From positions 434,001 to 498,000 of the forward strand of contig JAKSGN010000033.1 in assembly GCA_024180945.1 (NCBI GenBank): a DNA stretch of 64,000 bases, read 5' to 3'. This document shows positions 1 to 64,000 of this stretch, one piece after another (position 1 is the first letter of the stretch; every line of letters starts with the position of its first letter). The stretch comes from Macrophomina tecta. Taxonomy: Eukaryota; Ascomycota; Dothideomycetes; Botryosphaeriales; Botryosphaeriaceae. The notes under the pieces are model-generated. The model was not told the DNA's origin. It ran no database searches and saw only the letters and a program-made list of their open reading frames with translations. The position numbers were made by a program, and so were the translations under genes.

Positions 1-1248
1 GGTAGGGCCGTTTTCGCCAGTCAACGCTTGCTCGTTCCGCTGAAGTTGGTGCAGTCTCTGATAGACAAGGTTTGAGCGCTGAATCCAGTGGACGATATTG
101 TGAAGCTTGCCGATAGGGCCCTTCTTGCGCCAGAGTAGGAGCTCAGCGAGTAGCTCCTTTGGCTGAGCGCAGTCGTTCTCGAACGCGTCAGCTTCCTTGC
201 CAAAGAGGATCTGGCGGACTACCAGGTTTATGATATGGCCAATGCAGCGCAAGCGGCGGTGCTTGTGATTGAAGCCAAACTCTTCAGCTAGCGCGTCCAT
301 GCACGTGTCGTTGTTTGACGCGTTATCCGTGACAAAGTAGCCAAGTTGCCCTCCAATGCCCCATTCCATAATTATCTGGGCTACCTCTTCCGCAAGGCTG
401 TCACCAGTATGCCGTCCTTCGGCGTGTGGGAGGCCAATAAGGAACTTGCGAAGCGTGCCAGAGAACGTAAGGAAGAAGACGTTAATACCGAGTAGAGAGA
501 GGTGATTACACGACGTCCAGCCGTCAAAGGCAAGGTGTATAAGGCCAGGTGAGCTCTGAAGAAGCTCAGCAACGATCCCTTTATGGCGGTTGAATTCATC
601 AAGTAGCCATTTACGAACAGTAGAGTGTGTTGGAAGGCTGCCAGTAGACGTTACTGCAGGATTCAAATAGCTAAGAACGCGCCTGAATCTCTCACTTTCA
701 AGCTTGCGGAAAGGAATGTTATCGGATGAGACCCAATCAGTGAGTAGTTGCTGGAAGTACGCCGGATTGAATGATGTGACAAGGCGATTGACAATAGCCT
801 GCTCTGAAGGCCTATTCGTATCCAGTCCAAGCCGCTGAGCAACTGAAATCTTGGCCCGTTTGACGTGACGCTTCCCTGTAGGATCCTCAACCTTGTGCTC
901 AGTCACCAGGTGCCTTGCCTGATTATCAGTGCCAGCAGCAGCGAAGCTAGCTGGTTTGTGGGCTTTCTTGTGCACGCAGTACATACAGACCCAGCGGGTA
1001 CGCCCTTCTACGTCCTCAATGTCATATGCGTGCTCCCAAGTCCACCCGCTGCGCTGCTTTGACTCTGTGACATGATATCCACGGAATTTCTGCCATGGGA
1101 AGTACTCCCACCCTTCGCGTACAGGTCCTCGGCCATCAACGGCAAGATTGGTGGGTTGCGCAGGATCTGAGTCCTGTTGAGAGGAAAAGAGGCTAGTGGG
1201 CGCGCTAGAGAGGCTTAAAACAGAGTGTTGATCGTTGCTAGAGTCCAT
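1..1248 (-). CDS. hAT-family transposase, 5' part (runs off window)
   Basis: The frame is open without a stop from an ATG at 1248 down to base 1 (416 codons), so the gene is cut by the window edge. Near residues 70-110 there is a BED-type zinc finger pattern (Trp, two Cys two residues apart, then an RHL..EH histidine pair). Further on are motifs typical of fungal hAT transposases: HLAFDGWTSCNHLSLLGIN, then FVTDNASNNDTC and a RCIGHIINL segment belonging to the RNase H-like catalytic core. The family cuts and pastes DNA in the nucleus. No stops or frameshifts appear in this part, so the copy may be intact. The C-terminal dimerisation region would lie outside the window. Family assignment is firm; activity is unknown. 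Confidence 0.88.
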   Translation of the reverse strand, partial: MDSSNDQHSVLSLSSAPTSLFSSQQDSDPAQPTNLAVDGRGPVREGWEYFPWQKFRGYHVTESKQRSGWTWEHAYDIEDVEGRTRWVCMYCVHKKAHKPASFAAAGTDNQARHLVTEHKVEDPTGKRHVKRAKISVAQRLGLDTNRPSEQAIVNRLVTSFNPAYFQQLLTDWVSSDNIPFRKLESERFRRVLSYLNPAVTSTGSLPTHSTVRKWLLDEFNRHKGIVAELLQSSPGLIHLAFDGWTSCNHLSLLGINVFFLTFSGTLRKFLIGLPHAEGRHTGDSLAEEVAQIIMEWGIGGQLGYFVTDNASNNDTCMDALAEEFGFNHKHRRLRCIGHIINLVVRQILFGKEADAFENDCAQPKELLAELLLWRKKGPIGKLHNIVHWIQRSNLVYQRLHQLQRNEQALTGENGPT

Positions 1249-1485
1249 CTTGATAGTGGGAGAGTTGCTGCTGAGCTGCTGAGAAAATGTAGAACGGATC
1301 TGAAAGAGCAGATTCAGCTGTCCCTTCTAGCCATTCTGAGAGAGCGTTTATATACTAGCTGCCAAGAGAATGTGCCCGACACGTTGTGTGCCAAGAGTGT
1401 ATCAGATAAAAGGCTAGCCTGACGTGGCTTGAGCGCCACAAGAGCGAGATGATCATCAAAGCTGCTTTCTATACAAGGTAAGCCG

Positions 1486-1624
1486 TCAATCAATATCGTC
1501 AATCAACTGGCCCGGAGCAATTGATTGATTGACGAAAATGACAGACCTCAGTTGATTGATTGATTGCCAAGACATTGGTCAATATTGATTGACCGTCAAT
1601 ATTATTGAATTGATTGCCACCCTG
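1486..1624 (-). repeat. hAT element right end with subterminal repeats
   Basis: Upstream of the transposase start, many copies of TTGATTGA/TCAATCAA lie in both orientations between about 1486 and 1618. Read on the minus strand the block begins CAGGGTGGCAATCAATTC at 1624, a typical hAT terminus (CAGGG). The following eight bases (1625-1632, AGGGGTTA) are the expected place for the 8-bp target duplication, but the other copy lies beyond the window. Clustered short subterminal motifs are known transposase-binding arrays in hAT elements. The exact end is inferred. Confidence 0.6.
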
Positions 1625-2904
1625 AGGGGTTATCCCGACAGCTTCGTGGTCGCAGGTTTGTTTCATGCCGAATTTGTCGATTAATCATACAGGCTGACCG
1701 GTTACCAGGCACGTCGACCCCTCCGATACCTGGGTCGGGCGCGAAGGACTCGAAGCCTTAGTTGTTTTTTAGTTTTTTTTTTTTTTTTTTTTTTTGAAAT
1801 ATTATTCTTCTCTCAAACTGTAGCAAAGGAAAGCCTGGAAGCCTCATCTTTGCGCGCAGTCTGGCCTAAAATATTGAAGCACGGCCAGGATCGTACAAGC
1901 ACAAGGACTCACGCAAACGACAAACTATTCTATTAGCGTATGAGCAATGACTAATCATGCGACTTCCCTGGAGGTGCGCTGCCTGATCAAAGTAGTATCT
2001 CAACGAGGAGGGTTGACAATGGCAGAAGCGAGCTTCACATATCTTCTGTATCTTATCACGCGGACACTAATCGTGCTCAGCACACCACGTCTCAAGATAG
2101 TGGTCAAGCATTTGGGGCGTTTGTGGTTTTTTTGTAACTGCTAAAGGCATTCAGCCATACCGAGTGCCGAACGCAAACATCGGATATCGGGGCCGACTTC
2201 GAGGCCCATTTTATTCAGTAACCTCACGTAAAGCGGTCACCAAGTGACATATCTGCAAGTGTTCCATTCTACCGCGTCTCGCTCAGGATTGTTCTGAAAT
2301 TGATGTTGACGTCGAGTTGGATTCAACCGCATGCCGAAGAAAACAACGGTTTTCATCCACAACCTTGGAGATTAAAGCTACCATTTGCTCCCTCGCGGCC
2401 ATATTGGTCAGATAGCTCTTTTGCCTATCAAATTGATTGAGACGTCCTCGGTGGACCGGTAGCCAATCTCGGCATCACGACTGCGCCGCTGAGGTTCAGC
2501 CGAAAAATTGATTTCCGCTGCACGAATGACTCCACCTTCAGCACATCTTCTTCCATCATCCTTGTAAGGCGACTGAATTTTAACTTTACCTCACGGACGA
2601 AGCCGTAAGAGGCCACTTGTTATGTCTTTCGTCCGATCCTACTGACGTTCATTCGTTGCGGAGGAAGCGGGCTCTAAGCATTGCCGCTAGCTATGCCCAA
2701 AACGGTAGTAAAGCGCGACAAGGTCGGCCGACCAGCTTACGCCCGCGGGCGTAACAAATGCAAGTAGCGACATCTGTAAGAAATCCGCATGGCGACGGTA
2801 GACCCTCAGCCGCCAGCCATGCCGATGGACGTTAGAGCGAAGTGAATATAAATAAAGCTGACCGTGTCTTCATCAAGGTCCGATGCAAGAGGCCATCGTA
2901 CAAA
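1625..2904. other. Gene-free stretch upstream of MFS transporter
   Basis: No convincing coding region was found. A run of 23 T (1773-1795) is the only conspicuous feature. The last few hundred bases presumably hold the promoter of the plus-strand transporter. Confidence 0.5.
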
Positions 2905-4786
2905 ATGAATGCTTCGACCCGCACGCCCCACACTAAGCCACCGCGCCACTGGAAGATCCTCGCTGATCACGCTTGCGTGACACCGGATATCCTGAGCTAT
3001 GATTTCAAGGGAAACGGCACAGTCGCGCAACCGTATATTGTTGAATGGGCACCGCACGACGCACGGAATCCACAACAGTGGTCAAAGCTGTACAAGTGGA
3101 TTGTGGCCCTTACTGTGGCATTTGCGACCCTCGCAGTTTCGTTCTGCTCTTCCGCATATTCCGGGGGTAAGTGGCTTTCCGTGTGGGCGACGCAAAATCA
3201 CGGAGCTTACCAGTGACAGGGCTCAGAGGCGTCATGGAGACCTTTGGCGTCAGCGAAGAGGTTGCAACGCTGGGTCTGAGTCTGTTCGTGCTTGGGTTCG
3301 CGTTGGGGCCCCTGTTGTGGTCTGTTCCGATATTGGCGATATGTGTCGGGAGTAGGAGCTGACGGCGTGCACAGGGCACCGTTGAGCGAGCTATACGGAC
3401 GGCAGAGAGTGTTTTTCATCACTTTCGGGGCGTTCACTGCCTTCAACGCCGGTGCCTCGGAGGCCCAGAATGTGCAGACTCTGCTCATCCTGCGGTTTTT
3501 GGCAGGCTCATTTGGTTCCTCCCCTCTCACAAATGCTGGTGGAGTGATAGCAGATCTCTTTGATGCGAAGGAGCGAGGTCTGGCAATGAGCGTATTTAGC
3601 CTGACTCCTTTCCTGGGTCCCGGTCAGTGCTCTCGTGCGTGCGCAAAGAATGCATGTTGACCTGGCGCAGTGCTCGGGCCCGTCGTAGGCGGATTCTTGG
3701 GCGAGACTGAAGGATGGCGCTGGATTGGACGATTGATGACAATCTTCTCAGGATTCCAATGGATCCTGGGGACCGCCGTCGTGCCCGAGACCTATGCTCC
3801 TGTGCTCTTGCGCAGTCGAGCGTCCAAGTTGTCGAAGATCACCGGAAAGGTCTATTACACCAAGCATGACATTGACCGCGGCCCGCTGACAGTGGGTGAG
3901 ATTATTCAAACAAACCTCATCAGGCCCTGGATCCTGCTCTTCCGAGAGCCGATCGTGCTCATCTTTAGCGTTTACCTCGCCATCATCTATGGCATCCTCT
4001 ACATGCTGTTCGGCGCTTTTCCCATTGTTTATCAACAGGAAAGAGGGTGGTCGCAGGGTATCGCTGGACTGCCTTTCCTCGCCGTTGCGATCGGCATGGT
4101 TTTGGCAGTAGTCTACTCTGTTCTGATTGAGCAGCCTCGCTACCTGCGCGCCGTCAAAGCCTACCATGGATTCGCTCCCCCTGAGGCCCGGCTTCCCGCA
4201 ACGGCAGTCGGGGCTCTTGCCCTCCCAGTGGGGCTCTTCTGGCACGCTTGGACTAATTCTCCCTCGGTGCCATGGCCAGCCAGCGTCGCAGCAGCCATCC
4301 CATTCGGGTTTGGCATGGTTCTTGTATTCATCGGGGTCCTCTCGTATCTTATCGACGCCTACACCATGTATGCAGCATCAGCACTGGCTGCCAACACGGT
4401 TCTAAGGTCGCTGTTCGGAGCTGCATTTCCACTCTTTACACGGCAGATGTTCGATAAGCTAGGTCAGTATGGACAAGTCCCGTCCTCTCCTCCTTCCGCT
4501 GACAGCAATGATGACTTCAGGCATTCATTGGGCTCCGTCTTTGGCCGGGTTTCTCGCACTAGCATGCCTACCATTTCCTCTCCTTTTCTACAAATATGGC
4601 AAGCAGATCCGGCTGAAGTCAAAGTACGCAGCAGAAGCAGACGCTTTCATGGTCGGCCTGCGGGCGCGGATGCAGACTGCAGCGAGTCAGCGCACGGAGA
4701 CCGCGGGGGCATCCGCTGCACCCACGATAGACGTGTCAGACGGCACCTCCGCGAAGGTGGAAAAGGATGCGCTTGAAGAAGCTTGA
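2905..4786 (+). CDS. MFS drug:H+ antiporter (DHA1-like)
   Basis: Five exons can be joined: 2905-3166, 3214-3319, 3375-3622, 3671-4462, 4521-4786 (557 residues). All four introns (47-58 bp) have GT/AG ends and keep frame. The protein has a soluble N-terminus ending in the [18 protein letters not shown] type of lead-in, the first helix, then [20 protein letters not shown] with SELYGR, the MFS signature of fungal polyamine/multidrug exporters. About 12 membrane helices are expected and the full family length is present. The first ATG in frame is 2905; an upstream GTG at 2842 is not a eukaryotic start. The protein probably exports small molecules across the plasma membrane. Its position next to a Zn2Cys6 gene and 6.7 kb from a PKS suggests metabolite efflux (inference). 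The substrate is unknown. Confidence 0.88.
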
Positions 4787-5297
4787 AGAGCTGATGCGCC
4801 GGGATCTGCGAAGTTCACATGGGAGAAACCGCCATGGCTCTTGGCTCGATGGTGCATGATACCCAAACCTGCAGGTGAAAATAAGCACCTCAGAGCCTCC
4901 TGCAATGAGGACTAGGTTCTCTCCGCACCCAGTGCACAGGCCCTCTCAGATACAATTTATATCGAAGTAGAGGTGTGGCCGTAGTCCCATTTGTCCAGTG
5001 CACCGTCTGTTTGCATATAAAAGCCCCACGGGCACACGCTTCTGCGCTGATCGCCGCCTCCGCTCGTGTGTCGAGGCGCGGGCGCTTCCACGACAGTCTG
5101 CCCTGGCCTATCAAAGCCACCGGACAGGGGCGCACAGGGGCGTCTCCGAACATGACAAATGCCTCGGCTGAAACCTACGTCGGGCTTCTCGGCTCCGGAG
5201 GCCTTGCACAAACTTGTGCTGCATCCGGGTTATGAGCGCGCTGCGCCCTCGCGGCCGGAGACACACACGATCCGTTTCCCATCATCGACCGCCGCCA
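4787..5297. other. Intergenic region, promoter of Zn2Cys6 gene
   Basis: This 511-bp spacer separates the transporter stop from the regulator start. It contains an in-frame upstream ATG at 5232 that could alternatively start the regulator. No defined site was identified. Confidence 0.4.
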
Positions 5298-7656
5298 ATG
5301 GAATCTGCACCTGAATCGCTTCCGTCAGTCACCCCGAGCTCGTCGTCCAAGGCACGGCGCCGCGCAATAGCATCATGCGATGTTTGCCGCAGACGGAAAG
5401 TAAAGTGCGACCAGCAGCATCCCACCTGCTCTGCCTGCCGGGCAGTTGGCCGGGTCTGTCTGTACACCGAGAGCTCCAGCAGCCAATTTGGCGTTGCGGC
5501 CCGTCGTGCAGGCCGAGAGCGCGCCCACAGCATCCGCCGCCGCCCGCGGGATTCCCCGCACCTCGAAACGCTTGATGTCCGGCTCGGCAGGCTGGAAAGC
5601 GTGCTTGAGCAGATCATCCAGGCAAAATACGCGCCCCAACCGACGGGTGCGGAGCTTCATCAGGCTGCGGACGGGGAGCGCGGCAGCGCTAGCGCTGGGG
5701 CACCCGCGAATGTGCCGCCGCCAGGCCGGCATCTCAGAGCAGAAGAAAGTGGTGACGGAACGCTGCTAGTTTCAGAGGATGGAGGGTCTCAGTTTGTCCC
5801 GTCCCAGCATTGGTCTCTGCTGGCAACAGAGGTAATGCCTTCTTCCATACCGCCCGGGTGTAGCTGCTTGGTGGATTGACAACCCGGCAGCTGCGCGACA
5901 TCCGAGAGATGCTCACTTCCGGCAAAGACTCCGTCGCCGCGCAGTTTCTCCCCAGTGACGAGCATGATATCGTGAGGTGTTTGCCAAGAGATGCCGACAC
6001 GTGCTACGAGCTACTTCAAGTCTTCGAGGGAAATGTGGATCCCGTAATCCGAATTGTCCACAAGCCAACGCTATGTCGGCGCTTCAAGGTGTTTGTAGAC
6101 GAGTACATGGATTTTCTGTCTACTCCGCCCCAGGACAGGGATGACAAGTAAGATAACTCCTACGCGGCAATATGCCAAGCTGACTCGACAAGCATGGAGG
6201 AAAAGCTGAAAAAGGATGGACTTTTGCACTTTCGTCCTCTGCTGTTTGCCATTTTCTTCTCGTCTGTGAACAGTTTGTCGGACACAGCCGCAATCGCCCA
6301 GTTCGGACTCGAGAAGAGACCGTTGATGGCGACGTATCAGAGAGGGCTGCAGCTCTCTCTGCTGGCTGTTGATCTCTTCAACTCCGCGAGCATAGAGCTT
6401 CTTCAAGCATACACGCTCTTTTTTGTGGGTGGTTTCCCCAGCCACGCCCCGCACGTTGCTAACGGCGCCGTAGAGTTGCCAACTACGGGATGAAACTGTC
6501 GGTCGGATATATTCGCTTCTGGCTGCCGTTACCAGGCACGCCATGTCCCTAGGGCTGCATAGAGAGCCGACGCTCTTCAGCCCAGTTCCGGACGAAGTCA
6601 CCGTGGAGATCCGACGGCGAGTCTGGGCGCAACTGCGATATGTCGAATGGCGGGCGGGAGAGCTAAAGGGAGTTCTGCAGTCTTACGACGAGGACGCTTT
6701 CAGCACTCGCCTTCCGCGGAATGTAAATGACAGTGATCTCATTGTCGGACGTGTGCCGGGGCTGCTGGATCCGTCACTGGCTGCGGAGGAAGGCCGATAC
6801 ACTGAAACGACGTACCAAGTTTGTTTCTATCGGATGGTGCAGTGTGCGCGCCAAGTTGGCCACAGCGTACACAACCAGTTCCGCAAGACAGCACAGCCAT
6901 CAAATCAGCCGGCCGAGGTTCGCGTTGCTGAATTCGATGTGCTGCGGCAGGAAACGGAGAAGCTCATTTCCTCGACACGCGAGAGGAACATGAGGCACTA
7001 CCAGTTCGACGGTAACACGCTGACTGCGCCCCAGAAGCTTGCGAAAATGAACATTAAAATACTGGAATGGAAATGCTGGCTCGTGTTCTGGTGCGGGATA
7101 CCGAGAGAGCAGAGGAAAACGTTGCTCTCCAATTCTGATCGCATGAAGTGAGTGCGAGAGCCTGTCGTGGCTGTGGTGGCTTCGCTGACGCTAGTGTGTA
7201 AGGCTCCTTCGGGACTCTGTCGCGTTGGTGGAGACGTTGAACGAGGTAGCTCTAGACCCCGACCTGGAGAAATTCAGATGGGTGGTCCAGGGGTGCTCCG
7301 CATTCCAGACCGTCATGGTCCTTATCGCCGAATTGCGCGACACGCAGCCTGCTTCAGAGGAGGAAGTCAGCTTCCGCCTTCATGCTTTGAGGACTCTACG
7401 ACAGACGGTCACAATCCATGAAGGCTCTGAATCGAGGGCGTGGGCAGTTATCAGCAAGTACGTGGAGCAGCTGGAGTCCGCTTACAAGCAGTTCGCCGGG
7501 CCAGAAAGACAGCAGCCGCATGTGGAAATGATGACCGGGCGTAGTGTTGGGCACGGCTTTTTCGACGGATATCCCGCGGACAATGAAATCCTCCAGAACC
7601 TTGACTTAATGGGCTTAGGCTGGGGAAACGGATACCAGGGCTTGTGGCCAGAATGA
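5298..7656 (+). CDS. Zn2Cys6 transcription factor with fungal_trans domain
   Basis: Exons 5298-5831, 5891-6147, 6193-6424, 6474-7147 and 7203-7656 join in frame to 716 residues. The zinc cluster is at residues 27-54, with the spacing C-x2-C-x6-C-x6-C-x2-C-x6-C (CDVCRRRKVKC then CSACRAVGRVC), preceded by a basic stretch. A coiled-coil-like linker (LDVRLGRLESVLEQII) follows. The middle is the fungal-specific transcription factor domain, recognisable from the HKPTLCRRF segment and from AMSLGLHRE with the RRRVWAQLRYVEW region. These proteins bind CGG triplets and often switch on the cluster they sit in. It lies between an exporter and the SMP-30/PKS pair, so a pathway-specific activator role is likely but inferred. 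An in-frame ATG at 5232 would add 22 residues. Confidence 0.9.
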
Positions 7657-9667
7657 AGCTGCGAAAGCCGCTTGTCTGGCGAGAGCGTGCACAATAGCTA
7701 GGGGGGTTGCCCTGAGGAAACGGGATGCAAGATAGCAATGCATTGCCTGAAAACAGTAGCTGCGATTGTGGCGCGGCCACCAGTTCAATACCGTGGGTAC
7801 GTGGTGATTGATAGCCAAGCCAATCAGAACCCCATACCCACGCCACAGTGACCCGGAGGATTCCTCGGTTTTGGATGGGCCCGCGCCAGCCGCACATATC
7901 ACGTTCTCCAGAGGGCGCGCTGCCTTGTCCACAGAGATTCTGACCGCGATCAGGTCCGGAGTCAGCGCGGCTGTGAGACACTGCCACGTATGCTTATCCT
8001 GAACCCGTCGCTCCATGGCCAAGATATCACCGGAGCCGCCGGAGCCATTTGCGCGTTGCAATATAAGACACATCATCTTACCACATCCTGTGTCGAGTGT
8101 GCAAAGCGGAGCCCGTTGCTGGAACGGAGGCACAAGCGGTGGCAGCTGCATGGACAATTCAGCCGAGCCGATCGAGCTCGGCGTGCGCAAGGCCCGCCAC
8201 GGTGCAAAGACCGAGCCACCACGTGAATATTGGCGTTGCAGTGTACGGTTGGAGGAAGAGAACGTCCGTGTGGTTGGCTTCCGGGTGCTCCCACTTTGTC
8301 AGGCAACAGCCGACTGACGCTCTGCTCAGCGGGGAGCCCTGGACCTGCAGCATGCAGCAGATCATGCCCATTCGCACACGAGCAGCAATGCGCTTCTCGG
8401 CAGGCAGCATGGGATTCCCACCTTTGGGAAGCACGGCTTGATCTTCGTCCTACGTGCAATATCCAGCCCACGGATCCACCCAGCGGGCACTTAGCGCAGC
8501 GCACCAATATTCCGTCGGGCCAATCGCCAGCGGCCCGCGGCCCAGTCTGCGCCGCAACGGACGCCGTTATTCTCGTGGCATCCAACGCCGCAGCAGTGGA
8601 TCGCGGTCAGACGGCTCTTGGCGCCGGCTTACGCCGCGGAGCCACGAAGGCCAGATGCAGGGATTGCGGCGCAACTGCGACGATTCCCCGCAGGAAGGAG
8701 CAGAGGATCGGAGATGGGATATTCGCTGCTGCGATAAGATCCACCGCCGTCATCCGGGCGGACGGAGCACGCCCGAGAAAGGTCGAGACGGGGTCCCGGC
8801 TCGCTTCTTCGCGCGGACGCCGGAGCAGACCTGCGGCGAGCACACGTGTGGGCCGGCGGCGTGATCTACGCACAACACCGTCTGAGGCCGCCTGTGCTGC
8901 AGGGGAGGGCCAGGCCGGGATTTGGCAGCAGCCGGTACGCGGTGGTGGGGCGCGCGCCCAATCAGCGCTGCCTCAGCCCGGCAAGGGACGAGCCGCCCCC
9001 GTCGGCCCCTGCAGCCACGCCCGGCCAGCCCCCCTGCATCATCGCTACCAGCGGTCAGGACGCGCTGAGCTTATCATCAGCATCAGCGCACATCGACACA
9101 TGGCACTCCGGGACCACACTGGCGCCCCGTCGCCGAGTCGAACCGGCCCGGACGGCGATCAGTTGCTCAGTCCAGCGTGCCGACAAGCGCCGCATGCGTG
9201 CTGCTTCACTTGAAGAGAAAATTTTTCCCGCCGGGCGGATCCACTTGTGTCGAGATGCTGTGCCGCAACAACATGTGCATGCCAACGGCAGAGTCAGGCC
9301 AGCTGCCAGAAACGGGAGACACACGGCGGACGGGCCAGCCGTTGTCCCCCCGTGAGGCCGAGCAGCCGACGGATCGAGCAACTCGCACCACGCTCGATGA
9401 CACCGCTCTTTTTTTTTTTTTTTTCTCTCCCTCGGGCCGGGAACGCAGTGACAGCAGGAGAAGGAGTGGATTCTGAGCAAAGGAGCAGGAAAGAAAAAAA
9501 AAAAAATGAATGAATTATTCAGCCATGTCCAAATGGCTTGAAAGGTATACGTTTTGATCTAGCTGCCCGTGAATGCCGTCTCTCGCCACTCGACCAACGC
9601 CTACGCCCTGTTTTCGATGATTCGCATGTTTTTTTTTTCTTTTTTTTTTTTTTGTTTTAGTCCCCTT
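7657..9667. other. GC-rich gene-free stretch with homopolymer runs
   Basis: About 2 kb with several long GC-driven open frames, none starting with ATG or resembling a protein family. Homopolymer tracts occur at 9409-9424 (T), about 9494-9506 (A) and about 9629-9653 (T, interrupted). The last tract lies just past the 3' end of the minus-strand SMP-30 gene. Confidence 0.45.
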
Positions 9668-10639
9668 TCAATCTGTCCTGGTCTCTACCACCTCTTCCGT
9701 TATGGTAACCTCAGCAGTCACCTCGATTTCCAGGTTGAACTTGCTCAGCTCCGAGAGGCGGTCGTCTTCGTTGACCCAGCCCACGCCGGCCTGTCCGCCG
9801 CAGCAGGTGACATACAGCCTGTCCTTGGCCATTTCGCAGCTCGTGGGGCTGCTGAGCCCCCTGGTCAGGATGGTGGCCACGCCCCTGCCGTCGGCGTCCA
9901 TGTCGACTCGCCAGATCAGGCCGGCCATGTAGTTGGCGGTGAAGATGTGCTTGCCGTCGTCGGTGATGGCCAGGCCGTCGCAGTGCGGCAGGTCGGCGGT
10001 GATGATCTGGACGTCGCCGGCGGTCTTGATGCCCAGCTCGTCGTCCAGCTGGACGGGCACGCGGCACAGCAGCCCGGCGCTGGTGTTGGTGTACCACAGG
10101 TGGCCGTCGGCGATGCGGAGGCGGTTGATGCCAAAGTAGTCCTCGTCGGTGGCCGCCTTCATCGTGTCGTCGGAGACCAGGACGGAGCTCTGGCCGGTGG
10201 GGATGTCGAGGCGCCAGATGCAGTTCTTGTGCGAGTCGGCCACCAGCAGCGTGCGCTCGCTGACGGCGGTCGCGCCGATGCAGAAGCCCGAGTCGGCGAT
10301 GCTGCCCAGCCGGGTGATGACGGGCTTGTCGGTGCCGCTGAGCTTGACGCGCCAGATGACGGCCGTGTCGAACTCGACGGCCTGCAGCTCGACGTTGGCG
10401 GCAATGACGGCGTACTCGTCGGCGGCGCCGGCGAGCGGGCACAGGTTGACCAGGCCATTGGCGTCCGGGAAGGTCGCGAGCAGCTCGGGCGTGGCGCCGG
10501 GGTCGGCGGGGTCGAAGGTGTACAGCTCGGGCGCGTCGAGGCGGGTGGCGAGGATGTGGCCATTGGGGCGGATCGCGAAGCCCTCGAACCAGGAGTCGGG
10601 CGGCAGCTGGGTGACGGGAAAGACCTGGATGTCGGCCAT
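9668..10639 (-). CDS. SMP-30/gluconolactonase-like six-bladed beta-propeller protein
   Basis: Single exon of 323 residues, ATG at 10639 and stop at 9668. The sequence shows SMP-30/LRE-like propeller features: WFEGFAIRPNGHILATRL near the start, repeated blades containing W-R-hydrophobic turns (IWRVKL, CIWRLD, LIWRVD), DSGFCIGATAV, and the PHCDGLAITDDGKHIFTANY blade typical of calcium-dependent lactonases. Such enzymes hydrolyse lactones or act on cyclic esters. In fungi, members are often next to polyketide or monooxygenase genes. It is divergently transcribed from the PKS with an 811-bp shared spacer, suggesting common control. No signal peptide was seen, so it is probably cytosolic. A lactonase role on the polyketide is inference. 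An upstream in-frame GTG at 10801 was not used. Confidence 0.8.
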   Translation of the reverse strand: MADIQVFPVTQLPPDSWFEGFAIRPNGHILATRLDAPELYTFDPADPGATPELLATFPDANGLVNLCPLAGAADEYAVIAANVELQAVEFDTAVIWRVKLSGTDKPVITRLGSIADSGFCIGATAVSERTLLVADSHKNCIWRLDIPTGQSSVLVSDDTMKAATDEDYFGINRLRIADGHLWYTNTSAGLLCRVPVQLDDELGIKTAGDVQIITADLPHCDGLAITDDGKHIFTANYMAGLIWRVDMDADGRGVATILTRGLSSPTSCEMAKDRLYVTCCGGQAGVGWVNEDDRLSELSKFNLEIEVTAEVTITEEVVETRTD

Positions 10640-11450
10640 GTCTGGGGCGCGAGGAGGAGGGTGGTGGGAAGTAGGTTTGGAGGCGTGAGCTGGGGATAGG
10701 GGGCTGGCCGCCTTCCACCAATAGGGCCGACTCGCCTTTCGTGCGCGCTGCCGGGCGTGTGGGAGCTGGGACGGCGGCGGCGCTGCTGCTGCGCCGCCCA
10801 CGTGCTAGCAGACATTCGGCACGGTCCGCCGGCCAGCAGGTTGTGATTGACAGGCCAATATTGGCGCCCGATTCATGGGCCTGCAGCGGCTCGTCGAGCC
10901 CGGGTCGGCGGCCTCGCTTGCACGCCCGGGGCGAGTCAGGGGCACGGCCGTCGAGCGCGCGCCAGAGGCCGATCGGGGCAAGCATACGGCTCGCCGAGTC
11001 GACCGCGCCGGCGCCGCCGCTTGTCCTCAGGGATCACGACACCGCGTGTGCCCACAAGATAAGCGCGGTGCTAGCCCCGCTGGGCCGCCGCCTGCCGCGC
11101 GCCCTGCCGCTCCCCTGCGCAATACGAACCGCGCCGGTGACCGCTGTTGTCTGCGCCGCACCAGGGCAGCGTCCACACGGAAGCGTCCGTGAAATTCCCC
11201 GTAGCGTGCACAGGGCCCCACCAGCGGTGCTGGGGGGCCTGGCCGTCGCCAATGGCCATCCCCCACGTCTTATCACAGTCCTCAAGGCGGCCCGGTTGCC
11301 TCTGCCCTCAGACGACTCTGGCAAGCCTCTCTCGCGAGATAAGAGAGCCGGCAACACCATCATGCCTCGCCGCGCCACTGGACAGGACCAGCGCGCTCGA
11401 GGACTGGAGGCCCCCAAGATACCCGTTTGAGATACCCGTTTGCCAGCACC
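10640..11450. promoter_or_regulatory. Divergent promoter between SMP-30 gene and PKS
   Basis: An 811-bp GC-rich spacer separates the two divergent start codons (10639 minus, 11451 plus). Such shared spacers commonly carry binding sites for a pathway Zn2Cys6 factor. I did not identify a specific operator. Apart from GC-driven shadow frames it holds no gene. Confidence 0.5.
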
Positions 11451-14400
11451 ATGGTCAACACTCCTTCCTCCTCGGCGCCTCCTGCCAGCACCGTGCCGTC
11501 TTCCAGCAACTCCAGCTCCTTCGAGATGCTCAGCTCCTCCTCTCTCCCATCCACATCCGTGAGTAGGCGCCCCCCCCGGCGAATCCCCTGCATTCCGCTG
11601 ACCGCGTCATCAGGCACACCATGACGACGTGGCCATCATTGGCATGTCGTGCCGCGCCGCAGGAGACAACACCAGTCCCGAGAAGCTGTGGCAGTTCCTC
11701 ATGGACAAGAAAGATGCATCTGGAGAGGTTCCCAAGAGGCGCTGGGAGGCCTGGTATCGCCGGGACGTGCGCAATGCAAAGGAGATCGACAAGGCCATCA
11801 ACCGGGGCTACTTCATCGAAGACCTGGAGAACTTTGATGCCTCGTTCTTCGGCATCTCGCCCAAGGAAGCAGAGCAGATGGATCCCCACCAAAGACTAGG
11901 CCTCGAGCTGTCTTGGGAAGCCCTGGAAAACGCGGGCATCGATCCCAAAACTCTTGCCGGGTCGGATACATCCGTCTACATGGGCGTCGACTCCGACGAC
12001 TACTCCAGACTTCTCCTCGAGGATATTCCCAACATCGAAGCCTGGATGGGCATCGGAACGCAGCCTCACGGCGTGCCCAACCGGATATCCTACCACTTCG
12101 ACCTCATGGGCCCCAGCTCCGCAGTGGATGCCGCATGCGCCTCGTCGTTGGTGGCAGTCCACCTGGGCAAGCAGGCCATTCAGAACGGAGAATCCCAAGT
12201 TGCCATTGTCGGAGGCGTCCATGTATGCTGCTCGCCGGCACTGTTTGTCATGCTGGGCAAGGCTGGCGCTCTCTCCCCGGACGGAGTCTGTCTTTCCTTT
12301 GACGATGATGCCCACGGCTACGCAAGAGGAGAGGGCGGTGCTGTCCTCATTCTCAAGCGCCTTTCCGACGCGCTTGCGGACAACGACAATGTCCTCGCTG
12401 TGCTGAAAGGGAGTGCAATCGCCCAGGACGGCAAGACCAATGGCATCATGGCGCCCAACGCCAAAGCACAGGAGCTGGTGGCCAAGCAAGCCCTCAGTCG
12501 TGCCGGCATCGACCCGCTGACCGTCGGATACATTGAGGCACACGCCACTTCAACCTCCCTAGGCGACCCCACCGAGGTCTCGGCAATCTCTGCAGTGTAC
12601 GGCAAGGGCCGTCCTGCGGATGCTCCCGCCCACATCGGCTCCATAAAGCCCAATGTCGGCCATCTTGAGGCAGCGGCTGGTGCAATCAGTCTCGTCAAGG
12701 CCGTCATGGCGATCAACAAGGGCGAGCTTGCTCCTCAGACCCGGCTGCAGAAACTCAACACCCGCGTTGATTGGGAGAAGTCTGGCTTGAAAGTAGTTCG
12801 GGAGAGGACGAAGTGGACCGAGGCTGACGGACCTCGCCGCGCTGCCGTCTGCTCATACGGATACGGCGGCACCGTCTCCCATGCCGTCATCGAGGAGTTC
12901 CTCGCGAAGCCTCCGCCGGGGAAGAAAGCGGCCGTCGGGCCCGTGACATTGGTGCTTTCCGCGCCCCAGGAGAAGCGGCTATGCTCGCAGGCTGCCGTCA
13001 TGGCTGAGTGGCTGGATGGAGCAGGAAGGGAGGAAGACCTCCACGCAGTTGCTGCGACTCTCGCTCTGCGCAGAGCTCCCCACCACTACCGTGCATCCTT
13101 CGTCGTTGGCAGCCACGACGAGGCAGTCGAGTCTCTCCGCGCATTCGCCAAGGGTGCGTCGGCCGAGTGGGTTGCGGATGGACGGGTGCTCGACAATGCT
13201 ACCAAGACGGACGCTGTGTGGGTCTTCTCCGGACATGGTGCCCAGTGGGCCGACATGGGCAAAGAACTGCTCGAGAATGCAGTCTTTCAGCAGGTGATTG
13301 CGCCTCTGGATGTGATTGTGCAGATTGAAGTTGGGTACTCGGCTATCGAGGCGCTGAAAACGGGTGACTTTCAGGATTCGGACAAGATCCAGGTCCTGAC
13401 CTATGTTGTCCAAGTTGGATTGAGCCAAGTGTTGAAGGCGAAGGGCGTTGAGCCTCAAGCAGTCATCGGGCATTCAGTTGGCGAGATTGCCGCCTCCGTC
13501 GTTGCTGGGTGCCTTACCCCTGAAGAGGGCGCGCTTGTCGTGACGAGACGGGCCAGGCTGTATGCTCAAGTGAAGGGGCTGGGCGGAATGGCACTGGTCA
13601 ACCTACCCTTCGCTAAAGTTGCCGCCGAGCTGACCGGAAGACGAGACATTGTTCCCGCAATTGACTCTTCTCCGAATTCGTGCGTGGTCAGTGGCGAAAC
13701 AGCTCCTCTTGCCGAATATGTGGAGGCCCTCAAGGCCCGCAACATCAAAATCTTCCAGGTCAAGACTGACATTGCATTCCATTGTCCCATGCTTGAAAGG
13801 CTGGCGGATCCCTTGGCAGAGGCCTTGTCCAAGTCTCTGAACCCTCGGCCGCCCGTTGTCCCGCTCTATTCCACTTCGAACTCGTATCCGCGTGCCGACA
13901 GTCTGCGCAACATTGACTACTGGATCAACAACATGATCAGCCCGGTCTGGTTGACATCCGCGGTGAATGCTGCTGTCGAGGATGGCTTCCGCGTCTTCTT
14001 GGAGGTCTCCGCACACCCTATTGTCACCCACTCGATCAATGAGACGCTGGCTGAGCGTGACCTGAACGACGCAGCGACCATTGGCACCATGAGGAGGAAC
14101 GCATCGGCTGAGAAGAGCATCCAGCACGCTATCGCTCAGCTCTGGATCAAGGGCTCGCAGGTTAATTTCAAGGCTCAATTCGGCCGACATTGGTCTTCTG
14201 CGGTTCCTCCCACCCCGTGGAACCAGAAGCCGTACTGGAGAGTCGTGGAAACGGGCCCTACCGGAGAGGGATTGCAGCATGACGTTGAGAAGCACACCAT
14301 CCTTGGCCAGCGGACCCCCATTGCGGGTACGGATGCCGTTCTCTACACTACCAAGCTCGATGACAAGACGAAGCCGTTCCCCGGAACCCACCCGCTTGAC

Positions 14401-16860
14401 GGAACCGAGATCATTCCGGCCGCTGTGTATGTCAACACCTTCCATCACGCTACAGGCGGAACAGTCATCTCCGACATTATGCTCAAGGTACCTGTGTCCA
14501 TGAGCAGCGACAAGAGGGAAGTGCAAGTCGTCGTGCAGGGTGAGGAGATTCGGGTCGCTTCTCGTCTCGAGCAGAAGACCTCGTCCGCTGACGATCTCGA
14601 GCACGCCTGGATCCCGCACAGTTCGGCCCGCTGGAGTTCACCCAAGACCCTGCCTCCCAAGCAGACTTTCGATGTGGAGGGGATCAAGAAGCGCATTGGC
14701 ACCATCCTGCCCAATGACTTCTCTTGGACTTACCTGCAGAAGATCGGCGTCTCTGGGATCGCCTTCCCTTGGCAGGTGACCCAGCACTACGGCAACGAAA
14801 AGGAGATGATGGTCAGGGTTGACATGGACCCCGAGTCCCCCTCCTTGCATTGGGACCCGCACTCATGGGCGCCCCTGCTCGATGCTGCCACTTCCGTTGG
14901 TTCTACCATCTTCTTCAACGATCCTCGCATGCGGATCGTCTCGCAGATCGACAAAGTCTTCCTCCTGTCCAATGACCCCCCGCCCAAAATTGGCTACCTG
15001 TTTGTCGAGGAGGCTGCGGACAACATCAGCCCTGCCGCTCACGTCAGCGTTCTTAACGAGCAGGGAGAGATGTTGGCGAAATTTCAGTCCATGAGATTCT
15101 CTGACGTCGAGGCTGCCTCTGGCATAAGCGGTAGCGTTGAGAGCCTTGTGCATCAACTCGCCTGGGTTCCGCCACGGTTTTCGGAAAAGCCGCGACCTTT
15201 AACCCAGGTGGTGTTTGTCTCCGATGATCCGGCCCTCCTTGAGCGATACACCAACCAAGTTAAGGGCTTTGTTGCGCAGGTCCTCCAGCTGAGCTCTGCC
15301 TCGGCGTTGAGCAAGCCAGAGGTGCTCTCCATTCTGCAGACAAAGGGATCTGCTGTTGTCTACCTGCCTGGGCCGGTCTCATCTCTGCAAGATGTTCCGA
15401 CGGCCACTCACAAGTTCACCTGGGAGACGGTGAGCATCATCAAGCTCTTGGTCGAGTCCTCTGCTGCTGCCAAGCTCTTTGTTATTACAGACCAGGTCCA
15501 TAAGGGAGACACTTACACCGCCCTCGCCCAAGGCGCTCTCTTCGGTCTGGGCCGCATTGCCGCCCAGGAGCATCCAGATGTGTGGGGAGCCTTGATTGAC
15601 AATGAGGGATCCCAGTTTCCAACCATGGCAATTAAATATGTCCACGAAGAGGACATAATCCGCATTGAAGATGGACTACCCCGGGTCAACCGCCTCCGAC
15701 CCCTGTCGAGGGATCAGCGCCACGGTAGCGACTCGACCAAGACTTTGTTGCCGAAGCCTGAGGGTACCTACGTCGTGACTGGAGGCTTTGGAGATCTGGG
15801 TCTTGAGGTTCTTGACTTCTTGGTGGAGAAAGGAGCGCGCCGCATTGTTGTCATCTCACGTCGCGCTCTTCCTCAACGCAGCAAGTGGCGCAATGCCCCG
15901 GAAAAGATGCTGCCCATCATTACGAAGATCCAGAAGTTGGAGAAGGCTGGAGCTACCATCCACGCTGTTCCCATGGACATCGGTGCTGAGGATACCCACG
16001 AAAAATTACTTGCGGCGCTTGATCGCCTCTCACTGCCTCCTGTTCTGGGCGTTGTCCACGCCGCCGGCGTTCTCGAAGACAACTTGATCCAGAACACTAC
16101 TGCTGACTCTTTCGCCCGGGTGTTCAGCCCCAAGGTTTCTGGTTCTCTTGCTCTGCACAAGGCCTTCCCTCCGGCCACTGTCGACTTCTTCATCCTCTTT
16201 TCGTCCATCGGCCAACTGGTGGGAACATCCGGTCAGAGCCCGTACGGCAGTTCCAATGCCTTCTTGGACTCTCTCGCCACTCACCGCCGTATCCAAGGTG
16301 ACAATGCTGTTGCTTTCCAGTGGACCGCCTGGCGCGGTCTTGGTATGGCCACGAGCACAGACTTCCTCCAGGTCGAGTTCGATGCCAAGGGCATCACCGA
16401 CATCACCAGAGAGGAAGGTTTCCGGGCTTGGGAGCACCTCGGCAAATACGACATTGATCATGGTGTTGTTACGCGCATCCAAGCACTTGACCAAGGCGCG
16501 CCCGCTCCGATTCCATTGATAGAGCAGGTTGCTCCCCGGAGGGCCTGCGCTGTTGCAACTGCTGTTGACACAAAGAAGGATGCCGAGTCGAGACCCAGTT
16601 CTGGTCCTGAGCTCAAAGGCTGGCTCAACGTAAAGATACGAGAATGCATTGCCGCTGTTCTCATGATCAGTGACATTGAAGAAGTTGATCCTCGTGCTGC
16701 TGTCTCTGACCTTGGTGTGGATAGTGTCATGACTGTTGCACTACGTCAGAAGCTGCAAGGAGCCATGAATATCAAGGTTCCACCTACACTGACCTGGAAT
16801 CATCCCACTGTGGTGCATCTCGTGGAATGGTTCTATACCAAACTCACTGAGGAGAGTTGA
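11451..16860 (+). CDS. Partially reducing polyketide synthase, 6-MSAS/mellein-synthase type
   Basis: Two exons (11451-11558, 11614-16860) give 1784 residues, the usual size of 6-methylsalicylic acid synthases (about 1.8 kb codons). Domain order is KS-AT-TH(DH-like)-KR-ACP with no C-terminal thioesterase. KS: catalytic Cys near 211 in DAACASSL, His near 346 (EAHATS) and near 386 (NVGHLEA). AT: Ser near 657 in GHSVGE. The DH-like fold has GTHPLDGTEI with His near 962; in 6-MSAS this is the thioester hydrolase residue releasing product. KR: nucleotide motif TGGFGDLG near 1425 and Tyr near 1580 (SPYGSSNAF). ACP: Ser near 1740 in GVDSVMT. The family builds a tetra- or pentaketide aromatic with one programmed ketoreduction. 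Whether the product is 6-methylsalicylate, mellein or a relative cannot be told from sequence alone. The upstream spacer is shared with the SMP-30 gene. Confidence 0.93.
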
Positions 16861-19550
16861 AAAGTAATTGGGAACATGTCTCCTTAATCGTAATGTTTTC
16901 TTTTTTTTTTTCTTCTTCTTCTTCTTCTTCTTCCATCACGCATTTGCAACAATATTAGACTATAATTTCCACTGTCATGATGATTTACAATGTAAACAAG
17001 GCCATGAAAGCATCGGCAGAGTAGATACTATTAGAGAAAAGCTATCTTGTTTTTTTCTGCTATTTTACTTTGTCTTGTTCAGATCTCACCTCGGATCATG
17101 AAATCTGGCGTTGCTAGCATTTTAAGGAGCCCATCTCTCTATATTCCTTCAGCAGGGCCATTGCAGGGTACCTGAGGTAAGCTGGCATGGCGTTCTTCCA
17201 CCTCATAGAGCATCAGCCGTGACATGTGACGGATTGCTGATCGTTCATTCAGCTTCCGAGCCCTTCGCTCTTCCCCAGCACCCCATATCTGACGAAATTG
17301 TGGACAATTTGTCCGACGTCCCACCGCCGACGTATCCAGGGACTGCCACCTGCGGCTGGAGCGAAATTCGCATGACGGATTGCAAGCCACCGGAAACAAG
17401 TATCTTGAAACCGTTACCCCGCTATCCAACTTGTCAAGCTCGCCGGCGTCTGTGGAATGTCTGTCATGCAGCCACTGGGGCATCATTTATTCTAGCTTCA
17501 AGCATGGAAACACTACGTAGTGAATTTGATAGTTCTGGTTTCCTGTACTGTAATCATACCATGCATGTGCTGACTTAGCCCGCGTCGGCCGTACATGGGC
17601 ACTCCAGACTTGGGTTTCGACGCTCATTTGTGGCGGCGTACCTTACTTCGTATCCTCGACAAAAGACGTTGTACACAAGTGCAACAACTGTGGAAGGCAC
17701 CTCGCTGTATGGCATTGGACAACTCACACTGATGTCTTTATGTTCAAATAACAGAATTTCTGCTTTTAAAATGGATGGAGGATTCCTGCAAGCTGAGAGT
17801 TCTCAGATTCACCAAGTAAGTCTGACGCGAGGTGGACACAGGCTTTACATTAACAGATTTACCTCATTGAGTAGGTTTGGCCGCCAGCTCATGAGAAGAT
17901 ATGGCTTTCAACGTGAAACAACGGAAAATGAATTAAGCTCCGTACAGAATCCGTATATGTGCTGCGTATTCGACGTTCTTGCAAATCTCATATAGAGAAG
18001 TGAAATACGCAAAGGTCTAGCTACGGAGCAGCATCGAAACATCACCTATGACACATCCGAAATGCTTAGTAAGTGATCTTCCCATTCACAATATGCAGAG
18101 ATAACTCTCTGCAGAGGAAGACTCCATACGCATTAGGAGCGGAAGTAACCGTTCGGACGAAATGCTCTAGACATCTCTGACTACGTACGTCCAGATCACT
18201 GCTTTAAGTTCCCGTTCACACTGTGTACAGTACCTCTTGTTCAGCCGGAGGGATCTCGTTGTTATCCAGGCCCTGGATGTCGATTTAGTCTAGGCAAATG
18301 AGATGGTATATATCACTTTATCAATGCTCCATAGGGTCTCTCTTGCACCTCTTGCATCACTCTTTCAACTTGATCCATGTTTGGACGTCCGAAGAAATCA
18401 CCGTGGTTCAGCGATAATGTGCGGAATAATGCAGTGAATGGATATGATGTCCGGTCCGAATATTATTCCAGTTAGTGCATTGCATTCTCTGTGAAAGTGG
18501 GTATGTACCGCGCAACGCGGAGCTCCTTTGCAGTGGCGGGCGAGAATGGAATATTTATGTCTTTCGAGCTTCTCAACTTGTTTTATGGACAAGTCAAATC
18601 GTTCGCGCATTTTAAAGGAATGACGGTGAGCACGAAGTTGAACACGCCCGCCAGAAAGAGCCTCAATTTCTCGGATGTAATAGATCAGTCTCACAAAGTA
18701 ATGTAGTCTACCTCCAAGCCGGGCGCTTTCGAATGCGAGGGTCTTATCATGTTATCCTTGCACCAATTAACAACTGTCATAACAGCTTTTCATAGCGCAT
18801 CCATGCTTAATGAAACGATCGTGCTGAGATGTTTGGAGTTGCAGAACTTGCATACGTCTTGCGCCTTCTCAGTCCATTCCAAGCCGGCGAGGTATGGCAT
18901 GAAGGAAAAAGTCAGCTACAGTATTACATCCGTTGCGCATTCATCGCGAAATATTAGCATGCACGCACCAGTGCATGATCGAAGCTCTACTTCGCGGCGC
19001 GAGACAAGTCATTAGTGTCAATCGGAGGTTGCAAGCGGGGTAAAGATGAGGCTCGTTTTCGCTCTCAAAACGCTCACCGGCGCATTATGGTCGCCGTACG
19101 ATCCCGCTGGGCGGGCATTGAAGGCAGAAGATGTGCACTAACCCCTTCTACTCTGCCGACAAGGATCAGATACGCAAAGTCCCGGGCAGTATCGTCTCAA
19201 GTCTCATCCCTGTCGCGTCATAGTCGAAGAAATTGAGCACGGCAGTGCAAAAGGCTTCGCTGCGATCGCGTCATTGTGGGGATTCCAAACCTCAGCCCCT
19301 CGCCAAAGCCAACCATTTTGCACGCTCCGAGAGTGGGCGATAAGAATAATGGACCCCGACCGGTGCCTACAATGGAAAGGTAAAATGGCGCGGAGTCGCA
19401 ATCTATGCAGGTGATAATGCCATTCGATGAAGTCAAAAATAAGCCGAACGCGATACGTGGCAGCATACTTATTCTTTAGCAGCTCCGCCGTTGTGGCGGT
19501 TCATACAGCAAAGCCCTTTTTTTTTTTTTTTTTTACCCCATATTAAGAAC
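16861..19550. other. Gene-free stretch downstream of PKS
   Basis: About 2.7 kb with no supportable gene on either strand. It starts with a pyrimidine tract of T and CTT repeats (about 16897-16934) just after the PKS stop. A T-tract of about 18 bp (19517-19534) precedes the ATG of the next gene and is a likely promoter element. Short open frames inside resemble nothing recognised. Confidence 0.45.
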
Positions 19551-21174
19551 ATGCCAAAGAAAGGAAAGAGAGTGGCAGTCATTGGAGCTGGCCCAGCGGG
19601 AGCTATTTCTGTGGATGCACTGGTAAAAGAGCAGGCATTCGGCACTATTCGCGTCTTCGAGAGGAAAGCTCTACTAGGTGGTACCTGGTGAGTATACCTG
19701 GCAAATTATGGGAGCTCCGCATGCTCAATGCTTGTCGGTCATTGCTATAGGGTCTTTACACCGGAGCTACCCCCGAGAATCCCGTCTTTGAAAGCCCTTC
19801 TCAAGCGTGCGGCAGACGTGCCCATTCAGACCCCTTCGACTTTTCCCGCTGAGACTCCCAAGTCTGAGGATGTCAACAGCCACCAGCGTCGCTTCACTGA
19901 CACCGCTGTCTGGGGACATTTGCATAGTAATATTCCACCGTCAGTGATGAGCTACACACAGGAACCATTCCCTGAAATCATATCCGAACAAAGCCTCGCC
20001 CGATTCGGACCGAAAGCTCCTTTCAGGCACCGTGAGGTGATCAGAGACTGGGTGGAGAGTCTTTTTGTCCGCGCAGGGCACGAGAAACTTGTGGAATTCA
20101 GCACAACAGTCGAACGCGCTGAGAAAAGGGGAGATGAGTGGGTTCTGACTCTACGGAAAGAAATCCCGAACAAGACAAGAGACCTATGGTGGCAAGAAAC
20201 ATTTGACGCTTTGGTGGTTGCGTCTGGGCATTACTACGTGCCTTTTGTCCCAAGTATTCCCGGCCTGATCGAGTTCGACGAAAGTTTTCCCGGGGTCATT
20301 TCCCACAGTAAGCATTATCGAAACCCGGAAGATTTCAGGAACAAGGTCAGTCCTCACATGAAGTATGTCTACCCGGAGTTTAACGCCATTTCCAGCGCGT
20401 CGTGGTCGTGGGTGGGTCAATTTCCGCGATTGACGTCCTTCATGACATCAAAGAAGTCGCGCAAGAGCCTGTCTACGCCTCATTGAGACAACCGCTTCCA
20501 AGCTTTGGATGGGTTCCCTTTGCACACCCAAACATTGAGATCAAGAAAGAGATCACTCGTTTTGACGCTGCTTCCCGTACTGTCCACTTTGCCGATGGAA
20601 CGTCTTTGACCAATGTCGATCGCGTTGTTTTCGCCACTGGATACGACTTCAGCTTGCCTTTCCTGCCCGACATTCCGATAAAGAACCGTCGGATTCCCAG
20701 CTTGTATCTACACGTCTTCAACATTCCCGATCCCAGCGTTGTATACATTGGTGCGGTAAGATTATCCATCATCGTGTATAGTGGATTTCAACTCACATTT
20801 GGGCTCTTTGCCAGATCACCGGGGGATTCACATTCCGAGCCTTCGAATACCAAGCTGTTGCAGCTGCTCGTGTACTAGCAGGGTATGCATCTTTGCCTTC
20901 GAAGGATCATATGCTCCAGTGGGAGAAGGACCGTCTTGCTGAGCGTGGGGAGGGAAAACCGTTCTACACGCTTGCACCTGATTGGGAAGCGTATTTTGAA
21001 GCTCTGCGGGAAATCGCAGGTGAGCCTGCCGCTGGAACAACGGGTCGTGTTCTGCCGAAGTTTGACAAACAATGGCTGAAGACGTTCGAAGAAGTGTTGG
21101 AAATCAGGCTTAATTGGTGGAAGAGCGAAGCACAGCGGGCGGAGACTGAAAAGCATGTGAGGGCAAGATTGTAA
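19551..21174 (+). CDS. Flavin-containing monooxygenase (FMO type)
   Basis: Exons 19551-19687, 19751-20345, 20396-20755 and 20815-21174 join in frame to 483 residues. An FAD-binding GAGPAG lies at residues 12-17, ending in the LGGTW segment typical of class B flavoprotein monooxygenases. The fingerprint FPGVISHSKHY (about 225-235) matches FxGxxxHxxxY of FMOs, ending in Tyr rather than the Trp of Baeyer-Villiger enzymes. An NADPH-binding stretch VVVVGGSISA starts at about 246 and FATGY follows later. These enzymes use NADPH and O2 to hydroxylate soft nucleophiles (N, S) or carbon in fungal pathways. All introns (50-63 bp) have standard ends. The gene is downstream of the PKS on the same strand, so a tailoring role is plausible. 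The substrate is unknown. Confidence 0.87.
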
Positions 21175-21483
21175 ACCAACTCCCTCAGAGGTCTGTAGTC
21201 TGAGATACTACCTGTCGCACAGACCTTTTTAGGATTCCAGACCGGAAAAAAGGCACTAGGCTTCATGACCAAGGGGGGTAGAAAGTCATCCGTATTTAGT
21301 GTTGAGAGCCTGCAGAACACGTCTTTACATTCCACTGGAATATCGGAGGACGACAAGCTGAGTGGAATACCACTTGCTAAGCACAGAAGAGGTAGAATCT
21401 GAATCATTAACTATTAAACATTCCCTACCATCAACATACAGCACTACATTTCTGAATCGAATCTCCGTCGATAAGGGTGGGAC

Positions 21484-22334
21484 TCAAAAATGTTGCAGCA
21501 ACTGATCATCAGTGATGCAACTACCATCGGCTCCATTTGAACCGATTTCGGAACATATGGGAGGCAGAGGGCTGGCCACGAGGTCTCCAACGTTGTTTGC
21601 GTATTCGCCGTCGTAGTTTCCTATTAGTGAGTCAGCTAGCAAGCTTTTGTACCTTTGAAATCAGGCGTTACCTGGCCCGCGGTAGTTGCAATACGAGAGA
21701 TACATGCTGCCGCAGTTGTTGATAGCGCAACCAACGGTTGTTGTTTGCCTCCACACGGCCTGCGTGAAGTGAAGGACAATAGGCTGGCTCATCGGAACAC
21801 TGGCTTGATGCCAGTAAGGGCCAAAGTCCTTCACCTCGTCATAGTACATGCTAGTGAATGCAGCCGGTGCCGTGCCTGCACCAGCCTCGCCCATGTTCTG
21901 GCCATAGTCCCTGTGAAAGTCAGCCAGGGTGCAGCAGATGACTGGATACAATAGTGTGTACTGACTTGCCTGAGTTTGTGTGCTGGAACACACACTGCTG
22001 CGCAGATTGCGCTGCCTCCGCTGCAAGCTCCGGGTCCCAAACTACTGAACAGGTGTTGGTGTGGTTGGCGCGGTGTGCATTGTGCAGGGCCAGCCACATC
22101 CGAGCTTGAGGATCAGATGGTTGCGCAGACGCGCCGGCAGTAGTGATTTGAGGAACACATTGTCTGTCATTGTCAGTACAGAAGCGGCATTGAGAGAAGT
22201 TTTGAGAGGGCACTGAGCGCGCCCATTATTCGGCGCGATGGCTCGCACTGTATGACCTACCCTTGCAGGTTGGTAATCGGGGATGCCAACGAAGCAGACA
22301 TCAGGGAAGCAGCAATGAAAGTGAACGCTCGCAT
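21484..22334 (-). CDS. Secreted CAP/SCP (PR-1-like) protein
   Basis: Four exons on the minus strand (22261-22334, 22163-21966, 21910-21672, 21620-21484) give 215 residues. An N-terminal signal peptide is evident (MRAFTFIAASLMSASLASP). The CAP domain follows: LALHNAHRANH, GQNMGEAG, signature 1 as HFTQAVWRQTTTVGCA, and signature 2 as YLSYCNYRGPGNY, with paired cysteines. CAP proteins are extracellular; fungal members bind sterols or fatty acids, and some affect host interaction. It is convergent to the FMO gene with a 309-bp spacer. It has no obvious part in polyketide synthesis and may be a bystander. Family assignment is confident; the ligand is unknown. Confidence 0.88.
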
Positions 22335-25300
22335 CTTGTCGACTTGGCAGATGATCGGAAAGGGGGTGGAGGTACGGAGTGCCCTTGTTAGCTTGAAAGA
22401 ATGAATCCGACGAGAGGAACGGTAGCGACTGAGTGGGTTGCAAAGCAACGAAGGAAACGTCAAAGACAAGCTGCAGATTCAACGAAGAAGCGGCGCCAGC
22501 GATCAATTTGTATGCCAGTGTGCAAGGCTGCGGATCTCGCTGATCATCTACGTGCGGGGAATAGGGTCAATGTACGAGGCGTCATTTTCGATGTTCGTAT
22601 GTTTAGCTCGCGGACCAAGTCGGGTAACTGTGCGGGCGAGCTTTCAGGGGAAATTCGCGGTGAAGAAGGTCCATGAAGAACCCGGTACCGGTACCAGGCG
22701 TAGCGCCAACGCGGTGGTAGAATGAACTGTGTTTGTTTACCGTCGGTTGAGATTGCTGCTGAAAACTTTGCAGTGAGAGCATACATCGTCAAGATATTGC
22801 GAAGCGCGGGTGATGCGCCACAATGGGTTGGGTCGATTAGGTTCCGAGCGGTGATCGTCGGCGGTGCTTCCGAGTCCTCTATGCACAGACACCGCCCGTG
22901 CCCATGTCTCCCTACCAATCAATTTCATATGTCCGAGCTGAATTCCCACCCCCTTCCGCGATTGCCTCGTGCATTGTATGCTGGTGACTTTACGGTGGTG
23001 GGAGGTGAGATATCATTCTGTTCTGCTTCGTCAATGGCAAAAGCTAGAGCATGATGGACCAAGGGACAGGGATGAACTGACGGCTGGATGGTAACGGATT
23101 TTGCGGATCAGCGGTGTCACGGCACTGAGGCTGTTGACGACGCTCATCACGAACGTGCTGTGACTGGCGGAGAGCAACACGAGCATCATGGACATGTGGA
23201 TCCAATCAGCAGTGACTTTGCGGAGCCGAAGGGCAGTGCCGTTGACGATCTCCAGCGCGCTTTGGATTGAGTTTTCGTCTTAAGTAAGCATACGGGATGC
23301 CGAGCCAAGCAATGGGAGCTGCAGGTACGAGACGGTGCTAAAAGGACCGCAGACATTGGCTGTGTCTTGCGTATTTTGGCCGTATATTGAAATTCAATGG
23401 CCCATCAGGCCAAAACGTTCGCAAGGCGTAACAAAAGCATTTCGAGGTGGGCGTGCGTTCATGCGCCAGCGTGGATGTTTCCACGCCTGTGCTTTCTTAA
23501 AATCGAATGCTTTTTCATTCTCCTGCTCTCTTCTTCCTAAAGATTGATCGAAAACAACGGCAGTCAGTTGCCACGCTGCTTTTTGTGCGGCCACGAATGG
23601 ACGGGCTGGGCTGTAGGTGTGAATGCTTTTCGATTCGTTTCCATGCTTGGAATGACCAAATCAGGCACTTCCGATTTACATTCCGGCAAGAGCGGCAATA
23701 TTCCACTTCCAGACGCTGCGAACTGCGTTTCCATGCGTCAGCCACTTGCTTCATCCACAACCTGCTCAAACTCGTCTATTATATTTTCTAGCGAGCCCAC
23801 GCGTGCATTGGGCATTCATTGAATGTCGTGCCGCTCGTCATGTTTAGTTTGAAATCCAGTGAGTAACCTACACTCCGCGAGGCTGATGAGGCTGGCAGTA
23901 TACCGGTCTGCCTGTCAAGCGCCGCGGCATAACTATTTAGACAATCCATCGAGAACTCTGCTGTTCGACTTCACGGTGGATGCGATGCGATGGCGGGTAT
24001 GGATGACCGAAGTTTCTGAGCTAAGGAAAATGAGAAAAGAGGCTAAGAAGTAGCGAGAGACAGGGGGTCTTAGCATTAAAAGAATGACGCCAGTGACTGG
24101 CTCTTAGGGGGGGCAGACTCTTGAAGTGTGTGGAAATGGTAGTACACATGTAACCGGTCTTGTCTGTGACTCGTGTGAGCAGATAAATAGAAATAAGCAG
24201 GGAGCCTTCAAAAGGTAGTATTCTCAGCTCCGAATCTTTAGTGAAGAGGATTCGGCTACGGTGGCCTGGTTATACCCAAGGCCTGTGCGTCGCACGTGAT
24301 AAGCACGTGGTACGCGTAGGGGTAGCAGGCGGGCCTACTGCCCTGACACTCGTCACCGTCATTATATGCTCGCAAACATTATATCTAACTCAGTAAACCC
24401 ACGTCCTGCCAAAGAAAATCCACTCAGTGAAGGTCTATTGCTTAATACTAACCCTAATATTCTTACTACTCTCTTCCCCTTAACGTCTTAGCTATCTATA
24501 GAGGCTGCGCCGTAAAAGCTAGCTTATTTAGGGTCGAAGGAGTGAATAATTAAAAATGCTGGGTTGTATGGGGTCGCAATTACCAGATGATAAGTGGCAT
24601 GAATGAGGAGGAAGATACTCAGGGGCCGCCTCTTATCCTTAGGATCTAAGGCTAACTATTTTTGGATGCGTATGTGCGCTCGTGCATACTATGTCCAAAC
24701 AGAATTCTATATAAGCGGAACGGTAATTGCATCTAAAAAGGTTATTAGTCTCTGAAGTTTGGTTTTAGTAATAGTAGCCTCAGTAGATTCGATGCTTCTA
24801 GGATGTATCATATGTACACTTATTACGTAGATTGTGGTATAGTAACGTATGCCAAGGATGGGGGCCTTATTACAGGTCTACAGGATTACGAAACGGGATT
24901 AGGAGCGGTAGAGATATAAGACAGAATTTAGGGTGAGGCAACTTTTTCGCTTACCCATATTATCCGCCTCGGGTGTCCGTCGGATCCGAACACCTTAGGA
25001 AGGACTAGATAGGAAAACTATAACAACCGCTGACTCGCAATTACTTTTTCGGACGATGCTTGGTCAGGAGCTAACCATTTCCCGGCCAATGATATAATAA
25101 TCTCTAAAGTCTAGATGCGGCTCGTGCAGATCGTGCGCACTAGTCTCGCGCTTTCGGCCTCTTCACTCCCAGTTCAGACCGAAGGCGAAGCCAATAGCGC
25201 GTGCACCTTTGGTAGCTCGCCGAATTGTTGCAGCATTGCGACCTCGCGCTTTCGGCTCATCTTTGAATGAAGGCCCCGAATACCGAGGACGTGGTCATAA

Positions 25301-25475
25301 ACTGCCACGGAGCCCAGGTAAATCTAGTTTCCTATATCACTCGCATTTACGCCTGGTCCCGCGGCGATTATATCTCTATAAGCCCTGCCGTTCTTCGACA
25401 CCTGCAAAGAATATCCCTTCTGATCAGCTCATTTGCCTCTGTACCGAAGACAAACACGCTGCCGATTCTTTCCTC
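22335..25475. other. Long gene-free stretch, partly AT-rich and degenerate
   Basis: About 3.1 kb without a supportable gene. From about 24100 to 25160 the sequence becomes TA-rich with many stops in all frames and phrases such as CTAATACTAACC, resembling RIP-mutated repeat DNA, but no transposon protein could be read from it. Between about 23090 and 23280 the minus strand shows a short hydrophobic frame that may be a remnant. Confidence 0.4.
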
Positions 25476-27788
25476 ATGGCTCTCGGCGGCAACCTCAACG
25501 ATTTACCCTACGGAGAAGCATCTCCAATCATGGCGGACTATGGTCACTATCCGGCCTTTGATGCCAAGCAGCGCCCCATCCATGTGTTAGTGGCCGGGAT
25601 GGGTATCTCGGGCATAGCATTGGCAATCGAGCTCAAGAAACGCCCAAACATCACTTTCGAAATTTTTGAGAAGAACGCAGACGTAGGTGGGACGTGGTTC
25701 GAGAACACTTATCCAGGAGTGGCGTGCGACCTCGCAAGTCACGTCTACCAGTACACATTTGCGTGGAACCCGAATTGGACCTCTCGGTAAGTACAACCGA
25801 GCACAACACCCCTTTTTCTTTCCAGGAGATGCGCAAGGCCTGACAGGTCGGAAGTTTTGCCCCTGGGCACGAAATTCGAAAATACTACAGCGACGTCGCG
25901 ACGAAATTTGATGTGCGTCGTTTTGCCCACTTCAACACCAGAGTCAACAGAGCGACTTGGGATGAGGTGACCGGCAAGTGGACGGTGCTCGTTACGGGGA
26001 AAGGTGATGAAGCGCCAAGAGCGGTGAAGGGTGATGTGTTTGTTAACGCTGGTGGTGTGCTGAATAACTGGAGGTGGCCAGACATCGAAGGACTGCATGA
26101 CTTTCGCGGAACGTTGCTACACACGGCAAACTGGGTAAGAAATACGCAACCCCAAGTGTTGAAGTGGCGAACTATACTGACGCATTCACCAGAACGAGTC
26201 ACCCGAGTTCGAGGGCAAGACGGTTGCCGTTATCGGATCTGGCGCCTCGGGAGTCCAGATACTTCCGCAAGTGCAACCGAAGGCAGCTCATGTCCTACAG
26301 TTCGTGAGAACACCAGCTTACCTGCTCCCGTTCGTAGGGTTTGGTCCTGAGCACGAGAAATGGAACGAGCCATGTAAGTAATTCTATGTCGAAAACCCCT
26401 TCATAGGTCGCAGCAGCTGAAGTGTCCTATAGACTCTGAGGAACACAAGCAACGGCTGCGGACCGACCCAGAGCATTATTTGCAATTCCGAAAGACACTT
26501 GAGAAAGAGCATCATGGATTTGCGGTGATGCGAAGGGATAGTAAGGAACAGAAGGAAGCCAGGAAGGTCCGCAATTATGCGCTTGACATGCAGCATCGTA
26601 AGCCTGCTGACCTGGCCGTGACAGGCTGTGACAGAAGCCATGCGGAAGACCCTGAAGTCCAAAGATCTGCAGGACAAGCTCATTCCGGAGTAAGGGCTAT
26701 TCATTCCTTTCCTCAACCTGCCCTCCTTTGAAATGCCGGAGTAGATGACGGATATTAACTGACACGTGAGGAATAGTTTCGAGTTTTGGTGCAATCGCCC
26801 GTCGCCGGGTTTGCTTTTCCTTGAGGCCGTACAAAAAGAAAACGTCGAAGTGCTCACGACCAGCATCACCCGTTTCGTCCCAGAGGGAATCCAAACCGCG
26901 GACGGCCAAGTCCACCATGTGGATGCCATCATATGCGCCACTGGATTCGACGTATCATTCCGCCCTCATTACGACATCATCGGTCAGGACGGATTAAATC
27001 TAAGTCAGCTGTGGAAGCAGAAGTCTGCAGAGGGTTACTTGGGCGTCTCAGTTGCTGGATTTCCAAACTATTTCAGTAAGTGGTGAATACACACAGGCAT
27101 ATTTGTACCAGGTTTGCGCACGGAGAAAATAGCTAATGGTTATCAAAGGCTTGCTGGGACCTAACAGCCCAATCGGCAATGGCTCGGTGACTGCGACCAT
27201 CGAATACCTGTGAGCCCTTGGGACCTATTTACTGCTCGCTCAGCTAATCTTTCGGCAGCTCGAAGTACATCTGTCAAGCTCTGGAAAAGATGCAACACGA
27301 CCAGATCAAGAGCATGAGGGTCAAACGGTCTGTTGAAGTTGCTTACAACGGGTATGCGCAGGCCGTGCACAAAGACCTTGTATGGACGGGAGACTGCAAG
27401 AGCTTTTGTAAGTTTTTGGGCGTGCCACTAATCAATCTTGTGGGAACTACGCATTGACTGTTCTCGCGCGTAGACAAGGGCAAGGACGGACGAATCGTCG
27501 CTATGTGGCCCGGAGCAGGCTCTCACTACCTCCACGCCATTGAGAAACCTAGGTTTGAGGACTACGAAATCGACTACATCCACGTAAGGTAGTTATATCA
27601 AACCATCTTATTTAGTCTGACATCCCGATAGGGCCATCCATTCGTGTTCCTTGGAGATGGAAGCACGCAAAGGGAAGTGAGCGGGGAAGATATGACCTGG
27701 TGTAAGTAAAGCTTTAGCTCTGCTTGAATTGGTTACGTGCAGGCCACTGACGCATTATCTAGACCTGAAGGAATGTCAATACTTGTAG
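25476..27788 (+). CDS. Baeyer-Villiger-type flavin monooxygenase
   Basis: Eleven exons join in frame: 25476-25786, 25855-26134, 26193-26373, 26433-26597, 26635-26689, 26777-27075, 27149-27209, 27259-27407, 27474-27583, 27632-27701, 27763-27788 (568 residues). FAD motif GMGISG is at 41-46. GGTWFENTYPGVACD follows. FRGTLLHTANW (187-197) is the type I Baeyer-Villiger fingerprint FxGxxxHxxxW. NADPH motif GSGASG is near 212-217, and the late ATGFD segment is present. Such enzymes insert oxygen next to a ketone, making esters or lactones, or act as hydroxylases. One predicted intron (26598-26634) is only 37 bp and is the least certain joint. A second possible start is the ATG at 25530. With ten introns it is far more split than its neighbours. 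Confidence 0.85.
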
Positions 27789-28902
27789 GCCGGTAGCTTA
27801 GAGTACGGTATATTCTCTGGGCGCTGTCTTAGGCTTTGTTGGTAAGTGTGCATTGGCATATCATTGTGTAATGAAGGTAAGAATTTGCCTGGTGTTAAAG
27901 GAGGGAGGCTCAGCAGGCGTCTGGAATCCATCCCTTGCCTAGTAAGAGCTTCAAGTCATAGCCAATTTACAGCCCGACTTTCGACGGAAGCGCATACTGC
28001 AAGTTTAAGAGGCTCATTAAACATTATTTCAACCTGATTCGGAATCCAGCGGCTTACGGTTAAGCACGAGAAGCAGAGACCACAACTTCTCCCGCGAGGC
28101 AGCGTTACAGTTGAGCCTGTTGAGTCGCATCTTCGGTAGATAAAATGCCCGCACACAAGGCCCTTTAAAGCTCTCTATGTTTGCGATGTTTTTCAAATTT
28201 CAGCATGGCTGGCTCTTCTCATGTGGCAACTTCTAGTGTCCACAATGCGTTGACCAACACAATATCAAGCTGGTACTCTCCCCGGACTAGCGTGTAAGGA
28301 AACCTAAACAGATTTTTATATTTTATTTTATTTTTTACTAATAGAATAGGTCAGCGTCAATAGACTAATCTTGAAAACCAAGAGTGTAAGCATGCCAGTC
28401 CGGAGCGGCAGGACTCTCACGCCGTGCAGCCACCGGTCCCACTTCCATAACCCCAGATGTGGCAAACACAGGTCGCAAGTGGCATGGACTTGCATTTCGC
28501 CTAGGTAGGAAATATTTCTTTGCACTGAACTCTGATGCGCCGGGCTCCTCACAGAGCGCTTCCTTTGCCGGCGAGTAATCCAGACGCTGGCCAGGACGGC
28601 GGCATAGGACGCGCTAGACCGACGCACCATCGAAAAATCGCCGATGCTGATGCTACATCTTTTGTATAGAAGACACTTTGCCCGGTGCACAGCATTCCCG
28701 AGTGGCTGGAAACCTATCATTACATCAAGCCACTTCTCCATCCCATCACTTTGCCAGCAACATCCCCTCTCCACTTGTCGGGCCTGTAGCCAGGGCAGTA
28801 CACTAACAAGTACAATGGCTTCAACCGTCGAAGCGGAGAATCTGTACACCGCCTTATGAAGCACTTGATCAATCTTTCATGCCAGCGCTTGGCCACAGTC
28901 CA
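27789..28902. other. Convergent intergenic spacer
   Basis: About 1.1 kb between the 3' ends of the monooxygenase and the minus-strand transporter. I see no coding or repeat signal beyond a short (TTTTA) run near 28317-28335. Confidence 0.45.
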
Positions 28903-30562
28903 TCAGTTCTTATTCTCCGCCGTCCTCGATGCCAGCCGAATGCGATGCCCAAACTTGTAGAACAGCACCGGAATCGGGACCATCGCAATCGCAATGAACG
29001 CCAACAAGCTGCTCGCCCAATCGACGCCCAGCCGGTGATACAAGGCCGGGCCGAACAGCGGAAAGCCAGCGCCAAAGAAACTACGCACGAACGTGTTGGC
29101 GCCGATGGCGCTATTCGCCGTGCTCATGTAGACGTCGATGATGTAGTTGAAGCACTGCACGAACACCATGTACATGCCCATGGCCATGGGTATGCTCCCG
29201 ACAATCTGGCCCGCCCAGTGGATGTCCGGGCGCGACGTCCAGCCGAAGATGAACAGGCCGACGGGGATCAGGCAGCCGCCGAGGAACATGAGCGAGAGGC
29301 GGTTCTCCGGGATGACGACCAGCCGCCCCGCCTCGGCGCTGCGCTGCTGCACCTTGGCCGCGAAGCGCGTGCGCGTGTGCACGATGATGATGGCGGCGCC
29401 GAGGAGGACGCCGACGGACATGCCGAGGTAGGCCAGCCCGCTGACGCCGAGCGCCCAGTGCCGCACTTCGCGGAAGGCTATCGGGTAGGCGACGAAGATG
29501 AGGTAGAGGATGCCGTAGATAAAGGCCTGGTAGACGGTGATCAGGAGGAGGATCGGCTCGGTGAAGAGCATTTCTTGGAGGAAGCACGGGGGTTAGTGGG
29601 CGTGGTTATGCGGAAGGGCAATGCCGGCGCTTCGAACGTACTAAATGATCGCAACAGGTAGATCTGCACGATGGCCTTGACGCCGGTAGCTGGGTTGTCG
29701 AACTGGGAGTGCGCCCTCGGATTTCCCGTCTCTTCGCGGACGCGCGCCGCCTTCCTCCTCAACAGCGTCGGCGCGTGCGTCTCCGGAAGCACGACCGCGT
29801 AGAGTCCGGTCACAGCGAGGCCGAAGATGCCCATCAGCCAATGGTTCCAGCGCCAGCCTAAATGGCTGGCGGCAACGAAGTTGCCCATGACGGGAGCGAT
29901 GATCGGGCCGCCGAAGATGGTGCTGATGCAGGCAGCCAGAGCGACACCGCGCTGCACCGGGTTCCAGATGTCCACCAGGCCGCCGCCGACGATGGCGAGC
30001 GGCGCCGCGCCGAAGACGCCGCTCAGAAAGCGGCCGACCAGCGCCGTCTCAATATTCTGAGCGAGGGCGACGGGGATGCAGAAGATGGTAAACAGAAGCA
30101 TACCGAGCGTGGCCGGCCACTTGCGGCCGAAGCGCTCTGAGAGGGGACCCCAGCATGGAGGGCCGACCGTATAGCCCTATGTGCCCCGAGATGGTGTTGA
30201 GTGCATCTCGTTGTTTGAAAGTTGGGGTAGGGGCAATAACTTACCACGATGAACAGACTGATGCCAAGCGTCGTCACGATAGTGCTGGTGTGGAACTCGC
30301 CCTTCATGATCGTCGATCCGCTGCTGTAGATGCTGCTCGCGAAACATGTTGCCAGGTTTCCAGCCACCCAGATCGACGTGATGAGTATCTTGCGGCCAAA
30401 CGAGAAGTTCTGAGGGTTATGAGGATCGTTCGGCCCGTCCCATGTCACAAGCGGTCCATCGTCACCTCCCCCGAGTTCAGACTTGGAATCCGAGGATGGG
30501 GCGGGCGTCGCATCATTCTTCTCCAGGTCTCCGTTCGTAGAGCTGGGATTCGGGTGCGACAT
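28903..30562 (-). CDS. MFS drug exporter (DHA1-like), second copy type
   Basis: Three exons on the minus strand: 30562-30245, 30176-29642, 29573-28903, giving 507 residues with two 68-bp introns. After an acidic cytosolic N-terminus it has VTWDGPNDPHNPQNF, the lead-in seen in fungal DHA1 exporters, then GPLSERFGRKWP (MFS signature between helices 2 and 3), FGAAPLAIVGGGLVDIW and about 12 hydrophobic helices. Function: proton-driven efflux at the plasma membrane. It is divergent from the TauD-like gene across about 2.1 kb. It differs clearly from the transporter at 2905-4786, so this is not a recent duplication. The substrate is unknown; export of the local metabolite is inferred. Confidence 0.9.
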
Positions 30563-32689
30563 CTTGGCGGCGGCTTGTCGTTACTGAGAAATGAGGTCCG
30601 AGGCCGCGTAATTGAGCAGTTCGGTGGATGGGAAACGAATCAGTCGCTGGCTTGGCCGATTCTTTTCTGAGCGCCGACATCAGCTCAGGAGCGGTGGACA
30701 CAGCACTCTCGCTGATAAATCAAGCCCCGTGGGCGAGCGCGATGCATGCAATGTGTCTCAAAAAGGTCGGAGAAGCGAGGGCCGCGCATTCAAACGCGTC
30801 CAATAATGCCGGGATTAGTGGCAGGTGCTCTACCAGCCAGGGCCCACTCGATCGTCGGCCAACAACACTGCGAACAGCATCTCGCGCGCCCTTCGGCCGC
30901 CGAAGCCCGAACATGCCACCATCCATTCTTTCGGGAACATCACGCACAGATAACGTTGATATATCCCTCTCTAGAAGCTTCCAGTGTAATCTCGAAACCT
31001 CTCCTTCAAGTGCTGGTTGCAAGAAATCCGGGTGTGCAGACAGGTTGCCGTTGAAGTGTTGATTGCCAAGGAGGCGCACCAATGCGCGTACAGTTTGAAA
31101 GCACGAAAAACGAACAAGACAAACGAGAGCTGGACTTCCGCAGAAAACAGGAGCGGAAAGAAGCGCCTTCGTCAGATAAAATTCAAAGGGCATCAATTTT
31201 CATCCTCATCATAATTGTATTCGTTTCGCAAGCCGAGTTGCCTCATTCTTCGTGAAACAATGCAAGAGCTGCCGCTCCGGTCGGCATCAGCTCTCCACCA
31301 CATCCGCAGTCTGCTCCACTATGTCCTCTTCTCTCGATGAGTTCATGCCTGAGACTCCTCCAGCATCACCAGGATCTTTCGGATGTCCCATCCTCCTTAG
31401 AAATGCTGGAGCCCGCGAACCGGACAGACAAACCACCCCCGGCAGGCGCAGGGCCTGTGCTACGTGGCGACGAGCTTGTTGAGGCAGAAACAGACGGCGG
31501 CGTCGAGTGATGCCGCGTGCACCGCGTCGTCGCCGCTGCCGCACCCGATTACGCTGCGGATCACTTTGATGAGCACGCTGTCGAGCCGTAGCATGTGGGC
31601 CAGCGCCTTGCCCTTTAGGGGGCTCTGCTGCAGGTCTCACAGCGTGCGGCCGAGCACTTCGAAGAATTCGCAGGCGGGTTGGAAGGCGCAGTGGCGCCCG
31701 TCCGCCTCCTCAAAAGCATTCTTGCCTGTTGACTGCCGATGCGGTTTCGATTGAGGCTGGCGATGATGTCTACGCACTCTGCGCGGCGGATACTGGGGAG
31801 TCGCCATACGATGGAATGGCTTCGAACCGCGGCACATCCCCTACGAAGAAGGGCGGCGCTCCGGGTCCATGAAGACAGGGGAAGAGTGGAGTGGGATGGG
31901 GCGGAGCGGGATGTGTGTGTTCCGCGAGCTTCTACCCTGCTACCCTTTTGCTTTCTTCGGTTCTCTTATTGGAAGTAGGCCAGGAGTGCGTGGATAATTG
32001 GATTTCATCATTAGCGTCGTGTGAATATCGAACGAAAACTCTCGTGTTTATTTGCTTTGAATATTCTGAGGTGTTGAAGAACGTATTATCATCCGTATAG
32101 CTTTTTGTTGAGCGGTCGATCCTGGCTAAACGCCTAAGAAGAGTGTATTACCCATCCATTCATTTACCCACGGTGAATAGGCCGATAGATGAGTAAGTAG
32201 AGTTTATTCTATTAATGGCTTTTTAATTCGATTTTTGGACTACTTGAAAACGATTTGGCTCTGTTAAGAGCAACGGCCGTTTCACCGCCCTTTCTCGAAC
32301 CTGGAAGCTGGCCACACAGACGCACAATTCCATGGATTTTCCTGCACTGTTTGCCATAAAATAGCGTTCTCTTTCAGCAGAATGTACGCTCTGGAGCGCC
32401 GTATAACATGATCCTCATCCGATTTCGGGCGGGTTTTCGTAAGAGGCGGCGGCGGAGATGGGGCGGATATCGGCGTCCGAGAACCGAAGGGTAAATCTTT
32501 GGCTACGAAACACACTTGGTGACCAGTCCTCCTGTAACTCTGCTGTCGGATGCCGAAAGACGTATGAGCGATGAAAGAACGCAACACATTCCAGGTATAT
32601 AAGCGAATAGAAGTGGCTGGTGGGTAGGAAAACACAATCATCCAAGAAGTCATAGCTTCGAGGTTTGGGCATTATTTCTCACCGCGACC
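30563..32689. other. Divergent spacer with decayed coding remnant
   Basis: About 2.1 kb between divergent genes. Apart from the remnant listed separately (31380-31840) no gene was found. The outer parts presumably contain the promoters of the MFS exporter and the dioxygenase. Confidence 0.4.
31380..31840 (-). pseudogene. Decayed coding remnant of unknown protein
   Basis: A GC-rich island. On the minus strand one frame reads through a coherent, leucine/alanine-rich stretch (for example GKALAHMLRLDSVLIKVIRS and DAVHAASLDAAVCFCLNKLV) but is broken by in-frame stops before and after. Base composition is unlike the surrounding DNA, and coherence over about 60 codons suggests a former gene. No family was recognised; it could also be chance in GC-rich sequence. 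Confidence 0.3.
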
Positions 32690-34052
32690 ATGCATTCCAC
32701 CACGATCAAGGAGCCTCTGAGGCTCTCTGGAGCCCTTGATGGCGTCAAGATGAAGCACCTGACACCTCTTCTGGGGACGGAAATTCAGGACGTGAACTTG
32801 AAAGATTGGCTGACCGGCCCCGACTCGGACGCTAAGCTGCGCGATCTTGCAATCCTTAGTAACTCTTCCATCCCCCACCACCGCGCCAGAGACAGAGACT
32901 GACCTCTTTCCGCATAGTTAGCCAGCGTGGTGTTGTCGCTTTCCGCGCGCAGAAAGACATTGATGGCGAGCTGCAGAAGCAGCTGGCGTACAAGCTCGGC
33001 AAGCTATCGGGCAACCCGGCAGAGAACGGACTGTGGAAGCACCCGATGTGCCTGGCCCGCGGTGATGACCCAGATATTGCGAAGCTGGACACGAAGGTGC
33101 AGCAGGCGACTCATTTCAGCAACGACGATGGCATGCCGCGCCAAACTGCGGCGAACGAGTGGCACCTGGACGGCTGCTTTGAGAATAATCCTCCCGACTA
33201 TACGACGCTGCGCATGACTGAGGTGCCGGCGACGGGCGGAGATACCATGTTTGCCTCGACCTACGAACTGTACGACCGCCTCTCGCCAGGCTACCAGAAG
33301 CTTTTCGAGAGTCTGCGGATCCGTTTCTCCTGCCCGGGCATGGTGAAGGCCGTCAAGGCATCCGCAAACCCCTACCCGCACCCCCGCGGCGCTCCTGACA
33401 ACGTGGGATATGAATTTATTACCTCTGCGGTGGGTAGAACCCCCCATATTTCAGGTCGCATCGTGATTGAACAAGTGCTGACCGTATCCGTGATTCGCGC
33501 CCTCAGCCCCTCGTGCGCACCAATCCCGTCACCGGCTGGAAGGCACTCTACGCCGCCGTTCTGTTCGTCGATCGCATCGAGGGCGTGACCGCTGTGGAGA
33601 GCCAGCAGTTGCTCGAAAAGATTCAGCGCCTTATCACGGAGAATCATGATCTCCAGGCACGATTTCGGTGGGAGAACGAGGGAGACCTTGGTATGATTTC
33701 TTCCCCTTCCCTTTCTTCACCTTTGGTTGATAATACTTTTATTTTTATTTTTATTTTTCCTGCCCTCCGTCCTCTTCAAAACAGACCGACTCTCTGAGAA
33801 TGATGGTCCAAACGAGACCGTAATCCGCAAATCATTTCGGAGTCTTGTCGGCTCGTTGACTGCTTGTGCTGACGTAGAGCGTTTCATGCAGTGATTTGGG
33901 ATAACCGTTCAGTCGTCCACGCCGCGACCCACGACACAATGGGCCAAGGACCTCGAATTGGTTGGCGCACAACATCCATCGGCGAGAAGCCGTACTTTGA
34001 TCCTGGAAGCGTGTCTCGGAAGCAGGCCCTTGCCGCGGCTGGCTCGGGCTGA
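32690..34052 (+). CDS. TauD/TfdA-like 2-oxoglutarate-dependent dioxygenase
   Basis: Exons 32690-32858, 32918-33429, 33507-33690 and 33892-34052 join in frame to 341 residues. The Fe(II) ligands are visible: WHLDGCFE gives H139 and D141, and VVHAATHD gives the distal His near 298. RIGWR supplies the arginine expected to hold 2-oxoglutarate. Other family marks are SQRGVVAFRAQ near the start and RTNPVTGWKALY in the middle. The reaction is O2- and 2-oxoglutarate-dependent hydroxylation or related oxidation. The last intron is long for this window (201 bp), and the second (33430-33506) rests on a GTGGGT donor; that region lacks a few residues usual in relatives, so the joint may be off. The neighbourhood suggests a tailoring role. 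Confidence 0.85.
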
Positions 34053-35021
34053 GGGTGCAAGGGAAATGAGCGTCTGTTTTTAGTTATATTGCGCGCGTTA
34101 TCTACGTACCTGTAGCCGATGTCAATGCAATCAGAGGCCCTTGCTGCCTCCTCAACGGCAATTCGTTCAGCCATTAGTAACGCTATCTCGCTTGTTGGCC
34201 GTTTAACTAATGTGATCCAGTAGGCTTAGTGTCAGCGTTCCAGACAGAGCAAAACTAGAGTTTGTTGCGACCTCACGAACGAGTTAAAACGCGTGACCTA
34301 CATTAGACAGCTAGGGGCAGTAGGTCACGCACGTTTTATGCGGCCAAGACTAATATACTAGTGTGCTACCAGGCTCAACAACTCCTCATTTATCACTTCC
34401 CGTCTCGAGCCCATAGAACGGCAAGTTAAAATAATCTCCACCCAACTAACTACCATTAAGCAGCCTATCACGAGCTATAGCTGTTCGAGAAGCGGCCCGC
34501 GTTCTTTCTATGTCTGGAGCGAGTTGTTGCGGGATTTTCTCGAAAGAGTACTGCGATTTAGTAATGACAAGGAGTCCACCGAATCAATACATTAGTGAAG
34601 TCCTTACTACGGGCGTGAACAGTTACTCGGGGAAACTCCAGCTTTCTCCCTTTTTACCTCCGCGGTGCATGAATTCCCTAGGAAGCTGATAGAAGTGCTT
34701 AGTGTTACAACGGTCCGACCATGTTGGGCCTCAGTCGGTGCTTCAAAGCTATTGAGCTAACCCTCTGCCAGCTCACTAGCAAAAGGTGCAGCGATAACCA
34801 GCCAAGATGCTAATTAGCCCCAAAGAGTCTACACATAGAGGCGTGTTCGAACGTAAATAACCATCTACGGTATCGCCTAGACGAGAATTTCAGCACGTAG
34901 TGGGTCTTGTAAATCTGCGTAGATCGCTTCTTTAACTAGTAGGGATTCTGAATGCTATGCCTTCCGCAATTTTAGCACAACTGAACCCTTTCGCGGATTA
35001 ACTATATTTGTACACCGCATC
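34053..35021. other. Gene-free, TA-rich stretch
   Basis: About 970 bp with stops in all frames and a TA-rich, degenerate look resembling 24100-25160. No protein or terminal repeats recognised. It may be a RIP-altered relic. Confidence 0.35.
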
Positions 35022-36082
35022 TCAAGAACGGAAGGAGAGCTGCTGGTCCAAAACGCTCCCAGCCATCTCCTCCAAACCCCGCCATTTTATGCCCAGAACG
35101 TTCTCCGCTCCAGGAGTTTCCACGGAAGGGTTTTTATCGAACGGCGGCTGGAGCTTGACGTCCAGCTGCGGATATTTCGTCTTGACATATTCAATAACGT
35201 CGTCCCAAGTAAACTTAGGTCCGGTTAACAGGAACTCCGCGACAGCGCCACCAATTGGAGCATCTAGCGCCTTTACATGCGCATCTGCAACGTCGCGCAC
35301 GTCAACCCAAAGAGTGGACAACAGCGGCTTCTCGGAGTGGATCGATGCCCACAACCAGCTGTTGATTGCATCAGCGTCCTCAGCGGACGTCTGGATGAGA
35401 CTTGGGCCCACCACGAAGGTCGGATGCAGGGTGATCAGAGAGAAATGCGGCTGGTGCTCCTTCACCCAATTCTTCGACGCCTGATGCGCAAGGATCTTGG
35501 ATGCTTGGTACTTGAGGCCATGGCCAGCAAGGCCGTCAGGGAAAGACATGTTGATGTCGACCGAGAGATCGTCGCCCGAACCATCTGGACGGTGAAAGAC
35601 GTTAGGAGCGGCACGATGACATCGGGCTTGGGAGAGTACGAGTCAGCCATACCTGTAACATGGAGACTGCTGTCATTCATCTTGCCCAGCGGGACGACGG
35701 CGAGGAAGGAGGACACGATGATAACTCTTTTAACGCTCTTTTCCGCTTTCGCAGCATTCAGCATCGATTCCGTTCCCTGTACGGCCGGGGCGACATAGTC
35801 CGCCTTGAAGTCCGAGCCCTTGCCGGGCATCGGAGAAGCAAGGTGGAAGATGTAGTCGACACCGGCGAGGCTGCCGTCGAAAGCGTCGGGCTTCGTGATA
35901 TCGGGGATGACCACGAATTCCAGCTTGTCTGCATGGGCGGCGAAGAGGGTTTTGAGCTTCTGGATTTGCTCCTGCTTTCGGACGCTGAGGCGGACACGGT
36001 GGCCAGCTTTGAGAGCGGCACTGACGACCTGCGAGCCAATAAATCCGGTCGAACCGGTGATGAAGATCAGGTGACTTGACAT
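35022..36082 (-). CDS. Extended SDR: NAD(P)-dependent epimerase/ketone reductase
   Basis: Two exons on the minus strand (36082-35653, 35584-35022) give 330 residues. The Rossmann motif is FITGSTGFIGS (TGxxGxxG) at the N-terminus; FHLASPMPG follows; the catalytic YQASK (YxxxK) lies in exon 2, with LHPTFVVGPSL and TLWVDVRDVADAHVKAL, which are marks of dihydroflavonol-reductase/GRE2-like extended SDRs. Such enzymes reduce ketones or aldehydes with NADPH. Upstream in-frame ATGs (for example 36148) exist, but 36082 gives the usual N-terminus. The gene is divergent from the tautomerase with a 686-bp shared spacer. A reductive tailoring step is plausible; the substrate is unknown. Confidence 0.88.
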
Positions 36083-36768
36083 AGCGGTGTTGCTCGCTGG
36101 ACGGGACAATTGAGTGAGAAGCTTCTGAAGTCGTGACTGAGTGGGCATGCCCAATAGCCGGGAGAGAATGATGCTGCCAGGCCAAGAGACGAAATAGACT
36201 GGCTATTTATCACAATCGCAAAATGGGCTTTGCTCGCAGTCTCGTAACCGTTAAGCATGTGCGGCTTTCTCACGCTCAGTAATCTCACGTACAACCGCTT
36301 TAATCGGAAATCACGCGATTTCGTGCGGTTGCGCAGTTGTGTGGTTTCGCTGACGGCAGCGGCACGGCCGCAACACCATACGACGGCCGAGACCGCTACG
36401 TGGTCATCCTGCGGTGGCCTAATCATCGCCTGAACAGTAGGTAATGTAATCATTTATAGCACTACAAGCGCGATGGGGATAGTAAAAGGTGTGTGCAGCT
36501 CGATCTAAAAACTGAATATTAATCAAATTTTCTTAGCCCGGGAGTGTGTGCGCTCGCGCTTGGCGGTGAATAGTAATCGCTCCCAACCTGCGACAGATTA
36601 GAAAATGCGAATTTTAGTATCACTCATCATGCTACTATAGCTTCGTTGGTTGCCCTTCATGTCCCACGTAGGAGCTAATATAAAGCAAAATAGCTTTTGG
36701 ATAAACGCTCTTAGAACAAAGTCAAACCGAAATACGCGCACGCTACTAAACTCTTTTCATCAACAAAG
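36083..36768. promoter_or_regulatory. Divergent promoter, SDR and tautomerase
   Basis: 686 bp between the divergent ATGs at 36082 (minus) and 36769 (plus). No operator identified; no other coding signal. Confidence 0.45.
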
Positions 36769-37230
36769 ATGCCTCTTTGGATTATTTATCACCCTCCCGG
36801 AATCTTCGAGGACGACGCCTCCAAAGAGGCGCTATCTAAAGATATTACAAAAATCTATACGGAAGCTGGACTCCCGGCATTCTACGTTATCGTCAACTTC
36901 GTCAAGCTTCCCACCTCCGACACATGGGTCGGTGGAGAACCGAGAAAGGCCAACCCCTTTATCCGAATGACTGTAGACCATATCGCAGTCCGCCTCCCGA
37001 ACAAAGACCAGGCTTATTATAATACTACTAAACGTATCGACGCCGCGCTTAAGCCACACATCGCGGACAAGGGCTACGACTGGGAGTACCATGCGGATGA
37101 GACAGAGAGAAGGCTGTGGAAGATTAACGGCCTTATCCCGCCACCATTCAAGAGCGAGGAGGAAAGGATATGGGCCAAGGAGAATAAGCCGGTGCCATGG
37201 AAGGGTGGCCAACACAAGTCAAATATTTGA
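36769..37230 (+). CDS. Tautomerase superfamily protein (putative oxalocrotonate tautomerase type)
   Basis: Single exon of 153 residues starting MPLWIIYHPPGIF. After Met removal Pro becomes the N-terminal residue, the catalytic base of the tautomerase superfamily. Length and the pattern ending EERIWAKENKPVPW fit the fungal trimeric-type cis-CaaD-like group (Pfam Tautomerase_3, from memory). Arg and Glu residues that could assist catalysis are present (for example FIRMTVDHIAVR), but I cannot assign them individually. These proteins tautomerise keto-enol compounds or hydrate activated acids. It sits among oxidoreductases and is divergent from an SDR, so keto-enol or ring isomerisation of a pathway intermediate is an attractive but untested guess. 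Confidence 0.82.
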   Translation: MPLWIIYHPPGIFEDDASKEALSKDITKIYTEAGLPAFYVIVNFVKLPTSDTWVGGEPRKANPFIRMTVDHIAVRLPNKDQAYYNTTKRIDAALKPHIADKGYDWEYHADETERRLWKINGLIPPPFKSEEERIWAKENKPVPWKGGQHKSNI

Positions 37231-38068
37231 ATGGACAGCTCGGAGCTGTTCGGCTTCTTGAGGGTCCGCGAAAGAGTCATGGCAGATGAAGGATCCATTC
37301 TACTGGGGCAAGAATCAACGTGCTGGAACTTGCGTGTATTTAAGGTTGAGCGGTGTAGCTTGGCAGTAGCAGGCACAAGAGGGCGCCCCCCACTCGTAGT
37401 CCTGCTCATCACCAAGAATCTCATGCTTCACCAGCGAAGCTCAACACAGAGATTACAAACGACCCCGAATGTGCCGTCTACAACAGACGAGTTTGTTTTT
37501 AACAACGCGTGAAACTAAATGATTGGTCGAATGTAGTGAATGGGCCCAACTGATCCACGCTGCGTAGTGGATACCAAAGTAGTAGTCCGAGCGTTGCTAA
37601 GCGACTACTATTCTGGATAAGGCGGACGCCCGGGGCAGGTGGGCCGAGCAGAGAGGCGAAGCTTGCCCCAACATCATGTATTGTCCACACTCGACAGCGC
37701 CGCATATCCCTTTCTCACGATGACAGCCCAGGATCCATACTAACTTGTCTATTTTTACCGCTCTACTCGTTCCGCAGGCATAACAAAGCTCTGTACCAAC
37801 TCCCTCATTGGCGGACCTTGCCCGTTCTGTCGTACCCCTGATTCGAGCCGCACCACCCTCCTACCCATCAACTTGTCTATCCCGGCCAAACTATCCTCTC
37901 TTCGCGACTCTGCTGTATCAGGCATTATCCAAGTGCGTACCGGCTCTTCACGCAAGCTCGTGTGCTGAGTACGCTGCATCTCGTGCTCTTCTATCTGGAC
38001 CTTTTCCCCCGCCAAGCCCTGGGCCAGGAAGTCTACATTCAGTACACCATCTCAGAACACTTTATTCG
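37231..38068. other. Spacer before unrecognised gene
   Basis: About 840 bp. The reading frame of the next gene is open upstream to about 37808 but contains no ATG before 38069, so part of this may be 5' untranslated or an unrecognised upstream exon. Confidence 0.4.
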
Positions 38069-39955
38069 ATGTCTCCATTTGAGTCGGTTCCACATATTCA
38101 TGTCCACGCCCGAGAACCGCCGCTTGATCAGGTCGTGAAAGAGCCGGTGTTGATCGGATGGAGCGACCCAACGAACGGACAGTATCAGCACCTGGGATGC
38201 CTACAAAACGCCGGGCAACCAAACAGAGGGAATCTCGTCATGTGGATCGGGCGGGCTGCCACCACCAGCGGGCAGCGTCTTCTCATCAACTTCGGCCTTC
38301 CGTTTAGCACTCGGTCCACGCTGCACAGGTCGAGGAAAGACATGTTCCTAGTCATACCGGCCGAGAGCCTGCGCCTCGACCTTCACCGCGTGGACGCGGG
38401 GAGTCTGCCCGAGGCCACGCTCTCGCAGCTGCGAGATGCTGGCCCCGCCGCCCTGAGGGAAGGTCTTGTGCGGGCACGCTTTTCCCTCGGCAATCCTGCA
38501 TACGTTGTCATGCCGAAGCTCCGAAGGCCGTTGGCGACCCCATTGACCGGTGTCCCTTCCCGACTGATATTATCCATGAGATCGTTGTCCGGCGTTCGCG
38601 AGTTCGACGTGTACTTGTCTCGCGGGACTGTCGAGCTCGAGTTGCAAGTCATCCGCTCTATTCTTCGCCAAAATGATGTTGGGACGCCAGAACTGGATTT
38701 TCACGCCACTTTCAGCGGCGGATTAGGGGGCGGCAAGAACCTGTGGCAGAGTTACCCTTGCGAAGAGAAAGAAAATCTTTCCTGGAACCCGCTCATCGAC
38801 AATGATCCCCCACCGTATGGGAACATGGCTGCGCACGCCGACGCTTGCACGGATCCATGCGCTATCTTAAAAGAGACCAGGTCGCGTCTCTCCAAAAAAC
38901 CTGCACCTGAAAATTTGTCTAGTGGGCGGCTCAGCCGCGTCAGGCCTTCTCCGGACAGTGAGCTTTTGCGGACCGCGGATACAGAAACAAAGAGACCTCT
39001 TGGTATGCAGGGTCATAAGCGTAAGGTCAGCGAAGCCATCTCCGATTACGAAAAGCAACACTTAGGGAAGCGTGACGCGGGCGGAAGCACACAGGAGACA
39101 GGCAAGGGGGGGCCGGCCGCGACCCAAACCATCACCGTAACCCATCGGAGCCCAGCTAGTGCTCAAGCCAGCCGGTACGCCTCTGGCCCAGTGCTGTGCA
39201 GTGATACCATAAAGTCAAACGGCGCGACCGTCAGCGACGCCGAGCGCCACAAAGGGCTTGCAGTGGCCCGTCACCCTACAGCGGCCGATACCACAGCCCC
39301 AGACCCACCGGCCCACAGGACGATGTATCGTAGTCCCGCCCCGAACCCGCTGGCCCCAGCAAAACTGCCCCTGCCAGCACCACCAGCAGATGAAGAATTG
39401 GCCACGCCCGCCCACCTCCGCGCGGCCATCATAGACTGTTTACACGCCCGCGCCGCGCAGTCACTCACCGACCCTTCCCCACTGCACACGCCGCACCCCT
39501 TCCTTGAACTGACCGAGTTTCTCGCCGCCGCGTCCCGCATCGATCCGCACGCGCACGAGACGCACAGTGCGTTGCTGCTGGCCCTCGGCGCCGCAGCGCG
39601 CGAGGGGGACATCCCCAGCTTTGATGCGAACATGCGGCTATGCCAGCAGCGGGTGCTGCGAGACGCGTGGGCGCAGCGGACACGGGGACGGGACGACGTG
39701 CGGGGGGCGGCGGCGGCGGCGGCGGCGGCAGAGGAACTACTGGGCGAGTGCTTCGCGTTGCTGGACTGGCTAAACGGAAGCGTGTGCCGGATCGCGGGCA
39801 CGATGATGATGGGAATGCTGGTGGGCTTGGTGGCGTCGCTGCCGGCACAGGCTCCGGTGACTGCGGGCATGGGTGGTGCGGTGGAGAAGTCCAGGAGGGA
39901 GTGGACGGAGAACTTGGCAAAGGTTAGGGCGGCAGCTTTCTGGGCGTTTGGGTAG
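38069..39955 (+). CDS. Unrecognised 628-residue protein
   Basis: One uninterrupted frame, first ATG at 38069, stop at 39955. I do not recognise a family. The N-terminal half (about residues 1-250) looks folded, with alternating hydrophobic segments (LIGWSDPTNGQYQHLG, LVMWIGRAATTSGQRLLINF, FDVYLSRGTVELELQV). The middle (about 270-480) is Pro/Ser/Thr-rich and probably disordered, with a basic HKRKVSEA patch that could be a nuclear signal. The C-terminal part is Ala-rich and helical, with an uninterrupted alanine run near 550 encoded by GCG-type triplets. No membrane segments or signal peptide are obvious. Length and coherence make it a likely real gene; the start could lie further upstream if an exon is missed. 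Confidence 0.6.
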   Translation: MSPFESVPHIHVHAREPPLDQVVKEPVLIGWSDPTNGQYQHLGCLQNAGQPNRGNLVMWIGRAATTSGQRLLINFGLPFSTRSTLHRSRKDMFLVIPAESLRLDLHRVDAGSLPEATLSQLRDAGPAALREGLVRARFSLGNPAYVVMPKLRRPLATPLTGVPSRLILSMRSLSGVREFDVYLSRGTVELELQVIRSILRQNDVGTPELDFHATFSGGLGGGKNLWQSYPCEEKENLSWNPLIDNDPPPYGNMAAHADACTDPCAILKETRSRLSKKPAPENLSSGRLSRVRPSPDSELLRTADTETKRPLGMQGHKRKVSEAISDYEKQHLGKRDAGGSTQETGKGGPAATQTITVTHRSPASAQASRYASGPVLCSDTIKSNGATVSDAERHKGLAVARHPTAADTTAPDPPAHRTMYRSPAPNPLAPAKLPLPAPPADEELATPAHLRAAIIDCLHARAAQSLTDPSPLHTPHPFLELTEFLAAASRIDPHAHETHSALLLALGAAAREGDIPSFDANMRLCQQRVLRDAWAQRTRGRDDVRGAAAAAAAAEELLGECFALLDWLNGSVCRIAGTMMMGMLVGLVASLPAQAPVTAGMGGAVEKSRREWTENLAKVRAAAFWAFG

Positions 39956-40772
39956 GCTAGCGCTCTTAAGTTCTTTCACGAGGGAGTATTACTGAGCGCT
40001 ACTATTCCTCCCACTCCTGCTTACTAGCGCAGCAATTTTGGCTTTCTCTACCGTTACGGCTGCTACAACTACTCTGTCTACTCCTACTACTCCGCCTGCT
40101 ATTACTGCACCGGCTACCGCTACGACTTTAGCTAATACTAGTCCTCTATATATAATGATTAAGTTCGTTTAAGTTAGCTCTGCTCACCCAAACCCATCAC
40201 CTACAATCGTATTGAGAAAGTAATCATGGCTTTGCAACCCCGACTGAAACCCGACACACTCGCCGCGCTGTAACAGTTACGGGAGTATTCTACCGCTAGC
40301 CCAGGTGAACCACCAGCGGGCCCCAGCGGCTAACTCTGACAGTCGGTGCCAGGGCCTAACGATGATAGCTAATGTAAGTGTTTCTTAGGGTCTCTCTAAG
40401 AAAATAAGATCGGCAGAATGGTAAGCACGGCCTGCCACGGAGTGTGGAGAGGGACTGTCCGTAGCCGAACTTCTTACATGATCATACAAACATTGGCACT
40501 CCGTTCCCGTGGCCCATCGTTCCTGAATAATGAAAATCTGTATCCATAATCTATTCAGGGCCTCCTGCATGTTATGGAGGCCGATGCACGGGAAGCCTCG
40601 AGCCTCGCATATGAAGCACCTCGGCGCATAGCGCAACACCATGGCGTGGCACAATAATTACGTACAATGACAGACACCTAGTGAAGCGATGACTTGTATG
40701 CTGTGCTATACGAGGATGATACCACGCCCTGCTGGGTTGCAGAGCGAGCAGGCAAGCGACATTTATTGCTCC
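39956..40772. other. Gene-free spacer
   Basis: About 800 bp. The first part (40060-40170) is a low-complexity stretch of CTAC/TACTAC-like triplets. No gene or transposon protein was recognised. Confidence 0.4.
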
Positions 40773-41921
40773 TCACGCCTCCCCATTCGGTGCCAAAAGC
40801 ACATCACCACCCCAGCCCGCGTCCTTCTCCGCCAAATCCAACGCTTCCTCTATCCTCTCCAGCCCAAATACCCCCCGAGAGCTTAAACCTACCCTATCTC
40901 CCGGTGTTATGTTTCCGTTCTCGACCATGCGTATAGACTTCTCGATCTGCGCCCGATCATACCCCATCTGGCCCCTTACTACAAGACTCTTGAAGACGAC
41001 GGTGCGGTAATCAATCGCGATATCAGTGAAAATGCCACCTTCGAGCACAGCCTGGCCTCCACGCTTGAGCGCGTTGATGCCGGCTGTGATGTGAGGTGCT
41101 GTTGTCGGCCCCGAGGCGGCAGGAGGCGAGAAGTCGACGAACACATCAGCCCCTTTGCCTCCCGTCGAGGCGAGCAACGAGGCGGTATCCTTTTCCACAT
41201 CGCCGGTTAGCTGCACCAATGCCAGGCGCGCCTTTGCGCCGGGAAGTTGATACAGCTTCTCCAACTTCTCCCTGCTCCGGGCCGCAGCAACGACTTTCGC
41301 ACCCATGGCCAATCCCGCGAGGACCGCGCCGCCGGAGAACTTGCCCGTAGCAGGCGCAACGATAACAGTACTCGCTGGCCCGACGGCTGAGGCCTCAAGG
41401 CCTCCAAACCCAACGAGGTGCGAGTGCAGCATTGCCAGATCCTTGAAATGGTAGCCCAGACCACCTGCGTCCCTACTCTGAAAGAGCGAGTCCGGTAGGG
41501 CGAAGCAGCTCTCCAGTGGCACAAGCGCATTCTCGGCGTAGCACCCGTTGCGCCAAACGTCATGGCTAAGCTTCTTGGCGCCGGGCGTGGAGCCCTCAAC
41601 GAGAGCGAGCAGGACCTGGGTGTCTGGATCGTCGCGCGCGGTAATCGTCGAGTCCACCCACACAACATCTCCGGCCTTGAGTGACGTCGCATCAAGCCCG
41701 ACGGCCTCGATGCGGCCAATGGCTGCGGTGCCGGGCGTGTATGGGAACTTGCTTGGGTATGGCGGTTTACCGGAGAAGATCTCGCGAGAATAGGACAGGA
41801 GGCCCGTGTACAGGATTCTGACGAGTGCCGAACCCATGGCGACGCTGGGCCTGGGCACAGTTTTGACCTTTGGGGGTGCGCCAGGAGACTCCAGCGACGA
41901 AAATACCAAATCCACCCTCAT
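40773..41921 (-). CDS. MDR (zinc-type alcohol dehydrogenase-like) oxidoreductase with transposon-supplied start
   Basis: Frame of 382 codons from ATG 41921 to the stop at 40773. The protein has the MDR fold: FPYTPGTAAIGRIEAVG in place of the usual GHE zinc motif, a nucleotide-binding stretch ATGKFSGGAVLAGLAMGA, and AVLEGGIF. The catalytic zinc Cys/His set is not evident, so it resembles the non-zinc, quinone/enoyl-reductase side of the family. The first nine codons (41921-41896) are not native: they are the terminal inverted repeat of the Mutator-like element at 41896-45542. The native start is on the other side of the element at 45574, and bases 45574-45543 followed by 41886-40773 make an uninterrupted frame of 382 codons including stop. 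The remaining gene may be expressed from the element end or may be dead. Confidence 0.8.
   Translation of the reverse strand: MRVDLVFSSLESPGAPPKVKTVPRPSVAMGSALVRILYTGLLSYSREIFSGKPPYPSKFPYTPGTAAIGRIEAVGLDATSLKAGDVVWVDSTITARDDPDTQVLLALVEGSTPGAKKLSHDVWRNGCYAENALVPLESCFALPDSLFQSRDAGGLGYHFKDLAMLHSHLVGFGGLEASAVGPASTVIVAPATGKFSGGAVLAGLAMGAKVVAAARSREKLEKLYQLPGAKARLALVQLTGDVEKDTASLLASTGGKGADVFVDFSPPAASGPTTAPHITAGINALKRGGQAVLEGGIFTDIAIDYRTVVFKSLVVRGQMGYDRAQIEKSIRMVENGNITPGDRVGLSSRGVFGLERIEEALDLAEKDAGWGGDVLLAPNGEA
41887..41895. repeat. 9-bp target site duplication, left copy
   Basis: GACTCCAGC directly outside the left terminal repeat; an identical copy flanks the right terminal repeat at 45543-45551. 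Nine base pairs is the usual duplication size for Mutator-like elements. Confidence 0.85.
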
Positions 41922-41972
41922 TCAGGCCGAAAACGCACAAACCACCCTATCGGACACAATCCACCTCTTGCA
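41896..41972 (+). repeat. MULE left terminal inverted repeat
   Basis: Begins GACGAAAATACCAAATCC. Read outward (minus strand) it contains an ATG at 41921 that is in frame with the interrupted MDR gene. Similarity to the right repeat fades after about 77 bp. Confidence 0.88.
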
Positions 41973-42069
41973 AGGGTGTTTCGCAGGCAAATGCTGGTCG
42001 GTTTTGTCTTCCGAAGGGGCCGGTGTAAAGGTTCGTTGTTACCTATCCCTATTGGGCGATTTATATATT

Positions 42070-42090
42070 ATTTATTTATTTATTTATTTA
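42070..42090. repeat. (ATTT)n microsatellite
   Basis: Five or so ATTT units inside the MULE 5' non-coding part. Confidence 0.7.
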
Positions 42091-42302
42091 GTTTAACGTC
42101 CTTCTTGAGTCAGAGACTATCAAAGACGGGCTTTAGAAGCCGTTTCTAGTTATACATTTTCTAGAGGCTCCTTGTAAAAGAAGCATTCTAGGAGAGCACA
42201 AGGAATAGTAGACTTAAAAGCCAAACGAGAGGCAGGCCTCTAAGATTTATATATTAGCTTTGGTGTTGAGTTTTTAATGTAACTTACTCCTCACTGCCGT
42301 TG

Positions 42303-42344
42303 CCTCCTCCTCCTCCTCCTCCTCCTCCTCCTCCTCCTCCTCCT
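42303..42344. repeat. (CCT)n microsatellite
   Basis: Uninterrupted CCT repeats, about 14 units, in the leader about 70 bp upstream of the MULE transposase ATG. Confidence 0.85.
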
Positions 42345-42414
42345 TACGCCTCTCAGAGCCGTTCAAGCCTTCAGAGCCTTTTAAGCCTTCAAATTCGTTA
42401 CCGCTTTTATCACA

Positions 42415-45291
42415 ATGTTGCCTGCAGTCGGTGTTGTATATGACTCCATCAAGGAGGCCGCAACAGCTATTAAACGAGCCTCCGGAGCCGCCGGCTCATC
42501 GTTCAAGCCGTCCCCTAATAATAACACTAATCGGTGGCGTGCGCGCTGCAAGGACGGTTGCGCCTTCTACATTAGTATACGCCGTCGGGCTGACGGCCTC
42601 TGCCATGTTGTTGAGGCGAAGGAGCATACGTGTAGCCCGCTGGCTAATACTAATAACTCCAAGCATGCGGTAAGCCGTGAGGTGTTGGCTACAGTACTTA
42701 CTCCGTATATGAAAGGCCGTCCTACTGCATCGACTGCGGAGGCTCGCAACTACCTCTTTACTCAGCGAGGCGTCATGCCAACGTATAAGCAAGCCCGGAG
42801 GGCCATGGAGGAGGTGCAGGGTGTATTATCACTAGATGAGCTAAGGAGCTTCCGTCTCATGGAGTCGTTCCTTGCTGAAGCCGAGTTTCCAGACAGTCGC
42901 ACTCGTAATGCGTATACGAGCCTCAACACTATAAGCGGTATACACGGCCGTCAATTTAAGTCCTGTTTCTTAGCGCCTCTTGCGTGCATGGAGGCGCTGC
43001 CGTTCACCATACCGGTAATCTTTCTGGACTCTACATGGCTCAAATGTCAGCATAGCTCGTTGCACCTCTTCATGGCCGTTGTCAAGGACGCAAACAACGA
43101 AACCTTACCTATCGCTTGGGGGTTATACCCGGGCGAAGATGACGTTAGCTGGGCATCCTTTTGCACCGACTTAGCTAGGGCAGCAAGGTTTAATGAAGCT
43201 ACTAGTAAGTATCTAGGCACTAGGAATTCTCCGTTAGCTCTAATAAATTTACTAGTAAATCGTCGGGATTATACCAAATTTTCCGTTGTCTCTGATCGCA
43301 ACGCTGCCCTTATTAACGCCGTTAGAGACGTCCTCCACCTTCACCACTTCTACTGTATTAATCATATGGCTCGTAACGTTCATAAGAAGTTTAGCGCGTT
43401 AGCTGCAAAGCACTTTCGACGGGCTGCCTATGCAGCGAAGGAGGCGGCCTTTTCTCATCATATAAGGAGCCTTCGAGAGGTGAACAGCGACGCCGAAACT
43501 TACGTATCAAATATAACTCTCAGCCACTGGGCAAGGTGTGCGCAGCCAGCAGGCCTCCGGCGCTACAACAATATGACGAATAATCCAGTGGAGTCGATGA
43601 ATAAGCAGATTGATGATGCGCGTCATCAGCAGCCGCTCAAGGCACTAGAATGGATATATGACTTAGTACAGGCGCGCTTCTTTAAGCGGCGTACGGCTGC
43701 ACACCCTAACGCCTTTGGACTTACTACATACGCGGCGCGCAAGCTAGAGGAGCATACGGCTATTGCGCAGCAAATGAAAGCGACGCCCGCTAACGAGATT
43801 GACGGCTCCGGCAAGGTTATTGTGTCTCTAGATGAGGGAGAGGTTCACTATAAGGTGGCGTTAGCAGACAACCGCTGTAACTGCATGGATTGGCTGGACG
43901 AAGGACTCCCTTGTGAACACGCCTGCGCGCTGGCCTTGCGCATGAAGAGACGGCCTGAACACCTCTGGATTAGCGATATGTGGAAGCTTAAGACGCAGAG
44001 AGAGGCGTACCGACTATCGTTAAAGCCGCTAGAGCTGGATTACTTAGTGGAGGGTGAACTCTTGCCACCAAATATTAGAAGCCGCTCCGGACGTCAGCAA
44101 ACGAAGCGTAAGGAAGCGCCAAAAGGACCTGCCAGGCCTGTTAGGACGTACCGCTGCTCAATTTGCGGCTTCAGCGGTCATGGCAAGCTGCGCTGCCGTC
44201 GGAATCCTGAGCCATTTGGGCCGTATATTGGTGGAGTAGGTGTTGATGAAGAAGCGGAGGCGGCCGTAATACAAGCAGAGACAGCAGAGAGGCCAGGCAG
44301 CAGCCAAAATAGGCCTAGCAGCACCCATAATAGGCCTAGCGGAGGGACCGATAAGACTGATAAGACACCTGGGCGAAAATATCAACCTCGTTGCGCACTT
44401 CCAAGCCTTAGCACCGTCAACGTACAAGGCCATGAACCACCAAGCGACGGCTCCAGCTCACCCGGCGATGTAAGCCCTATTGAAATCAGCCCCGAAAGCG
44501 ACTCTAGCGACTCTAGTAGCTCTAGCGATGACGTTGTGCCGCCGTCAGCACTTGCGGAAACCAACACCCACCGTACTCCTCTACCAAGAACGCCCCTGGA
44601 GGACGTTCTAAGCCGTACATGGACTTCACCGCCACTCCGCATACCTTCTACACCTATACTAGGCTACACAGGACCAATTGAATGGCCTAAGCTTGGCTCA
44701 CCATCAGAAACAACATGGGGAGTAATAGCTAAGCGCGCCCGGGCTGTTCTTCAGAGCCTAGAGGTTGAGTTAAGTAAGGCGAAGGAGACGCTCTTTACCG
44801 CCCAGCTAGCTAATCCGCAGGCCAATAAAACGGTGTGGCGTAAGGAGAGTGATGTGCGCTTCCTCAAGTCAAGGATTGAAACGCAAAGACGCCGTATTAC
44901 CAACTTTAAATGCGAGGCTGAATTACAGCCTTATAAAGACCGTCATCTAGAGGTTATAAGGCGTGGGAGAGTAGTGCAACACCGCGATATGTACGAGCGA
45001 CGGTGGCGGCCTCTTCTTCAATATCAACACCAGCAGGGCCAAGAGTACGTTATTCAGCAGCAGCAGCAGTGGGCCCGGTTACTCCTTCAATCGCCTTCTA
45101 ATTCACCTCTCTCATCGGCACGTTCAATCGCAACTCCGTCGCCTCCACCACTGCTACTTACAATGCCAATACGGCTTACTCGCAAGCGCCCGCTAGAGCT
45201 GCCTATTCGACTCTCGCCTCGCAAGCAACAACGTGTTAATAGCTATAACGAGGTTTATATGAGTAGGAAGCAATTAGGCTGGAGGCAATAG
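42415..45291 (+). CDS. MULE transposase with SWIM and CCHC zinc fingers
   Basis: Single exon of 958 residues. The N-terminal region (about 1-110) looks like the FAR1/WRKY-GCM1-type DNA-binding fold, with RWRARCKDGCAFYI and a terminal HTC. The MULE catalytic core follows: VIFLDSTWLKCQHSSLHLF (first Asp), VVKDANNETLPIAWGL, SDRNAALINAVRDVL (second Asp), HFYCINHMARNV, and a later acidic residue in the NNPVESMNKQI region. The SWIM finger reads CNCMDWLDEGLPCEHAC. A zinc knuckle CSICGFSGHGKLRC follows at about residue 581. The C-terminal 350 residues are Ser/Pro-rich, then Gln- and Arg-rich. There are no stops or frameshifts. It mediates cut-and-paste transposition in the nucleus. Confidence 0.93.
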   Translation: MLPAVGVVYDSIKEAATAIKRASGAAGSSFKPSPNNNTNRWRARCKDGCAFYISIRRRADGLCHVVEAKEHTCSPLANTNNSKHAVSREVLATVLTPYMKGRPTASTAEARNYLFTQRGVMPTYKQARRAMEEVQGVLSLDELRSFRLMESFLAEAEFPDSRTRNAYTSLNTISGIHGRQFKSCFLAPLACMEALPFTIPVIFLDSTWLKCQHSSLHLFMAVVKDANNETLPIAWGLYPGEDDVSWASFCTDLARAARFNEATSKYLGTRNSPLALINLLVNRRDYTKFSVVSDRNAALINAVRDVLHLHHFYCINHMARNVHKKFSALAAKHFRRAAYAAKEAAFSHHIRSLREVNSDAETYVSNITLSHWARCAQPAGLRRYNNMTNNPVESMNKQIDDARHQQPLKALEWIYDLVQARFFKRRTAAHPNAFGLTTYAARKLEEHTAIAQQMKATPANEIDGSGKVIVSLDEGEVHYKVALADNRCNCMDWLDEGLPCEHACALALRMKRRPEHLWISDMWKLKTQREAYRLSLKPLELDYLVEGELLPPNIRSRSGRQQTKRKEAPKGPARPVRTYRCSICGFSGHGKLRCRRNPEPFGPYIGGVGVDEEAEAAVIQAETAERPGSSQNRPSSTHNRPSGGTDKTDKTPGRKYQPRCALPSLSTVNVQGHEPPSDGSSSPGDVSPIEISPESDSSDSSSSSDDVVPPSALAETNTHRTPLPRTPLEDVLSRTWTSPPLRIPSTPILGYTGPIEWPKLGSPSETTWGVIAKRARAVLQSLEVELSKAKETLFTAQLANPQANKTVWRKESDVRFLKSRIETQRRRITNFKCEAELQPYKDRHLEVIRRGRVVQHRDMYERRWRPLLQYQHQQGQEYVIQQQQQWARLLLQSPSNSPLSSARSIATPSPPPLLLTMPIRLTRKRPLELPIRLSPRKQQRVNSYNEVYMSRKQLGWRQ

Positions 45292-45323
45292 AGGTAGGGG
45301 TTATATAATACGTGTTTAATGGA

Positions 45324-45393
45324 GTTACTGCTGTTCAACACCATGCCAAGTAATATGAGCGTGTTACTGCTGTTTAACACCACGCTAAGTAAT
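45324..45393. repeat. Imperfect tandem repeat in MULE 3' region
   Basis: Two units of about 31 bp beginning GTTACTGCTGTT (45324-45354 and 45363-45393), differing by three transitions, spaced 8 bp apart, between the transposase stop and the right terminal repeat. It could be a subterminal protein-binding array (inference). Confidence 0.6.
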
Positions 45394-45465
45394 TACCTAA
45401 CATGCAGACCCCGGCGGCTTTCAGAGCGGTAAGGATTAGGCCAGGAACCCCCTGTGAATATACCC

Positions 45466-45542
45466 TGCAAGAGGTGGATTGTGTCCGATAGGGTGGTTTA
45501 TGCGTTTTCGGCCTGAATGAGGGTGGATTTAGTATTTTCGTC
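45466..45542 (-). repeat. MULE right terminal inverted repeat
   Basis: Inverted copy of 41896-41972 with two differences. It too carries an outward-facing ATG, reading to the right on the plus strand. Confidence 0.88.
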
Positions 45543-45574
45543 GACTCCAGCACGATGGCTTTGTACGTCGACAT
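45543..45574 (-). pseudogene. Displaced native 5' end of MDR gene
   Basis: Thirty-two bases, ATG at 45574, encoding MSTYKAIVLE plus two bases of the next codon. The first nine bases on the element side are the right copy of the target duplication. Joined across the insertion to 41886 the frame continues exactly, and the combined N-terminus (MSTYKAIVLESPGAPPKVKT) is a typical MDR start. This fragment is now cut off from the rest of the gene. Confidence 0.85.
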
Positions 45575-45851
45575 TCTGAGCTTGTTTAGAAGCAGGTGGG
45601 CTGTTGTAGCTGAGCTGCCCGGCAAGTTGATGCAATGAGGAAAATGCGGCTCGTTTTCAATGATCGAAGTAGTGAGGACTTGAGAATGAAGCACCCTTCT
45701 TGCTCACTCATGGTGTTTTATACTCATCATATGTTGGGACCAATTCCATGGCGCAAGATCCGCGGCCTCCGGATTCGACTTCGGCTAACTGAAGAGCAAA
45801 AGGTACGTGGGTCCGTTCATTGTCAATGCCAGAATTGTGGAGTGGACGTGA

Positions 45852-47514
45852 GTCGACTCGTTGGAGGCACTGCCCCTACCATTGGGATTTGCAGCCGTGC
45901 AGAGCGGGACGCGAGAACGAAGAAAATGCGACAAGCTACAGCCTCGGTGCTCCCTATGCAAGCGGTAAGTGACAGCTGTTCCGTCCTAAACGCTTATACA
46001 CGCCTTGCTTACTTGCGGCAGTCTACATCAGATCTGCCAATATGAGCAGAGCGCGCCAAGTGCATCGCCTTCTTCAGAAATCGATAACGCGCTCACGCCG
46101 CACGGCCTGAAGCTTAGCATCGTCCAAAGGCTGTCAGACCTCGAACCTAGAGCCATCGCCTCGACCTATTCCCGCGCCATACTCCCATGGTTCGCGTTTA
46201 TTTCGGAAAGCAAACTACACAGCCGACTCCCGCAGACGTGGGGCAATGCCAGTGTCGACCTTACTCTGCTCGCCTTCGTAATTGCACTTTTCGACGAGAG
46301 TCCCCGACAATCTGAGCAATGCTGCAGTTTTCGCCCTGATACAATGTCCATGTATCTCTCGAGTAAATCGTGGCTTGCGCTATTAGAAGGCGCTGGGCTT
46401 AACTCGATGGACCTGGTGAATGCCAGGTTGCTGATTACCCTGTTCGAAGTGGTGCATGGATTGTACCCGGCGGCTTATTTGTCTGTCGCTTCTACAATCA
46501 GAGCTGCGGATGCGCTATACGTTTACGGGAGCCAGGAGAGCTCACTGACTCGATCCTCGGATTTGCTCGACAAGAGAGAGGTAGAGAATGGTGCAGATTT
46601 GTGGCGTGGTATTATGGTATTGGACAGGTACGTAACGCGATTGGATTTTCTTCAATCACACTCTCTACCAATCATTTCAGATGTCCTCTTTTCGCTGATT
46701 GCCTTTCGAACCCTCCCTAGATACTTAGCAGTTGAACACGGGAAGTGGCCCCCTGTCACCCGAGGCCGCACGGTTCCACGATGCCGGGTTGCTTTTGACG
46801 GCCGAAACCCCGAACCAGCTTTCTCGCCTTTGCACAGTGCATTCGAAGCATCCAGCCATTTAGATCACGCTCATACCGCCATTCACGAACCAACGCCCCA
46901 GCAGTCGTTCAACGCTGAAGAAGCGGAGTTGATAGTAATGACCTTAAATTCCTTCAAGACAGTTCTGGAGCAGCAGACTGCAGGAAGCTCAAAGTTGTCC
47001 TCTACCGGCCTGGTTCTCGCGAACACGTTAGTGTCTTCTCGACATACCGATGTAGTCACGATGCTGACCCTGGTAGTGGGCTGCTCCTTATTTTGGAGAG
47101 AGGAAGCAGGGCTAGTGGTACTGATAGTGAAAGAAACCGCTGCCGTCTCGAATCAACTGCCGGTTTGGCGACTTTGATCGAGGACATGATGAAGCTTTTC
47201 ACTGGACCTGAGGAAAATATGGCTGCTATTGATGTTCAAACAACATCACCTTTTGCCCTTTATCTTACTTACAAGATTGCCGTTATCGTGACTTTAAGAC
47301 TGCAGTCCGGTCTTGACCCAGAATCGAGCCTGCGAAGGGTAAGAATACTTCGGAGGACCTTACAACTAATGAGTCGGAGATGGCTTGCTGCGGGTAAGTA
47401 GGAAATTGGAATGGGAAGATAATTTGACATTGACTTTACATAGAACGGTACCTTCGGTTACTAGATGAAGATACAACACCAAGGATGCTAAAGCTGATTG
47501 AGCATGACGACTAA
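45852..47514 (+). CDS. Zn2Cys6-type fungal transcription factor, 5' end unresolved
   Basis: Exons that join well are (upstream end unknown)-45964, 46022-46627, 46721-47026, 47077-47393 and 47444-47514. Across the first junction the product reads KCDKLQPRCSLCKRLHQIC, the second half of a Zn2Cys6 cluster with correct spacing (C-x6-C-x2-C-x6-C). The first two cysteines are not in this frame; a CQNC in another frame at 45827-45838 could supply them, but I found no canonical intron joining it in register. The remainder resembles the fungal transcription factor body (WLALLEGAGLNSMDLVNARLLITLFEV, WRGIMVLDRY). It is divergent from the native MDR start at 45574, which suggests it once shared a promoter with that gene. 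Either a non-standard first intron or early decay of the DNA-binding domain is possible. Confidence 0.6.
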
Positions 47515-47789
47515 GTTCGGATGGTATTGGAATATTTAGCTATCACGCGCTATGCGTGCGCTCGGACTGGAGGGGGTTGTCGCCGTCGGATAAGAGGTGG
47601 GAGGGGTGGTTGCAAGCGTCACTGGGTTCGCCATCGCTATCGAAGTGTCGTCGCGAAAAGAAAATTCTGAAAATTGCCGTCGTAGCCAGGCACACCTTTA
47701 CTCGCATAAGTTACTTTTCGAGTATACAATACTATATAATTTATGAATTCAGCACATCATGTTATATTATCTTCCGGGTCATCATTCAC
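47515..47789. other. Short spacer between regulator and ankyrin remnant
   Basis: Nothing recognised; AT-rich towards 47700-47790. Confidence 0.35.
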
Positions 47790-48400
47790 ACAACAATGAC
47801 TTCATTATGCAGACGCCAGATAACCGCATAGTAAGGGATACTTTCCTGCTGGAGCGAGATCCACCGCTTCAAGACCTGCGCGGCCTTCGACAACCCTCGT
47901 GCTTCGGGGACCTGCAGCGTAGTCCCCGGGAGTGCCAGTAGCGGTCTATGCAGGGACGGCCCGGTCCCATCGATATTCGGGCCCGCGCCTAGCACGAGGA
48001 AGTTGACTCGCTCCAGCTTACCGGACGAGGCGGCATCGTGTCGCGCCTTCGAGCTGTTGACATCCCGCGCCGTGGACGATGGGCAGCTTCGTAATGGGAA
48101 TGGGAGCCGTGGTGGACGGCACAGACCAAGCCGGCTCGGTCAAGTTGGAGTCAGCGCCGAGCTCGAGCAGCCAGCCAACGAAGTCTGGGGGCCAGCGCGC
48201 GCTGAAGTACGCCGCCGGAGCGGTCGTCGATCGCCAGACTGATCGTGTCGCGCCAGCCGAGGTGTTGTAGCATCACTTGTGCACATGGCGTTGAGTTTGT
48301 CGAGGAGCGAATGAAGCAGCGCCGCGTTACCGTGCTTCACGCCCGCCAGGGACGAGTCTCCTTCGTCCGGCGCGTCGAGGCACGTTCGCGCAAGCGAGGA
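47790..48400 (-). pseudogene. Ankyrin-repeat gene remnant
   Basis: On the minus strand ankyrin-like pieces occur in different frames: WLLELGADSNL (around 48160-48195), ARHDAASSGKLERVNFLVLG (around 47990-48045) and LQVPEARGLSKAAQVLKR (around 47860-47915). Each matches part of the 33-residue ankyrin repeat, but frameshifts and stops separate them. The island is GC-rich compared with the Copia element next to it. A decayed ankyrin protein is the best reading; the ancestral gene's role cannot be told. Confidence 0.55.
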
Positions 48401-48486
48401 CATTTATCTAGTTAAGTAAAATAAGTCTTATTCCCGGCTGCTGATAGGGCAAGCTGTGAGAGGTGAAACACGATCCTTGTTGTATT

Positions 48487-48491
48487 GAATG
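48487..48491. repeat. 5-bp target site duplication of Copia, left
   Basis: GAATG, identical to 54285-54289 on the other side of the element. Confidence 0.8.
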
Positions 48492-48712
48492 TGTTGGAAC
48501 AAGTGGTGTGACGGCTTATTCAATAGTAAATGGGATAAATTTAGCATGTCTAGTAGAGGGAGGCCGTACGGGCTTCCCTTATACCTATCCTACCTACTAG
48601 GGTGAAACGGGTATGTAACTTGCTTACCTGCTAAGACAGGTGTGCAACGAGTATAAGACATAACTAAATCCAAAACACTACTGAAAGTAAAATGCACGTG
48701 ATTAATCCAACA
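48492..48712 (-). repeat. Copia LTR (3' LTR of the element)
   Basis: 221 bp, begins TGTTGG and ends CCAACA on the plus strand. It differs from the other LTR at about nine positions, all transitions. Confidence 0.88.
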
Positions 48713-51700
48713 CACCCCCTTCACGTACTGCCTATTTGGGGAGTAGGTGATAAAAAGAAATAAGAGTAAAACAGATAACTAGGTAAGTATTAAACTCGTG
48801 AACTCGCTTAAAGTAGGCGGTTAATTTCTAAGATTAAAAGGAATAATAAAACGTATTCTCTATACTATAAGCAAGCGGTACTGCTTACTTATAGTATGGA
48901 GAATACATAAGTAATATAAGGATAATATATATAAGTACTAAAAGAGTTAGGGGAGACTTATACCTACTTAGATATAAGTCCTCTATTAGCTTAAGTAAGC
49001 TATAAGGGTTGCGCCTTATTTTATAAAATAATATAAATAAATAACTGCTAATTGTGGAGTAGGGAAAGTCTAATAGCTATAATGAAATAAGCGTGCTTCT
49101 AGCGAGATAGGGCTTTAGTAAGACCATCTACTAATATTACTACTATAGGCGTCTACTAAAGGTAAACGTTACCTACTTAGGCTTCCTAGCGCAGCCAATG
49201 GTGGTAAATATCTATATAACGTAGCTTGGTGTTGAGCTTTCTAATGCTTTTTTATATAAGCCGAAGCGTTTGCGTATTATCGTATTATATTTTAATTTGG
49301 TGGCCTAGATCGAATTGCACTCCTCTAAAAAGGCGTTTCTATTAGAAGTATTGCTTAGCGGCTTTTAATAAGGTAAGAAGCTCGGCTTTAGTAGTTAAAG
49401 TTATAATAGTAGGCTGCTTAATAGTCTTTTAATTAATAGCTGCTCCGAATATAGTAATAATCGAGCCTTGGTGGCTGCGGCGCATGTCCGGATTATTAGT
49501 AAATGCTATATTACTGCTAATAGTAAAGATATTATTTTCGTCCTTATAGTTACCCTAAAAGAATAAGGCGAGCTTCTTAGTTTCTACTAAATAGCTAAGG
49601 AGCCTTTGGGAGAGCTTAAGGTAGCGAGAAGACGAATTAGTAAGGTAAGATAATAGTGCGGAATAGGCGTACGTAATATCTATTCTTATACTAGTGGCCG
49701 TAAATTGTGCTAAGCTAATTCTACTTTAATAGAGGTAAATATCTTACGCGCTTACGTGCGTGCCTTGGTTCGCTTGAAGCACTTTATCTGAAGGAAGCGG
49801 TGTTAAAGAAAAGTAATTTTTACTAACACCGTAGCGAGTAATAAGGCTAGAGATATATAATTTCTAGAAGAGCTATAAGAGCCTCTGCTCTCGGTCCCTT
49901 ATAATGCGTAAGGCTAGAAACTATTATACTTCTCCTAGAATTCTTATCTCGTAGCGTTTAAGTAGGTCTTCTTAGAAAGCGTTTATAAAAGGTTTATCTC
50001 GCTTGTAGTATACTATAATAACGTTATCTATAAAGAAGAAGACGAATAGGCGATTATTTAAGTATAAGTAAGGGGTATTAGGTATTTAAGTTAAACCGAG
50101 CTCTTCTAAGGATTTATAGAAGTACCGTTACTAGAGAGCTAGTAACTTCTTAAGGCTATAAAGCGCTCGAAGTAAACGAAGGATTTAGCCTTATTTAAGC
50201 TTTAGTTCTTTTAGAGGTCGATAGTATGTCTTTTCCTTAAGTAGAACGTGAGGGAATGCGTTTATAACGTCGTACTAGCGCATTTCTAAGTTAAAAGCGC
50301 AGATTATGGTAATTAGAGCTCGGAAAATCCGAAAGGTAAGGGTAGCTGTATAAGTATTCTACTAAGTAGCCTAAAGGTCTCCTCTTATATAGATACGTGC
50401 CTTAACCTTAGTAAGCTAGCCGTGTTTATTAAGCTTATACTTAAATACCTAGGTAAGTAGTATTACGTTCTTATTAAGGCTTTTCGCTTTACTAAGTGCT
50501 GCTGTCTTCTATACCTTCTTATTTTAAAGTTCCTAGAGTTCTGTTTGGATTACCTCTAGTAGGTGGGTTTTTATTAGGTGGTTGAAGATGTCTTTATAGA
50601 AACGAGGTTTAGGTGGTAGTTAATCTTAGTAAATGCGTGGTAGGCCTATAGGCGATGCTTGCGCTTTTGCTGTAGTAGATTTCTAGAAAGATGCGAGAAA
50701 AGACGTAAATAGTATTTAATAACTAAATATATTATTATAAATTGACGTAATATACGTATCTTTGCGTAAGTTGCGAGTCCTTAATCCGTAGATAATTAGG
50801 TTTAGATTAATATTCGCTACGATATTACGTTCTCTTAGGGCACGGTTTCCTCTAGCGGCGTCTAGATTAGGTGGATTCTCGTATTAGACTAGTATAAGCT
50901 GGCTAAGTCCTTGTAATTGTTAATTCTATTAATCTTTACCCTCTAAGCCTTAAGAGGCTAAGCCTTAAGAGGCTTATTATTAGACTAGAGTGGATTAATC
51001 TAGTAATATATAATCTGAAGGATCTGGTGTTTGTTTATTATAAATTAAGCCTGCTTGTAGGCTGCTTTTTATATACTATTCGCGTGCTAGGCCTTTACTA
51101 GTTAATTTTAAAGGGCTTAGTAGATAATTTAGTTGTGCTCTTTATACTTGGGCGCCTAGGTGGCTATCTTAAGTCTCTGGAGTTTCTTAAGTTAATTAAA
51201 TTAGAGCCGGTGATAGCTTATTACTAAGGTTAAAGAAGACCTTAGAATTTTAATCTAAGGAGATAATATCCTTCTTATAAAGCGTAATACGAGGAATAAC
51301 TACCTCTTACTCTTGATTTTACTTTTACTATTGTAGAGCGAGTATCTTTTCTAGATCCTCTAGAGAGAACTTACTAGATTTATTAAAGATAACGTCTCTT
51401 AAGCGTACTACTTAGTTCTTTAAAGAATGCTAGATTTTATAGATATTAGTAGAGTTATATCTAACTAAATATCCGATAAGAATACGTTTATCTAGCTTAT
51501 TACTACGTAAAATATTCTTTAGTAGTAAGTAGGCTTTATAGCTATAAACTTAAAAGTAAGCTACTTTTAGCTTTTTGCTATAGATACGCTTAAATGGCGT
51601 TTTCTAATAGTAGCGCTTTATTAGAGTCTTATTATGGATATAGACTGCTGCCTTAATAACTTTAGGCTATAGATACTTAGGTAGGTTAGTACTAACTCAT

Positions 51701-54063
51701 AATAATTTTGCTTTAATAATGATTAAGTGCCCTAAACGCTCTAATGCGCCGTTCTACTAAGGGGTATACGGAGCTAATACTTTATAGGTAACTTTCTACT
51801 ATTTAAGCTGCTGCTTAAAGGCTTGTATAAGCGATACTTCTCTATTTAATCTAAGAAAGGCTACTAATTTGCTAAATCTTATCTTAATTATTTGGATAAT
51901 GTTAAGAAGGTGCTAAGTACACTTATTCTTAGTTACGTAAGTAACCGTAAAAGTGAATTTAGTAGAAGCGTATTTAAGATGTATAATTTATTAGTGGTCG
52001 TTGTTGGCTCGTATTATATATATTAAGTTAAATAAGACTCGAAAGAATGCTTCTTCTAATAATTTCTCTAGTTATATAGATTGTGAGATCTACTAGTATA
52101 CCTTAGTGCGAGCGTATATATTATAGTAATTAGGTAGCTATTAATTAGTAATTATAGCTTCTTATACCGCTTATAGCAAGGCTTAAATAGCTCTTTGGCC
52201 TGCGTATATAAAGATTTTATGCTATTGTGTAGCTAGTAACGAGCGATTAGTAACGTTTAATACTATAGCTAGTAGTTTATCTGCTTCCTTATATTCTATA
52301 AAGAAGTGGTTTTAAGCGAAGGTTAGGTAGGCTATAATAAAGTCCTCTAAGTAGAGGTATATGCGTTCTATATCTAACTCGATTCCCTTTTCTCTTGTCT
52401 TAGTAATAGAGACGAGGTTTACTATAAACGAAGATACGTAGGCCACGTCTATAAGCTTAATAGTGCGTGGGCCCTTATGGTTAGTAGTATATACTAGTGC
52501 CTTACTAAATAACTCGATCTTAACTGTAGAGTTTTCTAATATAATGTAGTTATATAGCCCTACGTTTTTTATTTTAGTATAGCGATTCTTTATGTACTAA
52601 TTACAGATATGGTGTGTTGTGCTAGTATTAGTAATCTATAAGAGATTAAGCGTTGTAGGCCTTAAAATACGTTATATATTAAATAATAAGGCAACTATAG
52701 CTAGAAAGAATAATATTTTCTTATCTTCTTTGCCTAGTTTTAGCTCTTATTTCTTTTAAGGAGCGTTGTTCTACTTCTTTTAGCTTTAGCCGTGATTTTG
52801 GCTATTTTTAAACCGTTTAATAGAGCGTTTAACTCTTCTCTTAATTTATAGATCCTCGAGTGCCTTATTAACCTTATCTTAAATCTTTTAGTTTAGTGTC
52901 TAATCTGCTGGTCTAGCCTCTAGATTATAATATCTATATATATAGTAGAAGTGATTCTCGCTATATAAGTAGGAGGGTAGCTTTTTTTCCTACTTCTTAT
53001 TTCTTAGTAAAGTAGTAAAGGCTACTTTAGTAGCCTTTAAATTCTTAGCCGTATTCTGGCGTGAGTAGTTTCGGTAGTCAATAATTATTTTATAAAGCGA
53101 CCTATTAAGCTTATTATACTATAGCTTAATCTTATAGATTAAGGCCTAATAGGTATTAAGAGGGGTAAGCGCCTTAAAAAAGGTGATCTTACCTCGATTA
53201 TTTATAACTTTTAGAAGTTCGAGCTTCTTTACCTTAAATAAAGTCTCTTTCTATTATAAAAGCTATTTATCGATATTTTAGCTGCTTAGAGGCTTCTTAA
53301 GCTAGCAAAGCTTATTAATAATAAGTTCCTCTTAAGTTTTCCTTATTAGCTAGAGCCGCGCCTTAAGCGCTATAAGCTAAGAATAGGGGTACGAATCACC
53401 CCTAAGCTTCTTTAGAATTAGAAGTAGTAATAGGCTTACTAAGTTCTTAATAATCGTTAATAGATTATTAATCTTCTTTTTAAGCTTCTTATACTTAGAT
53501 AGGTCCCTTTTACGAGCTCTAATTTATATTTTATAGCGCTCCTAGGCTCTTTATTAGTTTAGATTAGAGACTAGTGGCTCTAGAATCTTAGCTAGCTCGC
53601 TTAGTTGAGAAGGCTTCGATGGCTTCGATAAGTCGATATAGTCGAATATCTCGTATTTCTTAGCTCGTAATTGGATAATAAAGTACTATTTATCCTAATT
53701 ATTAGCTGTCTTTAAGACAACGATAGGTTTAGAAGACGTTATAGCGTAGTATTACGTTACGTCGTATTATATGCTAAAGAAGGCATAGGTAAGTTACTAA
53801 AGTAGGTAGTAGGTATAAGGCTAATAAATAAGCCGTTTACTTAAAAGTATTACTCTAAGGCGGTGGGAAAGTGCTACGCTTTAGGTAATAAAAAAGGCGT
53901 GTTATAGGAGGCAACTAAAGTCCTCCGTTATAGGATACGTATAGTAAAAGAATACTAAGAATAAACGTCCGGATGCCACGGAACGCTCGGAATAGTATAA
54001 TAAGGTGCTGGGGAGGATAGCTTAGAATGCGAAAGGTACCTAAGACGCACCCGGGCTTATAAC

Positions 54064-54284
54064 TATTAGAATAAGTAGTGTGACGGCTTATTTAATAGTA
54101 AATGGGATAAATTTAGCATGTCTAGTAGAGGGAGGCCGTACGGGCTTCCCTTATACCTATCCTACCTACTAGGGTAAAACGGGTATGTAACTTGCTTACC
54201 TGCTAAGACAGGTGTGCAACGAGTATAAGACATAACTGAATCCAAAACACTACTGAAAGTAAAATGCACGTGATTGATCTAACA
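54064..54284 (-). repeat. Copia LTR (5' LTR of the element)
   Basis: 221 bp, TATTAG...CTAACA on the plus strand; terminal bases altered by G-to-A and C-to-T relative to the other LTR. Confidence 0.88.
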
Positions 54285-54289
54285 GAATG

Positions 54290-54983
54290 CAATCTACTGG
54301 CCTGCTGAAATACGCACAAAACGGATGCACGAACATCGGTGAATTTCGTGATATACCGAGCGAAGGCTTGGCAGTACTACTGCTAGCGTCGCTAACACAA
54401 GTACTTTATAGTATACTCAGGCAAGTACAGGCGAGCTTGGCTCTGCTTAATAATATTTATTTTGACTTTTTGGCGCCCAGCCACGATGGTGGGGTGGCTA
54501 GGATCTCCACAGCAAAATTGGAGGCTCCAAATTACTGCTCCAACTTCTGGAAGCATCTTCCGGGGAAGTGATTTAGTACTTGTCCACCTAAAGTCTTCAA
54601 TTTCTTCTGACCCCGATACTCAGTATGACGCTCTCCAACGCAGATAAACCCGCTAAGCGCACGAGACTGGACCTTGGCGACTCCACAGCTGCGGAATCCC
54701 GTAAATGGATGGGGCCAAACGCATAGCACATGACGTAGGTTGTTCCCCCGTCGGTTTGCCATTTTCGTATGACGCAACTGGAGATGGGACATTCTTGCTC
54801 AAGAAAGAATACCTTCCTCGCTCCAAGGAATCGTTCGCGGTCACTCCACTTGATGGGGCAGGAAAATAAGCCCAAGAAGTTATATACTGCTTCATTCTTC
54901 CAGCGCGCCTTTATTGTTTTTCCTGAAGAGCAAGCTCTTACATTTTGACGCGTTCTCCACCTACTCATTCTCGCGTCAGCAGT
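54290..54983. other. Spacer upstream of epoxide hydrolase
   Basis: About 700 bp between the Copia insertion and the next start codon. No gene seen; presumably the epoxide hydrolase promoter, with the retroelement about 0.7 kb upstream. Confidence 0.4.
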
Positions 54984-56315
54984 ATGTCGGACAGCAACAT
55001 CCAGCCCTTCACCGTCGACGTTCCTCACGAAGAAGTCGAGCGCTTGAAGAAGAAGCTGGAAGACACGAGGTTGCCGGGCCGGGAGATCGTGCCAGGCGCA
55101 GGCGCAAACTACGGTAATTCCACGCCTGATGGAGGCCTACGAGATGGCTAACGTGCAGCTAAAGGGCCGCCCTATGACTGGGCCAAATCCCTCCATGAGA
55201 CTTGGTTAACTGAATTTGACTGGTTCACGGTGCAGGAAGAGATCAACAGAGCGCCACACTTCATTACGTCGGTGGAGGACATCAAGCTGCACTTCGTCCA
55301 CGCACGCTCGAAGTCAGCCTCGGCCATACCGCTGTTGATGATCCACGGATGGCCCGGTTCGTTCTGGGAATTCAGTCAGGTATGGGACAAGCTTTCCAGC
55401 CCCGCTGATTCGGCCGATCAGTCTTTCCACGTCGTGGTACCAAGCATGCCGGGATTCTGCTGGTCTGACTGGCCTCCGAGGGCTGGTTGGACCATGCAGG
55501 ACAACGCGCGCATCTTCGATAAGCTGATGAAGAGGTTGGGCTATGGCCAGTATATGGTGCAGTGCGGTGACTGGGGACACTTTGTCGGGCGCGAGCTTGG
55601 CGCCCAGTACGGGGATTCATGCAAGCTTGTGCATTTTAACTTTGCGCCCAGCCCGCTGCCGGAAGGCGTCGAATATACGCCTCGGGAGAAGGCTGTTGCA
55701 GAGCGGGTGGATGAGTGGCTGAGGAACCACATGGGTTACGCCGTTTGCATGAGAAGCCGCGTAAGTCACTTCCTGGCTGTTCCCTTCTTTCACATGCTTC
55801 TTGAGCCAACAATGAGAGCAGCCACACACAATCGGGCTCGCGCTTAATGACAACCCCATGGGGATCTTGATGTGGGTTGGGGAGAAGTTCATCGAAGCCT
55901 CCAACCCTGAAACGCAGAAGCGGCCTTTTTGGACCAAAGCGATCCTAACCACAGCGAGCCTGTACTACTTCACCGGATGCATCATGCCCTCCATGCTCTG
56001 CTATTCCGAGAACGTGCATCACGAGCAATTTGTGGCATTTGCCCTGGAGCAAAGAAACTACATCAAAGTCCCGTTTGGCTACACGTCTTTCTTCTGGGAT
56101 ACGGAGCCTTCCTCAAAGCGGGCAGTTGAGCGGACTGGAAGACTGGTATACTACAGAGGTATCTTATCCCCCCCACAACATCAAGGGCTGCGCTTCCAAT
56201 GCTGACGTTTACCGAAGAACGCGACGATGGAGGGCACTTTGCCGCGCTGGAAAATCCGACAGGCTTGGCCCAGGATGTGAGAGAGCTAGCGGGGGAATGG
56301 TGGGGTACATCTTGA
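54984..56315 (+). CDS. Epoxide hydrolase (microsomal-type, EHN plus alpha/beta hydrolase)
   Basis: Exons 54984-55113, 55165-55760, 55822-56158 and 56218-56315 join to 386 residues. The N-terminal EHN-type region (PFTVDVPHEEVERLKKKL, then WLTEFDWFTVQEEINRAPHF) is followed by the hydrolase fold. The oxyanion motif HGWPG starts at His104. The nucleophile elbow CGDWGHFVG places the catalytic Asp at 179. The catalytic His is in GGHFAALE at about 361. The acidic third residue is probably in the FFWDTEP segment but is not certain. No N-terminal membrane anchor is seen, unlike mammalian EPHX1, so the enzyme is probably soluble. It converts epoxides to diols via an ester intermediate. Next to monooxygenases it may open an epoxide on the pathway product. 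Confidence 0.88.
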
Positions 56316-57003
56316 GTGGCCATTATTAGAGGTTCTGGTAAACAGCCGCTGCGCTCCATTGCTCGCGCAACGCAGACTTGAAGCTCGTATTGAAAAGAAT
56401 CCCTCTGAACTCAAGCCTTGCGCGAGAGCCTCAACCAGTAAGCTGTTAAAAGAGAGGGGTGGCGACGCTTCTGCCATAGGAAGTGTTGGGGCAATGTCGC
56501 ATTTAACCAATTGCATTCGTTAACATGTTGTCGTTCTGCCACTATTACTACGATAGCGCGAACTCCCTGGGGCCAACGGCCTGTCCTTCAGTTGGGCGGC
56601 GGGCCGACTGCGGCTTGACTAAAGGACAGGCCGTTGGCTCCCAGTGCAACTCTTTGATTCCACCGTTGGAGACGCTCGGCGTGGACGCCCTACCCCAACT
56701 GTCTCCGTTGGGCCTGTCCGAATGACGTCTTGGCGCAAATCTGGGCATATAGTTGGGGTCGAAAAAGACTCTCCTTACCTTACTCGATTAACAAAAGACC
56801 TCCACCTGTGCGTCATCTACGGGCGCCGCCATCACGCTACGCTGTTCCTACAGTTTCCCCGCGTGACGATCGCACAAATAACAGTGCCAGACAGGAAAGT
56901 CTTTGTCTTCAGACCCAAGGGGCTGGCCGCTTAACGCAGCCGTCTTGATAACCGCCTTTTCTCCAACGTTCGCAGAATTTTCAAACCGTAGCGCCTTCTC
57001 ATC
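56316..57003. other. Spacer with hairpin, upstream of SDR
   Basis: About 690 bp without a gene; contains the inverted repeat listed separately. The 3' end is the likely promoter of the SDR. Confidence 0.4.
56572..56638. repeat. Perfect 17-bp inverted repeat (hairpin)
   Basis: Arms 56572-56588 (GCCAACGGCCTGTCCTT) and 56622-56638 are exact reverse complements around a 33-bp loop. Related pieces (CCGTTGG, GGCCTGTCC) recur at about 56670-56720. This could be the end structure of a small non-autonomous element or a transcript hairpin; nothing decides between them. Confidence 0.7.
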
Positions 57004-57807
57004 ATGGCCCTCGCCAACCAGAACATCCTTATAACCGGCGCCTCCATGGGCATTGGCGCCGCCGTCGCCGAACGCCTCGCCAGCGAAAACGCCAACCTCA
57101 TCCTCCTGGCGCGTTCCTCCGACAAGCTCGCGGACCTCTCCCAGTCCATCTCCACCCGCGCCCCAGCCTGCCGCGTCCTCACGCACACCGTTGATATCAC
57201 CGACCACGCCCAGCTCGACGCCGCCATCAGGCACGCCGTTGGCGAGCTCGGTCCCATCGATGTCCTGATCAACAATGCTGGCCTCGCGCTCGGCGCCCCG
57301 AACGCCTTCCACGACCTCAGTCTGCACGACATCGTCACCATGGCCAACACCAACATCAACGGCCTGATGCTCTCGACCTACGCGGTCCTGAACACCGGCC
57401 GCATGCGCGCAGCCGGGCGCGGCACCATCCTCAACGTCACCTCCGTCACCGGCCTCGAGGTTCCGCCTTTCCCAGGCGAGGCCGTGTACCACGCCTGCAA
57501 GGCGGCGCAGGAGGCCTTCACCAATGCGCTGCGGGTGGAGCTGGTGGGCACCAACGTCAGGGTTCTCGCTGTGCGGCCGGGCGTCGTGGCCACAAACTTC
57601 CACGAGCAGCGGGTGGGCTACAATAAGGGCATGTACGACGATTTCATGAAGGGGTACCAGCCACTGGTCGCGGAAGATGTCGCAAACTCGATTGCCTTCA
57701 TGCTGCGTCAGAGGGAGGCGGTGTCGATCAAGGCTCTCGATATCGTCCCCACAGCGCAGAGGATGTTATCAGTTTTTGATCGAGAATGGAGTCAGAGGAA
57801 TGCGTAA
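57004..57807 (+). CDS. Classical SDR oxidoreductase (YdfG-like)
   Basis: Single exon of 267 residues. The cofactor motif is ITGASMGIG at the N-terminus; then LLARSSDKL (a basic residue that favours NADP), LINNAG, a catalytic Ser in NVTSVTG and the YHACK active site. The C-terminal VRPGVVATNF segment is standard. It is closest in style to NADP-dependent 3-hydroxy acid/serine dehydrogenases. It catalyses reversible alcohol/ketone oxidation-reduction in the cytosol. Downstream of the epoxide hydrolase on the same strand; it could act on the diol, or be a housekeeping enzyme at the edge of the region. Confidence 0.9.
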   Translation: MALANQNILITGASMGIGAAVAERLASENANLILLARSSDKLADLSQSISTRAPACRVLTHTVDITDHAQLDAAIRHAVGELGPIDVLINNAGLALGAPNAFHDLSLHDIVTMANTNINGLMLSTYAVLNTGRMRAAGRGTILNVTSVTGLEVPPFPGEAVYHACKAAQEAFTNALRVELVGTNVRVLAVRPGVVATNFHEQRVGYNKGMYDDFMKGYQPLVAEDVANSIAFMLRQREAVSIKALDIVPTAQRMLSVFDREWSQRNA

Positions 57808-58086
57808 GCTAGGGGCTAAAGACTCCGGCTCGCTTAATATTCGGGATTTTGATAGTCAAAGGGTCCCGTGGAAATATACTAGTAGATAGCTTTTAATAAA
57901 CATGATTTCTCGTGTAAAAAAACTACATCTCAATGCTGCTCTCCTCGTTGTTCCCAGCCCGTGATTAACAATACACTGATCCCATCACGCTCGGCACTAC
58001 ATGCTCGGCCTCGGCCATCTCTCATGATAGCGCGATCTGCGCCGGTAATGACCTATCTAATTCGCGAAGACATCAAAGGGACCCTC

Positions 58087-58487
58087 CTACTCGTCGAAGC
58101 TACGGCCTTCCTCGCCGGATTCATCCTCCTCCTCGTCAGCTTCACCCTCTTCCATAATAGATGTTCCGTCGAATACTCCCATATCGAACGTCTCGGTGAC
58201 CCATTCCTCTGCCGCCTTCACCACCTTCGCTCTTGTGGGACTCTCGGATTCGTCATTGAAGGTGCCCTGCTCGAGAATATCCGGGACTGCATGGTCTCCA
58301 ACGATCCGCGCTACCTCTCGAGTGCTTCCTCTGACGCCTCCCGGCTACGCCTAAGCCTGTTCTGGTATTTGGCCTCCGTCTTGTCAGAGCGCAGCTTGGG
58401 GGGCTTCAACTCGAGCGCGGTCTTGGGAGGCTCTGGCGATGCGGACGGCGAAGCGGCGACGCCCGAAGCTACCGGCGAAGTGGACAT
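58087..58487 (-). pseudogene. Small acidic protein gene with single-base frameshift
   Basis: ATG at 58487 opens a frame rich in Ser/Pro, then KYQNRLRRSREASEEALER, and stops. Shifted by one base the sequence continues without a break as VARIVGDHAVPDILEQGTFN and runs to an acidic tail (MEEGEADEEEDESGEEG) and stop at 58087. The total, 401 bp, is one base short of 134 codons. No intron with proper ends restores frame. The two halves fit as one 133-residue protein with a basic coiled segment and an acidic C-terminus. I do not recognise the family. A real frameshift or a sequencing error are both possible. Confidence 0.5.
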
Positions 58488-59192
58488 TGCGCTGGCTTGA
58501 TTGGAGATCTTCTGTGTATAGTGGCTTGCAGGAGGCAGGGGAGGGCAATCGGTAGCTTTATGATCAGTGGAGCGTGGACAGATGTGCAGGCGGTCGGAAA
58601 TGCGCCTGGTTGGAAGTGCAACGGGGCAAGAGTGCCACCAGTCATAGGCGCAGCAGCAGTCACGTCGACCCGAACCGTTCGCCTTCCAATTGCGCGACTA
58701 ATTCCCGCCGGTGTGCCTTCCCACCGCTGGAACTCTATCGCGCGACCAAGCGTGGCACTACCAAATCCAGCCATGACTTTGACTCTATGGCGCTTTTTGT
58801 AACAGGATTAACTATACCCACTGCGCCACGCCAGCGCAGGCGCCCTTTGATTGAGGATCCTTTTTGGCGTGATTAGATAATATACCAGTCCGTGACAATT
58901 TTGCCATCAATGCCACCACAACCTCTGCATCCTTATTTTTTTTATCAAAGCCGGCGTGTACATATATACACATCAGCCCTGGTGCAACTCAACTTATGAG
59001 GACGCTCTCACGTAGCCCGAGAACCTCGAAGTGCCTTTGATTGCGGTGTGAGCGTATGCACTAGCCTTGTGTTTATGCATCTGAAGCCTGTGCGGCTTGA
59101 CACCGTGAATATCCGCATCTGAACACGGACCGGGGATCTACGGTAATTATTTTTACTACGAAGACAAATTCTATTCAGTCAATTTACTGACC
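58488..59192. other. Gene-free spacer
   Basis: About 700 bp; GC-rich at first, then AT-rich (T-run at about 58937-58945). Likely promoter of the frameshifted minus-strand gene at its left end. No other signal. Confidence 0.4.
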
Positions 59193-59567
59193 TCAAAATC
59201 TCTTGCCGCCGCCATGTTTTCTGTTGTAGGGTCTTTTGGGAGAAATAGGAAGGATGGATGCTCGAGTGCCACTGAAACATTTAGAAGCGATTTGCAGTGC
59301 AGCAGTGAAGAGGCTGCTTTCCCTCTCACAGCTGAGCTCCCTGGTCTCCCTGAAAATGCGGTCATCTTCATCTGCGAGCGGCCGCTGTAAGATGTGCGGG
59401 TGGTCTGCATCAGTGACGGAATCGGGATCCTCTACAGTCTTGCGGTGCAGGTCCAGAATTTCTTGCGAAGGTTGGCCGGGAATCGGCGGCGGGAAGTGTT
59501 CCGGCAGTAGTTCTCGCATTTGTTTTTGGGTATGGCAATTGCGAGAAAAGCTGCAGAGGAAGAACAT
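59193..59567 (-). CDS. Hypothetical small protein
   Basis: Frame of 124 residues with ATG at 59567. The N-terminus is short and hydrophobic (MFFLCSFSRNC). The middle is coherent and charged (MRELLPEHFPPPIPGQPSQE, then DADHPHILQRPLADEDDRIF). The last 40 residues look less protein-like and a GTGAGA donor follows LSC, so the true gene may splice there. No family recognised. A second ATG lies at the MRELL position. Confidence 0.35.
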   Translation of the reverse strand: MFFLCSFSRNCHTQKQMRELLPEHFPPPIPGQPSQEILDLHRKTVEDPDSVTDADHPHILQRPLADEDDRIFRETRELSCERESSLFTAALQIASKCFSGTRASILPISPKRPYNRKHGGGKRF

Positions 59568-60542
59568 GAGGGAGTGCGGGATTCATGTTGGTTGAGCCGC
59601 GCAGGCGCTGATGGGGAGACTTAAGTAGCCCTTACGCCCGCCGTGCCGCCTTTGCCCTAACCCCACATGGCAATATATGCGACTTATGTTACTGAGTACA
59701 TAAATTGAGGCTGTGAAATATTCAGGAGAGTGCTTAGGGGTGAGTAATTGAGTAACGTTTCATTGCGGCTACGGTCGAGAAGTTCCTATATAAATGTATG
59801 CTTAGATTCAATGTACAAATTTATTCCCTTACGTGCTACGACCGCAATGACACCTGCTCTTGATATGATTTACTGTGCCGCATTTCCCTCATACCAGAAT
59901 TTTACCCAAGTATCTATTGGCTTTAATGTTTGCATTTTACCGAACAGCTCGAATGAAAACGAAAGTCTGCTGCGATCAAGAAAATGCCAAACCTATCACC
60001 CGGGGAGGAAAGAGAAAGTGACGGATGTCGTTGGTTATATAGAAAACCATAATATAGTAAGATCGGTAGTGAATCCCAGCTGCGTTACTCTCTTTCGCTG
60101 CCTCAAGGAATTTAGATAGAAGAAAATTCACTATTATTCCCTGGGGGTTCTCGAAACGAAATTTTGAGGGCGACTGAGCGGTCGAATAGTTTGATGCATG
60201 GCCATGAGCCAGCTCAAAGGATATCCCCTCCAAGCACGGTCCATCGTGTTTGAGGTAGTCTGTATGAGAAGCTGAATCTTTCTTCTTGTTGTGATCTGGC
60301 GAGAAAGCTTCCAAGTTTCTGAAATAATACTTGACGTGATTTTGATTCCACGGCGGCTGAGTCCAATTCCGAAAGGCGATTTTTAATTCGATATGGAAAA
60401 TCCTAGTCAACAGTACGCACCCAAAGCAAATGGTCGTACTCGTTCTTTTCCTGCTGCTGTTTCTGAATTTCTGACGGCCTAGCGTCAAAGCTTGTTATCA
60501 TACGCTGTTCCTGTGAGCGGAAGCAAACTCGAACAGGCATAC
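59568..60542. other. Gene-free spacer, 3' of the CCCH gene
   Basis: About 975 bp, AT-rich, no coding signal. The right part is probably the 3' untranslated region of the minus-strand CCCH gene. Confidence 0.4.
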
Positions 60543-63500
60543 TCACCACACCATCCCTCCTTGCCGGTGTGTGGCTTCACCCCCGTTCGCGCTACCTCCG
60601 TGGTGGTTCTGCTGGCGTGGGTTGGATGGCTTTGCGTTGGTCTTGGATGATTTCTGGCTGGGCGCCCAATCATCCGCGAAGTCGACCGCATCAGATGCAA
60701 CGACAGGATTGTCCACTCCGGGCGGGGCGCTGCCCCAGTCATCGTCAAAGTTGACCGGCTCGGCGGTTTCGGCGAATGTTCCACTGCCGTCCGGCGGGTT
60801 GCCCCAATCATCGTCCATCAGGTTGGTTTCTAGTAGTCTATCGTCCGATGCGCTGTGGTCTGCGTGTGCAGAGGTAGTATCGACGAGATGTTGTGTCTCA
60901 CTTTTCGCAGCAAGTTCAGTGGTCTGGACCACGCTATCGAGCCTACCGTCTCGGGGCTGTGCTGAGAACATGCTCGCAGCCGTGGTGTCGTCCGCACCAA
61001 GATCAAGAATTTCCTTTTCCGGCTGAGGCGCGACACTGTCGGTGTCGCTGTCGATGTCACTCTTGTCCACGTCACTAGTCTTCCAGGCAACGGCGGACGG
61101 ATTCCAGTCGCCGACACCGGGCTTCCAATTAGCCGTGGTGAACTTGGGCTTAGTTGACGATTCTGGCTTCCATTCTGTAGCATCTGGCTTTAAGCTGGCC
61201 GTGTCGGATTTCCAGGGAGCAGCTTGCGGCTTCCAGTCGACGGTCTCCGGCTTCCAATCAGCTGCCTCCGGTTTCCAATCCACAGCATCTGGATTCCACG
61301 CTGCGGCTTCGGGGTGCCATTCTTCGGCTTCTGGCTTCATCTCGGGCGACGAGACGGCCATGTTCTTGGCCGCAGGTGGCGCGTCGCCCATGGTGACGCT
61401 CGCGTGATCGTCCGGTTCGCGCTCTTCCAGATCAATCGCAGGGACCCACTCGGCAACTTTTGGGTCGAGGTTGTGAGCGCGGTAGTCGTTCTTGAACTTG
61501 CATGGGAATTGACCACGGCAGCCGGGGCGTTGGCACACATGGCCGTTGAAGCAGTCTGACTTTCTGCAAGCTCCGTGATCTTGGCACGGGTAGCCTTGGA
61601 CGATGACCTTGAGCACGTGGAAAAGCTCGGGGCTAAGCGGATTATGATCATATTCACAGTCAATGCCAACAGCCAGAGATGGGCAGTGGCCCTTGAGCTG
61701 GTAGTCATTGCAAGGCTTCTTCCCCGGCTCCTTTACCATAGCGTTGTAGATGGCGTATTCTTCAGCCGTGGGGCGAGGAAGGTAGAAGTCGAGGCGATCG
61801 CCATACTTGTTCACGGGGATTAGGCCTTCGGTTTCCGCAGAAGGGCGCGGGAGATCAGCTGCAGTAGTAAAGGCGCCGTTGAATTTCTTCTGCTGGGGGC
61901 GTTCCGTGGCGGCCGAGGTATCCTTCGGCCTTGGTGGCTCTGGGGTACCTGAAGCCCAGCGGTTCTGCAAAGCCTCGGCAAGCTGGGGCTTGGTCTCATC
62001 CTGCTGGCGGGATCCCATGCTGAGCTCGGAAGTGGAGCCTGGCCTTTGAGCGCGGGAGGCAACGCTATTGTTGGAGATGGACCCAGCCCGAGAACTCAGT
62101 TGTGGGCCGGTGCCCCAATCTTCAGCAAAGCCGGAGGTCGACGGCCGAGAGCCCTCAGAGAATTTCGATTGAGTGATGGAGCTCTTCTTAGCCCTCGGCG
62201 GCCGGCCCCAGTCGTCCGCAAGATCTGACTGGGGCTTCTTCGAGCTCGCGCCCCAGTCGTCACCATTTGATGGCTCCGGAACGTTGTTTCCCCAATCATC
62301 GGCAAATGCATTGGTGTCTCTCCAGTTCTCTGCCATGTCTTTGCTCTTCGTCTTCGGCTGGGGAATTTCGGGAGCTTCTGGCCCCTTCTGAGGATGGCTG
62401 AATTTGCACCCTTTTCCAAACTTGCACCAGCCCTGTGGGAGATCAGCAATGAGTGATGCATTCGAGATGGCACCGCATTACCTTTTTGATAAAATGAGCG
62501 CAAAGTTGAGACCCAGCGTCTTCCACAATGTCGCCATTCAGGCTGCTCGAACTGCTGATTTCCTTCAAGGCAGCAGCCCCATTGGTTTTGGCGAGACCGC
62601 TTTGCGGGTTCGGCCTGGCATTGACGGGCTCAAGCTGGGAGGCCGGCTGTTTGGTGACGGCTCCCTTGACTGAAGCGGCGCCAGGGTTCCATCCTGGGAG
62701 TGCAGAATCACGGAAGACGGAGGCGAAGTCATCGATGGGCAGGGCGAGGGACTGGTACTCGGACCGTTGAGCAGGAGCACGGATTAGGGTGACACGGTCA
62801 GATTTGCCCAGAAAAGAGCTCAGAAGGGGAAGGTAGCGGGGGTCATGGCAGCCAGCAAAGAAGACATGCTTGCACTGACCGCTGTCGGCGAACAGGCGGA
62901 AAGATTCTACGGAAGCAGTGAGCGGAGATGCAGATCCGGCTGCAGGCCAGGAGACGCACCTTCAATCTTTGAACCGACCCCGCCGGGATTTTCGCCCACA
63001 TCGACAAAGTCAAAGTGGTCTTTGGCACCAGTGAAGGCGGCAGCGACGGGAGCGATGGCACGGGCGTGCAGGCCGCACAGACCTTGACGGCCGAGGGCGT
63101 GGGACAGCTGGGCCAGGTTGCAGTAGATGCGGACGACAATGCGGCAATGGTCGAGAGAGCCCATCTTGCGCAGGCGATCTCTGATCTCGGTGCTCAGCAG
63201 CTGGGCGGCGCTGATGCCGCCCTCACGCATGTTCTTGATCAGGTGGTCCTTGAAGATGTAGCCGTCGCCGTCAACTAGGAGGAGGACGAAAGGGTTCTTC
63301 TCCTGGCCGCGCGCCTGACGCTTGTACTTCTCGCGGTTCTCCTTTTCCTCCTCGTAGTCGGAGCGGAGCATGCGGTAGTCCTCGACGAGGGCCTCATACT
63401 TGCGGAGAAGCTCGTGGAGGGTTTCGTAGTACTGGCCGTCCATCATGCGGAACGAGCGCAGCTGGGCCTCGCAGGCGTCCAATTGGGCGTCGCCGAGCAT
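60543..63500 (-). CDS. CCCH zinc-finger protein with Trp/DDWG repeats
   Basis: Three exons on the minus strand (63500-62960, 62906-62482, 62432-60543) give 951 residues. Residues about 1-75 form a coiled coil (LLRKYEALVEDYRMLRSDYE and a Lys/Glu run). FVLLLVDGDGYIFKDHLI begins a folded N-terminal domain common to fungal CCCH proteins. The CCCH finger spans the second intron: LCAHFIKKGWCKFGKGCKFSH. A Cys/His-rich region with CNDYQLKGHCPSLAVGIDC and further Cys pairs follows at about 560-640. The C-terminal half has tandem Trp repeats (WKPEAADWKPETVDWKP). DDWG-type motifs occur near the middle and at the end. RNA binding is likely. The stop overlaps a GTGAGT donor; splicing to an acceptor near 60500 would change the last residues. 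Probably housekeeping, outside the metabolic region. Confidence 0.85.
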
Positions 63501-64000
63501 GCCTGCCGGAGACTGTGTCAGATCGAATGGGTGGAATCGAGTATCAAAGACAATGACGATGCAGGATGCAAATGTCTGGTGAGTGGTGCAACAGCGGCGG
63601 GAGGCAGTCGCACGTGGCCAGGCTCGGCGGCGGCTCTGAGAAGGCAACTGAGGAGCACTAAGACATTAGCTTCACCGGGCCCAGCAACAGACGCGAAGCT
63701 TGACGCGGAAAACCGCAGACGAGGAATGTGGAGATGGCGAGGTGGTGGAGAGAAATAGCGCCAAGCGGCAGAGCCTTGGCGGCGGCCGGCACGCGACGCG
63801 TCGGTCGCAAGCCGCACCGCCCTCGTCCATCTCCTCTTCTCCGCACCGTCGCATTGGCTGCTCGCTCTCACATCCTGCGGCTGCTGCCTCAGCGAAGCAA
63901 GGGGCGAGTCCGTGGAGGCGCGTCTGCGATAGAGATTTCCACCGGTACCACCGGCCTCTAGTGCGCGAGATCCCGTGCGTGATAGTCCTGCATGCAGCCT
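63501..64000. promoter_or_regulatory. Upstream region of CCCH gene
   Basis: About 500 bp upstream of the minus-strand start. The frame is open further upstream but has no ATG there. No specific site identified. Confidence 0.4.

What the first reader, a model, noticed from the sequence alone, without database searches (positions are those of the whole stretch)
40773..45574. Mutator-like transposon splits an MDR gene and its terminal repeat supplies a new in-frame start codon
The 9-bp duplication GACTCCAGC at 41887-41895 and 45543-45551 brackets an element with 77-bp inverted ends. Removing the element and one duplication copy fuses 45574-45543 to 41886-40773 as one exact frame of 382 codons including stop, with a normal MDR N-terminus. 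In the present state the minus-strand gene still begins with an ATG (41921), but that ATG and eight more codons come from the transposon end. The insertion therefore swapped the first ten residues for nine foreign codons without losing frame, a case of exonised transposon end creating a chimeric N-terminus.
Basis: partly seen in the sequence, partly recalled or inferred. Interest (0 to 1): 0.8.

Follow-up and report, generated by a model that had tools for sequence, protein, structure and literature searches.

The report
Jumping gene cuts dehydrogenase gene's start
A mobile DNA element has landed inside the start of an enzyme gene in what looks like the charcoal-rot fungus; by luck the element's end carries a start codon in the right frame, so the gene still reads as an open frame, but nothing yet shows that it is used.

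Summary
A 3,647-bp Mutator-like element (41896-45542; 77-bp inverted ends, exact 9-bp duplication, MULE and SWIM domains) splits a medium-chain dehydrogenase gene. The Macrophomina phaseolina MS6 orthologue is uninterrupted and has the predicted 381 residues. The frame now opens at ATG 41921 inside the element's end. Correction: eight residues (MSTYKAIV) were replaced by nine (MRVDLVFSS); the duplication re-supplies L-E-S.

'Exonisation' is not supported beyond sequence. All 16 family ends examined carry the same outward ATG; only here does it enter a long frame. Given that ATG, one insertion phase in three fits; 34-35% of random window points have an in-frame ATG upstream before a stop, though only 9% in an AT-rich block. 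The new ATG has T at -3, the old one A; a TATA-like box stays behind the element; model confidence drops at the new N-terminus. The insertion looks too young for an intact frame to prove selection (inference).

Most likely an ordinary insertion mutation with a fortuitous chimeric frame and lost or reduced function. RNA data would decide.

The parts
40773..41886 (-). Body of the MDR (zinc-type alcohol/isopropanol dehydrogenase-like) gene, from the third base of ancestral codon 11 to the stop
   Evidence: ORF; Pfam ADH_N and ADH_zinc_N above cut-off; 98% identity to M. phaseolina MS6 protein P0001 over 97% of the query
41887..41895 (.). Target-site duplication GACTCCAGC, gene-side copy; re-supplies ancestral residues L-E-S
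41896..41921 (-). Element end read outward: ATG, seven further codons and two bases (MRVDLVFS + TC), the new 5' end of the MDR frame; an in-frame TGA stands directly upstream
   Evidence: TGA read from the leader printed
41896..41972 (+). Left terminal inverted repeat (77 bp)
   Evidence: 75 of 77 positions match the right repeat
41896..45542 (+). Mutator-like element, 3,647 bp
   Evidence: inverted ends, exact 9-bp duplication, MULE transposase; six further copies with both ends in the same genome
42415..45291 (+). MULE transposase frame, 958 aa; of the 7 two-ended copies the only one without an internal stop
   Evidence: Pfam MULE and SWIM above cut-off
44155..44196 (+). CCHC zinc knuckle in the transposase (CSICGFSGHGKLRC)
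   Evidence: read by eye from the translation; the pattern name is recalled, no Pfam match to it
45466..45542 (-). Right terminal inverted repeat (77 bp)
45543..45551 (.). Target-site duplication GACTCCAGC, promoter-side copy
45543..45574 (-). Displaced ancestral 5' end of the MDR coding sequence (MSTYKAIVLE + 2 nt); from its own ATG the frame now runs into the element and ends after 66 residues
   Evidence: 9 of 10 residues identical to P0001
45575..45722 (-). Ancestral upstream region with a TATA-like box 148 nt before the old ATG
   Evidence: promoter role inferred

Best explanation
A cut-and-paste insertion, probably recent, of an autonomous-looking Mutator-like element into the first codons of an MDR gene that has no other close copy in this Macrophomina genome. 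The 9-bp target GACTCCAGC (last base of ancestral codon 8 to second base of codon 11) was duplicated (shown by sequence; the staggered cut and repair are established for the superfamily, recalled). The old upstream region and ATG now face into the element and the gene body is left without them (shown). Because the ends of this family carry an outward ATG 26 nt from their tip, and because this insertion happened in the one phase of three that fits, the gene body is preceded by a new in-frame ATG (shown; that it is coincidence is inferred). Most likely the gene is silenced or strongly reduced (inferred). If some outward transcript arises in the element, it could be translated from 41921, or by leaky scanning from Met29 (inferred).
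For: Exact 9-bp duplication and 75/77 matching ends. Pfam MULE and SWIM. Six other two-ended copies in the genome, 3 of the 6 also with exact 9-bp duplications. Uninterrupted MS6 orthologue, 381 aa; 0 of the 53 homologues contain MRVDL or VDLVFS (some of the 53 are fragments without an N-terminus). All 16 ends examined (7 two-ended copies and 2 single ends, not all at independent sites) have the same outward ATG and 8-residue frame, but the frame runs only 12-42 residues at the 15 other ends against 382 at the MDR gene. One phase in three fits by chance; 34-35% of random window points have an in-frame ATG before a stop. New ATG context GCCTGA-ATGA (T at -3), old CTCAGA-ATGT (A at -3), Met29 GTCGCC-ATGG. 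TATA-like box 148 nt before the old ATG, now behind the element. Mean pLDDT of residues 1-10 is 42 in the chimera and 87 in the MS6 protein.
Against: The gene body of 373 codons is fully open and 98% like MS6, so a working gene is not excluded. Before the new ATG there is an outward TATA-like stretch at -146 and no ATG for 235 nt, as a usable leader would have. In an AT-rich block the chance of an in-frame ATG is only 9%. The model still draws a strand at residues 6-11 of the chimera, and its low confidence is partly built in, because no relative covers the new N-terminus. No RNA data were available.
Confidence: 0.72

Rival explanations
1. Working chimera: the element end supplies both an outward promoter and a start codon, and the MDR protein with nine foreign N-terminal residues is made and works.
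For: In-frame ATG, 382-codon open frame; outward TATA-like site at -146 and ATG-free 235 nt before the start; a strand is drawn at residues 6-11. [quoted passage not shown]
Against: Weaker start context than the old ATG; residues 1-10 at pLDDT 42 against 87; five to six amino-acid changes on the window lineage, some radical at fairly conserved columns (F>S, L>P, G>D), against two on the MS6 lineage (too few to be significant); chance of phase is one in three.
Confidence: 0.18
2. N-terminally shortened enzyme: transcripts starting in or near the element are translated from Met29, which removes the first strand of the N-terminal domain.
For: Met29 context GTCGCC-ATGG against a weak first ATG, and no out-of-frame ATG between them.
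Against: Would lack the N-terminal segment that all 19 relatives in the alignment keep; no transcript evidence.
Confidence: 0.07
3. The element is spliced out as an intron, rejoining the old first codons to the gene body.
For: By length, removal of the element and one duplication copy restores an exact frame.
Against: No frame-keeping GT/AG pair at the duplication was seen on reading the junction printed (no splice-site program was run); 3.6 kb would be extreme for a fungal intron (recalled).
Confidence: 0.02
4. Assembly chimera or mis-joined repeat.
For: Repeat family with 7 two-ended copies in the genome.
Against: Exact duplication, and flanks that together match one MS6 protein; 13 substitutions private to this copy.
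Confidence: 0.01

Closest known systems
Hop group of Mutator-like elements (group 35 in the table of PMC6446971; passage seen)
   Same: Ascomycete host, one long transposase frame, CCHC knuckle, inverted ends of tens of bp (the table gives 51 bp and 85-99 bp for the two CCHC subgroups listed for Ascomycota alone; 77 here)
   Different: Also has a SWIM finger, which the table lists for a mixed subgroup; subgroup not tested by a tree; the word-based protein search returned no relative at E <= 0.001
[quoted passage not shown]
   Same: A Mutator-superfamily end next to a gene can start transcription into it (title of Barkan and Martienssen 1991 seen in the reference list of PMC4287451; title of Cui et al. 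2003 on rf2a seen in the reference list of PMC3882665)
   Different: There transcription was reported; here only sequence is known. Here the end also lends a start codon
Ordinary insertional disruption of a fungal gene by a DNA transposon
   Same: Target duplication, gene cut off from its upstream region
   Different: The truncated gene happens to keep an in-frame ATG near its beginning

Membership tests
Mutator-like elements (MULE) | MULE transposase domain | tested here: met
   PF10551, 29.3 bits against cut-off 27.6
Mutator-like elements (MULE) | 8-11 bp target-site duplication | tested here: met
   exact 9 bp here and in 3 of 6 other two-ended copies; the other 3 (L009, L012, L013) have none
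Mutator-like elements (MULE) | long terminal inverted repeats | tested here: met
   77 bp, two mismatches
Mutator-like elements (MULE) | catalytic DDE triad | not tested
   residues were not aligned to a solved or curated MULE transposase
Hop subgroup | CCHC zinc knuckle | tested here: inconclusive
   CSICGFSGHGKLRC read by eye at 44155-44196 (translation); no Pfam zinc-knuckle match
Hop subgroup | placement in a transposase tree | not tested
   one search returned no relatives, no tree built
MDR alcohol dehydrogenase-like | ADH_N and ADH_zinc_N domains | tested here: met
   38.6 bits (cut-off 23.5) and 42 bits (cut-off 31.8); the model's best fold matches include many solved alcohol dehydrogenases
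Exonised transposon / chimeric transcript | transcript that includes element sequence joined to the gene | not testable with these tools
   no RNA data held
Exonised transposon / chimeric transcript | signs of selection on the chimeric frame | tested here: inconclusive
   of 10 differences from MS6 beyond the N-terminus, 5-6 fall to the window lineage, 2 to MS6, 2 unpolarised; no DNA of MS6 at hand

The most novel reading that the evidence does not exclude
The ends of this MULE family are portable start cassettes: each tip carries an outward ATG with an open 26-nt frame, and the left end of this copy also an outward TATA-like stretch and an ATG-free 235-nt leader, so that one insertion phase in three near the beginning of a gene leaves a translatable, promoter-supplied chimera and softens the harm to the host.
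Probability: 0.07. Interest if true: 0.6.

Novelty: new member of a known kind. Interest (0 to 1): 0.27.

Why it matters
It is a clean, probably young snapshot of what a Mutator-like insertion does to a fungal gene, with an uninterrupted M. phaseolina orthologue as reference. If transcripts do start in the element's end, it would carry the maize Mu outward-promoter effect over to a fungus and add a start codon to it. If not, it is a warning that automatic gene finders may call a plausible full-length gene where the real one is broken.

Tried and rejected
Selection for the in-frame ATG: not needed to explain it. One phase in three fits; 34-35% of random window points have an in-frame ATG before a stop upstream (9% in an AT-rich block), and 15 of 16 ends lead into frames of only 12-42 residues. 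A second copy seems to split an open frame too (L011, stop-to-stop frames 2500-3288 and 6504-7367; compatible in phase by arithmetic only, not supported by any homologue); its outward ATG leads to a 42-residue frame instead.

Dating by inverted-repeat mismatches: rejected, since the same two differences occur in 5 of 7 two-ended copies, this one included. Splicing-out of the element: rejected on reading the junction, without a splice program.

Transposase relatives: the protein search scored 7,998 candidates with none at E <= 0.001, although Pfam recognises the domain and the genome search found many matches; that protein search works by shared words, so this is no evidence of rarity. RIP leaking from the element into the gene: not evident; F>S, L>P, I>V and G>A (Gly to Ala) cannot be C>T or G>A changes by the genetic code (reasoned, not computed; MS6 DNA not held), only G>D can.

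Papers: search listings, and passages found by words in PMC6829926, PMC3477038, PMC3903597, PMC3806735, PMC3310237, PMC6446971, PMC3882665, PMC3440606, PMC4287451, PMC12810828. None of what was seen describes this insertion, but no paper was read whole.

Full report
What is there. The window lies in a 54.1-Mb, 37-contig assembly (G000:C27:434001-498000). Proteins in it match Macrophomina phaseolina: the MDR frame is 98% identical to an MS6 protein over 97% of the query, and a CCCH-finger protein at 60546-62336 is 99% identical to an unnamed protein and 100% identical over 23% of the query to a partial M. phaseolina protein. The organism is therefore very likely M. phaseolina or a close relative; the strain is unknown.

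The element spans 41896-45542 (3,647 bp). Its ends match at 75 of 77 positions and are flanked by an exact GACTCCAGC duplication. The 958-residue frame inside has the MULE and SWIM domains above Pfam's cut-offs and, by eye, a CCHC knuckle. In the same genome there are six more copies with both ends, two truncated pieces (L015, L016) and more distant scraps. Exact 9-bp duplications are found for 4 of the 7 two-ended copies, this one included; 3 have none. Of the 7, only this copy has a transposase frame without an internal stop, so it is the best candidate for an autonomous member in this assembly.

The gene. The minus-strand frame 40773-41921 is a zinc-type MDR (ADH_N, ADH_zinc_N). Of 4 matches in the genome it is the only close one; the next best is 36% identical. 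The MS6 orthologue P0001 is 381 residues long and begins MSTYKAVVLESPGAPP. The displaced piece 45574-45543 encodes MSTYKAIVLE. The lengths 32 + 1,114 nt give 382 codons with stop, exactly the orthologue's length. None of the 53 homologues found contains MRVDL or VDLVFS (several are fragments). Nineteen of the 53 were aligned with the window: 9 of 19 begin exactly MST(Y/H)KALV, the other ten have variants of it, one of them behind an extension.

The chimeric start. The new frame begins ATG AGG GTG GAT TTG GTA TTT TCG TC|G CTG GAG TC|T: 26 nt of element, then the duplication, then the gene. Eight ancestral residues were exchanged for nine. An in-frame TGA stands directly before the ATG (leader printed). 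Is it remarkable? All 16 element ends examined have the same ATG at the same distance; the end of a diverged relative (L017) lacks it. At 15 of the 16 ends the frame stops after 12-42 residues; only the MDR insertion gives a long one. The 16 ends are not all independent sites: L012 and L013 share a left flank, L010 and L015 a right flank. Given the ATG, one insertion phase in three fits. For random points in the window, 34-35% have an in-frame ATG before a stop upstream, 21-22% within 26 codons; in the AT-rich stretch 47501-54500 it is 9%. The chimeric frame is thus no rare event for an insertion of this family at the start of a gene.

Is it used? Against: T at -3 of the new ATG where the old one had A; a TATA-like box stays 148 nt before the old ATG, behind the element; AlphaFold gives the first ten residues a mean pLDDT of 42 against 87 in the MS6 protein, overall 79.7 against 84.6, with the caveat that no relative covers the foreign segment. 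For: an outward TATA-like stretch at -146 and no ATG in the 235 nt before the start (two small upstream frames begin at -236 and -265 and end before it), and a strand still drawn at residues 6-11. None of this amounts to evidence of expression.

Is it kept by selection? The ten further differences from MS6 were polarised with P0002 and P0003: five fall to the window lineage (V108, A179, A302, S329, P340), one more probably (D367), two to MS6 (H244, H330), two are open (224, 382). F>S, L>P and G>D at fairly conserved columns look like relaxation, but MS6 has H at a column where the window and all 18 other sequences have D, and 6 against 2 is not significant. The element has 13 private substitutions over about 3,450 bases shared with other copies. 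If all arose after the insertion, that rate would give about four substitutions and about 0.2 stop codons in the 1.1-kb gene body, so the open frame says nothing about selection (rough inference).

Verdict. A real, well-marked, probably young insertion of a Hop-like MULE in a dehydrogenase gene, with a fortuitous in-frame start. In the papers seen, promoters within MULE ends are stated (passages of PMC3310237 and PMC6446971) and an outward-reading one at Mu1 is cited (reference list of PMC4287451). The step that would make this special, a transcript and protein from the element's ATG, is untested.

Noticed in passing
L014 (G000:C14:732660-736154): This copy of the element carries 112 private substitutions, 110 of them C>T or G>A, 87 of the 112 in CpA/TpG context: a repeat-induced point mutation signature. 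The MS6 genome paper reports that RIP bias was not observed (PMC3477038 passage).
   Followed up: partly
41896-45542: 8 of the 13 substitutions private to the window copy are C>T before A or G>A after T, a light RIP-like signature in the copy that still has an open transposase frame.
   Followed up: partly
42071-42244: A stretch of about 174 bp is missing from 5 of the 6 other two-ended copies; L012 has other sequence there; an identical stretch lies apart in L016 (6052-6228). Short direct repeats (TTTATATATTA) flank it (printout).
   Followed up: no
L011:2500-3090 and 6564-7367: The C10 copy also appears to split an open frame of unknown function (no Pfam match for either piece); its outward ATG is not in that frame.
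   Followed up: partly
L012 and L013, left flanks: Two copies on different contigs share the same left flank but not the right one, and have no duplications: perhaps recombination, or insertion in a repeat.
   Followed up: no
11629-16860: Polyketide synthase frame (ketosynthase, acyltransferase, dehydratase N-part, ketoreductase, carrier domains) about 24 kb from the MDR gene; no link between them was tested.
   Followed up: no
50001-54000: AT-rich block, 33% GC, against 42% and 52% in the adjoining 2-kb bins.
   Followed up: no
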